Assembly (NCBI GenBank): GCA_903901045.1
Contig: CAIUPP010000065.1
Location: 1-40,131, forward strand
Direction of reading: 5' to 3'
Source: an uncultured Planctomycetota bacterium
GTDB lineage: Bacteria > Planctomycetota > Brocadiia > CAIUPP01
Length of the DNA stretch: 40,131 bases
Shown here: piece after piece, positions 1 through 40,131 of the stretch
How the letters are laid out: every line of letters starts with the position of its first letter
How positions within the stretch are numbered: position 1 is the stretch's first letter
Notes under the pieces: model-generated
The model's database searches: none
The model's input: only the letters and a program-made list of their open reading frames with translations
Told to the model about the DNA's origin: nothing
Made by a program: the position numbers and the translations under genes

Positions 1-24
1 CCCCCCCACACACACACACACAAA
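1..24. repeat. C7 tract and (CA)8 dinucleotide repeat
   Basis: The window opens with seven C residues followed by eight uninterrupted CA units (7-22). The repeat lies about 12 bases upstream of a short open reading frame at 35. Such tracts slip easily during replication, so the spacing to upstream promoter elements could vary. The left end of the tract is cut by the window edge. Confidence 0.85.
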
Positions 25-34
25 GAGGGACCCC

Positions 35-211
35 ATGAAGAAGAACATCAAGGCGTCCGGATCAGTCTCGACGCCAAGCATCGAGGAGCGTCGAAAGCGC
101 GCCGTGAAATTGACTGCCCATCTCATGGCGGCAGAGCATCAGCGGCGGTTGCGTTGTGGAACTCAGACAGAGGAGGTGGAGCCCGTCACAACGGCGGGAC
201 CGGCCCGTTGA
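35..211 (+). CDS. small basic hypothetical protein, 58 aa
   Basis: An ATG at 35 follows a purine-rich AGAGGGA Shine-Dalgarno-like sequence and opens a 58-codon frame ending in TGA at 209-211. The product begins MKKNIKASGS, is rich in Arg/Lys in its first two thirds (EERRKRAVKL) and has an acidic then Pro/Thr/Ala tail. I see no signal peptide, membrane span or recognised domain. It lies between the CA repeat and a perfect 13-bp hairpin at 292-320, which could be its terminator. I do not recognise it. The call rests only on ribosome-site, frame and terminator context, and it may not be a real gene. Confidence 0.35.
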   Translation: MKKNIKASGSVSTPSIEERRKRAVKLTAHLMAAEHQRRLRCGTQTEEVEPVTTAGPAR

Positions 212-291
212 GCACCGGTCTCCTCCGGCTGTTGCTCGATCAGACATGACGTGCCGACAGGGGCATAGGCATCCGTTCTGCTCTGCGGTCT

Positions 292-320
292 ACGGGCGGC
301 CTCGCAACGAGGCCGCCCGT
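292..320 (+). terminator. perfect 13-bp GC-rich hairpin
   Basis: Bases 292-304 (ACGGGCGGCCTCG) are exactly complementary to 308-320 with a CAA loop. There is no clean T-run after it (TACGGCTCCTCACTTT), so it is a terminator-like hairpin rather than a textbook intrinsic terminator. It would also read as a hairpin for leftward transcription from the methyltransferase gene. Confidence 0.5.
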
Positions 321-664
321 TACGGCTCCTCACTTTAGCCATCCATCACCGAGGAGACGGGGTTACCTACGTCAAGCTGGTAGACGGGGCATACTGCCGC
401 CAGTCAAATTTCTGACCACTCCCGGCCGTTCCACAAACCTGCGTCGACCAATACACCGGAATTCCCATCGAATCAGCGATCAGAACTATCGTTCCTCTAC
501 TGTTTCGAAAGTATTGCCTTAAGAATCCTTTTCTCCTCGCCAAAAGATATTCGTTCTGAAGCGGCGATTCGCGGCAGTGCGGCATGTGACAATGGCCGTG
601 CCATCCAAAGACAGGTCGTCCCGAACGGTCGCGGGCTTGCTGCGACCGACGACTCCGGTTCCTG
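321..664. other. intergenic stretch with no recognised gene
   Basis: This stretch lies downstream of the leftward MttB-like gene and contains no reading frame with a credible start and composition. It is less GC-rich than its surroundings around 470-550. An imperfect palindrome, GTCAAATTTCTGAC, lies at about 402-415. I see no RNA gene or insertion-sequence end that I can support. Confidence 0.4.
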
Positions 665-2086
665 TCATGAGCCGAATGCTCCCACGATTTCCGCCAGCGC
701 CTGCTCGCGGCGGCGATCCAGCGGACTTCCGGGGTTCTTGCGACATTCGCACACGCGCTCTTGCGCGAGCCGGTAGGTGTCCTTGGAGCCTTCGGCCTTC
801 CATGTCGCATAGGGGCTGCGGACGGAAATGCGCGGGGAAACATACTCGTCGGAACGCAGGTGGCGTACGGTGTGTTCCGCGGTCAGGAACTGTCCGTGAG
901 GGCCGAGTTCTTTCACCAAACCGGACGCAATCGTCTCGTCGGACACCCTGAGGCCTTGTGCGATGCGCCGCGACATGGCCGATATCTCCTCGTCCATAAT
1001 GAGCTGTTCATGGCTGCATGTCATACCGGTGGCGAACATGCCGCAATTGACAATGAGATCATTGCCGGCTCCCATCGCGCAAAAAGTGCTGAGAGCCTTT
1101 TCCCAGGCGTTCTGCTCGTCGTGGGCATGGTTGTCGGAGTTCGGGGCCGTGGTGTGGGAGGGGACGTGGTAGAAGCGCGCCAACTGCGCACCGGCGATCC
1201 GGCAAATGGTCGTCTCCGTCGAGCCGACGAGCGCCGCGCCCGTGCGCATGTCTGCCGTGGTCCACGAGTTTGCATACAGCACCTTCGCTCCGGGTTTCAA
1301 TAGTTGCGTCAGCACCAGGCCGGAGAGGCATTCCGCGTTGTTTACAGTGATCAACCCGGCCAGGGTGTAGGGGGCCGAAATTCCCGCGATCGGCTCGGGC
1401 AGGATTGCCAGAGGCACGCCCATGTTTACAGTTTCCATGAGCGCCTGGATGACGCCGTGCTCCCAGAAGAGCGGACTGGTCGGGGACAATTGCCCAATAG
1501 CATAGGCTTGGCGATTGAAGTCGCCGGCAAAGGCCGCCTGTGCCATGTGGATAACGGCGCCATTCACTTTCGCGCTGTCCGTAGAGAAGAAGATGGGCTT
1601 CCGGCTGTTCTTCATGACCGCGCGGACGCCGTGGAGCAACGTGGCCTTTGAGTCCGGCACGTCCTGTGGCATCACAGGAATGCCGATCATGTCAATACAC
1701 TCCAACTGATCGCAGAGCCGGGCGAACTGCTCGACGTCGGAAACGGTTGACGGTCGCCTCTCGCCTGTCTCCGAGTCTACCCAGAACACCGCATTGTGCC
1801 CCGCAGCGATCCTGGATTCTCCCCCACCTAGGGCGAACACGTGTTTTCCCTCGCGGTCGAAAACTTCGAAGCTCGAGGGAACGGAACTCAAGGCTTCTTC
1901 CACACAGGACCGGCTGAATCGGACCCGCCGCAGTTCGCGGTCAACCGCGAGCCCTCTTTGCTCCAGAAAGGAGAGCATCTCCGCGTGCTGAATCTCCACG
2001 CCACAGTCCGCCAGGATGCTCAATGTCGCGTTATGGATCTGGCTGATTTCCGAGACCGAAAGCACTTGAAGTGGTGAAAGCTTCAT
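665..2086 (-). CDS. MttB-family (trimethylamine methyltransferase-like) protein, non-pyrrolysine type
   Basis: This 473-residue protein has the length and layout of the MttB family of TIM-barrel corrinoid-dependent methyltransferases, with typical segments PLAILPEPIAGISAPYTLAG, NNAECLSGLVLTQL and DLIVNCGMFATGMTCSHEQL. Archaeal MttB reads an amber codon as pyrrolysine; here the frame is uninterrupted, so this is a non-Pyl homologue. Characterised members (MtgB and relatives) demethylate quaternary amines such as glycine betaine onto a corrinoid protein. No corrinoid-protein gene is seen nearby, so the substrate is unknown. The ATG at 2086 is preceded by GGAAAGGGA. It follows a decayed transposase fragment, so it was probably not originally part of the glycosidase operon, although it is co-directional with it. 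Confidence 0.85.
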   Translation of the reverse strand: MKLSPLQVLSVSEISQIHNATLSILADCGVEIQHAEMLSFLEQRGLAVDRELRRVRFSRSCVEEALSSVPSSFEVFDREGKHVFALGGGESRIAAGHNAVFWVDSETGERRPSTVSDVEQFARLCDQLECIDMIGIPVMPQDVPDSKATLLHGVRAVMKNSRKPIFFSTDSAKVNGAVIHMAQAAFAGDFNRQAYAIGQLSPTSPLFWEHGVIQALMETVNMGVPLAILPEPIAGISAPYTLAGLITVNNAECLSGLVLTQLLKPGAKVLYANSWTTADMRTGAALVGSTETTICRIAGAQLARFYHVPSHTTAPNSDNHAHDEQNAWEKALSTFCAMGAGNDLIVNCGMFATGMTCSHEQLIMDEEISAMSRRIAQGLRVSDETIASGLVKELGPHGQFLTAEHTVRHLRSDEYVSPRISVRSPYATWKAEGSKDTYRLAQERVCECRKNPGSPLDRRREQALAEIVGAFGS

Positions 2087-2194
2087 GCACGTCCCTTTCC
2101 AAATCCGAGTTAACCCTCAGTTTGCCCGTGAAGGTGAACACAACCTCCCTGTGCCGCGCAGGCCACGCGTCGGGCCGTGGGATCATCTCCGTCT

Positions 2195-2465
2195 CTAGGT
2201 CTACGGCGTGTTCGGCCTTGTATGCTAGGTGAATGTCCCCGTTCTTCATTTTCGCAATGCGCGCGTCCAGGTCGCTCGGCGAGCGCCAATCATCATTGGA
2301 GGGCATCTTCCCTTTGCGCTTCCGGTCGAACCGGCGCAATTGCTCGTCAGTGGGATTCTCGATGCCCGCCTCCAGTGCCAGCCGCCCGACGTATTCCTTT
2401 CAGTCCTCGCCGTTGCCCTTGCGCACGATGCTCTTCATCGCCGCGTTCACTTTCCGGAATCCGCC
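2195..2465 (-). pseudogene. IS1182/IS5-type transposase fragment with internal stop
   Basis: Reading leftward, one frame gives AAMKSIVRKGNGED, then TGA at 2402-2400, then KEYVGRLALEAGIENP, TDEQLRRFDRKRKGK, DLDARIAKMKNGDIHLAYK and AEHAVDLET. This is the N-terminal to central part of DDE transposases of the IS1182/IS5 type, where relatives read GEDW...EYV. The TGA therefore replaces a Trp codon (TGG). The similarity stops abruptly after DLET near 2195 and before AMKS near 2465, so both ends are missing. The fragment separates the GH2 gene from the MttB gene and overlaps the 3' end of the GH2 reading frame. I recognise the family from memory; the precise IS family is uncertain. Confidence 0.8.
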
Positions 2466-4128
2466 ATGGCTTGCGGAATTGCTCGGCCACCCGGTAAAAG
2501 GCCAGTTTCGGTTCGCGGTAGGCCGTAAGAATGCCCTTGTTGTTGTATTCACCCGGGCGCGTCTGCCAGAGCGCATCGCTGCTGCGACAGTCGCAGAATT
2601 GCCAGAGGATCGCCCCCGCTGCCAACCCCGATTGGCGGAGTCGCTCAATGACGCGGGTCATGAGCTCTGCCTGATACTCCTCCGTCCACCTACGCAATTC
2701 GAAAGAGTGCGCGCCGGCGATCGCTGCCGCTCCGAACTCAGAGAAAAGGATCGGCTTGCCTTTTGACACGCGCCGTGCGGTCCGGAGAACTTTCGCGATC
2801 TCCATTTCCAGGTTAGCCAAATCCCCATTGTACCAGCCCGGATAGGTGTTGATAGAAACCACGTCGAGCAGACCGAAACACTTGTCCCTATCGGGGTGAC
2901 TGCTGCCGTAGGTGATCAGTCGTGTGGAATCGAGTTTGCGGAAGCGGTCGGCAAACAACTTGAAGGTTTTAGGCGCAACGGGATGGAAGGAGTGCGCCTC
3001 ATTGAGCATCCCCCAGAAGATCACGCTCGGGTGATGGCGGTGCTGCGCGACCATTTCATCAATTTGCGCCAATGACTCACGACGAAAGTCCGCGCGGGCC
3101 ATTTCCCCGGGCGTGGCCTGCCAGTGAGAGAGTTCCTCCCAGAACAAGATGCCGTTCTCATCACATAGGTCGAGGAAGAATGAGTCGTTGGGGTAATGGC
3201 TGCCGCGAACGCAATTGGCCCCGAGATTCTTGAGAATTTCCATGTCGCGCAGATGGGCCGCCGGGGGCAGGGCCGGACCGAAGTCGGGATGGAACTCATG
3301 CCGATTGACTCCGTGCAGAATCAGAAGCTTGTCGTTCAGCAGGATTTGCCGGCCTCGCACTGCCAGTGTGCGAAAGCCGACGCGCTCTTGCCAGAGGTCA
3401 TCACCGATGCGAATGGCCGCGGTATAGAGACGTGGGGATTGCGGCAACCAGCGTTCGACTTTGGCCATCGGCACACTGGCTCTGCCTCGACCTTCACGGT
3501 TCAATGCTATCTTTCCTACAGCCTTTCCATCCACCAGAACTTCTGCGCATTTGGGCAACGCCTCACCCTGGGTCCTCACTTGGACCTGGCAGGCCAATTC
3601 CCATCGGCGGCCGTTGAACTCCGGCAAGGCGCACGCGGAGGTGATATGCGAAACAGGCAACGCCTCGGCATAGACGGAGCGCGGGATGCCGCCATAAATG
3701 TGAAAATCCACATCGTGACGCAGTAAACTTAAGCCCGGGCCCGGGCGGTTGTCCGCCAGCACCGTCAGACGGTGGCGGCCGGGCCGGACTTGTGGGCAGC
3801 AGAACTCGAAGCCGGTATATGCGTTGCGATGCGAGCCCAGGAACCGGTCATCAAGCCAAACCTTCGCCGTGTGCGACACGGCCTCAAAAACCAGGCGCAG
3901 CGCTGTTGCCACGTCCCCTTGAACCTCGAACTCACGTTGGTAGCAGCCAAAGCCGCGGTGGCGGAAATGCCGGAAGGATGCCTCCCACACGCCGGGGACG
4001 GGAAGGATGTCGTCATATTGCGAGTTGGGCAACGGGCGCTTGGGGGCAGTATCAAGTGCCTTGAAGTGCCATACGCCGTCCAACGATAGCCGACGCCGTC
4101 CGGGAAACTGCTGAATGAGACGTGACAC
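2347..4128 (-). CDS. GH2 glycosidase with beta-glucuronidase-like NxK motif, 3' end altered
   Basis: The 593-residue product has the GH2 order: sugar-binding jelly roll (about 1-155), immunoglobulin-like domain (156-255) and TIM barrel (256-545). The acid/base Glu is in WGMLNEAHS (about E377) and the nucleophile Glu in LFSEFGAAA (about E464). YNNKGILTAYREPK contains N529-x-K531, the NxK signature that binds the uronic carboxylate in beta-glucuronidases. GTG at 4128 is preferred over an ATG at 4182 because AAGGAG lies 7 bases upstream and the ATG would overlap the previous gene. There is no signal peptide, so it probably acts in the cytoplasm. The last 30 or so residues (from about RIPES) run into the transposase remnant in another frame and are unlikely to be native. 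The catalytic barrel is complete, so it may still work. It is the fifth gene of the leftward operon. Confidence 0.87.
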   Translation of the reverse strand: MSRLIQQFPGRRRLSLDGVWHFKALDTAPKRPLPNSQYDDILPVPGVWEASFRHFRHRGFGCYQREFEVQGDVATALRLVFEAVSHTAKVWLDDRFLGSHRNAYTGFEFCCPQVRPGRHRLTVLADNRPGPGLSLLRHDVDFHIYGGIPRSVYAEALPVSHITSACALPEFNGRRWELACQVQVRTQGEALPKCAEVLVDGKAVGKIALNREGRGRASVPMAKVERWLPQSPRLYTAAIRIGDDLWQERVGFRTLAVRGRQILLNDKLLILHGVNRHEFHPDFGPALPPAAHLRDMEILKNLGANCVRGSHYPNDSFFLDLCDENGILFWEELSHWQATPGEMARADFRRESLAQIDEMVAQHRHHPSVIFWGMLNEAHSFHPVAPKTFKLFADRFRKLDSTRLITYGSSHPDRDKCFGLLDVVSINTYPGWYNGDLANLEMEIAKVLRTARRVSKGKPILFSEFGAAAIAGAHSFELRRWTEEYQAELMTRVIERLRQSGLAAGAILWQFCDCRSSDALWQTRPGEYNNKGILTAYREPKLAFYRVAEQFRKPWRIPESERGDEEHRAQGQRRGLKGIRRAAGTGGGHRESH

Positions 4129-4165
4129 GCAACTTCTCCTTTTGCCGGCGGCTGGGCCGATCAGA

Positions 4166-6202
4166 TTAACTAACCAGCACATCGGTGTAAAGATAGACGC
4201 AAGCTAGTTCGTCGACTACCCCCACGGCAAGCGTTCTTCCGTTGGGAGAAAGGGCTACGGTCGTCGGCTGGGTGTTGCTACAGACAAAATCATCCGCCGG
4301 GGCGTAAAAGGTGCGGCCGATCTCCCGCAGACCTGTCTCATCGTCGTAGTGGAAGAGATGGCCCAAGTCTTGGGAGTCTCCTGAAACGCCAAAGGCGCTT
4401 ATCCGGACGGCGTCAGTGACGATCTGGTGCACCGGTCCGTGCAGGCCGACTGCACCGAGCGAAAACGTCCTGCCGGTTTGCGGATCAAAACGTGCCACCA
4501 TTCCGTCGCGGCTGCCCACAAGCCATTGGCCACCCTTCCACGGCGCCCAGCACGTGGGTTCAGCCAGGTATTGCCGCCCCTGGCGCGATGGCAGGACGGC
4601 TGTCGTCAGAATGGCGGGCATACCCTCTTTTCGGGGGCAGTCCATTGCGCCATCCGTCCGAACCGCTATTCTGGCGCCGCGGATGCGCAGACGACACGCG
4701 CCGTTGGGACCGCACCATACCGTGAGGCGCTCATCATTTTCCCACTGCATGGCAACTACCGCTGCGGCGCCTCTGGAAAGAGTCTCCCACAACCTGATCA
4801 CCGATGTGGAACGAGCTTGGATCGCCGTATTGGCCTTGTCCAGCAGGAATTGGTTGGACTTTTCGTAATCACAGGCAAACTTACGATATTTTTCCGTGTT
4901 TCTTTCGTATTCTGGGTCTGCGGAAAGTTTATGGGCGTCCGCGAAAAGAAGGTAGGCGGCCACGTCGCGTGTTTTGACGCGCGCTTCGGCTGAGATCAAC
5001 CGGCGGGTATCAACGGCCAGGATGCCCGGCGGGTCATCGCCATGGTTTGTGTCCGCAATGTGGAGTACGTCGTTCTCATCCATCAGCATTTCACTGACGC
5101 ATTCCGTTGCTCTTCCCGGCGTGCCGAGCAATCCCACATATTCTGGCTTCCCGCCTTGGAGAAGGTCCCACCGGTGCAGGTGACATAGACTTCCTACGAC
5201 GACGGTCAGTGGCTGCATGGTCACCAGCCACAAGACGCCCTTTGAATCGAAGGCCAGTCCCTTCTGGGCGACGGGTGGGGCGCAAGCGAAACTGGAAGGC
5301 AGAAAACTAGGGGTCCGCTCGATCTCCAGCGTCTCAGGATCAATGACATAGAGATAGTCACTGTAACGGAAGGAAACGTAAAGTCGCCCATTGGGACCTT
5401 GGTCGTGATGGCCGAGGATTCGTTGCGTCTTGCACAAAGGGTTAGTTTCGGGTGCTTGCGTGGGAATCCCCATGTGCGTGATTCGACGCGTGTCCACGTT
5501 GATGTGATAGACGTGTCCCGTACGGCTGGCGGTGTAGAGGTGGCCAAGCCGATCCTTGCAGATGCAATAGGATCCATACTCTGTGATCTGACCGAAATCT
5601 TGCAACTCCTTTGACGTGAGATCGAGGCGGAAGAGGTGTCCCCTAAGATAGGAGGTGAACCAGAGCGCATGGTGTCTGTCATCGTAGATGGCGCCATAGA
5701 TGGTGTCACGTGCGACGGGCATGCCTAAGACCTTCGCTTCCCGCCGCTGCGGGTCCCATTCGATGAGATGCGACCCGGGGTAGCCTTCCCAGATGTGGGT
5801 GTAGTACGAATCGAGCATCCAGCAAGGGTGGACCGGCGACCTCGCCGTGGTATGAGTGAACATGATGAGCTTGCCGTCGCGCGTGGGCTGCATGGACGTG
5901 TGAATCTTGCTGGGCGGGATGATGCGGGAATTGGCCATCGTCTCCAAGCCGCCGTCGAAGCAGAACCGCAGCGCGCCGTCCGCGGGCAAGTATTCGTACA
6001 GCCGCACCGAGACCGACGCGCCGAGCTCTCCGCACAGGGAGGCATACATCGTCTTGCCCGGCCCGCGGGCGATGTCCCAGATGGAATTGTGCGGCAGGGC
6101 GTCGGGGAACCTCGAGTACCGGACCGCAGACTGGGGTACCATGTCAAAATAGTCGGCGGGAAACTGATCTACCCGGTACGGAGCTTGATTGCACTCGCTC
6201 AT
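4166..6202 (-). CDS. beta-propeller-like protein of unknown function
   Basis: This 678-residue protein has repeated WD/NHL/SMP-30-like strands: SIWDIARGPGKTMYASLCGE, TIYGAIYDDRHHALWFTSY, GSYCICKDRLGHLYTASRTG, GLAFDSKGVLWLVTM and TVALSPNGRTLAVGVV. These suggest one or two beta-propellers (about 25-385 and 490-670) joined by a helical, charged linker (about 405-470). The fold resembles sugar-lactonase and lyase propellers, but I cannot assign a reaction. The ATG at 6202 has AGGAA upstream; a TTG 33 bases earlier lies inside the upstream gene and is less likely. There is no signal peptide. It starts 4 bases after the GH42-like gene ends and is followed 37 bases later by the GH2 gene, so it is probably co-translated in the same catabolic operon. 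Confidence 0.7.
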   Translation of the reverse strand: MSECNQAPYRVDQFPADYFDMVPQSAVRYSRFPDALPHNSIWDIARGPGKTMYASLCGELGASVSVRLYEYLPADGALRFCFDGGLETMANSRIIPPSKIHTSMQPTRDGKLIMFTHTTARSPVHPCWMLDSYYTHIWEGYPGSHLIEWDPQRREAKVLGMPVARDTIYGAIYDDRHHALWFTSYLRGHLFRLDLTSKELQDFGQITEYGSYCICKDRLGHLYTASRTGHVYHINVDTRRITHMGIPTQAPETNPLCKTQRILGHHDQGPNGRLYVSFRYSDYLYVIDPETLEIERTPSFLPSSFACAPPVAQKGLAFDSKGVLWLVTMQPLTVVVGSLCHLHRWDLLQGGKPEYVGLLGTPGRATECVSEMLMDENDVLHIADTNHGDDPPGILAVDTRRLISAEARVKTRDVAAYLLFADAHKLSADPEYERNTEKYRKFACDYEKSNQFLLDKANTAIQARSTSVIRLWETLSRGAAAVVAMQWENDERLTVWCGPNGACRLRIRGARIAVRTDGAMDCPRKEGMPAILTTAVLPSRQGRQYLAEPTCWAPWKGGQWLVGSRDGMVARFDPQTGRTFSLGAVGLHGPVHQIVTDAVRISAFGVSGDSQDLGHLFHYDDETGLREIGRTFYAPADDFVCSNTQPTTVALSPNGRTLAVGVVDELACVYLYTDVLVS

Positions 6203-6206
6203 GTTC

Positions 6207-8249
6207 TTATTGTTCCTGGGGGTGGGAGGGTTCAATCACGGCAATGGACATTGGAGGCAGCCGGAGCGTCAATCGCCGGGAACGGGTATCGGCCATTTTG
6301 CCCGTTGAACTCCAGACGCGAATTCTTTGGTCCTTCTTGCCCTCGCAGGTGCGGGGAAGTATCTCGAAGTTCAACGTGCGCCGGTCCCAGTAGTTGATGG
6401 CCACGAAGCGGCCCGCCTTTGCGGTGTCCGCGTATGCGATGAGGTCCTCGCGTTCATCCGGGGAGAGGCCGCGAACCTCGAAGGCGAGCTTGCTTTCTAC
6501 AAAGCGAGCGATTTCGCGAAAGAACGGACCGAGCGCCTGCCGGAGTCCGTTCTCATAGCTGCAAGAAAGGACCGTGTACACGGTCCCCTGGCCGACGCGA
6601 TGACGCACGGTTATAGGAGTGCCATTGGCCTCGTGGACGACCTCGCCTCCGGCCAGTTTGACCGGATAAGGGAACAGCCCCAGCGTTTCACCATATTGCC
6701 GGCGCTTGAAAATCCGGTCTTTGACCGCCGTGTGACGGATGATGCCGCGACGGACCGGGTGCAGCGTATACATGTAGGAATAGCCGCCGAGTTCCAGTCC
6801 GCAGAAATCCTCGACGTGCCCGGCCCGGTAAAATTCCTCCGCGTGCGGCGTGGCCCAGGAGACGATTCCCTCCTTCTTTGCCAGGTAGTGCGCGCCGTTG
6901 GCGATCAGGATGCCGCCCGCGCGGACGTAGTCGCGCAGCTTGGTCATGAGTTCGTCGTCCATCGTGTTCCACTCGAACAGGACGATCACGTCATAATTCT
7001 TGAGCACGTCCGGCGACGCGTACCATGGGATGATGTCCATGTCGCCATAGGGCGTGCCGCTGAACGCCGTCTGATACCACTCTTCTCCGGCGCGCAGGCG
7101 AGGATAGAAGACCGAGAACATAGTCTGCTGAGTCCAGGAGAAGATCTCCTCGCCTATGCCGCTCTCTTTGTACCAGGGAAGCGACCAGCCGAAGTAGCCT
7201 TGTCCTTTCATGAACGCGATCCGGATGTCGGGGCGCATCGGGACAGGGTTTTCCCGCGTGAACTTCCGAAAAGTGCGGAACCCGTCAATGGCCGCTTTGC
7301 TGGGCTTCCACTGGTCATGCAGGCAAAGTTGCTCATACGCATAGGTTGTCCCGCCGCCCGCCCAACTGACGATCGAGGGCAGGAAGTAGACATAGCCTGG
7401 TTCGTGGCCTGCGACCTTGTCCTTGATGAGGTGTTTGGCCTCACACTTGACATCGCGCACCCAGTGGTAATAGCGCCAGGGGCATGGGCCGACGCCGTAT
7501 GGGCTGCCGTTGGTCCGGCCGATGCCGCGCGCCTCGGCCAGAGCTGGAGAGTACTCGCGGCCGTTGTACTCAGGGAGATAGCCGAACTCCTTGCAGCCCG
7601 CAGCTCCCATGGCGAATTTCAAACCGTGGAAGCCCGACATGTCGTATCCGCCGAATTGGCGCGTTCGGCGTGTGAGGCCGGCCCAGTCCACCCACCAGCA
7701 GAAACGGCCCTCGCCCATCGCCTCACGCAACGGCTTCAAGTATTCGCCGAGCACCTGACGCCAACATGCGTAGGCCTCGTAGGGATTCTCAATCTGTTTC
7801 GGGAAAGCCTTGCCGGTGTGGAGGTTCTTCGTCAGGTCCATCCACAACGTCTCCCCCGGCCAGTGTTCGATCCGGTCGGTGCCGAAGTCCGGGAAATTGA
7901 ATTCCCACCGAAACAGGCCGAGGAAATGGGCGTCGAGGCTTTTGTCCCGGCGTAATTCACGAATGAAGCCTGCATCGAAAGTAGTGGTCGGGAAATCCAG
8001 TTGAAGCATGAACTTCAGTCCACGTCGCGAGCTCTCTCTCATCTGGTGAAATGCCATGCGGCCATCCTTGGCCGTGTCCGGACCGCACAGCGAAACGAAG
8101 TTGAGGCCCAGACGTTTGGCGGTATCCAGTTCTCGCATCGCGCCGCGACGTCGCGTTTCATAAGGCTTCTTCGCGTCAAGCCAGACCCAGTCCGTGTAGG
8201 TCCCGAAATAGTACGGCGAAGTCTTTCGTCTGGCGCTCTTCTCAGTCAT
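6207..8249 (-). CDS. GH42-like glycosidase (TIM barrel plus GATase-like domain)
   Basis: The 680-residue product begins with a TIM-barrel-like region (about 10-380: YYFGTYTDWVWLDAKKPYE, NFVSLCGPDTA, CWWVDWAGL, GYVYFLPSIVSWAGGGTTY). A class-I glutamine-amidotransferase-like Rossmann segment follows (about 425-530: KNYDVIVLFEW, LRDYVRAGGILIANGAHYL), as in the trimerisation domain of GH42 beta-galactosidases, then a small beta domain. Clear GH42 catalytic glutamates could not be fixed by eye, so activity is unproven. ATG at 8249 (MTEKSARRK) has AAAGGA 7 bases upstream; the earlier in-frame start lies close to the preceding gene's end and lacks a site. There is no signal peptide. It sits 22 bases after the acetyltransferase gene. 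Confidence 0.65.
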   Translation of the reverse strand: MTEKSARRKTSPYYFGTYTDWVWLDAKKPYETRRRGAMRELDTAKRLGLNFVSLCGPDTAKDGRMAFHQMRESSRRGLKFMLQLDFPTTTFDAGFIRELRRDKSLDAHFLGLFRWEFNFPDFGTDRIEHWPGETLWMDLTKNLHTGKAFPKQIENPYEAYACWRQVLGEYLKPLREAMGEGRFCWWVDWAGLTRRTRQFGGYDMSGFHGLKFAMGAAGCKEFGYLPEYNGREYSPALAEARGIGRTNGSPYGVGPCPWRYYHWVRDVKCEAKHLIKDKVAGHEPGYVYFLPSIVSWAGGGTTYAYEQLCLHDQWKPSKAAIDGFRTFRKFTRENPVPMRPDIRIAFMKGQGYFGWSLPWYKESGIGEEIFSWTQQTMFSVFYPRLRAGEEWYQTAFSGTPYGDMDIIPWYASPDVLKNYDVIVLFEWNTMDDELMTKLRDYVRAGGILIANGAHYLAKKEGIVSWATPHAEEFYRAGHVEDFCGLELGGYSYMYTLHPVRRGIIRHTAVKDRIFKRRQYGETLGLFPYPVKLAGGEVVHEANGTPITVRHRVGQGTVYTVLSCSYENGLRQALGPFFREIARFVESKLAFEVRGLSPDEREDLIAYADTAKAGRFVAINYWDRRTLNFEILPRTCEGKKDQRIRVWSSTGKMADTRSRRLTLRLPPMSIAVIEPSHPQEQ

Positions 8250-8271
8250 GGCGTCGTCCTTTCGGCGCGGA

Positions 8272-9210
8272 TCAATAATTCCAGGCTTCCGAGTCCGGTG
8301 TGAGGCAGTCGTGTTCTTCATCCCAGTCCGGGGCGACCGAGTAGGCGGTGGGCCATATTCGCCGGTATTCCTCCACTGATCGCGGGCGAATCGGGCACTG
8401 GTGGCAGGGCCGGAAGCCGTCTTTGCCGTCGTTCAGAAGTTCGAGGACCAGCCGATGGCAATCATCCAGCTTGAACAACGTGCAGTGGCTCTGGCCGACC
8501 ACTGTCTGGCGATGCAGCCCCAGCTTCTCCATTTCGGGGGCATAGAGGGGTAGGGCTTCATCCGTCAGCGGGCAAGGTTCTTCGCGCCAGCCCCAGCTCC
8601 TGCCTATGACCCGTCGGCCATCCGGGAGTGCGACGTGATAAGCGAAGGTGCGCACACCAATACAGGGTGATTTCAGGACGGTCGTCGTAACGTGGTGAAA
8701 GGTATTGCAGCCATACGTCGTGCCGAGAAACAGGCCGCAACCGCCATCCTTCCAAAGCAGGCCCAACGGTGATTCAGTTCCCATCGTGAGCGTGCGATGA
8801 TGAAGGCGAACGTAACGCTCGGCGTTCTTGCCCCACGCCGCGAAGGCATGGGTTGGGTTGAGACTGCGCAGAACTCCGGGCAGCCGCCAGAAGAGATCAG
8901 GGATCGCACCGTTGGTCGTCCGGGTCGCGCGCGGGTCAAAGCAGCCGGGACCGCCAGCCTCGAAGGGTTCGCCGTGGTTGAACGAAGGCATCAGGATCGT
9001 CCCATCGGGAGTGATGACTTCCATCAACGCCTCGATCACCGTGCGCGCGCCGTCTTCCACCCGGCCGAAGCTCTTCAAGGAAGAGTGCACCATGACGCCC
9101 ATGCCCGCCCGCACACCGAGTCGGCGCAGACCGTCGGCGATCTCCCGGTGCGTGACGCCCGGAACGCCCGATTCAAGCCTATTTACTGGTTGCTTATGTT
9201 CCACCTTCAT
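8272..9210 (-). CDS. AAC(3)/YokD-fold N-acetyltransferase family protein
   Basis: The 312-residue protein shows the layout of the aminoglycoside 3-N-acetyltransferase superfamily: an N-terminal DGLRRLGVRAGMGVMVHSSL segment, DGTILMPSFNH, a Pro-rich NPTHAFAAWGKNA stretch, SPLGLLWKDGG and LFLGTTYGCNTFHHVTT, which matches the GVGHDSNTTLH region of true enzymes. The last motif carries Gly-Cys-Asn instead of Asp-Ser-Asn, and the protein sits in a glycan operon. It therefore more likely acetylates an amino sugar or other metabolite with acetyl-CoA than confers resistance. The ribosome site is weak (AGGAT close to the ATG). It lies 22 bases from genes on both sides. A Cys-rich HQCPIRP segment near the C-terminus is unusual. 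Confidence 0.8.
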   Translation of the reverse strand: MKVEHKQPVNRLESGVPGVTHREIADGLRRLGVRAGMGVMVHSSLKSFGRVEDGARTVIEALMEVITPDGTILMPSFNHGEPFEAGGPGCFDPRATRTTNGAIPDLFWRLPGVLRSLNPTHAFAAWGKNAERYVRLHHRTLTMGTESPLGLLWKDGGCGLFLGTTYGCNTFHHVTTTVLKSPCIGVRTFAYHVALPDGRRVIGRSWGWREEPCPLTDEALPLYAPEMEKLGLHRQTVVGQSHCTLFKLDDCHRLVLELLNDGKDGFRPCHQCPIRPRSVEEYRRIWPTAYSVAPDWDEEHDCLTPDSEAWNY

Positions 9211-9232
9211 ATCCTGCTCTCATGGAAGAGGG

Positions 9233-11644
9233 TCAGGGCGCCAGCAAGTGGACGGCAAAAGTCAGACGCGAACGGTCGGAGTCCAATTCGTTGGCAAAGC
9301 GAATGGTGTAACGATCCGATCCCGCAGCGGGGTCCGACGTGAACTCCGCCCTGACGAAGGAGTAGAACGGTTCGCCATGATGGACCGTGTAGACCGCCAA
9401 TTCGTGCCGTCCCGCCGGCAGGAGTTCATGGAGCGCAATCCACGGGGTGGTTGTACCCGGCCAGAGATAGTCGGTCTTTTCTGGCTTCGCCTGAACGAGG
9501 CCTCTTGCGCTCACGTATCCTAATAGTTCTCTTTCACCGGTCGATCCGACCTGGACGAGTTCGTTCCAATTGTCGTAAGTGTCCCACCAGATCGAATCCT
9601 CCCAGACTATCGGCAACTGGGGCATGGCCAATCGAACAAAGAGGTGTTTGCGCGGTGACGGCTCGAACCGCGCCTTGCGGAGAGCTTCAATTTCGGCATC
9701 ATAAGCGCGCTCGGCCGGTCCGGGTGTCGGGTATGGTTTCCGGAAGGCTTCCAGCGCCGGCTGCCATGCGGCAGGCCGGGGAGTCAGGAACCAGCCCACC
9801 ACTCCATACCCGGGCACCGCCGCTTCAAAGGCGGGCGGCACAGGTGCCGTGGTTGCCCGTGGTGGGTTGGCATGCGGGTTCAGTCGCACGGCGGTCCAGT
9901 TGCTCTCCGGTTTCACGCCGGTCGCCGGCCACTTCGCCTCGACCTTGATGCTCCTTGGTGCGGCGGAGAAGTTCGTGGCGAGGAGCAGAACGGAGCCGTC
10001 GTGGGTCACGAAGAGACATGCGGCCGTATCGTCCGAATCGGTTAGGAAGATGTCCGACGTATTCTGCTGGTGGAGGACTTTCAGCGCTTCCTGCCCGCGC
10101 AGGATGCCCCAGAGCTTCCAGACCGGCCGGGCGAAGGTGACCACCCCCGGCTCGCAAGGATGCTGGAGTGAGGAACTCCCAATCTGCGTGCCAAGGCCGA
10201 TGTGTGGAACTTGCCCGATGCTGGCCAGGAAGGGGACCGCGCGAGGCGTCTCGTAATCCGGGAACGCCGCCGTCCACATCGTCGGCGCCGCTACGCTCAC
10301 GCCGCTGAAGTAGGCATGCGTGGTGCGATTGCTGAGGAGGACTCCGCGCTCCCCTTCGCCCGCGACGTAACCGTCCACAAGGCCGGTCATGCCGCAGGCG
10401 GCAAAGAACGGTCCGGCATGGCTGAAGAACACTCCCCGCTCCCCCACGCGCTTTCGCACTTCGCGCATAGCAAGATAATACTCGCGAAACGCGATCCGTC
10501 CGCAGGCATAAGTCTCATCCTGACCGGCGGGGTAGATGATCGGCGACCCGTAATCCATGTAAAGGCCGTCGTAGTCGCGTTGAAAAAACTCGTCAAACCA
10601 GTCGGCGTGGTCCTCGCGGACGGAGGGCTCGTTGCCGCGGACATAGACGGCCATTCGCATCCCCAGTCGATGCGCGCCCTCGATCACGCGGCGGAACTCC
10701 CGCTCGTCGTTCGGTGCTGCACCGTTCTGCACGTCGGAGCGCCAACATTCATGGAGCACGAGAAGGTCGGCACCTTCCTCGGCCATCTTCTGAATCTGAG
10801 CGTCCGTCGGGAGCTTCGAGGAATCAATCCAGTGGTGAAAGCGCAACGGGGGATGTCGCCGCGTGAGCGGGGCGCGGCACATCGTCCAGCCCCATTGATT
10901 GCGCCACTGCCAGAGTCCGCGGGGACTCGTGCGCCGTTCGCACAGAAAGTCCCATTCCAGTTCCGGCGCTTCCGCGTTCCACCGCACGGAGGTTCGAACA
11001 TTCTGCGGATCGCCGCCGGGAGAATTGGAGCCTTCAAGGAACCACTCCAGGTGCTTGTCCCTCCGCCCCTCATGCCCGAAGTCGAAACTTACGAACGGCA
11101 AGAGCATCCCGTCCTTGACCACCTCATTCCCCGGCTGGAGGAAACGCTTAATGCCGCCGAGGGCTTGAATGATGTCCGCGCGAGTGAAGTCGGGGCGTTC
11201 CCAGTAAGCCCAGGAGAGATCATTGTTCTTCTCCGGGGAAACCGGCGGTCGTAAGCGGAAATGACTCAAATCCGGTGTCGAATTCCCAGCGGCCACAAAG
11301 AAGCTGCGTACAAAGCAGACCCCATCAGGCCAAAACTCATAGCGCTGGGTGAGCCGGAAACCCTCCAGCACCGATCCATCTGTCTTGCGCCATGGCAGAT
11401 TACGGAACTCGACGCGCTTGGCTTCGCCCACATCGGTGACGGTTGGTTGATACTGCTCCGGCCAGAAAGGTTCTGCACCACTTCCATCGGGGAGTTCCAC
11501 GGTGAGCCACGGTCGCGCAGATTGTGAAATAGTCTCTCCGCCTTCAGCGCCTGAGAACCCAAGCCAAGTTGGGAAACCACCGCCGGAGCGGCCAAATAGG
11601 ACCGAATGCGCTTGATGGCGAACGGCTACAGGCATTGCCCTCAT
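9233..11644 (-). CDS. TIM-barrel glycosidase-like protein, first gene of the leftward operon
   Basis: The 803-residue product has an N-terminal beta-sandwich-like region (about 1-260), a central barrel-like region (about 265-520: LRFHHWIDSSKLP, ADLLVLHECWRSD, RLGMRMAVYVRG, YDGLYMDYGSP, GLVDGYVAGEGERG) and C-terminal beta domains. The order and the LYMDYG strand (Asp about 364) resemble GH36/GH31-type or DUF6259-type retaining glycosidases, with D364 and an acid near E430 as candidate catalytic residues. This is by pattern only. There is no signal peptide. The ATG at 11644 has GGAGG five bases upstream, 36 bases downstream of the predicted leftward start site. It leads a five-gene, tightly spaced leftward unit. 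Confidence 0.65.
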   Translation of the reverse strand: MRAMPVAVRHQAHSVLFGRSGGGFPTWLGFSGAEGGETISQSARPWLTVELPDGSGAEPFWPEQYQPTVTDVGEAKRVEFRNLPWRKTDGSVLEGFRLTQRYEFWPDGVCFVRSFFVAAGNSTPDLSHFRLRPPVSPEKNNDLSWAYWERPDFTRADIIQALGGIKRFLQPGNEVVKDGMLLPFVSFDFGHEGRRDKHLEWFLEGSNSPGGDPQNVRTSVRWNAEAPELEWDFLCERRTSPRGLWQWRNQWGWTMCRAPLTRRHPPLRFHHWIDSSKLPTDAQIQKMAEEGADLLVLHECWRSDVQNGAAPNDEREFRRVIEGAHRLGMRMAVYVRGNEPSVREDHADWFDEFFQRDYDGLYMDYGSPIIYPAGQDETYACGRIAFREYYLAMREVRKRVGERGVFFSHAGPFFAACGMTGLVDGYVAGEGERGVLLSNRTTHAYFSGVSVAAPTMWTAAFPDYETPRAVPFLASIGQVPHIGLGTQIGSSSLQHPCEPGVVTFARPVWKLWGILRGQEALKVLHQQNTSDIFLTDSDDTAACLFVTHDGSVLLLATNFSAAPRSIKVEAKWPATGVKPESNWTAVRLNPHANPPRATTAPVPPAFEAAVPGYGVVGWFLTPRPAAWQPALEAFRKPYPTPGPAERAYDAEIEALRKARFEPSPRKHLFVRLAMPQLPIVWEDSIWWDTYDNWNELVQVGSTGERELLGYVSARGLVQAKPEKTDYLWPGTTTPWIALHELLPAGRHELAVYTVHHGEPFYSFVRAEFTSDPAAGSDRYTIRFANELDSDRSRLTFAVHLLAP

Positions 11645-11667
11645 GTTCCCTCCGTAAGGCTATTGGG

Positions 11668-11679
11668 GTATGTGCATAC
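11668..11679. promoter_or_regulatory. palindrome GTATG-TG-CATAC, candidate operator
   Basis: GTATGTGCATAC has perfect 5-bp arms around a 2-bp centre. It lies just downstream of the leftward -10 box, about where transcription would begin, which is a classic repressor site. Related but imperfect words (CTATGCCC at 11751, GGCGCATAG at 11772) lie in and after the rightward promoter. The likely ligand is the GntR/LacI-type regulator encoded at 11931. Confidence 0.5.
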
Positions 11680-11686
11680 TGGGGGC

Positions 11687-11715
11687 ATAATATCAGCAGG
11701 TATTTATTCTGTCAA
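11687..11715 (-). promoter_or_regulatory. sigma70-type promoter for the leftward operon
   Basis: Read on the minus strand, TTGACA (11715-11710) is followed after exactly 17 bases by TATTAT (11692-11687). The start site would be near 11680, giving a leader of about 35 bases before the ATG at 11644. Confidence 0.8.
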
Positions 11716-11740
11716 GGCTGGCATAAAAGCGCAAAAATAC

Positions 11741-11769
11741 TTGACATAACCTATGCCCGTTGATATAGT
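11741..11769 (+). promoter_or_regulatory. sigma70-type promoter for the regulator and rightward operon
   Basis: TTGACA at 11741-11746 and TATAGT at 11764-11769 are separated by exactly 17 bases. The start would be near 11776, leaving a leader of about 155 bases before the regulator ATG at 11931. The two divergent -35 boxes are only 25 bases apart. Confidence 0.8.
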
Positions 11770-11930
11770 GCGCAACGAATAGGCGCATAGTGGCCGCACA
11801 GATTACGCTCATGCTGCCGTCCCGCGTAGCGCGGACGTTACGTGGGGCATCAAGTGCTAAACATACTGCACCCGCAGGCACTTTCCGGGTGCCAGTGCAC
11901 CGAGTGAATAGCGGTCTAGGAGAACGTTTC

Positions 11931-13064
11931 ATGGCGACGGCGACAGTTGCGCGCAAGAAGACTGAACGTGTGATCGAATATCTTCTTCAACAGGTCAAGA
12001 GATCGGAGATCCGGGTGAACGACAGGTTCCCTTCGCAGACGGAACTTGCCCAGAAACTCAATGTGTCTCCGGCGACGGTCGGCATCGCTCTGAGCCAACT
12101 GGCCGAGCAGTTGCCCATCGAGGCCATTCCCGGCAAGGGGGTGTTTCTTCGGACGGAGAGCATCCGGCAGCGCACGTTCACCATTGCGATCATCGGCTTC
12201 TTCGCCAGCCGAATGGGGGCCAGCGGCGTTCCAAAACAGGATACCTACTGGCAGGGCATCCTGCACAGTCTCCACCACGAAGCGCATCTCCATAGCGAGG
12301 CTATTGTCTGGATACCCGGAACGGACCACGAACCGTTGGACGTGGACCGAATGCTCATGCACCGTCCTGACTGCGTGGTGAGCTTCGGTGTATCCCTCAG
12401 GCCGGAAACGGTGGTTGAACTGCGCCGACGGCACGTGCCTTTAGTGTCAGGAAACCGCCAGTGCGAGGAAGATGGCCTTTCGTACGTGGACTATGATACC
12501 AACGGCGGGTTCCGCCGCGCGGCGGAGGTCTTCCACGAGCGAGGGCATCGTCGCATTGCCGCCCTGGTGTATAACGCCGGCTTCGCCAATTTGAATGCGC
12601 TGTACTATCAGACGTTCTGCCAGACGTTGGTGGAACGAGACTGTTTGTATCGGTACGCCGACTACTGGCGCGAGTTTTGCGGGCGGGTGGACAACCTTTT
12701 CGAGGCGCATGAAATCTTTGCACAGCGGGAAATGGGCGCGCTGCTGGACCTTCCAGAGCCGCCGACGGCGGTGTATTGCTGGAATGAATTCATGGCCCGA
12801 GGCGCTGCGAGGGCGGCCGAGGATCGGGGGCTGAAGATCGGACACGATCTCAGCGTCATCATCACCGGCTGCAAGGAAGATAGCGCCCCTTTCAGCAAGT
12901 TGGAGGAGCCACATGATGAACTCGCGCGGACCTTGCTGAAAGCGGCCCGCGAACTGGCCGCCGACCCTCATATAATCCGCCAGATCAGCATTCCCAAACC
13001 GTTTATTGATTGCGGTACGGTGGCCCATCTGAACGCAGCCGCAACGATTGGCAACGGCAAGTGA
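11931..13064 (+). CDS. GntR-type DNA-binding, LacI/PBP1-type sensor transcription regulator
   Basis: The 377-residue protein joins a GntR winged helix (about 8-75: RVIEYLLQQVKRSEIRVNDR, FPSQTELAQKLNVSPATVGI) to a periplasmic-binding-protein-like sensor (about 85-370: FTIAIIGFFASRM, DCVVSFGVSLRPE, VDYDTNGGFRRAAEVFHERG, PTAVYCWNEFMARGA). This is the architecture of AraR-like sugar-responsive repressors. ATG at 11931 with AGGAGA eight bases upstream is chosen; an upstream in-frame GTG at 11790 has no site and would add a low-complexity extension. It probably binds the intergenic operators and represses both divergent units until a sugar binds. The next gene starts 30 bases later, so the regulator may be co-transcribed with its own targets. 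Confidence 0.9.
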   Translation: MATATVARKKTERVIEYLLQQVKRSEIRVNDRFPSQTELAQKLNVSPATVGIALSQLAEQLPIEAIPGKGVFLRTESIRQRTFTIAIIGFFASRMGASGVPKQDTYWQGILHSLHHEAHLHSEAIVWIPGTDHEPLDVDRMLMHRPDCVVSFGVSLRPETVVELRRRHVPLVSGNRQCEEDGLSYVDYDTNGGFRRAAEVFHERGHRRIAALVYNAGFANLNALYYQTFCQTLVERDCLYRYADYWREFCGRVDNLFEAHEIFAQREMGALLDLPEPPTAVYCWNEFMARGAARAAEDRGLKIGHDLSVIITGCKEDSAPFSKLEEPHDELARTLLKAARELAADPHIIRQISIPKPFIDCGTVAHLNAAATIGNGK

Positions 13065-13094
13065 TGCTTCAGAATGATTGAAGGAGAGTTGGTA

Positions 13095-16000
13095 ATGGCC
13101 GGTAGTTACATCGCAAGGATGGGCGTGGTGTTTGCGTGTCTGGCATCATTTCTGAGCAGTAACGTCAGCGTAGGGGCCGTGCCGATCTCGATTCAAAGGG
13201 TGAACGCGGTGGGGCAGAAGCCGGAGCCACAACCGGCGATCTCAGGGCCGCAAAGCTTGAGTTGTCCACTGCCTGCTGTTGGCCGCGCCCTGGACCTCAC
13301 GGTGCGCATGGGAAGGCCCAAGGCTGAGTGCGAGTTGAAGCTTAGCGGCACGCAGGGCGCCAGCTGCTCGCTCGATCTCGCGGCGACCGACGAGGCATTC
13401 CTGAACGTTGGAATGTCCTTCGCGGACAAGTCGCCTTACTACCGCATGCCGTACTATCTCAAGCCGAACCCGCGGTATTATGTGGGAGAGAAACGGCGCG
13501 ACGGCTTCCCCTTCAAGTTGGCCGACCCCACGGCTTTCACCGAACAGGCGCAGGTTATGGCGCGCTATGCGGAATTCCCTTCGGCGCTGACGGCGCCAAT
13601 TACGGTGCGCTTGGAGCGGACTGAGGAAGCTCTTGCCGTCTGGCTGGATGGACGATTCCTTGCCGCGCTGCCGGCGGACATGAAGTCGGCGGAACTGGCG
13701 TTATCCCAGGGGAATGAGTTCTTGGGGGCGACGGACACTCCGGCGCTGCGCTCTGGCTTCTACCAGCCGTTGGATCTCAGTTATTATACACGGCCTGGCG
13801 CCGTGCGTTTCGCGCCGAAGGTTTCGGGCTTTACCCCGGAAACGCTCACGGACCTTGGCCGGATTCCGTTCTTGCCGCTTCGCGCCGACCGCGACATTGA
13901 CGTGGGACTGAGTCGCTGGCTGGAGGAAAAGATAGACCCGTCCGATTTCTGCGACACGGAAACGACACGCAGCGCGTTCGACGGTTGCCCCGAATCCATC
14001 ATCCTTCAGGTCCCGAAGGAGAACTACGTAGCGGCGCACGTGCTGTGCGTCGTCGAACCGAGTGACACGAAGGTCCCGGCCCTCACGTTGCGTGTGACGC
14101 GTTTCGGCAACCATTACGGCGACTCCGGCGGGCGCCCGGACCCGGCGATGCCGTACACCACCGTCTATCTGCCGGCGGACCCGGCCGCTGCGCTGCCGCC
14201 AGGCATTCTGAAGGTCGGCGAGGTCACGGCGGCGGAACGGAGCCTGCCGGTCTATCTCGTGACCGTGCCGCTGAAGATGGGAGAGATCACGGACCTTCTC
14301 GGCGAAGAGGCGCCGACCTTTGGCGACCGCGGGCGGCGCTACTTCGACATTGAGCTGACAAAAGAGATGCGCACGGCCGTCCATTTCTTCAACCTTCAAT
14401 CTTGCCGGATCAGGCCCATCGGCCCGGCCAGCGCGGTGCATGTGCTGGGGATGACGCTTGAACGCAGCCCGGTGGACGTGGCGGTGACTTCCAGCCAGCC
14501 CGGCAACATCTTCTACGCGGCCGAGAATCCGGTGCTCGCCGTTAAACTGACCAATACCCGCCCTGAATCGCAGAAAGTCACGTTGGGATGGGAGATCACC
14601 GACTATTACGGCGCGACAACGCGTGGCAACAAGAACGTGACGTTGCCGGCGCACGCAGATAAGGACGCGGTAGAAGTCCCGCTGCCCCTGACGCAGCCGA
14701 AGTTCGGGTATTTCGATCTGGTCATCACGGTCAAGGACGCCCCGACCGGGCGTGAGTTATGGCGTCAGCCGACGAGCTTTGCGTTGCTGCCGCCGGACAC
14801 CCGTCAGGTAGGGAATGAGTCTCCCTTCGGTTGCTGGTGGTTCCAGAAGGGGCATGGCTGTTGTGCCGAGCTGGCGAAGGTTGGACCCATTCTCCAGCGC
14901 ATGGGCATGCGCCACACGTGTCCCCAACTTGATTCGCCGTATCAGGAAAAGGACTTGGCGGCGTACAAGGTGAGCTACAGCATGGCAAACTGGTATGGTC
15001 TTGATGAAACAACCTTGCCGGCGTTTCTTGACAAGAACCCTCACATCCGCCTCGGCATGATCTTCCACGAGATCGGTATTCCAGACACGAAAGTGCCATT
15101 TCCGGAGTTGCTCGGCCAGCCCAAGCCGGACCTGTCCAAAGAAGGAAAGCTGGAATTCGACAAGCGCTGGAAGCAAATGGAAGTGCGCGGCGACTTCTAC
15201 CGCTCAAAGTACCCGAACGTCACAATCAGCTTCGGCAACAGTCCTTCCGACATCAGCGTTCAGTTCATGCGGTATGGTCTGCCCAGGAAGTATGTGGATT
15301 GCTTTGGCATGGAAGGCGTTGGAGTCTGGTTTCCCACGGAGGGGCAGCCGAGGCGGGGCGGCATGCAGGAAGTCTGGTGGCTGGCAGAGATGCAGCGCCT
15401 TTACGGCTATACAGACATTCCCCTCTCTTCCGGCTATGAGTACATCTGTCGCTGCACACAGCCCGGAGGATTGACCGAACGTCAGCAGGCCGACCTGTAC
15501 GTCCGGGATTCGCTCCATTGCCTGGCATACGGCTACCAGAGCATCAACATCGGCCTGTTGGATGACTGCCCGGATTCCTACTCGACGACCATCTACGGCG
15601 CATCCGGGTTTGTCCGGCGCACCCCGCTCCTCACGCCGAAAGTCTCCTATGTCGCCTATGCTACCTTGACGCAAGCGCTCGATTCGGCCAAGTATGCCCG
15701 GTATTTGGAGACCGGTTCTCGCAGCCTGTATGTCCTGGAGTTCACGCGAGGCGGAGAGCATGTCTATCCCATCTGGACAGCGCGCGGGCGGCGTGAAGTC
15801 GCACTGAAGTTGCAGGCACGGGCTGACGCGACCCTGACCGACGGCATGGGCAACAGCCGGAAGATCTCCGGCGACGTCCTAAACCTGACGGCGACCCCTT
15901 CGCCGATGTATTTGACGGTGTCAACAGCCGTCGCTTCAGTGACGCCGGGCCGTTCCGCCTTTGACGAAACCGAGCCGGCCAAGGCCGCGCCCGTCAGTGA

Positions 16001-16619
16001 CATCAGTGATCCTGAAGCCTTGGAGATGGAAACGGCCCCCGATCATTACCTGGAGACGTATGCTGAAGATATTCCGCACGCGCTGGGCAAGTTCAGCGTC
16101 GCCGGCGTACAGGACGAAGAGAAAGGCAAGTGCATCGAGCTGACACTTGCGCCGCAGCCGGAAACGCCGAAGATCGTCATGCGCTACGTCGGCCTGAAGC
16201 TGAAGAATCCCGTGAAAGTTCCCGCTGAAGTCGGCAAACTGGGTCTGTGGGTGAAGGGAAATTCCTGCTGGGGCCGGGTCTATTTCGAGTTTGCCGACGC
16301 CCACGGCGAGAAATACTTCTCCGCTTGCAATGAAACGAGCGGCTGGGACGTGAGCGACTGGATGGGGAAGAGCGCCATCAACTTCGACGGGTGGTGCTTC
16401 GTTTCGCTTGATCTTCCGAAGCGTTATCCCGGCGGCTTCCACGGCCCGCGTGATCGGGACTGGAGCTATAGCGGAGGCGACGGGGATGGCGTGGTGCAGT
16501 TCCCCATCACGGTCACACGGTTCGTCGTCGGCATGCGCGACTGGCAGGTGTATGTGAAGGACATGGTTCCATCAAAAGGAGGGACAATACGATTGAAAGG
16601 CCTTGTTGCGGGGATGTGA
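13095..16619 (+). CDS. large exported protein with barrel-like core, unknown activity
   Basis: The 1174-residue product begins with a signal peptide ([19 protein letters not shown], cleavage near SVGA/VPIS). The first half is beta-rich and resembles concatenated carbohydrate-binding or Ig-like domains. A TIM-barrel-like segment spans roughly 573-860 ([53 protein letters not shown]). A C-terminal jelly-roll-like domain covers about 970-1174 ([20 protein letters not shown]). It has the look of a clan GH-A-like enzyme, but no family signature is certain; HEIG and GMEG glutamates are candidate acids. The ATG at 13095 has AAGGAG eight bases upstream. It follows the regulator by 30 bases. It probably works outside the cytoplasm on the polymeric substrate. 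Confidence 0.7.
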
Positions 16620-16628
16620 CAGCGTTGG

Positions 16629-16907
16629 ACGACAGGCGACGAAGGAGTGTAAGGGTCGTCTTCTTGGAGGCCTGAGTTCAATGCAGAGTCTGCTACTGAC
16701 GTTGCGGTCAACCTTCATGTTGGTCGGGTTGCTCGTCGTAATCGTTGCGATTGCTGTTCCGGTGATACGACAGGCGGCGAAGAGTTGCAGGGGGTGTTTT
16801 TATGGAGGAGGCTTGACTTCAATGAGAAGCTTGCGGGCGTGGCTCTCGGCTTTTACGTTGATCGAGTTATTAGTGGTCATCGCCATTATCGCTATCTTGG
16901 CCGGAAT
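16629..16907 (+). repeat. diverged tandem duplication of pseudopilin leader and signal segment
   Basis: Copy 1 (about 16629-16766) and copy 2 (about 16767-16907) both begin ACGACAGGCG, continue to a TGGAGG ribosome site, TT-rich spacer and TTCAATG start (ATGs at 16681 and 16822, 141 bases and 47 codons apart), and then encode a hydrophobic segment. Copy 2 gives [16 protein letters not shown], copy 1 the decayed [15 protein letters not shown]. The offset is 138 bases at the left end and 141 at the ATGs, implying one codon gained in copy 2 or lost in copy 1. The frame stays open across both. Confidence 0.8.
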
Positions 16908-18213
16908 GCTCCTGCCTGCCCTGGCGGCGGCGAGGGAAAAGGCCCGGCGCACGGCTTGCCTGAACAACATCAGCCAGATGAGCAAGGCGCTGGAAAGTTA
17001 CTGTGGCGACTATTCGAGCTACTTCCCCTGCTGGCCCGGTGACACGAAGAATGGGGTTGTGTCCGTGGGCGGCCCGTATTGTGAAGTGCCCTTCTCTCCC
17101 GGCATCTATACGGACAAAGCGGGCGATTCCGTTGTGACCGGCATCCAAGGCGCTCCTGCAACGGGGACCTTGACCAACTTCAATTACGCCTCGTTTGCGC
17201 CCATTACTTACTGGCGGACTATCTACTGTGGCGGGAGCAACTGGAATGCCAACCGGCAGGACGTGAACTACGGCGGCGTGACGGACATCCGCGCCAAGGG
17301 CCGACTGAATGCCGCGGGCGTTGGCTTAGGCTATCTGCTGCAATGCGGGTATGTGGGCGATGCGAAAATCTTCTTCTGCCCCAGCGGAGGCGATAACGTG
17401 CCCGTGGACGCCGGCCCTCATTATGACACGGATTCCACTGACAACGACAACCGTGGGTTTAGGTCGAGTACCGACGACCGGGCGGCCGTCTGTAGCCTGC
17501 ATGACCTTAAGACATTGGGCGGGTTCGACGCCTATGCGTTGGCCTACGGAGACTACGCGAGCTGGCTGAAAGGCTTGAAGTGGGCTAACGATTCGCTAGT
17601 GTGGTCGGGGGGCAGTGGGGCCGCCGGCGACTGGACCGGCGGCATCGGCGTGCAATGTCATTATAACTACCGCGGCATGCCCGCATTCGGCGGCCAGGAG
17701 CGCGATACCACGACGGTCGGCGCGAGCGGTGTAACTCCCTACCAGATGTCTTCCTTGGCCCGGCACATTCTGAAATATCCGAAGCCGCTGCTCGCGCTGG
17801 AAATCGGATGGGCGACGTTCAAGACGCAGAAGATGCTCGGCGGCCGCGCGCTCATCTCCGACACTTGGTCGAAGTACAACCACAGCAATGCCCCTACGGA
17901 CATCGTGCGAGCTACTGCGCCGGGGATGGGCTGGTACGCTCACCGCGACGGATACAACGTCCTCTATGGCGACTGGAGCGCAAAGTGGTACGGGGATCCC
18001 CAGCAACAGATCATGTGGTGGGCGTATATAACCCCCCAGTACTACTCCACCACGTCCGACAGCGCCAATGACTGGCCGGCGCTGGCACACACCGACACGC
18101 AGCGGTGGGCGTACCCCGGGGCGAGCACCTATCAGAATGACACCGACTTGCTGGGTGGTTCCGACACCGTGTGGCACATGCTTGACACTGCGGCCGGGGT
18201 GGATGTGCGATGA
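16822..18213 (+). CDS. type II secretion-like prepilin (DUF1559-like, H...DG type)
   Basis: The 463-residue product opens with a type IV prepilin signal: [10 protein letters not shown] then [16 protein letters not shown], with Phe+1 and Glu+5. The residue before cleavage is Ala instead of Gly. The pilin helix follows ([19 protein letters not shown]). The C-terminus carries [13 protein letters not shown]...WYGDPQQ, a mark of the many prepilin-like proteins of Lentisphaerota and Planctomycetota. The ATG at 16822 has GGAGGAGG ten bases upstream. An in-frame ATG at 16681 would give a 510-residue form with two hydrophobic segments. The function of this family is unknown; it may be an envelope-anchored glycan-binding or secretion component. 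Its stop overlaps the next ATG by four bases. Confidence 0.85.
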
Positions 18214-19874
18214 GCGGTGAAGGGAGTCTTGTCGTTCGGTTTGTTGATGCGATGGAACGTGTGTATCCGGATCGGGTGCCGACGCCCGATCCGGACGCTG
18301 CGCGTCTTCATGCCGTGCGCGGCGGGTGCGCGGCTGTCGTCGTTGCCGTAAGAGTGCGGCAGCCAGGGGCGATTTCCATTCGTTTTGACGGTTGGGGCGG
18401 GCGGATGGATTGGCCGGCGCCGAAAGTCCACTGGATGAAGCCGGTTCGCGTCCAGGCGAACACAGTGTGTGTCTGCAAGCCGGGCCGTTGGGACCCTGAG
18501 CAGGCACAGTACCTGCTCAGGCGTGCGCCGTTCCAGGTGTGCGAGGCCCTCTGGCCCGGTCAGGAGTGGGAGACGGCGGGCGGCCGGACGGAGGCGTTCC
18601 TCCTTCTCTTTGAGTTTCCGAGGAACGCCCAACCAGGGAAGAGCGCCTTCCGTGTTTCCGTGAGAACATCTGCCGGAGCGAACATTCTAACTGGCACAGT
18701 AGCGGTCCACGCCGCCTGTCTGCCCGACCCTCAGCGGCTGAAAGTGACCCAGTGGCTGGGGCTGCATCGCTTGCTTCATCCCTATTCGGGCATGGCGCCC
18801 TGGTCGTCGCGGCATTGGCGGATGATCGAACAGGCGCTGACCATGGTGCGTCGAGGCGGCCAGAACACGATCCTGTTGCCGATGACGGCAAGCACGTTCG
18901 AGAAAGACGGTCATCTAGTGGACGCCGCAAGGATGGGAGAGGGTCGCTATCGCTTCGACTTCCGCAGGTTCGACCGGTTTGTGCGGTTGGCATTGCGGCT
19001 GGGATACCGGTACCTGGAAGGTGGACACATCGGCGGCAAGAAACTGAACGCCGCGGGGAAGTGCAACCTCAAGGACCCTTACGTCTACATCCAGATCCCG
19101 GATTCGGACGGAAAACCCGGCAAGCAGATTTCGGCCGAAAGCGACGAGGCGAAGATATACCTGCGCCAGTTCTTCGGAGCATTGCGCAAGCACCTGGCGC
19201 GGCGCGGCTGGCTGGAGAACTTCTGGCAGTATGTGGCGGACGAACCGTTCCGCGCTTCGGCCGAATCGTATTGCCGAATGGTTGACTTTGTGCGTTCCGT
19301 CTTCCCGGGAGTGCGCTTGGCGGATGCGGCAAGCGATCACTCCGCCGGGTACGCCTTGGACATGCCTGTCCCGGAGATTGACTACCTCGACTCCTTCCCG
19401 GATTTCTACCGGGGACTGAAAAAGCAGGGGAAGGAGTACTGGCTCTACGTTTGCTGCGCTCCCATCGGACCGTGGCCGAACCGGTTCCTTGACTTCCACC
19501 TGAACAAGGGCGGGCTGCTCCCATGGTTCTGCTTCCATTATGGAGCGACGGGCTTCCTGCATTGGGCTGCCGCGCAATGGTATGAGAACTCCGACCCGTA
19601 CGAGGAGTCGCATTTTCAGGGGGATGCGTTCATCCTCTATCCCGGCCCGAACGGTCCGGTCGGCTCCATGCGCTGGCTGGCGATGCGACTGGGTGTGGAA
19701 GACTACGAATTGATGGCGGCCTTGGCGAACGAGGGCGGGCGCGCGGCCGCGGCGGCGCAACGGCTCTGCAATGAAACGATCCAGGACGGCACCCATTATA
19801 CCTATGACACCCCCTCCATCCGGGCGGCGCGGATTCGTCTACGAGGGCTGGCCGCTCGATACTTGGACTCGTAG
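18210..19874 (+). CDS. GH123/DUF4091-like glycosidase
   Basis: The 554-residue protein has an N-terminal beta domain (about 1-175) and a barrel ending in [28 protein letters not shown], the typical end of the DUF4091/GH123 catalytic domain. WQYVADEPF (about residue 343) holds the Asp-Glu pair that in GH123 beta-N-acetylgalactosaminidases performs substrate-assisted catalysis. So it is plausibly a hexosaminidase, although many DUF4091 proteins are uncharacterised. It lacks a signal peptide. Its ATG overlaps the prepilin stop (ATGA), which implies translational coupling, and the DUF4838 gene starts 15 bases later. Confidence 0.78.
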
Positions 19875-19889
19875 GAGACAAGTCCCCCC

Positions 19890-21728
19890 ATGATGATTAG
19901 TTTCCATAACCTGCCGGACTCTGTTTACCGAAGTGCGGCGGAAGACGTGGATGTAGTCCGCCGACTTGCCTCCCTCAAGGGAATACGCGTGCCTGGTCTG
20001 CGCCTCAGCATTGTTTCCCTCGAGAACGACAGCGTGCCCGCCGACTTGCCGAAGCATCATGTTCAACAACCTGCAGCGGAGCCGCCCGTCGTATTTCGAG
20101 ACCGATGCGACTGGGAAACGCTGCGCCAAAGTTTTCAACTTCTGCGCAGGGGTGACGTCCTTTGGGTCGTTGCCGGAGGCGCGGAAGGCGCGCTTTATGG
20201 CGTTGATGAGGCCCTGGAGAGATTGACCGGCGTGATCTGGGCCGGCTTGCGAGACGAAGATCTTCTGTTCGGGCCTGTCCGCGCGTTGCCCACGGGCGTC
20301 CAAAGCCCCTCCTTTCCGTACCGGTTAAGCTACGGAGGCGATGACCATGATTACGTTCGTTGGATGAGTCGGAACCGGTACAACGGTTGCGTACGGAGCA
20401 GCGCGGCGTGGGCCACGCGCTTGGCAAAACAGAACCGCGAGGTGGTCCGGCAATACCAGAGACGGGCCATGCATATCATCGTTGGCGAACATGGCATGGA
20501 AGGTTTTCTGCCGGAGGAAGAGTTCGCCCGGCATGCGGACTGGTTCGGCATGCGCGACGGCCGACGCGTGCGCCAAGCCCCGGTCATCCTGCCGGACTGC
20601 CCTCACCTTGACGCCACATTGCCCATTCAGCCCTGCTATTCAAATCCGGAGGTGGCTGAGTTCATTACCGACCGGATGGCCGCCTTGGCAAAGGAGTATC
20701 CCGATATCGAGATACTCGGACTCTGGCCCCACGACGGCGTCAACAACTGGTGCCAATGTCCGAAATGCCTGAAGCGAGTCCCCTATGAACATATGTATGA
20801 TTTGGCTTTGCGCCTAGCGAGGAAGACGCCGAGTCGTTTGGCGATAGAACTGATTGCGTATTCAAACCTGCTTACTACGCCCCGAGGCCGTCTGCCGAAG
20901 AGCGACCGGATCATCTCGATGTTTTGCCCCTACCTGCGGCATTACGCGCACCGGACGTATGACCGGGGCGGACCATCGCTGATCACGAGCACGCTCTACC
21001 CGAAGCCGGACCGCATTAACCCCGTTGATGAGCGCGAATACGGCAAGTTGTTCCGGAAATGGCAGCCGATCTGGAAGCAATCCGGATCTACGCTAGGCAT
21101 TTTTGAGTACGGCGGCAACCTGTGGCCAGACGAAACCGGGCGCACGGATCGGCAGCGTTTCCTCTATCACCCGTCGAACGCGATCCGGTTCGACGAAGCG
21201 CGCTGGTATCGGCAGCGGGGCGTAAGGTACTTCTGCATGTGCGCGCACTACTCGGCTTGGCCTGACGCGGTGCAAACGCTTGGCGCCGCGCGGGCGTTGT
21301 GGAATTGTGACGAGTCCTCGGGATCATTCGAGTCGCGTTACTATGCCGCGCTGGCGGGACCCAAGGGGCGGTGCTTGCGTTCGGCGCTGCGCCGGGTCTC
21401 GGATTGCTTGAGCGGCGGGCATTCGCCATTGAAGGCCCTTGCGCGGCTCGGCGCGGTGGCGAAGTCTGTCCGAGCGCCGCAAGCCAGACAATATTCCTTG
21501 TGGGGCCGGTACCTGTCGCTGGCGTGGGCAAGCCGGGAAGCGGAGGAGAACGGATGTATCCAGGAAGCCATCGAGCGCGAGCGGGAGGTCGAGCGATTTC
21601 TGAAGGGAATCCTCCCGAAGATGGGGAATGTTGTCAGCGCCCGTTCGCTTCTGGGATACGCCACGAGCCGGCAGGAGCGGTTGGCTTCCAAGATATCGAA
21701 GAAGAACGTCACCGACTACCGTCTGTGA
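19890..21728 (+). CDS. DUF4838 protein, glycosidase-like
   Basis: The 612-residue product has an N-terminal alpha/beta domain of the type found before GH20 and alpha-glucuronidase barrels (about 70-140: DVLWVVAGGAEGALYGVDEA, LTGVIWAG). A DUF4838 barrel with the hallmark WCQCPKC (about 287-293) within LWPHDGVNNWCQCPKC follows, then a helical C-terminus rich in Arg. The DUF4838 reaction is not established; the Asp and Cys residues there are family-conserved. There is no signal peptide. ATG at 19890 is followed by a second ATG at 19893; GGAG lies upstream at an unusually long spacing over a C-run. It sits between the GH123-like and alpha/alpha-barrel genes in the same rightward operon. Confidence 0.8.
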   Translation: MMISFHNLPDSVYRSAAEDVDVVRRLASLKGIRVPGLRLSIVSLENDSVPADLPKHHVQQPAAEPPVVFRDRCDWETLRQSFQLLRRGDVLWVVAGGAEGALYGVDEALERLTGVIWAGLRDEDLLFGPVRALPTGVQSPSFPYRLSYGGDDHDYVRWMSRNRYNGCVRSSAAWATRLAKQNREVVRQYQRRAMHIIVGEHGMEGFLPEEEFARHADWFGMRDGRRVRQAPVILPDCPHLDATLPIQPCYSNPEVAEFITDRMAALAKEYPDIEILGLWPHDGVNNWCQCPKCLKRVPYEHMYDLALRLARKTPSRLAIELIAYSNLLTTPRGRLPKSDRIISMFCPYLRHYAHRTYDRGGPSLITSTLYPKPDRINPVDEREYGKLFRKWQPIWKQSGSTLGIFEYGGNLWPDETGRTDRQRFLYHPSNAIRFDEARWYRQRGVRYFCMCAHYSAWPDAVQTLGAARALWNCDESSGSFESRYYAALAGPKGRCLRSALRRVSDCLSGGHSPLKALARLGAVAKSVRAPQARQYSLWGRYLSLAWASREAEENGCIQEAIEREREVERFLKGILPKMGNVVSARSLLGYATSRQERLASKISKKNVTDYRL

Positions 21729-21756
21729 CAAACCCGCCACTGTAGAAAGGAAGTTC

Positions 21757-22926
21757 ATGGGCCGCGTGGAGATGGCGCGTTTCAGGCAACTCGCGACCGC
21801 TTGCACAGACTGGCTTATCCACGTCAACCAGAACGGAGATGGAAGCTTCAAAGACAGCCGGAGCATCCATTGCGTGTTTGAAATGGGCCAGGCGGTCGTT
21901 TCATTGCTCAAGTTCGGTGAGATGGAGAAGAACCAGGAGGCCAGCGACAGCGCGGTCGCGTGCGGCGAATGGATGCTGAAGCACCAGATCCGTTCGAAGG
22001 ACAAGAATGCGGATGGACACTGGACCACACCTGAGTACGGGAAGAACCTGATCGTCATTCCCGATACGATAGAAACACTGAGGGGCCTGCTGGAACTTTA
22101 CCGTTACACCCGACGGAGCCAGTACCTGCGGAGCGCTTTCCGTGCGCTTGAGGCCGTCAAGAGGGCAAGACCCTGTACGGACCAAAGCCGCTGGGTCAGT
22201 GGGGGAGGCATCCGGGCGCGAGTCCGTATGGATTACGACATGCGGACACGGAAGTATTCCGTGTGCCTCCACAGGATCGGCGACGACGCGATATGGTATC
22301 TGCTCGCCAAGCTTACGGGAGACCGCGCGCTCCTGCGCGAGTTCAAGTTGCAGTGCGATGAACAGATGAAGTACCAGGCATCCGATGGCGGGTTCTACGA
22401 AAGCTATTACAGCGAGCACCACAACAACATCATGGTGGCCGGGGCAAGGTGGTCTGTCTATTGGGCTGCTTATCCGTATTTTTACGCCTATCAGGAATTC
22501 AAGGAGCAAAAGTATTTGGACGTCATCGCTCGCAGTTGTCGCTGGCTGGCTGACCGGCAGGAAAAAGACGGCGCCTTCCACGCGTGGTATTTCGCCAACG
22601 GCGATGTCGCTTACGACCGGATTGACCCGACTTCTCCCGCCGTCGCGATTATCCTGTGGAGCAAGTTCATGAAGGTTGCCGGAACGCGGAAGTATCTGCC
22701 CCACTGCAAGCGCGCCTTGTCCTGGCTGATCCAGGCCGGTAGCGACCCGCAGTACAGCCATCGCGCGCCGCAACTCGGCGTTGGTTCAGCCGAAAGGTCG
22801 GGATTGTTCAATACCAGATCTGCCGCATTCACCATTCGAGCTTACTACGATCTAGCAGACATGGTCGGGCGCCAGGACAGCGTCTCCTGCACCCCGCGAG
22901 ATTCACACTGTAAGGCGAGGAGGTGA
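21757..22926 (+). CDS. alpha/alpha-barrel protein (glycosidase or lyase/epimerase-like)
   Basis: The 389-residue protein shows repeated helical hairpins of an (alpha/alpha) toroid: TACTDWLIHVNQNGDGSF, FEMGQAVVSLLKFGEM, TIETLRGLLELYRYTRRSQY, WRWLADRQEKDGAFHAWYF-like strands and ILWSKFMKVAGTRKYLP. Such folds occur in unsaturated glucuronyl hydrolases, GH127-like arabinofuranosidases and glucuronyl epimerases; I cannot choose between them. The ATG at 21757 (MGRVEMARF) has AAAGGA close upstream. There is no signal peptide. It lies 28 bases after the DUF4838 gene and 8 bases before the next exported protein. Confidence 0.65.
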   Translation: MGRVEMARFRQLATACTDWLIHVNQNGDGSFKDSRSIHCVFEMGQAVVSLLKFGEMEKNQEASDSAVACGEWMLKHQIRSKDKNADGHWTTPEYGKNLIVIPDTIETLRGLLELYRYTRRSQYLRSAFRALEAVKRARPCTDQSRWVSGGGIRARVRMDYDMRTRKYSVCLHRIGDDAIWYLLAKLTGDRALLREFKLQCDEQMKYQASDGGFYESYYSEHHNNIMVAGARWSVYWAAYPYFYAYQEFKEQKYLDVIARSCRWLADRQEKDGAFHAWYFANGDVAYDRIDPTSPAVAIILWSKFMKVAGTRKYLPHCKRALSWLIQAGSDPQYSHRAPQLGVGSAERSGLFNTRSAAFTIRAYYDLADMVGRQDSVSCTPRDSHCKARR

Positions 22927-22934
22927 CAGTTAAC

Positions 22935-23822
22935 ATGGTCTTGAAACTGGCCAAAATATGGTTCTCACGCTTGGCACAAGCGCGGCGAATAACTTCTATT
23001 ATCGTCGTTGCCTGGGCGACTGGTGCGGCATTCGCCCAACCGCTGACGGGGCCTCGACTGGAAGTGGCCACGCAGCGTTATTGGCGTCCCGACCAGGTGA
23101 TCTACGTGAATGACCACCTGAAATGCTTGATGGGGCTCTACGAGTCGAAGGGAGACTGGAGCCGGATCGTATCCGACATCAGCCTCCGCGCCGGCGAGAA
23201 GGAAACGCCGTTGCTCGCGTGGTGCAGCCCGGCGATGCAGTCTGTCGGCGAGACGGCGCAATTGCCGCGCGCGGAGGGAAAAGCGGGAGGGTTTGTAATC
23301 ACCCTCGCGCCCATCCCGTCGGCAAAGTCCGACTTGCCTGCGGTGTGGAAAACCAAAGGCGCCATGCTCTTTGACTCGAACGCGGCCGATTTCGGCGTTC
23401 GCGAGGAGATCGCCGTGACGCAAGCCTGCACCGATGAAGTCTCATGTCTCCGGCTGGCCACTCACCCCGCAGCGCCGGTCACAGACATCCGGGTCTTCAA
23501 TGGTGAAGTGACACGCCCGGAACTTCCAGAGAAGGAGACGCTGAATGAGCCAGGCACGGCTCTGGCGCTCATCGGGCCGCAGGGGATCACTGTGGTGTCG
23601 CTGGATCGCCAGGCGACCTCGCCGGAACTGCTGGTTGAGCCTCCGAGGATTATCGTGCGGCCGGCCAACGGACAGAGGAGTTGCTTCTGGACTTTCCATG
23701 TGACCACCCAGGGCAAGCAGGCTTTTCACGCGGAATGGCGGGTGCGGTTGCTCCCGGCAGACACGCCGGAGGAGGAATTGGGCCGAATCCTGTCGCCGCA
23801 GAATGGAGGAGAAAGGAAATGA
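22935..23822 (+). CDS. exported protein of unknown function
   Basis: The 295-residue product has a long basic N-terminal signal (MVLKLAKIWFSRLAQARR then a hydrophobic core ITSIIVVAWATGAAFA) with likely cleavage before QPLTGP. The mature part is beta-rich and without a known motif (ALALIGPQGITVVSLDRQA). ATG at 22935 is preferred over a GTG at 22923 because the GGAGGT site at 22919-22924 overlaps that GTG and stands ten bases before the ATG. It overlaps the next gene by four bases (ATGA), so the two are probably made together and may interact in the periplasm or at the surface. I do not recognise the family. Confidence 0.65.
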   Translation: MVLKLAKIWFSRLAQARRITSIIVVAWATGAAFAQPLTGPRLEVATQRYWRPDQVIYVNDHLKCLMGLYESKGDWSRIVSDISLRAGEKETPLLAWCSPAMQSVGETAQLPRAEGKAGGFVITLAPIPSAKSDLPAVWKTKGAMLFDSNAADFGVREEIAVTQACTDEVSCLRLATHPAAPVTDIRVFNGEVTRPELPEKETLNEPGTALALIGPQGITVVSLDRQATSPELLVEPPRIIVRPANGQRSCFWTFHVTTQGKQAFHAEWRVRLLPADTPEEELGRILSPQNGGERK

Positions 23823-26800
23823 AGAAACTGATTCAACAAGCGATTCTGGTCGGCGGGGTCGTCATCGCGTCAGGGACTTTCCTGCAGGCGCAGTCTGTTG
23901 CGGTTTCGTACAGAGTGCGGAATCCGCTCAGCTACGGCATCAGCCAGGAGCCGATCACGGCGAATGTTCCCGCGGGAGACCAGCGAGCGTTGGTGTTCTA
24001 TGACCCCCGGACCAAACAGCCGTTGCCGAGCCAGTGCGACCGGCTTCCGGATGGCCGGGGGGAACTGGTCGGACTCGTCAGCCTGGCCTCCGGCGAATCC
24101 GCCGACATCGAGGTGCGCGAAGGGCCGGCGGCGCCGGCGGTCAAGGGCGCTCCCACGGCCACGGCCGGGAAGGAAGGAATCATCTTGGCGAACTCACTTT
24201 TCTCCTGCCAGGTGAATATTTCCGGTCCGGGGCAGCATGGCGTGATCTTCTGTCCTGTGGACACCTTCAAGTTCGAGCCGGGCGGTGTCCCGGCGGGCGC
24301 GAAGAAGCTGGCCGGCGGTTTTCAAGTCGGCGGTTTCAAGGGCGAGCCGACCATGACGCTGCGCAGCGGGCCTGCCCGCGCGCAGGTCATCCTGGAGGGG
24401 CCCTCGGAAGCCTGGTATGACAAATACAGTGTCCGGGGACGCACTCGCGCCGTGTTCTCCATCTACGCGAATCGGACGGTACTGGACTGCGAGACGACCT
24501 TCATTCCGCAGGAGGAGAATGCCGACGTGTGGCTGGTCAGTCCATGCGCGCTCGAGGTGGATACGAGTACCGGTCCGTGGAAGGTGTCGTCGCTGGACTA
24601 TAATTCGCCAGATAAGCTCGAACGTTATGAAGTGGATTTCGGCGTGGATGCGTCGGATCGAAAGCATACGGGGCACTTGTGGTGCGCTGCGCGCGGCGAA
24701 GCCGGCGCTCTCTCTTATGTCTTCGATGAACGGAACAGCACCGTCGGGATGACGCCCGGGCCCACCGGCGCCATGGTGTCGGACCTTCGCTGGCTCACGT
24801 GGAACTTCTCAAAAGAGATGAATTACGTTCGGCCGGACCTCTTCGGCGTCGGAAGTAAAAGAGATGTCCCTCTAACAATACGAATGCGCCTGGGTTTGTA
24901 CCCGCAAGCGCAGGCGGACGACCGCTTTGCGAGTCGCGACTGGGAGATACTTCACACCCGCTTTCTGTCGCCCCTTCTTGTGAAGCAGCCGACATCCTTT
25001 ACGGGTTCGGTGGCGCTTTCGGACGAAGCACGCACGCGGATCGGAAGGCTTCTCCGCCAGCGCGACGTGGCGATTGTGGCGGGCGAGAACCTCTCGCCGG
25101 AGGCCATGGTCGGGGTGCGGCGACTGGCCGATCTCTGGCAGGCGCCACTCTTGACTTCGAAGGGACTGGGGCAGTTCCTGACCCGCCAATATCCCCGGTA
25201 CACCTGCGACGATGTGGTATGGGTGCTGGCCGGCAGCCCGCAGGAGAATTCCATCGTGGACGCGTACAATGAGAAATACGGGTTTGTGGACAACTACTAT
25301 CCTGGGGCCGGGAAAGGTCGAATCGCGATTATTGAGGACTTTATGGTTCCGGGTCGGCAGGTCGTCTATGTCGGCGGCGGAGACCCTGAAGGCGCCGTGC
25401 GTGCTTGTGAGGCATTCGCGGAATCCTTCAAGCCTGAGACCCTTACCTCACCCCAGTTGCGCGTTCTCTCGACCGAGGCGCGCGTTCGGCCGTGGATGCG
25501 CAAGGCGAGCGCCGCGCAGACGGTGAAGCTGACGGCCTGCCGTGGTGAAACAGCGTCGGCGCACGTGCTTCTTTATGCTCCGCAGGAATTGCGGGATGTG
25601 AAAGCCATCGTGACACTGAAGGGGCCAAAGGGCACGGAAGTGCCTGCGACGTTATCGCACATCCCCTGGCACTTTGCGCGACTCGATGGCAAGGGTGGCG
25701 TCTTCCTCAAGAGAGAGAAAGGAGAATTCATCTGCCCGGAACCCCAGAACGACGCCCTGTGGGAAGGCGTGCCGGCGACGCTGACCGCCGAAAGCCAAAC
25801 GTCGCTTTGGGTTAACATAGAGGTCTCACAGGATCTGCCGGCAGGAAGCTACAGCGGGGCGGTCCAGTTGAGTTGGGTGGGCGGCGCGATCTCTTTGCCC
25901 TTGGACCTGACCGTGGTCAACGTGACGCTGCCCTCCAAATGGGCGATGGATCTCTTTTTGATGTACGGCATCTATGGCAACGACGGCAACCAAATCAACC
26001 TGTATCTGAACATCCCGCAAGAGGACAAATCGATGTACCGGCAGGCCCTCGCTGGGTTGGGCGGCTTGCTCGTTTCGCATGGGGCCACGGTCGCGAGCGT
26101 ATCCGGATATGATTTCCGGGTGGTGATTCTTCCCGACGGCGCGGTCCGTATCCTGCCTTCAGAAACCGACCTTGAGATTGAGGCCTACCGGCAGGGCGGG
26201 TGCAACGGGCTCTTTGAGATACAGGGCGCCTACTGGCAAGCGATGATTTCGCTGATCGCGCAGATGCGGGGAGTGTCGGAGGACGAAGCACGGAAAGTCT
26301 TCGGGGATCTCTTCCGGCAATGGGCGCGAGAGCGCGGTCTGGAAGGCAAGCTCGTGGTACGAGTCGGCGATGAACCCGGCGACATTGACAAGTGGGTCAA
26401 GGAGGCGCGGCCTCTGAAGGACTGCGGGATGGCGATAACCGTCGCCTCGAACAAGTGCGACATGCCTAGCCTGCGGAAGATGATCAGCACGATAGACCTC
26501 TGGTGTCCGAACTGGATATTCTTCATCACCCGCTACGGACATCCCAAACCTGACAATGATCCGGCGATTTTCAACGCTCAATTCCTTGCTGAGCGAAAGG
26601 CTGCGGGCGACAGGGTGTGGAATTACACCTGCAAGGGCGGCGCGCCATATGTTGACCTGCGCGAGTCGCCCACCGAAATCCGCTATCTCCTGTGGGACAG
26701 CTATTGCAAGGGGGCCGAAGGCGTCGTCTATTATGGCGGCGGCAACTGGTCGCACAATTGGGGGGGTGGCGAGATCCCTGGAAAGAACGTGACCGAATTG

Positions 26801-27106
26801 CGCGACTATTATGCATATGACGTTCTTGCCGGCAACCCGGAGTACCCCGGCGGATGGGTGTCCGGTACAGAGGTCTTCTATCCCGACGTCGCGCGGCATC
26901 GCGTGATCGCTTCCCAGCGGTTCGAGCTGTTCCGGAACGCTCAGCAGGATCTCAAGCTCTTCAGTCTGTTCCGGCAGAAGTTCGGGGCGGAGGCGCTCAA
27001 CCAGTTGCTGGCGCCTGTACTGAAGACGGAGTACGAAGACGTCACGCCTCTGCAAACTGACGCAGTTCGGCAGGATGCTGTTCAGCGGATTGCGCAGGCC
27101 ATTTGA
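23819..27106 (+). CDS. large exported GH123-like protein
   Basis: The 1095-residue protein begins with a signal peptide (MKKLIQQAILVGGVVIASG, cleavage near LQAQ/SVAV). A beta-rich half resembles polysaccharide-lyase or carbohydrate-binding sandwiches, and an alpha/beta segment follows (about 415-550). A C-terminal barrel-like domain (about 710-1060) carries LVVRVGDEPGD near residue 848, the Asp-Glu arrangement of GH123-like enzymes, and CPNWIFF, YLLWDSYCKGAEGVVYYGGG, as in DUF4091 proteins. It is therefore a probable extracytoplasmic glycosidase acting upstream of the cytoplasmic enzymes. The ATG at 23819 overlaps the stop of the preceding gene, with AAAGGA just upstream. It is the last gene before a 109-bp gap. 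Confidence 0.7.
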   Translation: MKKLIQQAILVGGVVIASGTFLQAQSVAVSYRVRNPLSYGISQEPITANVPAGDQRALVFYDPRTKQPLPSQCDRLPDGRGELVGLVSLASGESADIEVREGPAAPAVKGAPTATAGKEGIILANSLFSCQVNISGPGQHGVIFCPVDTFKFEPGGVPAGAKKLAGGFQVGGFKGEPTMTLRSGPARAQVILEGPSEAWYDKYSVRGRTRAVFSIYANRTVLDCETTFIPQEENADVWLVSPCALEVDTSTGPWKVSSLDYNSPDKLERYEVDFGVDASDRKHTGHLWCAARGEAGALSYVFDERNSTVGMTPGPTGAMVSDLRWLTWNFSKEMNYVRPDLFGVGSKRDVPLTIRMRLGLYPQAQADDRFASRDWEILHTRFLSPLLVKQPTSFTGSVALSDEARTRIGRLLRQRDVAIVAGENLSPEAMVGVRRLADLWQAPLLTSKGLGQFLTRQYPRYTCDDVVWVLAGSPQENSIVDAYNEKYGFVDNYYPGAGKGRIAIIEDFMVPGRQVVYVGGGDPEGAVRACEAFAESFKPETLTSPQLRVLSTEARVRPWMRKASAAQTVKLTACRGETASAHVLLYAPQELRDVKAIVTLKGPKGTEVPATLSHIPWHFARLDGKGGVFLKREKGEFICPEPQNDALWEGVPATLTAESQTSLWVNIEVSQDLPAGSYSGAVQLSWVGGAISLPLDLTVVNVTLPSKWAMDLFLMYGIYGNDGNQINLYLNIPQEDKSMYRQALAGLGGLLVSHGATVASVSGYDFRVVILPDGAVRILPSETDLEIEAYRQGGCNGLFEIQGAYWQAMISLIAQMRGVSEDEARKVFGDLFRQWARERGLEGKLVVRVGDEPGDIDKWVKEARPLKDCGMAITVASNKCDMPSLRKMISTIDLWCPNWIFFITRYGHPKPDNDPAIFNAQFLAERKAAGDRVWNYTCKGGAPYVDLRESPTEIRYLLWDSYCKGAEGVVYYGGGNWSHNWGGGEIPGKNVTELRDYYAYDVLAGNPEYPGGWVSGTEVFYPDVARHRVIASQRFELFRNAQQDLKLFSLFRQKFGAEALNQLLAPVLKTEYEDVTPLQTDAVRQDAVQRIAQAI

Positions 27107-27215
27107 ATTCGGAAGGTGGGTAAGATGATCTGCTTGTGGATAACTTGGGTTTCGCCGGCTGCCTGGTGTTCCTCACGCGGGTAATCTCGGTTTCCGTGGC
27201 ACACTGAAGGCGAAA

Positions 27216-28658
27216 ATGTCACTTCCCATCAATCGGCGGATTCGCACATGGTGGCTGGGCGAAGGCCATGCAATGCCCGGCGTTGCCGAGAAGTACGTCT
27301 GCGGCACCCTCCACTACACTCCGGCCACGCTGGCGGTATTGTTTGGCTGGTTGTTGTGGGGGGATGTGACCATGACGTTAATGGATTCTCTCCCGTCGTT
27401 GCTTGTCATGCAGTTGAAAGACCACGCGATCAGCAATCAGGCCATGGCTATATTAATGGGCACGCTTGCCACGACCTGCAACTTCGCGCTCAATCCCGTC
27501 ATCAGCTATTCGTCCGACCGGCACCGCGGCCGATGGGGACGGCGTCGTCCAATCCTGCTGTTCGCAACTCCTTTTGTCACCCTCTTTCTGATCTTGATCC
27601 CTTGGGCGCCAGAGATCACCCAAGCGATCTTGAGAATCCATTGGATCCGCGCGCCTCTACAACTGTGTCCCGTCGCGCCCATAGTGCTGGTGTTCGGCCT
27701 CCTGATCGGGCTCTTCCAAATCTTTCACGTGTTCGTCGGGGCAGCCTACAGCTACTTGATTCCCGATACTGTCCCGGAGCCGTTCCTGGGCCGGTTCTAT
27801 GGAATGTTGCGCATCTTTGGGACCGCCGCCGGTATGCTGTTCAATTGGTTTGTGTTTGGGCAAGCCCACGCGCACATGCGCTTGGTATTCGCCGTTTTCT
27901 CGCTCATCTATTTTGTGTCCTTCATGATGATGTCTTGGAAAGTGCGGGAGGGGGAGTATCCCCCGATCCGGGAGGAACGTGGCCACTGGTTCTCACCGGT
28001 CCGCAACTACGTGAAGGAGTGCTTCGGGGAACCGCGCTACTGGCTCATCTTTGTGATCTACGGTGCCGCTGGAGCCGCGTGGGCGGAATCGGCGGGCGTA
28101 TTTGGATTCTTCTTCTGGCGCGATCAGATTGGCTTCACCGAGATGGAGATCGGCCGGCTGTCGGCGATTACTGATATGGCCAGTTTTCTTCTCGCCGTTC
28201 CATTAGGCATTCTGATTGACCGGTTAGGCAGCCAGAAATCCATGATGATTGGTCTGGTCAGCGTCATAATAGGCAATCTTCTGGCTTTCCTGTTGATCCA
28301 TGATCGCACAACGGCATACGCCATAATGTTCGCGAGGCGCATTCCCATGTTCATGATTGCCCTGTCGTTTGGGAAGTGGACAGTGGACATGTATCCGCGC
28401 GCGCAATACGGCCAATTTGGATCGGCGGGGGCTATGGTGGGCGCGCTGGGCTGCATCTTTTTCGGCCCTCTGGCCGGCAAGCTGGTGGACCTGTGGGGCA
28501 ATTTCTATCGTTTATGCTTTGTGTTTCCTGTCGTATTCCACAGCTTGGCCCTGATCTGCAGTGTTGTCGTGTACTACTGGAAGAAACCGAACGACTTGGA
28601 GCCGACGAACGACAAGGTGGACACACCCGTTCTATCCACGGAAACCGGCGGTCAGTAA
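27216..28658 (+). CDS. MFS / GPH-like sugar transporter
   Basis: The 480-residue integral membrane protein has about 12 hydrophobic spans. The loop between spans 2 and 3 reads YSSDRHRGRWGRRRPILL, the MFS/GPH loop motif seen in sugar-cation symporters (compare SDRxRxRWGRRRP in SLC45/GPH members). A matching second-half loop is GILIDRLGSQKSM. It probably imports the oligosaccharides released outside for the cytoplasmic GH2, GH42-like and GH38 enzymes. ATG at 27216 has GAAGG five bases upstream. A 109-bp gap separates it from the preceding gene and 240 bp from the next, so it may have its own promoter, although I see none of consensus quality. Confidence 0.88.
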   Translation: MSLPINRRIRTWWLGEGHAMPGVAEKYVCGTLHYTPATLAVLFGWLLWGDVTMTLMDSLPSLLVMQLKDHAISNQAMAILMGTLATTCNFALNPVISYSSDRHRGRWGRRRPILLFATPFVTLFLILIPWAPEITQAILRIHWIRAPLQLCPVAPIVLVFGLLIGLFQIFHVFVGAAYSYLIPDTVPEPFLGRFYGMLRIFGTAAGMLFNWFVFGQAHAHMRLVFAVFSLIYFVSFMMMSWKVREGEYPPIREERGHWFSPVRNYVKECFGEPRYWLIFVIYGAAGAAWAESAGVFGFFFWRDQIGFTEMEIGRLSAITDMASFLLAVPLGILIDRLGSQKSMMIGLVSVIIGNLLAFLLIHDRTTAYAIMFARRIPMFMIALSFGKWTVDMYPRAQYGQFGSAGAMVGALGCIFFGPLAGKLVDLWGNFYRLCFVFPVVFHSLALICSVVVYYWKKPNDLEPTNDKVDTPVLSTETGGQ

Positions 28659-28898
28659 GATGGGACCGGCTATTGTTTATGGCCCGTTGGCCGATGTCAT
28701 GTCGGCAACCTCATTGAGACGGCCGATACGGCGTCCTCGACGACTGGCGCTATCGTCGCGCCCGTTATTCCGTCACGGGCAAGTACGAGTTTCTGGACGC
28801 GGGCTGGGGAAGAATCCGATGATGCTGGCGAGTAGGTTAACGATGGTCGTTGACCGTTAGCCATGGGATATTCCGGTTGAGATCTGAGGGCGTGCAGT
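28659..28898. other. 240-bp spacer with no supported gene
   Basis: The spacer between the transporter and the mannosidase has several short overlapping frames with no ribosome site. I see no hairpin with a T-run and no consensus promoter. The only clear signal is a GAGGG ribosome site just before the ATG at 28899. It could be decayed coding sequence. Confidence 0.35.
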
Positions 28899-31331
28899 AT
28901 GGCGAAACAACGCATTGTCGATACCTTCGGCGCATTTCACTATGACGTAGCCTATCAGAAGACCTTCGAGGGCTATCTGCCGAGATCCTTCGCCGCCATC
29001 GAGGCGGGGCTGGACCTGCTGGCGAATCACCGCGACTACGTCTTCGTGATCGAGCAGGTCATTCTGGCGCGCGAGTACCTGCGCCGGAATCCCGGCCGCA
29101 AGGCCCGCATGCGGCGATTCGCGATGGAAGGACGTCTCGTCTTCGCGCCGGGCATGTTCACGATGCCCGACCTGAACCTGCCATCGGGCGAGTGCTTCGT
29201 GCGCAACTTCCAGATCGGGCGCGAGTGGCTTCGGCGCGAAATGGGCGTCGAACCGAAGCTCTGTTGGATGGCGGATATCTTCGGCCACCCGCCGCAGACG
29301 CCGCAGCTCGCGCGCCTGTGCGGATACGTCGCCTACATGTTCGAGCGCGGGCGCGCCGGCGGCGAGGACGCGCTCTTCTGGTGGCGCGGACTCGACGGCA
29401 GTTGCGTCCTGACGCAGTGGGAGGTGGACTCCTATTACGGCATTGCGTTGTACCTGTCCGACTTCAGCGTCCGGCGCGACGACCACACGACCTTCGACCG
29501 GACGGAGCGCGCGGTGCTCGATCCGCTTGCGGAACGCTCACCCGTCGGCGGGCCGCTGCTGAGCGCTATGGGCGGCGATTTCCGCAAGCCGGACCCTGCC
29601 GACCTGGATGCTCTGCGGCGCTATGACCGAGCCGGCGGGCCCTACCACATCCGCTTCCGTTCGCCGGAAGAACACTTCGCGGAAATCCTTGCCCGTCCGC
29701 GCCGCCAGATTCCTGAAGAGCGCGCGGAGTTCAACCCGCTCATGCAGGGAGTCTTCTCGTCGCGCATCCGCCTGAAGCTGATGCACCGGCGTCTGGAGGC
29801 ACTCGCCCTCGCGCTGGACCTGTTGACCTTGCCGCGAGGGACCGGGGTAGCGAAGGACTCGGCGGACCTCTGGGAGGCGCTCTCCTGGAACGCCTTCCAC
29901 GACATCGTCTGCGGCACCGTCGAGGACCGGGCCTATCGCGAGGCGCTGCGCAAGTACGCCGTCGCGGAGCGGCGTGCGGAGAGGGCGCTCCTCCGCTTCG
30001 CCGTGCGCCGGACGCGTCTCGCGCCGGGCCGGAAGGGTGACGACCCAGCGGTTTTCAATCCGTTGCCCTATGCGCGTGAGGAGGTGATTGACGTGCCGTC
30101 CGCCGGCACCAGGGCAACCTCCCTCGCTCGGGTGAAGACGCCGCCGGCGAGCATTACGCCCGTCGCGGGGTGTGTGGTCGCGGTCCCGCGAGGCTGCGGG
30201 GCGAAGGCGCATGTGGACCTCCTGGAGAACCGGCTGCTGCGCGCGGAGTTCGCGCTCGACGGGACGATCCGCTGCCTGATCGACAAGCAGACCGGGGCGC
30301 GCTTCGGTCCCTTCGAGTCGCGCCCGGACGCGCCGGGCATGGCGGACTTCGTCCAGCAACCTGACGACGGCGACCTCTGGTCGTATTACCAGCGTCCGGT
30401 CAACGGTTCGCTTCTCTACACCGCGCCGCTTCATGACCCGAAACCGCTGTCATCCGTCGAACTCGTCCGGCGCGGGGCGATCGACCGCAAGGGCGCCGAC
30501 GCGGAGTCCATGGCGCTTCCCTCCCGGCGCGTCATCGAGTCCAGTCCGGTGCGCGCGGCCATCGAGATCGCGCGGGAGAAGCCGGAACTGGTGACCGTTG
30601 TGTCGCTCTGCGCGGAAGAGAAGATGCTCCGCTTCACGACGCGCTTCACGCCGCGCGGGCGCCACTATCGCCTGCGGGTCGCCTTCCCGACCGGGATTCC
30701 ACGCGGACGGATACGCTTCAGCGTGCCCTGCGGCTTCACGACGCGGCCGGAGGGCGAGTACGCGGCACAGGGATGGGTCGATTACTCCGACGGCCGTAAA
30801 GGCCTGTGTCTCCTGAATCGCGGTCTGCCAGGGGCGAACGTCACCGGCGGCGTGATGATGCTCTCGCTCTTCCGCGCCATCGCCATGGACGGCGTCGACC
30901 GCCGGCCTTGGTATGAGGAAGGCGTCGAGCACGTTTTTGAGTACGCGCTGGTGCCCTTCGATCCGCGTGACCGGCACTACACGCCCGAACGATTGGCCGC
31001 GCGGTTCAACAATCCCGTCCGGTTGCTGCACGCGCCGGCGGGCCGGACCGCGCCGGAGATGGCACCGCTGCTGTCTCTCGACGGTGACGGGGCTGAACTC
31101 ATGGGCTTCCGCCGATTACATGCGGAGGTGGAACTGCACCTTCACGAGAGCGCGGGTCGCAGGAGCGAGGTCGCGCTAACTTTTGACTCAGCCGTAGCCC
31201 GTTGCCTTCGGACCGACTTCCGCGGTGTCCCCGCCGCCGAGCAGAGACTGACCACCTCGGGTCGGCACGTGCGGCTGCAACTGCGGCCGTTCGAGATCGC
31301 GGCGCTACGCCTCGCCTTTGCCGAACGATAG
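28899..31331 (+). CDS. GH38 alpha-mannosidase-like protein
   Basis: The 810-residue protein follows the GH38 plan: an N-terminal alpha/beta barrel with metal ligands in FGAFHYDVAYQKTFE (H14, D16) and the nucleophile Asp in CWMADIFGHPPQ (D126), a three-helix bundle (about 320-375, SWNAFHDIVCGTVEDRAY) and C-terminal beta domains. LSWNAFHD is the typical bundle motif holding a further metal-binding His. The first motif is shorter than the canonical SHxHxDxxW. It probably hydrolyses alpha-mannosides, or related sugars, in the cytoplasm. The ATG at 28899 has GAGGG about nine bases upstream. This region is distinctly GC-richer than its neighbours (many GCG/CGC codons), which may reflect separate acquisition. 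It is the last gene of the glycan locus. Confidence 0.85.
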   Translation: MAKQRIVDTFGAFHYDVAYQKTFEGYLPRSFAAIEAGLDLLANHRDYVFVIEQVILAREYLRRNPGRKARMRRFAMEGRLVFAPGMFTMPDLNLPSGECFVRNFQIGREWLRREMGVEPKLCWMADIFGHPPQTPQLARLCGYVAYMFERGRAGGEDALFWWRGLDGSCVLTQWEVDSYYGIALYLSDFSVRRDDHTTFDRTERAVLDPLAERSPVGGPLLSAMGGDFRKPDPADLDALRRYDRAGGPYHIRFRSPEEHFAEILARPRRQIPEERAEFNPLMQGVFSSRIRLKLMHRRLEALALALDLLTLPRGTGVAKDSADLWEALSWNAFHDIVCGTVEDRAYREALRKYAVAERRAERALLRFAVRRTRLAPGRKGDDPAVFNPLPYAREEVIDVPSAGTRATSLARVKTPPASITPVAGCVVAVPRGCGAKAHVDLLENRLLRAEFALDGTIRCLIDKQTGARFGPFESRPDAPGMADFVQQPDDGDLWSYYQRPVNGSLLYTAPLHDPKPLSSVELVRRGAIDRKGADAESMALPSRRVIESSPVRAAIEIAREKPELVTVVSLCAEEKMLRFTTRFTPRGRHYRLRVAFPTGIPRGRIRFSVPCGFTTRPEGEYAAQGWVDYSDGRKGLCLLNRGLPGANVTGGVMMLSLFRAIAMDGVDRRPWYEEGVEHVFEYALVPFDPRDRHYTPERLAARFNNPVRLLHAPAGRTAPEMAPLLSLDGDGAELMGFRRLHAEVELHLHESAGRRSEVALTFDSAVARCLRTDFRGVPAAEQRLTTSGRHVRLQLRPFEIAALRLAFAER

Positions 31332-31574
31332 GGATCTGCTCCTCGTCCCGTGCCGCGTGCTGTCCAGAATTTCATCCTGGTGTAACCACCGGATTGAGCG
31401 TTGGTTCTGATATCCTATTCGGTCTCCCGTGGTGTCCAAATATTCGCCCGCGATGAAAACTGCACAAAGCCCTGGCATTCTGCGCGAGTGCGCTACCGGC
31501 ACGTTTGCGTCCCCAAGGAGGCGGAGAATGGGCGATCGTGAAGGTCGCCCGCGCGTGTAAGAACACACAGAACG

Positions 31575-31597
31575 CCGGCACAGGACAGCTATGCCGG
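31575..31597 (+). terminator. weak terminator-like hairpin after the mannosidase gene
   Basis: CCGGCA (31575-31580) pairs with TGCCGG (31592-31597) across an 11-base loop and is followed by GCTCTTTATATAT. The stem is short and the T-run broken, so termination is only possible. Confidence 0.35.
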
Positions 31598-32203
31598 GCT
31601 CTTTATATATTGTAACTGGCTTTATAGCTGATATTTAGCGCCATACGGTTCTTCGTTTCAATGGAAGGGCGCAGATCGAAAATGCCCCTGAAGCGGGGAC
31701 GGAAGGGACGAAAATCGGTCCGAGATGGACGGAATTCCGCTCCGGGGGACTGGATTTTGGGGTACGGGGCCGCGGCGATTTCAAGTGTCCGTTCGCAGGT
31801 GGTTTCTGGGGCAGGTGAATGGCTATGCCGCCAGTATACAGGATGATAACCGATACAGGGGTCGAAATGAAGTGAGGGCATGGCCACTCCGGTGGGAGCG
31901 GGTTGCCGGACGGAGTCATGAGTTCGAGTTCCTGACAGCTATCCAACCCGTCAACATATACTACCCGGGTTCCGGCCCCATATTAAGGTGTGGGGCAGAG
32001 CGAAAACGCCCGGTAAAGCGGCCGTGAATTCGTCGAGTTCATCTTATACTAACCTCGAGTCATCGAGTAATTAAGCTCCACCGCAGCCGCAGGAAACTCC
32101 TCCCTATAGTACCCGGTTTCCATCCCCAACTTCAGTGCGGGGGAGGAACACTGCGAGGATATGCCGGATATGAAGTGGGGAGCGGTTACCCTCTGCTACC
32201 GCA

Positions 32204-32257
32204 GCGTCCGGTGTTCTGAATCTGGGCACCCGTAACATCGGACGCCGCGCAGCGTCC
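32204..32257 (+). promoter_or_regulatory. mutually exclusive hairpins in the sigma-like gene leader
   Basis: GCGTCCGGTGTT (32204-32215) pairs with AACATCGGACGC (32234-32245), 12 bp with one G-U. GGACGC (32240-32245) can instead pair with GCGTCC (32252-32257). The shared middle strand means only one helix can form at a time, as in attenuators or riboswitch expression platforms. No riboswitch class is recognised and there is no T-run directly after it. Confidence 0.4.
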
Positions 32258-32351
32258 CTCAGACCGCGGAGTCGTCGGGAGTTCACCCAATGTTCTACGG
32301 AAGTGCGCTGCCGGCACGCTTGAGGAGGCGACCTTGTCAGTCCTATGGACT

Positions 32352-32377
32352 GGCCGGGCCGCCTCCGCGGTCCGGCC
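32352..32377 (+). promoter_or_regulatory. 10-bp hairpin just upstream of a strong ribosome site
   Basis: GGCCGGGCCG (32352-32361) pairs with CGGTCCGGCC (32368-32377) with one G-U pair and a 6-base loop. Ten bases later comes AAGGAGG (32388-32394) and the ATG at 32400. There is no T-run, so it more likely affects message stability or ribosome access than termination. Confidence 0.5.
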
Positions 32378-32399
32378 CATACCGGAAAAGGAGGCTGTC

Positions 32400-33023
32400 A
32401 TGCCCGCCACCGCACTCTCACTCGTGGAAGCGAAGTACCAGAGCCTGCTGCCCGATCTCTGGAAGCTGGCCCTCGTCCGTCATCGTTACCTGCCATACCA
32501 TGAGCGCGAAGAGGCGCTCTGTGAGACCCTGGCCTACAGCTGGCAGTGGTGCTTGCGCGCCTTCGAGAAAGGCAAGCTCGACCAACTCACCGCGCGCATG
32601 CTTTCCTTCTACGCCGCCAAGCTCTTTCGCAGCGGCAGGCGCTTTGCCGGCGGCACCCGGCGCGATGTTCTCTCGTCCCAAGCGAAGGCTGAAGGCGCCG
32701 TACGTCTCAGGTCCATCGAGCGTGGTCCTGACGACGAGGAGGGTAAGCCCCAATCCATGGCCAACCTGCTCATCGACAGCCGGCATGTGGCCCCACCGGA
32801 AGTGGCGCGAGTCAACCATGACTACCCGGTGGCGCTCAGGAAGGCGAAGCTCTCCAGAAAAACCCGTAAGTGCTTCCGTCACCTGACCAGGGACAACGGT
32901 CCCGGCCATGTCATGCGCATCTCGCGCACGCTGCACGTCTCGCCTGCGCGCGTCTGTCAGTTGAAGGGTCAGTTGCGCAGCGCCCTGCGCGCCATCGACT
33001 ACGGTCCCTCGCCTGCCGCCTGA
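32400..33023 (+). CDS. sigma-factor-like helix-turn-helix protein
   Basis: The 207-residue protein is alpha-helical and basic. Its C-terminus (about 150-200: LSRKTRKCFRHLTRD, HVMRISRTLHVSPARVCQLK) reads as a helix-turn-helix like sigma-70 region 4, and the N-terminal half (DLWKLALVRHRYLPYHERE, LAYSWQWCLRAFEKG) could be a region-2-like helical part. The middle is charged and probably disordered. It may be a transcription factor for the downstream Ubl genes or an island-specific regulator. The ATG at 32400 has AAGGAGG five bases upstream; an earlier in-frame GTG lies upstream of the hairpin and is unlikely. It is the first gene of the rightward island cluster and is separated from the Ubl gene by an intrinsic terminator. 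Confidence 0.6.
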   Translation: MPATALSLVEAKYQSLLPDLWKLALVRHRYLPYHEREEALCETLAYSWQWCLRAFEKGKLDQLTARMLSFYAAKLFRSGRRFAGGTRRDVLSSQAKAEGAVRLRSIERGPDDEEGKPQSMANLLIDSRHVAPPEVARVNHDYPVALRKAKLSRKTRKCFRHLTRDNGPGHVMRISRTLHVSPARVCQLKGQLRSALRAIDYGPSPAA

Positions 33024-33059
33024 TCCCCACTTCCTAGATCAAGAGTGTATTTCAGTCGG

Positions 33060-33099
33060 AAAGGAGGTGGTCACGCCCTTACAGTCAAGAAACTACTGA
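33060..33099 (+). promoter_or_regulatory. extended Shine-Dalgarno with no gene behind it, possible leader peptide
   Basis: AAAGGAGGTG at 33060-33069 matches ten bases of the complement of the 16S rRNA 3' end, yet no long frame follows. A GTG inside it (33067) opens a 10-codon frame ending at TGA 33097-33099. It precedes an intrinsic terminator and then the Ubl gene, an arrangement that would suit translation-coupled attenuation. Function is inferred only. Confidence 0.4.
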
Positions 33100-33129
33100 G
33101 CGGTGTTTATCGTTGACGATCTGCGTATG

Positions 33130-33161
33130 CCACGGTCCGCATGGTGCGGCCGTGGTTTTTT
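33130..33161 (+). terminator. intrinsic terminator between sigma-like and Ubl genes
   Basis: CCACGG-T-CCGCA (33130-33141) pairs with TGCGG-CCGTGG (33145-33155), 11 bp with one bulged T and a TGG loop, followed by six T residues (33156-33161). This is the clearest Rho-independent terminator in the window. It lies only 27 bases before the Ubl ATG, so it would limit read-through into the conjugation operon. Confidence 0.85.
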
Positions 33162-33187
33162 CGTTTCTGCTCGGAAAGGAGCATCGT

Positions 33188-33457
33188 ATGAGAGTCGAAA
33201 TCTTTCGTTTGACGGGCGAGCCGGTGAGCATCGAGGTGAAGGAAAACGGCACGGTGCGCGACGTGTTCAGCGCCGAGGGCTCCGGCAAGGTGCTGGGTCA
33301 TGACGGCACGCTGATGGAGGCGGCCGAGGAGCAGTACGGCTCGATCAGCCAACTCGGCACGCTGCGGGTCAACGGCGCCTCGGCGACGCTGGACACTCCC
33401 GTCCGGGCCGGCGCGACCATCCTCATCATCCCCAAGGTCGAGGGCGGTTGCCGCTGA
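33188..33457 (+). CDS. ubiquitin-like beta-grasp protein (MoaD/ThiS/Ubl type)
   Basis: The 89-residue product has beta-grasp order: a first hairpin (MRVEIFRLTGEPVSIEVKEN), a helix region (TVRDVFSAEGSGK), LRVNG (the typical loop of MoaD/ThiS proteins), LDTPVRAGATILIIPK and the C-terminal tail VEGG-CR. Gly86-Gly87 followed by Cys-Arg fits a precursor that a JAB protease trims to expose the di-glycine for adenylation by an E1. Both partners are encoded downstream. There is one Ubl domain, not two. ATG at 33188 has AAAGGAG upstream; an earlier in-frame TTG-type start lies inside the terminator and is rejected. A simple sulfur-carrier role is the main alternative, but the E2-like and JAB neighbours argue for protein conjugation. 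Confidence 0.85.
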   Translation: MRVEIFRLTGEPVSIEVKENGTVRDVFSAEGSGKVLGHDGTLMEAAEEQYGSISQLGTLRVNGASATLDTPVRAGATILIIPKVEGGCR

Positions 33458-33471
33458 GGCGGCATTTCCCA

Positions 33472-33504
33472 CGGGGCCGGCGCTCATGAAGGGCGCCGGC
33501 CCCG
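33472..33504 (+). terminator. 12-bp hairpin between Ubl and E2-like genes
   Basis: CGGGGCCGGCGC (33472-33483) pairs perfectly with GCGCCGGCCCCG (33493-33504) around a 9-base loop and is followed by CCTTCTTTC. It begins 15 bases after the Ubl stop and ends 12 bases before the GGAGG of the next gene. As a partial terminator or 3' stabiliser it would keep Ubl in excess over the enzymes. Confidence 0.7.
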
Positions 33505-33525
33505 CCTTCTTTCATGGAGGATACC

Positions 33526-34944
33526 ATGGCGATACCCGATATCCGCATCGACACGTGGCCCAAGCTGCTCCTCCCGCGTGAGGAGATCAAGGCCACGCTG
33601 CAGTACCTGGCGCATAAGACCGGCAAGCCGGTCAGCTTCCGATGGTTTACGGAGAATGAAGGATACTCCGACCAGTCTGTCAGCGTCCGAGTCTTCGTCA
33701 ATGACGACCTCGCCGCCACATACAACCCCAGTCACGTCATGATCAATGGACAGTCCTGCGCCGTGGCCTCCACGCAGCGCGGCATGGCCGCGGCCCTGGT
33801 CCGGGCGGACTGGAAGAAGATCGCCGATGACGAGGACCAGCTCATTGGCGCCGTTGATCACAATCGCATCATCCTCCCCCTGGAGATCACCGCTGCCGAC
33901 AATGAAGCGGCGCGGGCCATCCTAGCCTATGTGGTGGAGAAAGCCGTTGACCTCCTCGACTTTGATGTGGCCGACATGGTCAGAAAGCGCGAGGAGGATT
34001 TCGCCCGGCATTTTGGCGAGGCGTTCCGGAAGAGCATTACGACACGGCTGGAATCGAGGCAGGAGGAATTCGACACCCGCAAACGCGAGGCGGAGCAGGC
34101 GTATTACACCTTGGTTGACTTCGAGCGGGAGCGGTCGGTGTTCGAGCAGGAGCTCGCCTTCCTGACCGGCCTTGCGGAGAAGTCCTGCGCGAAGACGGCC
34201 CGCAAGCAGGTGCAGGCATTGCTCCAGGTCCAGAGCAGCGGGCAATACACGCACATCGCCTTCGACGGCGAGGGGGTCCTGCACGCAACCACCGCGCCGG
34301 TCACCATTGAGCACGAAGGTTATGAAATCCCTCTGGGCCGGTACGAGGTGGAAATCCCCTCCAACGGGGACGTGCGGATCAAAGCTCTTGACGAGCACCC
34401 CACCGCCGACCATCCACACCCGCACATTGCTCATGATCATCGGCCCTGCCTGGGAAACATCTCAGGCGATGTGGCCAAGCTCATCGGCAAGCTGCGATAC
34501 GCGGAAGTGCTGCAACTTCTTCATTCCTTCTTGTCCAGTTTTAATGCGGAAAACCCGTACGAACGTCTGGGCCACTTCGATCCCAGCGGTCAATACCAGG
34601 ACGAAGACGACGATCCCTGCGAGAGCTGTGACGAGAAATGCACGCCATATTGCGTCTTCTCTTGCGAGCACAATTCCGACATCTACACTTGCTCGGACTG
34701 TTGTGAATATCGCTCGGAATATTGCTTCACCGAGTGCGAGCACAACGCGGATTTTGAACGGTTCCATCCGTGCGAAAGCTGTGAGCGCAAAGGGACTCAG
34801 GAGTGCCACCTGGAATGCCTGCACAACAAGGAGTGGCAACTTCAGAATCCCTGTGACGAATGTGACGACGAGGAATGCCGCAAGGACGAATGCCCATGTT
34901 TCACGAAACGACAGGAGCTTGAACATGCAGAAGCACGATCGTGA
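33526..34944 (+). CDS. E2-like (UBC-fold) protein with helical segment and Cys-rich tandem repeats
   Basis: The 472-residue protein has four parts. Residues 1-140 are an unrecognised alpha/beta region. Residues 145-235 are charged helix, probably coiled coil. Residues 240-350 look like an E2 core: HPHIAHDHRPCLGNI matches the HPNI-x6-CLD block of E2 enzymes with exact spacing, His replacing Asn and Cys308 as the thioester cysteine, followed by EVLQLLHSFLSSFNAENPYE, as in E2 helix 2-3. Residues 365-458 hold three CX2CX7CX3CXHN repeats plus a degenerate fourth, probably zinc-binding. The whole suggests an E2 carrying its own E3-like or substrate-binding module. ATG at 33526 has GGAGG five bases upstream; the ATG at 33514 precedes that site. 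The JAB gene overlaps its end by 20 bases. Confidence 0.75.
   Translation: MAIPDIRIDTWPKLLLPREEIKATLQYLAHKTGKPVSFRWFTENEGYSDQSVSVRVFVNDDLAATYNPSHVMINGQSCAVASTQRGMAAALVRADWKKIADDEDQLIGAVDHNRIILPLEITAADNEAARAILAYVVEKAVDLLDFDVADMVRKREEDFARHFGEAFRKSITTRLESRQEEFDTRKREAEQAYYTLVDFERERSVFEQELAFLTGLAEKSCAKTARKQVQALLQVQSSGQYTHIAFDGEGVLHATTAPVTIEHEGYEIPLGRYEVEIPSNGDVRIKALDEHPTADHPHPHIAHDHRPCLGNISGDVAKLIGKLRYAEVLQLLHSFLSSFNAENPYERLGHFDPSGQYQDEDDDPCESCDEKCTPYCVFSCEHNSDIYTCSDCCEYRSEYCFTECEHNADFERFHPCESCERKGTQECHLECLHNKEWQLQNPCDECDDEECRKDECPCFTKRQELEHAEARS
34618..34899 (+). repeat. tandem Cys/His repeats inside the E2-like protein
   Basis: Three repeats start at Cys365, Cys389 and Cys416. Each has identical spacing CX2CX7CX3CXHN (for example C389, C392, C400, C404, H406), with linkers giving 24- and 27-residue periods. 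A fourth, CDECDDEECRKDECPC, keeps only the first CX2C. The spacing fits one metal site per repeat. It is not a canonical RING, which needs eight ligands in cross-brace order. Confidence 0.8.
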
Positions 34945-35719
34945 CGGCGATCTGCCATCCCGGAGCGAACCGGCGGTTGTCCTCGACATCCCGAGGAAAC
35001 CGCAATGGCCTGCCGGAATCTCGGTCTCAAAGTCTCACACTCTCAAATGCTTCGTCCCGGACGGCCTCCAGGTGGTTCTGACAAAGGAGGCCTTCGAGCA
35101 GCTCTTCGGCTATGCCTACGCCACAAACCGGGAGATCAGTTGCATGGGCGTCGTCCGGCGTCACGGCAGCGCCTTCATCGTGGAGCGGTTCCACCTGGTG
35201 GCCCAGGAAGGGGGAAGCGCGCATACGGAGATGGACCCCGTAGCGCTGGGCAGCCTCATCGAGACGCTCCTGGGGGAGGGGAAAGCCGACGAGGTCAGGG
35301 CGATCAAGTGCTGGGCGCACAGCCATCCCGGGATGGGCTGCTTCTGGTCGAAAACCGACGACGACACGTGCCGGCTCCTGGCGACCGACTTTCTGATCAG
35401 CCTGGTCGTCAGCGACGGCTTTGCCATTCGCGCCCGGCTTGACGTCGGCGGGCCGGTGCCGTTCACGGTGGACGAGGTGCCGGTGATCATGGAAATCCAA
35501 CCCGATGAGGAGGTATTGAAACGCTATGGCCAGGAGGTCGCGGAAAAGGTTAAGGAGGCGGTCGGTCTTCCGATGGGGAAAACGCCCCGTCCTGAGAACG
35601 CCGGCGGTTTGTTCGACGACGGTGTCTGGTCGGACTATTACGGACGCACGTACGGGTTTCTCGAAGAGGACGAGACCGCCGTGCTGGATGCTGTCGCGGA
35701 CGACCGAGAGCCCTTCTAG
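34925..35719 (+). CDS. JAB/JAMM (MPN+) metalloprotease
   Basis: The 264-residue protein carries the full JAMM zinc motif: Glu70 in NREISCMGVV and H132-S-H134 with PGMGCFW, Ser142 and Asp145 (HxH-x7-S-x2-D). Enzymes of this kind cleave ubiquitin-like proteins at the C-terminal di-glycine. Here it could remove the Cys-Arg tail of the upstream Ubl and release it from targets. A 35-residue N-terminal extension and an acidic C-terminus (EEDETAVLDAVADDREPF) flank the domain. ATG at 34925 overlaps the E2-like gene by 20 bases and has AGGAG nine bases upstream, so translation is coupled. The E1 gene begins 11 bases after its stop. It resembles the JAB of PRTRC cassettes as well. Confidence 0.9.
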   Translation: MQKHDRDGDLPSRSEPAVVLDIPRKPQWPAGISVSKSHTLKCFVPDGLQVVLTKEAFEQLFGYAYATNREISCMGVVRRHGSAFIVERFHLVAQEGGSAHTEMDPVALGSLIETLLGEGKADEVRAIKCWAHSHPGMGCFWSKTDDDTCRLLATDFLISLVVSDGFAIRARLDVGGPVPFTVDEVPVIMEIQPDEEVLKRYGQEVAEKVKEAVGLPMGKTPRPENAGGLFDDGVWSDYYGRTYGFLEEDETAVLDAVADDREPF

Positions 35720-35730
35720 GAGATGACGCC

Positions 35731-36390
35731 ATGACCGATACGGCCTCACGTTTTCTCCGGCAACTGGATATCCTGCCGCCGGAAAAGCTCACCTTTCCCA
35801 TCACCGTCATTGGCGCCGGGGCGGTCGGATCGGCCGCGGTGATCACGCTGGCGAAGATGGGCTGCACGAACCTCACCGTCTGGGACGACGACGTCCTGAC
35901 CGAGCACAACGTACCCAACCAGATGTGCGCCCTCGATGCGGTTGGATTCCCCAAGGTCGAAGCGCTGGCCACGCTCGTCATCGAGCTCACCGGCACGTCC
36001 ATCAAGACCCGCCGGGAGCGTTATCGAGGTCAGCGGTTGGACGGAGTTGTCATCGCCGCCACGGATAACATGCAGGCCCGTCTGGAGGTGTGGAAGCGCG
36101 CGAAGATGAACCGGTCCGTCCCGCTCCTCGTTGACGCCCGGATGGGCGCGGAGTTCGCCCGCGTCTACACAATACACCCCTCCAACCTCGACGAGGCGGA
36201 CTTCTACGAGTCGAACCTGCATCCCGAAGATGAAGCCGAACGCCTGCCGTGCTCAGCCCGGGCGATCATCTATTGCCCGGCGGTCATCGGGGGATTGATT
36301 GCCCTGCAGGTCAAGGCGCACGCTATGAGCCAGCCGCTTAAACGCGAAATGCTCTTCGACCTGCCGCGTCTGCAACTCATCACCCAGTGA
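35731..36390 (+). CDS. ThiF/MoeB/E1-like adenylyltransferase
   Basis: The 219-residue protein is a single adenylation domain: GAGAVGS (28-34), WDDDVLTEHN (51-60), AATDNMQARLEVWK (109-122) and a Cys-containing LPCSARAIIYCPAVIGG segment (Cys174 and Cys182). It would activate the Ubl C-terminus with ATP and pass it to a Cys. The usual SNxxRQ motif reads HNVPNQ, so the Arg is replaced by Asn. The CxxC zinc pairs of MoeB/ThiF are absent. The short length means no separate catalytic-cysteine or ubiquitin-fold domain. GGAG precedes ATG at 35731, 11 bases after the JAB stop. It completes a Ubl-E2-JAB-E1 order, the same order as Bil operons. Confidence 0.9.
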   Translation: MTDTASRFLRQLDILPPEKLTFPITVIGAGAVGSAAVITLAKMGCTNLTVWDDDVLTEHNVPNQMCALDAVGFPKVEALATLVIELTGTSIKTRRERYRGQRLDGVVIAATDNMQARLEVWKRAKMNRSVPLLVDARMGAEFARVYTIHPSNLDEADFYESNLHPEDEAERLPCSARAIIYCPAVIGGLIALQVKAHAMSQPLKREMLFDLPRLQLITQ

Positions 36391-36431
36391 CCGTAGAGAC
36401 TGCACGCCCCAATTTCGGGCCATTTCCAGTT

Positions 36432-36473
36432 ACGCCGGCCGTCATGATGCCCGTGCATCGTGGTGGCCGGCGT
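36432..36473 (+). terminator. 19-bp hairpin after the E1 gene
   Basis: Bases 36432-36450 pair with 36455-36473 as one continuous helix with three G-U pairs and a CCGT loop (outer stem ACGCCGGCC/GGCCGGCGT), followed by TCTTCTCTTG. It lies 42 bases after the E1 stop and 28 before a small membrane peptide. Confidence 0.7.
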
Positions 36474-36500
36474 TCTTCTCTTGTCGGAGACCGATGCCCC

Positions 36501-36569
36501 ATGTGGATCTTGATCGTGATCATCGTTCTGATTGTTCTGTATTTGCTCGGACGCGGCTGCTCACTATGA
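36501..36569 (+). CDS. 22-residue single-span membrane peptide
   Basis: ATG at 36501 opens MWILIVIIVLIVLYLLGRG ending CSL and TGA at 36567-36569. A GGAGA lies about 11 bases upstream. Nearly all residues form one transmembrane helix. The stop is followed by AAGGAG for the DUF4230 gene, so the two may be coupled. A peptide this short can be chance, but the hydrophobic composition and position after a hairpin support it. Confidence 0.5.
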   Translation: MWILIVIIVLIVLYLLGRGCSL

Positions 36570-36581
36570 AGGAGTTCTGCT

Positions 36582-37187
36582 GTGCAAGACGAAATAAAGG
36601 CCCGTCTCATCGTGGCGCTGGTGAAATTCGTGGTGATCATGGGTCTCTTAGCCGGGGCCGGCTACTACATTTACCACGCCATTCGCACGCCGCCCAAACC
36701 CACCACGAAGGAGGTTATTGAGGTGATTCGTTCCGAGGAATTATCGTTCCTGGTGACCGACCGGTTGGTTACCAAAGCGGTGGTCGAGTCGAAGGAAAAC
36801 AATCTGTTTCTCGGCGCCCGGGAAGGTTACTTGCTTGCCACCGTCCGCGTCTACTTTGGCATCGATCTCAAGAGCCTGCCCGAGGACGCCGTGCAGGTCA
36901 CCGATGGCATCATATATGTCGTGGTGCCGGAGCCGCGCGAATTGGATTTCAGCGTGGACCTGGATTCGGCGCGCTTTCTCTCGAAGCGCTCCGGGCTGGT
37001 CGTCCTGCGGGATTTCCTCCAAGACCTGAATTTCCAGCAGGAACTTGAGCGCCAGCTTCACCATGCCGCTCAGGAGATGCTGCGTAATGAGAAACTCTTG
37101 CCAGGCCGGGAGGAGATCGTCAAGCGGCTGAACGGATGGGCGCCGGCTCTGAGCAGCCGGTGCAACATGAAGGTCATTTTTCGTTAG
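36582..37187 (+). CDS. DUF4230 membrane-anchored protein
   Basis: The 201-residue product has an N-terminal membrane anchor (ALVKFVVIMGLLAGAGYYIYH, about 11-31) and a DUF4230 domain (about 45-185: SEELSFLVTDRLVTKAVVES, GYLLATVRVYFGIDLKSL, RELDFSVDLDSARFLSKRSG). DUF4230 has no known reaction; the soluble part probably faces outwards. Start is GTG at 36582 with AAGGAG seven bases upstream, directly after the small peptide stop. It lies downstream of the E1 gene and is co-directional, so it may be an effector, target or anchor of the Ubl system, or an unrelated island gene. It converges on the repressor gene 25 bases away. Confidence 0.8.
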   Translation: MQDEIKARLIVALVKFVVIMGLLAGAGYYIYHAIRTPPKPTTKEVIEVIRSEELSFLVTDRLVTKAVVESKENNLFLGAREGYLLATVRVYFGIDLKSLPEDAVQVTDGIIYVVVPEPRELDFSVDLDSARFLSKRSGLVVLRDFLQDLNFQQELERQLHHAAQEMLRNEKLLPGREEIVKRLNGWAPALSSRCNMKVIFR

Positions 37188-37212
37188 CAGTGGGGCCACG
37201 CGTGTGGAGTGG

Positions 37213-37872
37213 TCACATCGCCCGCCAGACCAGGCCGAGGACCTGCCCGACTTCCTCCACATGGCCGCGGATCGCAGCGCCATCGTCCAGTCGGACAAAC
37301 GCGCCTCGGGGCGTGCGCCGGGCCAGCACAAGCTCCCCGGCTTCTTTTCCCTTCGTGGAATGCCGAAGCACAACGATCTGATGAGACGTCGGTTTCGCCT
37401 TCTGGTCCATCAGGAGCAAATCACCCCGGCGCAGCAACATTGCCGGCGCGTCGAAAGAAAGCTCCAGCACGTACGGCAGAGTGGCCTCGGCCAGCAGCGG
37501 CACCGCATGTCCAGCGACCTCCGTACCGTATCCCGTGCGCGCCGGCGACTGAGCCGGATCGCCCAGGCACGGTTCTGAGAGGGTATGCTTCAGGGACGGA
37601 GGGATTTCGGGCCCGGCGAGCGGCTTGGCCACTGTCCCTTCGCCATGAAGCAGCCAACGGGAGTTGACGCCGAACTCGTCAGAGAACCGCCGCGCAAACA
37701 GTTCGGACAGAAGCCTGTGGCCGTTCTTGACGTCGCTAAGGTACCCCTGTGGCACCGCAAGGCGCTCGGCAATCTCCAGTTGAGTGAGTCCCTTTCCGGT
37801 CAGGTCGTTCAACACCCGTATCAGCCGCTCCTGGCGCTGTTTGCGAACGACTTCTGGCGTTGGTTGGGGCAT
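37213..37872 (-). CDS. phage-type repressor: Cro/CI HTH plus S24-like domain lacking the serine
   Basis: The 219-residue protein has an N-terminal HTH (about 18-75: RLIRVLNDLTGKGLTQLEIA, ERLAVPQGYLSDVKNGHR) and a LexA/CI S24-like C-terminal domain (about 130-219: YVLELSFDAPAMLLRRGDLL, QIVVLRHS, GHVEEVGQVLGLVWR). In active S24 peptidases the segment before the RGD-like turn holds the catalytic Ser (often DSM); here it reads DAPAM, so self-cleavage is unlikely and release must use another route. ATG at 37872 is preceded by GAGAGG. It is divergent from the recombinase promoter at 37917, whose palindrome is its probable operator. It controls island excision or integration by inference. Confidence 0.82.
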   Translation of the reverse strand: MPQPTPEVVRKQRQERLIRVLNDLTGKGLTQLEIAERLAVPQGYLSDVKNGHRLLSELFARRFSDEFGVNSRWLLHGEGTVAKPLAGPEIPPSLKHTLSEPCLGDPAQSPARTGYGTEVAGHAVPLLAEATLPYVLELSFDAPAMLLRRGDLLLMDQKAKPTSHQIVVLRHSTKGKEAGELVLARRTPRGAFVRLDDGAAIRGHVEEVGQVLGLVWRAM

Positions 37873-37916
37873 ATCATGCCTCTCGAAAAAAAGTTTCCCA
37901 AAACCTCGAAATCCTC

Positions 37917-37945
37917 TTGACACTTACCGTAAAGGTAATTACAAT
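37917..37945 (+). promoter_or_regulatory. sigma70 promoter with palindromic operator in the spacer
   Basis: TTGACA (37917-37922), a 17-base spacer and TACAAT (37940-37945) form a near-consensus promoter reading into the recombinases. The spacer holds TTACC-GTAAA-GGTAA (37924-37938), an inverted repeat with 5-bp arms. A repressor bound there would block polymerase directly. Confidence 0.82.
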
Positions 37946-38008
37946 TATCTTGACGGCATGGAACAGGGTAGCAAACTAGGACACTTTTTACAAGAGGAGG
38001 AGAGAAAC

Positions 38009-38358
38009 ATGGACGCTAGGAAACGCAGTTGCGTGCCGGTTGGCTATGTTCGTTGCTCGACACTGCGCCCCGGTCCGTTGGCCGAGCATTGTTCGAATTG
38101 TGCAGCCGTGGAGTGCCTTTGCAGGTGCTGGTGACCGACATCGGCTGCACGGGCATGAGCGACCGCCCCGGTCTTCGCCATTTGGTCAAGGCGGCGGAAC
38201 GGGGTCTTGTGAGCGAGGTTGTCGCGATCTCCCCGTCGCGCCTGGCCCGCTCCCATGTCGAACTGGCGCGCCTGCTGCGTCGCTTCGACCAGTTAGGCGT
38301 CCGCGTCACGTTCGCCTCGCAAGCCGCCTCGGGCGCGAAAGCGCATATGGGAATCTAA
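38009..38358 (+). pseudogene. small serine recombinase N-terminal domain, frameshifted
   Basis: ATG at 38009, after AGGAGG, opens MDARKRSCVPVGYVRCST, where VGYVRCS is the start strand of serine recombinases with its catalytic Ser. That frame stops at 38134. The continuation lies in another frame from about 38060: ALFELCSRGVPLQVLVTDIG, MSDRPGLRHLVKAAERGLVS, VAISPSRLARSHVELARLLR, ending at 38358. Together they make one resolvase N-terminal domain of about 115 residues, split by an indel near 38060-38095. There is no DNA-binding domain. No slippery heptamer is evident, so a disabling mutation is more likely than programmed frameshifting. A sequencing error is also possible. Confidence 0.75.
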
Positions 38359-38391
38359 AGGCACGACAAGGTGGAGTTTTGGAGAGAAAAG

Positions 38392-38652
38392 ATGAAACAG
38401 AAAGAGGAAACGATCGGTACCGAAGTCCCCGCCGAAGGCGAGCCTCGGGGGGATGCTGAGGTGTACCAGAGCAGTTCCAGTTGCGCCGGCATCGGCTGGC
38501 TGTATTGGTCCGCGCCTGCTGAGGAACTCATCCGTCTCGCGTTACCCGTCATCCGCATAAACGTGGCGACGGAACTCCTCAAGCGACCGAACTCTTCCGT
38601 CCAACCCGGGCGCACCTCTAAGATCGTGACCTCACGGGGGGTGGTCACATGA
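38392..38652 (+). CDS. small hypothetical protein between recombinase genes
   Basis: The 86-residue product begins MKQKEETIGTEVPAEGEPRG and has an amphipathic helix-like middle (AEELIRLALPVIRINVATEL). There is no recognised domain. ATG at 38392 has GGAGAG six bases upstream. Its stop overlaps the ATG of the large recombinase by four bases (ATGA), so translation is coupled and it may be a recombination-directionality or accessory factor. That role is inferred from position only. Confidence 0.6.
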   Translation: MKQKEETIGTEVPAEGEPRGDAEVYQSSSSCAGIGWLYWSAPAEELIRLALPVIRINVATELLKRPNSSVQPGRTSKIVTSRGVVT

Positions 38653-40031
38653 ACGAACTCCCCAAGGGAGCGCGCGTTGCCATCTACCTGCGCTGCTCCA
38701 CCGACGAGCAGGAGTACTCCGTGGACGACCAGTTAGAGATGATAAACGACATCGTTACGGAGTTCTCCCTCGAGGTGGTCCGCACCTATACCGACGAGGG
38801 GGAATCGGGTGGAACTTTGGAAGAGCGCCCGGAGATAGCCGAGTTGCTCAAAGACGCGAAAGAAGGGCTCTTCGACTACGTGCTCGGTTACGATGTGTCG
38901 CGATTCAGCCGCGGCGGCAACACGGACCTCTGGTGGTTTGTCCGGGAACTGAAGAAACGTCGCGTGTTGGTCTACAGCTGCCAGCACCGCTCCACGATCA
39001 CCGAGGATGAGTCCGCGCGCTTCAGCAATGAGGCCAGCCAGGCGAGGGCGCACAACTACGACATGGCTCGTGACGTGGCACGCGCGATGATCCTCAACGT
39101 TACCAAACGCAACTGTGACCCCGGGCGTCGGGCCCCCTTCGGGTACGACCGATTGTACGTGGACGAGAACGGGGACCCGTATCAACAACTGCGCATGTTG
39201 CCCGACGGCAGAAGACAAATGCTCGACCCGAGGACAAAGCTCGTGCTGACCACCATTCCGGCGGGTGCACGAACCAACAAGATACGGACGCATCAGGTAC
39301 TTCTGACACCTGGCGACTCCCTGCGCGTGGCGACCGTGAAACGCATCTTTACCCTTGCGGTGACGATGTCGCCGACGTCGATTGCCGACGTGCTCAACCG
39401 CGAAGGCCTGGTCGGGCCGAAAGGTAAACGCTGGACGGCCAGTTCGATCCGCGAGATTCTGCGCAATGTGGCCTATATCGGCACGCGGCTCTTCAATCAC
39501 CGCCACACTTGCCGCTACTTCAAGATCGTCAAGGGGCGTCCCGTGGCGATAGGGTACCTCGACGAAGGCAAGGTCAATGTGAAGATTAATCCGCGCGAGG
39601 ATTGGATTGTTCTGGAAGATGCCCACGAGCCGCTCATCGAGAAGGAACTGTTCTACCGAGTGCAGGCGGCTATGGAGCAGCGGCGGTGTCGTTCTCTGGG
39701 GACACCACGCAGTAAGAAGAAAGTCTACCTGCTGAGTGGGCTGATCCAGTGCGAGCGCTGCGTGTCACCCATGACCGGCCATACCAAGACGTCCAGCAAG
39801 GCCAAGGGCAGCCGGGTGTACCCTGCTTATGCCTGTAGCGGGGCGAAGAAGCATGGGAAGAGCGTCTGCTCCTACTACAGTTTACCAGCCGAGCGGATGG
39901 AGGGCTTTGTGCTGTCTACGGTGCGGAAGGTTCTTTCCTCTCCGGCAGCGCTGGCGGCGTTGCGCGAGGGACTTGAACAGCAACTGGCCGATGCGGTGAA
40001 ATCCGGCCGGAGTCTAGAACCGGTTTCATAA
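38649..40031 (+). CDS. large serine recombinase, C-terminus probably truncated by an IS
   Basis: The 460-residue protein has a resolvase catalytic domain (about 8-150: RVAIYLRCSTDEQ with Ser17, YDVSRFSRGG), a recombinase domain (about 165-330: GRRAPFGYDRLYVD, WTASSIREILRNVAYIGTRL) and a zinc ribbon (about 365-415: LIQCERC..MTGH, YACSG, CSYY). The coiled-coil and C-terminal segment of large serine integrases normally extends well beyond this. Here it ends GRSLEPVS at 40031, six bases inside an IS5-like transposase end, so the natural C-terminus was probably lost. It would catalyse site-specific integration or excision of the island. It is translationally coupled to the upstream small gene and under the palindrome-bearing promoter. 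Confidence 0.88.
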   Translation: MNELPKGARVAIYLRCSTDEQEYSVDDQLEMINDIVTEFSLEVVRTYTDEGESGGTLEERPEIAELLKDAKEGLFDYVLGYDVSRFSRGGNTDLWWFVRELKKRRVLVYSCQHRSTITEDESARFSNEASQARAHNYDMARDVARAMILNVTKRNCDPGRRAPFGYDRLYVDENGDPYQQLRMLPDGRRQMLDPRTKLVLTTIPAGARTNKIRTHQVLLTPGDSLRVATVKRIFTLAVTMSPTSIADVLNREGLVGPKGKRWTASSIREILRNVAYIGTRLFNHRHTCRYFKIVKGRPVAIGYLDEGKVNVKINPREDWIVLEDAHEPLIEKELFYRVQAAMEQRRCRSLGTPRSKKKVYLLSGLIQCERCVSPMTGHTKTSSKAKGSRVYPAYACSGAKKHGKSVCSYYSLPAERMEGFVLSTVRKVLSSPAALAALREGLEQQLADAVKSGRSLEPVS

Positions 40032-40131
40032 CTGCCTCAAGGTGATGATGAGGCAAGCGACATGAAAGAATCCACTATAGATCGTCAGGGTGCGGTCCCA
40101 ACGAACGACCAAACGGCGAAAGTTGTTGAGC
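40026..40131 (-). mobile_element. IS5-family-like transposase C-terminus, cut by window edge
   Basis: Read leftward from the right edge, the frame gives LNNFRRLVVRWDRTLTIYSG, FFHVACLIITLRQL and a TGA at 40028-40026. This is the usual C-terminal block of IS5-family DDE transposases (RRLVVRxxR...FxHxACxxIxLR). Only about 34 codons are visible. Its stop overlaps the recombinase stop on the other strand, so the IS end lies near 40010-40026. The inverted repeat and target duplication cannot be judged without the far end. Confidence 0.75.

Follow-up and report, generated by a model that had tools for sequence, protein, structure and literature searches.

The cassette and its surroundings

The window, by which we mean the whole stretch of 40,131 nucleotides that was analysed, comes from an uncultured Planctomycetota bacterium and contains a cassette of four rightward genes in the order Ubl–E2–JAB–E1 at 33188-36390. 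An ORF check of the window showed all four genes to be real. The E2 and JAB genes overlap by 20 nt and the gap from JAB to E1 is 11 nt, exactly as in the preliminary description, whose coordinates for the four ORFs were also confirmed. The cassette and its neighbours comprise the following features:

32400-33023, forward strand: sigma-factor-like gene with a weak FliA_WhiG match (E 0.19), only a candidate member of the cassette
33137-33154: second, weaker hairpin immediately 5' of the Ubl gene
33188-33457, forward strand: Ubl, 89 aa, a single β-grasp domain with the C-terminus IIPKVEGGCR (VEGG-CR)
33472-33504, forward strand: GC-rich hairpin between Ubl and E2, a candidate attenuator
33529-34944, forward strand: E2-like protein, 471 aa, with an alternative in-frame ATG at 33514
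34925-35719, forward strand: JAB/JAMM protease, 264 aa
35731-36390, forward strand: minimal E1 with a ThiF fold, 219 aa
36582-37187, forward strand: DUF4230 protein with an N-terminal hydrophobic stretch (PF14014, 40.4 bits), a possible accessory gene
37213-37923, reverse strand: HTH protein of the phage-repressor type, convergent with the operon (HTH_3, 25.9 bits)
38009-38358, forward strand: resolvase-type remnant in two frames, found by tblastn with the intact C153 gene
38649-40031, forward strand: large serine recombinase (Recombinase 81 bits, Resolvase 73 bits, Zn_ribbon_recom 48 bits)

The genome contains three full copies of the cassette and a partial fourth. Comparison between the copies gave dN/dS values of 0.06-0.24 for the four genes, and the copies are thus under purifying selection. 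The serine recombinase is likely to be the integrase of the island, and its presence, together with the further cassette copies in the genome, supports the mobile context that had been proposed from the first reading of the locus.

The sigma-factor-like gene, which has one distant paralogue in the genome, occupies the slot that is taken by a coil gene and a 94-aa gene in other copies of the cassette. The HTH protein is 92% identical in the C153 copy. The DUF4230 gene is kept beside that copy, with a dN/dS of 0.07, and is also found near E1 in L109; it was nevertheless rejected as a core cassette gene, being too rare (3 of 58 genomes of relatives). Hairpins similar to the one between Ubl and E2, as judged by eye, are present in L023 and L024.

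The four proteins

The Ubl scored 21.7 bits against the Pfam ThiS profile, just under the curated cut-off of 22.5, and in structure comparison its model matched SAMP1 with a Z score of 10.3. Judged on this model, the fold is a β-grasp of the SAMP1/ubiquitin type. In relatives, the GG is followed by one to four variable, unconserved residues, which fits a precursor that is trimmed by the JAB protease. The planctomycete relatives have GA at the Ubl C-terminus in place of GG.

The E2-like protein is long because it has an extra N-terminal domain, a helix of about 110 residues and a Cys/His-rich tail. According to the predicted model and VIA-align, the N-terminal domain comprises residues 1-125, the helix 126-236, the UBC core about 215-355 and the tail 364-455, with the N-domain and tail poorly modelled. 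Residues 215-355 match UBC E2 enzymes with a Z score of 8.5 in VIA-align, and the spacing of 10 from HPH (297-299) to the catalytic-type C307 is the same as in UbcH5. On the basis of this alignment of the model and the motif spacing, the core is UBC-like, and the non-UBC fold that the preliminary description had named as grounds for abandoning its reading was not encountered. HPH-x7-C307-x-G is invariant in 63 sequences. When the whole model was submitted to Foldseek, no match with E under 0.001 was returned; there was no meaningful Pfam match, and no model in Pfam, NCBIfam, PADLOC or PHROGs covers the protein. The tails of relatives resemble C4C4/TRIM RINGs at E values of 0.001-0.02, whereas the window tail, which consists of CxxC...CxxxCxH repeats, had no significant match.

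The JAB protein scored 20.0 bits against Pfam Prok-JAB, just under the curated cut-off of 25. It carries HSHPGMGCFWSKTD, which corresponds to HxH-x7-S-x2-D; this motif and the HPHI-x6-CL of the E2-like protein had both been noted previously and are present. E70 and H132-x-H134-x7-S142-x2-D145 are invariant in 73 sequences. The nearest PDB match to the profile is 6fju, an archaeal-type Rpn11-like protein (E 8e-10).

The E1 matches Pfam ThiF at 60.2 bits (cut-off 28.1), and it matches UBA1 with an E value of 3e-14. GxGxxG, D52, D54, N60, Q64, K75, D112 and C174 are kept in 83 of 83 sequences. Throughout, the N-x-x-R-Q motif that E1 enzymes usually have lacks its Arg, which counts against the interpretation that we favour below.

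The anatomy of the locus therefore upholds its earlier assignment as a Ubl conjugation cassette. Its general features are those of a Ubl cascade: a β-grasp Ubl with a C-terminal GG, a predicted UBC-fold E2 with a catalytic-type Cys and an upstream His, and an E1 adenylation site with a conserved Cys, minus the usual Arg.

Comparison with known systems

A ubiquitylation cascade has been reconstituted from Caldiarchaeum subterraneum, in which the operon includes an Rpn11 homologue (PMC5654768). Like that operon, the window cassette has a Ubl precursor with residues after the GG, and a separate E1, E2 and Rpn11-like JAMM protein in one cluster. However, the Caldiarchaeum locus has a separate small RING E3 gene and another gene order and lies on an archaeal chromosome, whereas the window cassette lies on an island and has an E1 of 219 aa and an E2 with large extra regions.

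The order Ubl-E2-JAB-E1 is also that of the BilABCD anti-phage operon (PMC11354881), a likeness that had been pointed out before but does not extend beyond gene order. We set Bil apart by its published definitions, not by PADLOC models: its Ubl has two domains, its E1 is made up of an inactive and an active adenylation domain and a Cys domain, and its E2 bears a CEHH motif (PMC11354881). The window Ubl has one domain in 89 aa, in contrast to the two of BilA; the E1 has one ThiF domain in 219 aa, unlike BilD; and where BilB has C, E at +6, H at +8 and H at +13, the residues after C307 are LGNISGDVAKLIG, with no E/H/H. (The VIA-align lists are without Bil or Bub proteins, which was not taken as exclusion.)

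Sets of Ubl, E1, E2-type and JAB genes borne by mobile DNA were previously classified as Iyer types 6a-6e; in 6a-c the E2 is fused to E1, 6d (PRTRC-like) has an E2 without the upstream His and a helical partner, and 6e/Bub has a polyUbl, an inactive E2 and a fused JAB-E1 (PMC1779556). None of these distinguishing features was found in the window cassette. In contrast to 6e/Bub, the Ubl is single, the E2 Cys is present, and JAB and E1 are separate genes; in contrast to PRTRC/6d, the HPH of the E2 is present and the PRTRC_ThiF score of 32.4 bits is below the cut-off of 144.75. No further PRTRC or Prok-E2 match was found in the Pfam and NCBIfam profile searches.

Type II CBASS combines an E1-E2 fusion (Cap2) with a CD-NTase. 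In the window, E1 and E2 are separate genes, and a PADLOC scan of the ten island genes gave nothing but the generic E1 domain and no CD-NTase. Work by Burroughs in 2011 is said to have described prokaryotic RING-Ubl systems, in which E1, E2, JAB and Ubl occur with a RING-type E3 in bacteria, and some of the planctomycete relatives may belong to these systems. PMC7159879 describes a RING-Ubl version with a Ubl-E2 fusion and a separate RING gene, whereas in the window the Ubl has a gene of its own and it is the Cys-rich part that is fused to the E2.

Relatives in bacteria, phages and mobile elements

Upstream sequence was sufficient for a test in 47 related loci, and 43 of them have the Ubl-E2-JAB-E1 order; these same-order loci come from Planctomycetota, Myxococcales and scattered other phyla. 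The window cassette is not an isolated oddity: it belongs as one branch to a four-gene family that is widespread. The suggestion that it might be an undescribed branch is supported to the extent that the curated databases that we searched lack cassettes of this kind, and that none of the families named in Pfam, NCBIfam or PADLOC takes it in.

Outside the window lineage, the nearest relative was found on a large viral contig, a 200.9-kb IMG/VR sequence that carries the sister lineage; an upstream neighbour gene is common to both. Sixteen further viral contigs carry relatives, and the four-gene order is present in most of the 17. These viral relatives were reached only with a six-member E1 alignment; searching viral contigs with JAB alone or with a three-copy E2 alignment gave no matches. 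Thirteen viral contigs were checked for a terminase or tail sheath, and 8 carried one; neither was seen on the contig of L140, which counts against our preferred reading. Long branches weaken some parts of the E1 tree.

Relatives often adjoin replication or recombination genes. The Myxococcales copies lie next to a Rad52-type annealing protein and an exonuclease, or between a coupling protein and a primase, and cultured Flavobacterium phages have E1 and JAB relatives inside a replication/recombination region. (Distant Flavobacterium phage relatives are annotated merely as "thiamine biosynthesis protein ThiF".) Fpv1 is one example of a cultured phage with a related E1. A tblastn search of plasmids with JAB and E2 yielded none; plasmid E1 matches were from Salmonella, at 55% coverage. 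G020 (L025) was rejected as a relative, since its locus, read by eye, is an AOR-MoaD-MoeB-type cofactor locus, and G002 has a 38-residue E1 fragment, a possible remnant.

Proposed mechanism and alternatives

The fixed gene order, the UBC and β-grasp folds, the invariant catalytic residues, the purifying selection and the viral and mobile context lead us to regard the locus as probably a self-contained Ubl-conjugation cassette of which phages and integrative mobile elements are the carriers. From gene order, folds and catalytic residues, and by reference to the reconstituted Caldiarchaeum cascade (PMC5654768), we infer the following steps. The JAB protease would trim the Ubl after Gly-Gly; the E1 would adenylate the exposed glycine with ATP and take the Ubl onto Cys174; and the Ubl would then move to Cys307 of the E2, which would attach it to its targets. 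Selection of these targets, or the part of an E3, probably falls to the N-terminal domain and Zn-rich tail of the E2, and the JAB protease may also take the Ubl off again. Gene context suggests that the targets could be host or element proteins encountered while the element replicates, recombines or counters defences.

Two readings of its role are still in play, and one of them is defence, also raised in the preliminary description: as cargo spread by islands and prophages, the cassette would put Ubl on incoming phage proteins, as Bil does. The gene order shared with Bil (PMC11354881), the patchy, multi-copy, island-borne distribution, and the placement of L038 next to a helicase of the HmaA/DrmD type, of L040 next to restriction genes of types III and IV and of L041 next to a type I system are consistent with this, and phages themselves can carry such systems against competitors. 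However, Myxococcales elements and phages have the cassette at a core position within their replication/recombination modules, and PADLOC gave no match besides the generic E1 domain; both points argue against a defence role, which we consider rather unlikely.

That the Ubl is a degradation tag feeding an AAA protease is improbable: the JAB is closest in sequence to Rpn11/CSN5, and AAA ATPase genes lie upstream in Planctomycetaceae relatives, but no AAA gene adjoins the window copy, the cassette has no protease gene for degradation, and no proteasome-family protein was found in the genome (assembly about 94% complete). A ThiS/MoaD-like sulfur-carrier or cofactor pathway would account for the ThiS-like score of the Ubl, its SAMP1/MoaD-like fold and the ThiF-type E1. 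It is very hard to reconcile with the obligate E2 and JAB partners, and we give it the least credence. The association with cofactor synthesis that would have spoken against the original reading was not seen in any recurrent neighbour cluster, and the genome has a separate ThiF/MoeB-type protein elsewhere, a far better match at 245 bits.

Implications

Bacterial Ubl conjugation is known mainly as anti-phage defence. That one fixed gene order recurs in mobile elements, in large phages and in scattered bacteria suggests that the attackers carry Ubl chemistry too. It is conceivable, though we would put it somewhat short of even, that large phages and mobile elements encode a complete Ubl cascade, including an E2 with a Zn-finger, E3-like tail, with which they modify host or element proteins in infection, and that the bacterial copies derive from this viral pool. 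The cultured Flavobacterium phage relatives make part of this idea testable now. Viruses of bacteria may thus tag proteins much as eukaryotic cells do, and with this family there is a wider stock of parts out of which ubiquitin signalling in eukaryotes could have been built.

Gene content and conserved residues

When the ORFs in the window were re-read, the four rightward genes of the cassette were found where the preliminary description had put them, with the same overlap and spacing:

33188–33457, + strand, ORF, Ubl
33529–34944, + strand, ORF, E2-like protein
34925–35719, + strand, ORF, JAB protease
35731–36390, + strand, ORF, E1

Pfam clearly identifies the E1 as a ThiF protein (60 bits), the Ubl and JAB scored slightly below the curated cut-offs, and the E2-like protein had no meaningful Pfam match. 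NCBIfam and PADLOC gave substantial matches for the E1 only. Nor was any meaningful match obtained when 40 relatives of the E2 were scanned singly against Pfam and NCBIfam. This absence is informative, because Pfam does recognise a different, Prok-E2_E-type E2 in the same genome.

The predicted catalytic residues are strictly conserved: GxGxxG, D52, D54, N60, Q64, K75, D112, R117, D135, R137 and C174 in 83 of 83 E1 sequences, E70, W130, H132, H134, S142 and D145 (window numbering) in 73 of 73 JABs, and H297, H299, C307 and G309 in 63 of 63 E2s. In the usual E1 motif, N-x-x-R-Q, the Arg corresponds to Arg73 of MoeB and Arg515 of UBA1 (PMC12355090). At this position (residue 63 of the window E1), most of the 83 sequences have Thr, Asn or Ser and none has Arg, although the N and Q of the motif remain invariant.

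Predicted folds and Ubl processing

An E2 model built from a 40-sequence alignment was confident for a long helix and most of the core, and poor in other regions. Foldseek alone gave weak matches, of which an RWD domain was the best. With VIA-align, the first 19 rows were UBC enzymes (Z 8.5–7.5, 105–124 residues, rmsd 3.1–3.7 Å), aligned to residues 215–355, which bears out the UBC-like core proposed earlier. The HPH motif lies ten residues N-terminal to the Cys, as it does in UbcH5. The C-terminal tail of the E2 varies: the window protein has a series of CxxC...CxxxCxHN units, the tails of planctomycete relatives are series of CxxC pairs, marginally similar to C4C4 and TRIM RING fingers (E 0.001–0.02), and the Myxococcales E2s have no tail.

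For the Ubl model, SAMP1 was the best match (Z 10.3 and 10.1), followed by MoaD-type carriers, and the Foldseek matches included ubiquitin and NEDD8. The closest match of the JAB profile was the Rpn11-like protein 6fju, ahead of RPN11 and CSN5; that of the E1 profile was UBA1.

In the window and the Myxococcales clade, the Ubl ends in PKVEGG followed by one to four unconserved residues (CR, R, AQ, SK, NK, AR, SL, LL or AHHA); in one relative it terminates at GG itself. Judged by sequence, such ends would be expected of a precursor that the adjoining protease processes. Processing of this kind has been demonstrated by experiment in the Caldiarchaeum system (PMC5654768).

Copies within the genome

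The 4.77 Mb genome (154 contigs), to judge by its relatives probably one of the Planctomycetota, contains three full copies of the cassette, on the window contig (C65), C153 and C60, the latter two with E1s 91% and 71% identical to that of the window; a fourth is interrupted by the end of contig C12. Window positions 33128–38088, including a DUF4230 gene and a phage-repressor-type HTH gene, are 86% identical to C153. Beyond this stretch both copies have serine recombinases, of different families. Two genes, one for a 184-aa coiled-coil protein and one for a 94-aa protein, stand directly 5′ of the Ubl in the C153, C60 and C12 copies; the window copy lacks both and has a sigma-like gene in their place. 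Among the genome copies, dN/dS for the four genes was 0.06–0.24.

Hairpins with T-rich tails lie immediately 5′ and 3′ of the window Ubl gene (33137–33154 and 33472–33504). By eye, comparable hairpins of different sequence occur in the other two full copies (L023 and L024), and they could give a high Ubl:enzyme ratio. The C60 copy has an insertion of ≈790 bp between Ubl and E2 (L024, ≈2640–3160), by eye seemingly encoding a YgiT-type zinc-finger antitoxin-like protein on the minus strand.

A further Ubl-type operon, distinct from the cassette, is present twice in the genome, near a HerA-like ATPase (L137, 2192–4406 on C108; L138, 2833–5047 on C99). It encodes a 76-aa protein, a Prok-E2_E-type E2 (129 aa) and a 526–531-aa protein with a JAB-like HxH motif N-terminal to a ThiF domain, and resembles Iyer type 6e. 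On C121 (L136, ≈2710–6416 and 9109–10689), a >900-aa protein, tubulin/FtsZ-like by eye, adjoins an E1-like ThiF protein (303 aa), a vWA-like protein and a serine recombinase.

Distribution in genomes and on viral contigs

In 97 further genomes from the class and phylum, no orthologue with a similar score was seen; the two best matches examined proved to be a cofactor locus and a fragment. A phylum-wide sample of 392 genomes contained three with remote orthologues, and the E1 alignment recovered 80 loci from 84,980 species genomes. Gene order was read from profile searches of six-frame translations and counted for those loci, 47 in all, whose sequence extends 3.5 kb or more 5′ of the E1. The survey for the same four-gene order, suggested earlier, found Ubl-E2-JAB-E1 on a single strand in 43 of these, and in most loci the JAB and E2 genes overlap or are directly adjacent. 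The exceptions are L069, with additional E2 and Ubl paralogues, L062 and L114, in which these searches found no Ubl upstream, and L099. In L069 (Thermoplasmata MAG, 655–8648), three E2 and two Ubl paralogues stand in tandem before one JAB and one E1. L062 (Anaerolineae MAG, 321–8953) has two adjoining Ubl-type systems: E1, a YukD-like 101-aa protein, JAB and AAA, and then E2-JAB-E1 with a small Ubl-like protein last. The family is found in Planctomycetota, in Myxococcales MAGs (several loci in each) and in single MAGs of Chloroflexota, Actinomycetota, Hydrogenedentota, Pseudomonadota and Thermoplasmatota, where binning errors are possible.

Scanning IMG/VR with the E1 alignment yielded 17 viral contigs of up to 200.9 kb, most with the gene order preserved; among 13 tested, seven had a terminase and one a tail sheath. 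In the E1 tree, the viral contig L140 joined the window clade, which includes L038 (MAG B129_G9), with support of 100/99. L140 shares the CxxxCxHN tail type with the window, and the gene 5′ of its Ubl has a homologue (36%) among the genes upstream in the C12 copy. This contig had no terminase or sheath match; it carries a DUF5131 gene.

A distant E1 relative is present in cultured Flavobacterium phages (29 records). In phage Fpv1 it comes after a JAB relative whose reading frame looks interrupted by an endonuclease gene, with primase, annealing-protein, exonuclease and helicase genes close by. The endonuclease gene lies on the opposite strand between the N- and C-terminal JAB parts (L157, 5722–8014, gp56–gp54), as if the frame had been split by a homing element. 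By eye, gp58 and gp57 are suggested to be the Ubl and E2.

Possible roles

The predicted cascade chemistry is well supported by the anatomy of the cassette; its role is not. A classical degradation tag is argued against by the genome, in which no proteasome homologue was found. Defence, or exclusion of phage by phage, is a possible alternative, in favour of which restriction and HmaA/DrmD-type genes neighbour the cassette in L038, L040 and L041. That the cassette occurs on phages and within modules for replication and recombination points to the element itself as the more likely user. A Rad52-type annealing protein is found at 16 Myxococcales loci, mostly with a PD-(D/E)XK nuclease 3′ of the E1. 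At four Myxococcales loci, the cassette is preceded by Replic_Relax and a coupling-protein ATPase and followed by primase and SprT.

The window cassette does not show the defining features for which it was compared with Bil, 6e/Bub, PRTRC and CBASS. The planctomycete part of the family may overlap the systems of Burroughs et al. 2011; in the part of the literature covered by open access, we found no description of the phage-borne version.

Upstream of the cassette, loci of the Planctomycetaceae type carry DUF1257, DUF2997 and an AAA ATPase, and those of the Phycisphaerae type DUF2958. The synteny of the cassette with these DUF1257 (Ycf35-like), DUF2997 and Ycf46-like AAA genes in Planctomycetaceae and relatives (L035, L036, L068, L078, L079, L088, L092, L100, L113 and L116) links poorly known families to Ubl conjugation.

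Follow-up and report, generated by a model that had tools for sequence, protein, structure and literature searches.

Conjugation of ubiquitin-like proteins (Ubls) or of cGAS in bacteria is carried out by the Bil, Bub and type II CBASS (Cap2/Cap3) systems, which have E1, E2 and JAB parts. To our knowledge, most described bacterial Ubl systems have no identifiable E3. RING-type zinc domains were reportedly tied to prokaryotic E2/E1/JAB/Ubl systems by Burroughs et al. in 2011, in work that may already cover some of the E2-array fusions of the relatives described below. Operons 6a-6e, which join a Ubl, an E2-like protein, a JAB protein and an E1, were described by Iyer et al. (2006), who suggested that separate zinc-finger proteins of such operons might be E3-like adaptors; the text of that study names no planctomycete (PMC1779556). 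In the Caldiarchaeum operon, E1, E2, a small RING protein that works with the E2, and ubiquitin are encoded together, and the pro-ubiquitin is trimmed by the JAMM protease Rpn11 (PMC5654768). Ubl-E2-JAB-E1 operons have been known since 2006 (PMC1779556), and the locus reported here, in which an array of four C4 units is fused to the E2, is rated as a variant on that kind.

The window, meaning the whole stretch of DNA that was analysed (40,131 nucleotides of contig CAIUPP010000065.1, from an uncultured Planctomycetota bacterium), holds a tight operon in the order Ubl, E2, JAMM protease, E1, with the following features:

33188..33457, + strand: Ubl, 89 aa, beta-grasp, ThiS/MoaD-like, ending in ...IPKVEGG-CR (Pfam ThiS, E 3e-4, just under the cut-off)
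33514..34944, + strand: E2-like protein, 476 aa, with N-terminal domain, helical arm, E2 core and Cys array (reading frame, paralogs, structure)
33514..33948, + strand: N-terminal domain of the E2, residues 1-145, found in the window clade only and absent from relatives (pLDDT about 40-68; fold uncertain)
33949..34185, + strand: helical arm, residues 146-224 (predicted helices 152-179 and 187-222)
34183..34590, + strand: E2 core, residues 224-359 (VIA Z 7.7 to Ubc13, E2-25K; homology to the relatives' cores)
34618..34665 (with XHN to 34674), + strand: C4 unit 1, Cys 369, 372, 380 and 384 (motif; invariant in paralogs)
34690..34737 (with XHN to 34746), + strand: C4 unit 2, Cys 393, 396, 404 and 408 (motif; invariant in paralogs)
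34771..34818 (with XHN to 34827), + strand: C4 unit 3, Cys 420, 423, 431 and 435 (motif; invariant in paralogs)
34852..34893, + strand: C4 unit 4, CX2CX4CX4C, Cys 447, 450, 455 and 460 (invariant in three paralogs)
34925..35719, + strand: JAB/JAMM isopeptidase, 264 aa, with the complete JAMM motif HSHP-x6-S-x2-D (Pfam Prok-JAB, E 6.5e-4, under the cut-off)
35731..36390, + strand: E1-like ThiF-family adenylating enzyme, 219 aa (Pfam ThiF, E 2.2e-16)

The JAB and E2 genes share 20 bases. Searches with the window JAB in plasmids, in viral contigs and in the phylum sample gave no close relative. The same genome has three more copies of the E2 gene: C153 (79% identical), C60 (about 64-65%) and C12 (62%), a fragment that a contig end cuts before the array. 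The C153 and C60 loci have all four genes in unchanged order, and their Ubls end in VEGG-R and VEGG-AQ, so that the Gly-Gly is followed by a short tail as in the VEGG-CR of the window. The operon is followed, at 36582-40031, by genes for a DUF4230 protein, for serine recombinases (38029-38358 and 38649-40031) and, on the minus strand, for an HTH regulator (37213-37923). The C153 copy (L005) has the DUF4230, HTH and recombinase-like genes in common with the window, and the cassette may therefore be mobile. Three other ThiF-family proteins of the window genome (C108, C99, C121), two with frames of 537 residues and one with a frame of 329, perhaps belong to other E1 systems.

Compared with Bil, Bub and CBASS, the window locus is distinguished by its single-domain Ubl, its separate, short E1 and the fusion of its E2 to a Cys array. 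The Bil Ubl has two beta-grasp domains (PMC11354881), whereas the 89 residues of the window Ubl leave room for one. Type II CBASS Cap2 unites E2 and E1 in one protein, while in the window they are encoded by separate genes (33514-34944 and 35731-36390). The window E1 and the relatives' JAB resemble the PADLOC E1-E2 and JAB models, and PADLOC gave no match for the window E2. With the curated PRTRC profiles, the best that was obtained was 32.4 bits for PRTRC ThiF against a cut-off of 144.75, and nothing for the E2. In operons 6a-6e the metal-binding protein has a gene to itself and a different signature, in contrast to the array fused to the window E2; the E2s of type 6d lack a His before the Cys, and the window E2, which has HPH, is thus not of that type. 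The Caldiarchaeum operon is likewise compact and has a zinc-binding E3-like part (zinc being predicted for the window), but its RING, which has the canonical spacing, forms a protein of its own, whereas the window array is fused and follows CX2CX7CX3C.

Judged from its modelled UBC fold and from HPH-x7-Cys312, the 476-residue protein is an E2. In the AlphaFold2 model, which was built on an alignment of 41 sequences, most blocks in residues 231-340 have pLDDT values of 86-95, with weaker blocks at 291-310. VIA-align superposed residues 224-359 on Ubc13 (5aiu_B) with 112 aligned residues, an rmsd of 3.4 and a Z of 7.7, a value which, being below 8, could on its own reflect a common arrangement. 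The E2 reading is nonetheless favored because the top rows are mostly of one fold (Ubc13, E2-25K, UBE2W, UbcH10, UbcH7, bacterial CdnG-E2 and Cap2 among them; Z 5.5-7.7) and because HPH-x7-Cys and the NPxxPY loop are placed as in E2s. The order along the core is HPH (302-304), seven residues, the predicted catalytic Cys312, LG, and then an NPENPY-like AENPY loop, and HPH-x7-Cys312 is kept in all three full-length copies (window, C153 and C60). Eukaryotic E2s have HPN-x7-Cys, with the same spacing, and their NPDDPL loop is resembled by the N-x-x-P-Y loop that follows the active-site helix of the window protein. The Asn of the HPN triad is replaced in the window E2, which has HPH. HPN is not universal among E2s, UBE2J and UBE2Q being without it (PMC10971424), and in our judgement the missing Asn does not count as defining for membership. 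An E2-like protein with a helical arm had been claimed by the sequence-only reading, and both parts of that description are borne out, the core following predicted helices and the array following the core. Helices precede the core also in the predicted structure of the relatives' E2s. A keratin match of the window E2 in the PDB was attributed to the coiled-coil arm, and a likeness of the N-terminal 145-residue domain (33514-33948) to HPF/dsRBD was set aside as weak and derived from a low-confidence model.

The ThiS-like Ubl and the ThiF-like, minimal E1 would also suit a sulphur-carrier or cofactor pathway of the ThiS/MoaD kind, in which the E2-like fold would not conjugate. We regard such a pathway as quite improbable: the HPH-x7-Cys active site is retained in the E2, no rhodanese, thiamine or molybdopterin family was found in the neighboring genes that were scanned, and the E1 does not group with the MoeB/ThiF-type E1s found in the same genomes.

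The CX2CX7CX3CXHN unit occurs exactly three times in the reading frame 33514-34944, at residues 369, 393 and 420 with periods of 24 and 27, precisely as had been read from the letters. When the Cys-rich tail was shuffled 200,000 times, one such unit arose in 28 shuffles and two in none, and for the looser CX2CX7CX3C three units arose in 5. Over the 4.77-Mb genome the full motif has 7 matches, none of them outside this gene and the two full-length paralogs; the reversed-pattern control has 0. A fourth repeat that had been described as fading is indeed present, but it is not fading: it forms a full C4 unit that is invariant in the three paralogs. The invariant Cys of the three full copies number exactly 16, spaced 2-7-3 / 2-7-3 / 2-7-3 / 2-4-4, and four further Cys positions differ among these copies. 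The earlier proposal of five metal ligands per repeat does not hold, as the His is not conserved. Both full-length paralogs have Tyr in place of the His of unit 3, and no such His is present in unit 4, so that the sites are read as C4 rather than as five-ligand sites; the likely ligands would be the four Cys of each unit, with metal binding itself predicted from their pattern. The metal is most likely zinc, although the sequence does not tell which metal it is.

Between copies, the Cys are mostly kept though synonymous sites have changed, Cys codons included; between the window and the C60 copy, 18 of 19 Cys are kept, 7 of them with a synonymous change. The array Cys thus look to be held under selection. 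It follows that a drifting extension without function, with which the divergence of the repeats from one another might be reconciled, is hardly credible: it is contradicted by the 16 invariant Cys and the synonymous changes in Cys codons, and all relatives bear a Cys array. Units of the same number are mostly closer between copies than are different units inside one copy, and the array is thus older than the gene copies. The spacing had been thought unlike that of RING, U-box or zinc-ribbon domains, and the searches agree, as neither Pfam nor NCBIfam gave a RING, U-box or other zinc family over the window array and no sequence match to it was found in the PDB. No relatives of the window array are detectable outside this genome, and in the AlphaFold2 model, for which three sequences cover this part, most of the array has a pLDDT below 50.

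Relatives of the E2 itself were reached with profiles and motifs. Single-protein searches with the window E2 in genome contigs, plasmids and phages found nothing, and neither did a small alignment against viral contigs. A profile of the four copies retrieved one distant relative in a same-phylum sample (E < 1e-6), and a profile including that relative gave matches in 25 of the 298 genomes of its class (E < 1e-13). A broader profile matched 16 of the 392 phylum-sample genomes, in two cases through arrays without an E2, and a scan of 84,980 species with two E2-core motifs yielded 30 loci, nearly all carrying a Planctomycetota name. An E2 from one of these loci is identical to that of a genome classed in the window's phylum, by which the window genome, too, is placed in Planctomycetota. 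Three candidates (G012, G002, G047) were rejected as E2 relatives, since the proteins that bear their arrays are different ones and have no E2 core. The same-order four-gene operon is complete in 15 of the 20 relative loci examined, and several others are cut by contig ends. In Pfam and NCBIfam, the E2-array proteins of the family reach the cut-off of no model, and PADLOC gives no match for them either.

These Planctomycetota cassettes share with the window the gene order, a homologous E2 core (hhalign probability 99, E 1.8e-18, between the cores of the two clades), the JAMM protein, an array after the core and E1s that group together. The window clade's E1s cluster with those of the relatives, apart from MoeB/ThiF and other E1s, with an SH-aLRT of 96, which is support rather than proof because of the long branches and because a profile of both served to select the rows. 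The relatives differ in having no N-terminal 145-aa domain, in an active site of the form HPH-x6-Cys (59/59 distinct E2s), as opposed to x7, and in their Ubls, which mostly end in KIEGA or KIDGA followed by 0-8 residues, where the window clade has VEGG (EGA against EGG). A Gly-Ala Ubl end, as in these relatives (L015-L097), is unusual. Clustering of the neighbors of about 34 loci placed a DUF2958 gene near the operon in 17, a gene for a 331-aa protein of unknown kind in 12 and one for an HSP90-like ATPase in 8 (L035-L064, L014), perhaps as parts of a larger mobile cassette. One complete genome of the phylum (G282) carries five E2-array genes (L075, L089, L094, L096, L097), and in one relative's E2 (L081) an in-frame stop lies within the array, making it a broken copy.

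A C-terminal Cys array stands right after the E2 core in all 59 distinct relative E2s, even though one of the searches that supplied this set was made with E2-core motifs only. The view that E2s do not normally carry such arrays is therefore not supported for this operon family. Homologues keeping the operon without the Cys repeats had been named as the case that would count against a role for them; the relatives do have the operon and lack this repeat type, but they always have another array, never none. In the sequences sampled, the family invariably has an array after the core, and the type of array is clade-specific. The relatives' arrays run to about ten CxxC pairs (20-22 Cys) that recur every 14-15 residues, in contrast to the window units; the pairs number 8-12 in 58 E2s and 5 in one truncated copy. 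No homology between the arrays of the two clades is detectable (hhalign probability 0.2), and the window array may have replaced the other type or may have diverged past recognition. Large proteins with CxxC arrays of the relatives' type and no E2 core were also seen in other genomes of the class (L066, 616-2442; L067, 388-2088; L068, 457-1671).

In the relatives, ordered short strands are predicted for the array (pLDDT about 95); the VIA structure list for the relatives' model was discarded, being dominated by its long helices. The best PDB matches of the relatives' array profile are the MID1 B-box (E 3.2e-4), the TFIIH p44 zinc domain, FYVE and ZZ, and an ANCHR B-box match appeared in 4 of 22 arrays (E 0.013 at best), all of which are regarded as weak because composition accounts for part of the likeness between Cys-rich profiles and zinc domains. 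Domains of the B-box, TFIIH p44, FYVE and ZZ types are partly known from ubiquitin ligases. A RING-like or B-box-like function is not transferable to the window array, since the two have no detectable homology. C4 units could bind Fe as well as Zn, and the array might then be a metal or redox sensor that gates the E2, through a zinc thiolate switch or an iron-sulphur site. This appears improbable, as Pfam and NCBIfam gave no Fe-S family for the protein and the CxxC pairs of the relatives' arrays are B-box/FYVE-like, not ferredoxin-like.

The strongest competing explanation is that the array serves structure or assembly, since it occupies the place of the last helices of canonical E2s: it begins shortly after the NPxxPY loop, where these have helices 3 and 4. 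The array would then replace the missing helices, oligomerize the E2, or bind the E1 or the Ubl, with no E3-like action. In eukaryotic E1s a UFD domain recruits the E2, and the 219-aa window E1 is too short for one; with so minimal an E1, recruitment of the E2 must fall to another part, which together with an array that is never absent in the family agrees with such a role. Against it, the two clades fill the slot with array types that lack detectable homology, which a variable adaptor fits better, and a separate helical arm is already there for assembly. On balance, a purely structural array seems rather unlikely, though it is to be taken seriously.

We give about an even chance to the reading that the window protein is the E2 of a Ubl conjugation cassette whose fused four-C4 array works in cis, as a module that is E3-like or binds targets, and an E3-like or target-binding role is our best guess for the array. 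The slot is kept and the module varies, and the array would therefore be adaptor-like, as judged from the differing array types on homologous cores. That distant operons bear a different Cys-rich tail at this place suggests that the tail is a working part of the enzyme. In such a cassette, the JAMM protease would trim the Ubl to its GG end, and the E1, by homology, would adenylate the Ubl and hand it to Cys312 of the E2. The tethered array would act in cis to present the active site with a substrate or with the charged Ubl, and the JAMM protease would remove the Ubl again. More tentatively, the Planctomycetota might possess a one-chain E2-E3-like family in which the fused metal array selects targets, the lineage of the window having swapped in an unrelated zinc fold made of four C4 units of the CX2CX7CX3C kind.

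A fused Cys array on every E2 found makes a built-in ligase or adaptor in bacterial conjugation testable, with four small genes and point mutations. Arrays that are non-homologous, as far as can be detected, on homologous E2 cores amount to a natural domain swap with which the role of the array may be probed. If the array was indeed swapped in the lineage of the window, it would be a ligase module that a bacterium has built into its E2, and its zinc fold would be distinct.
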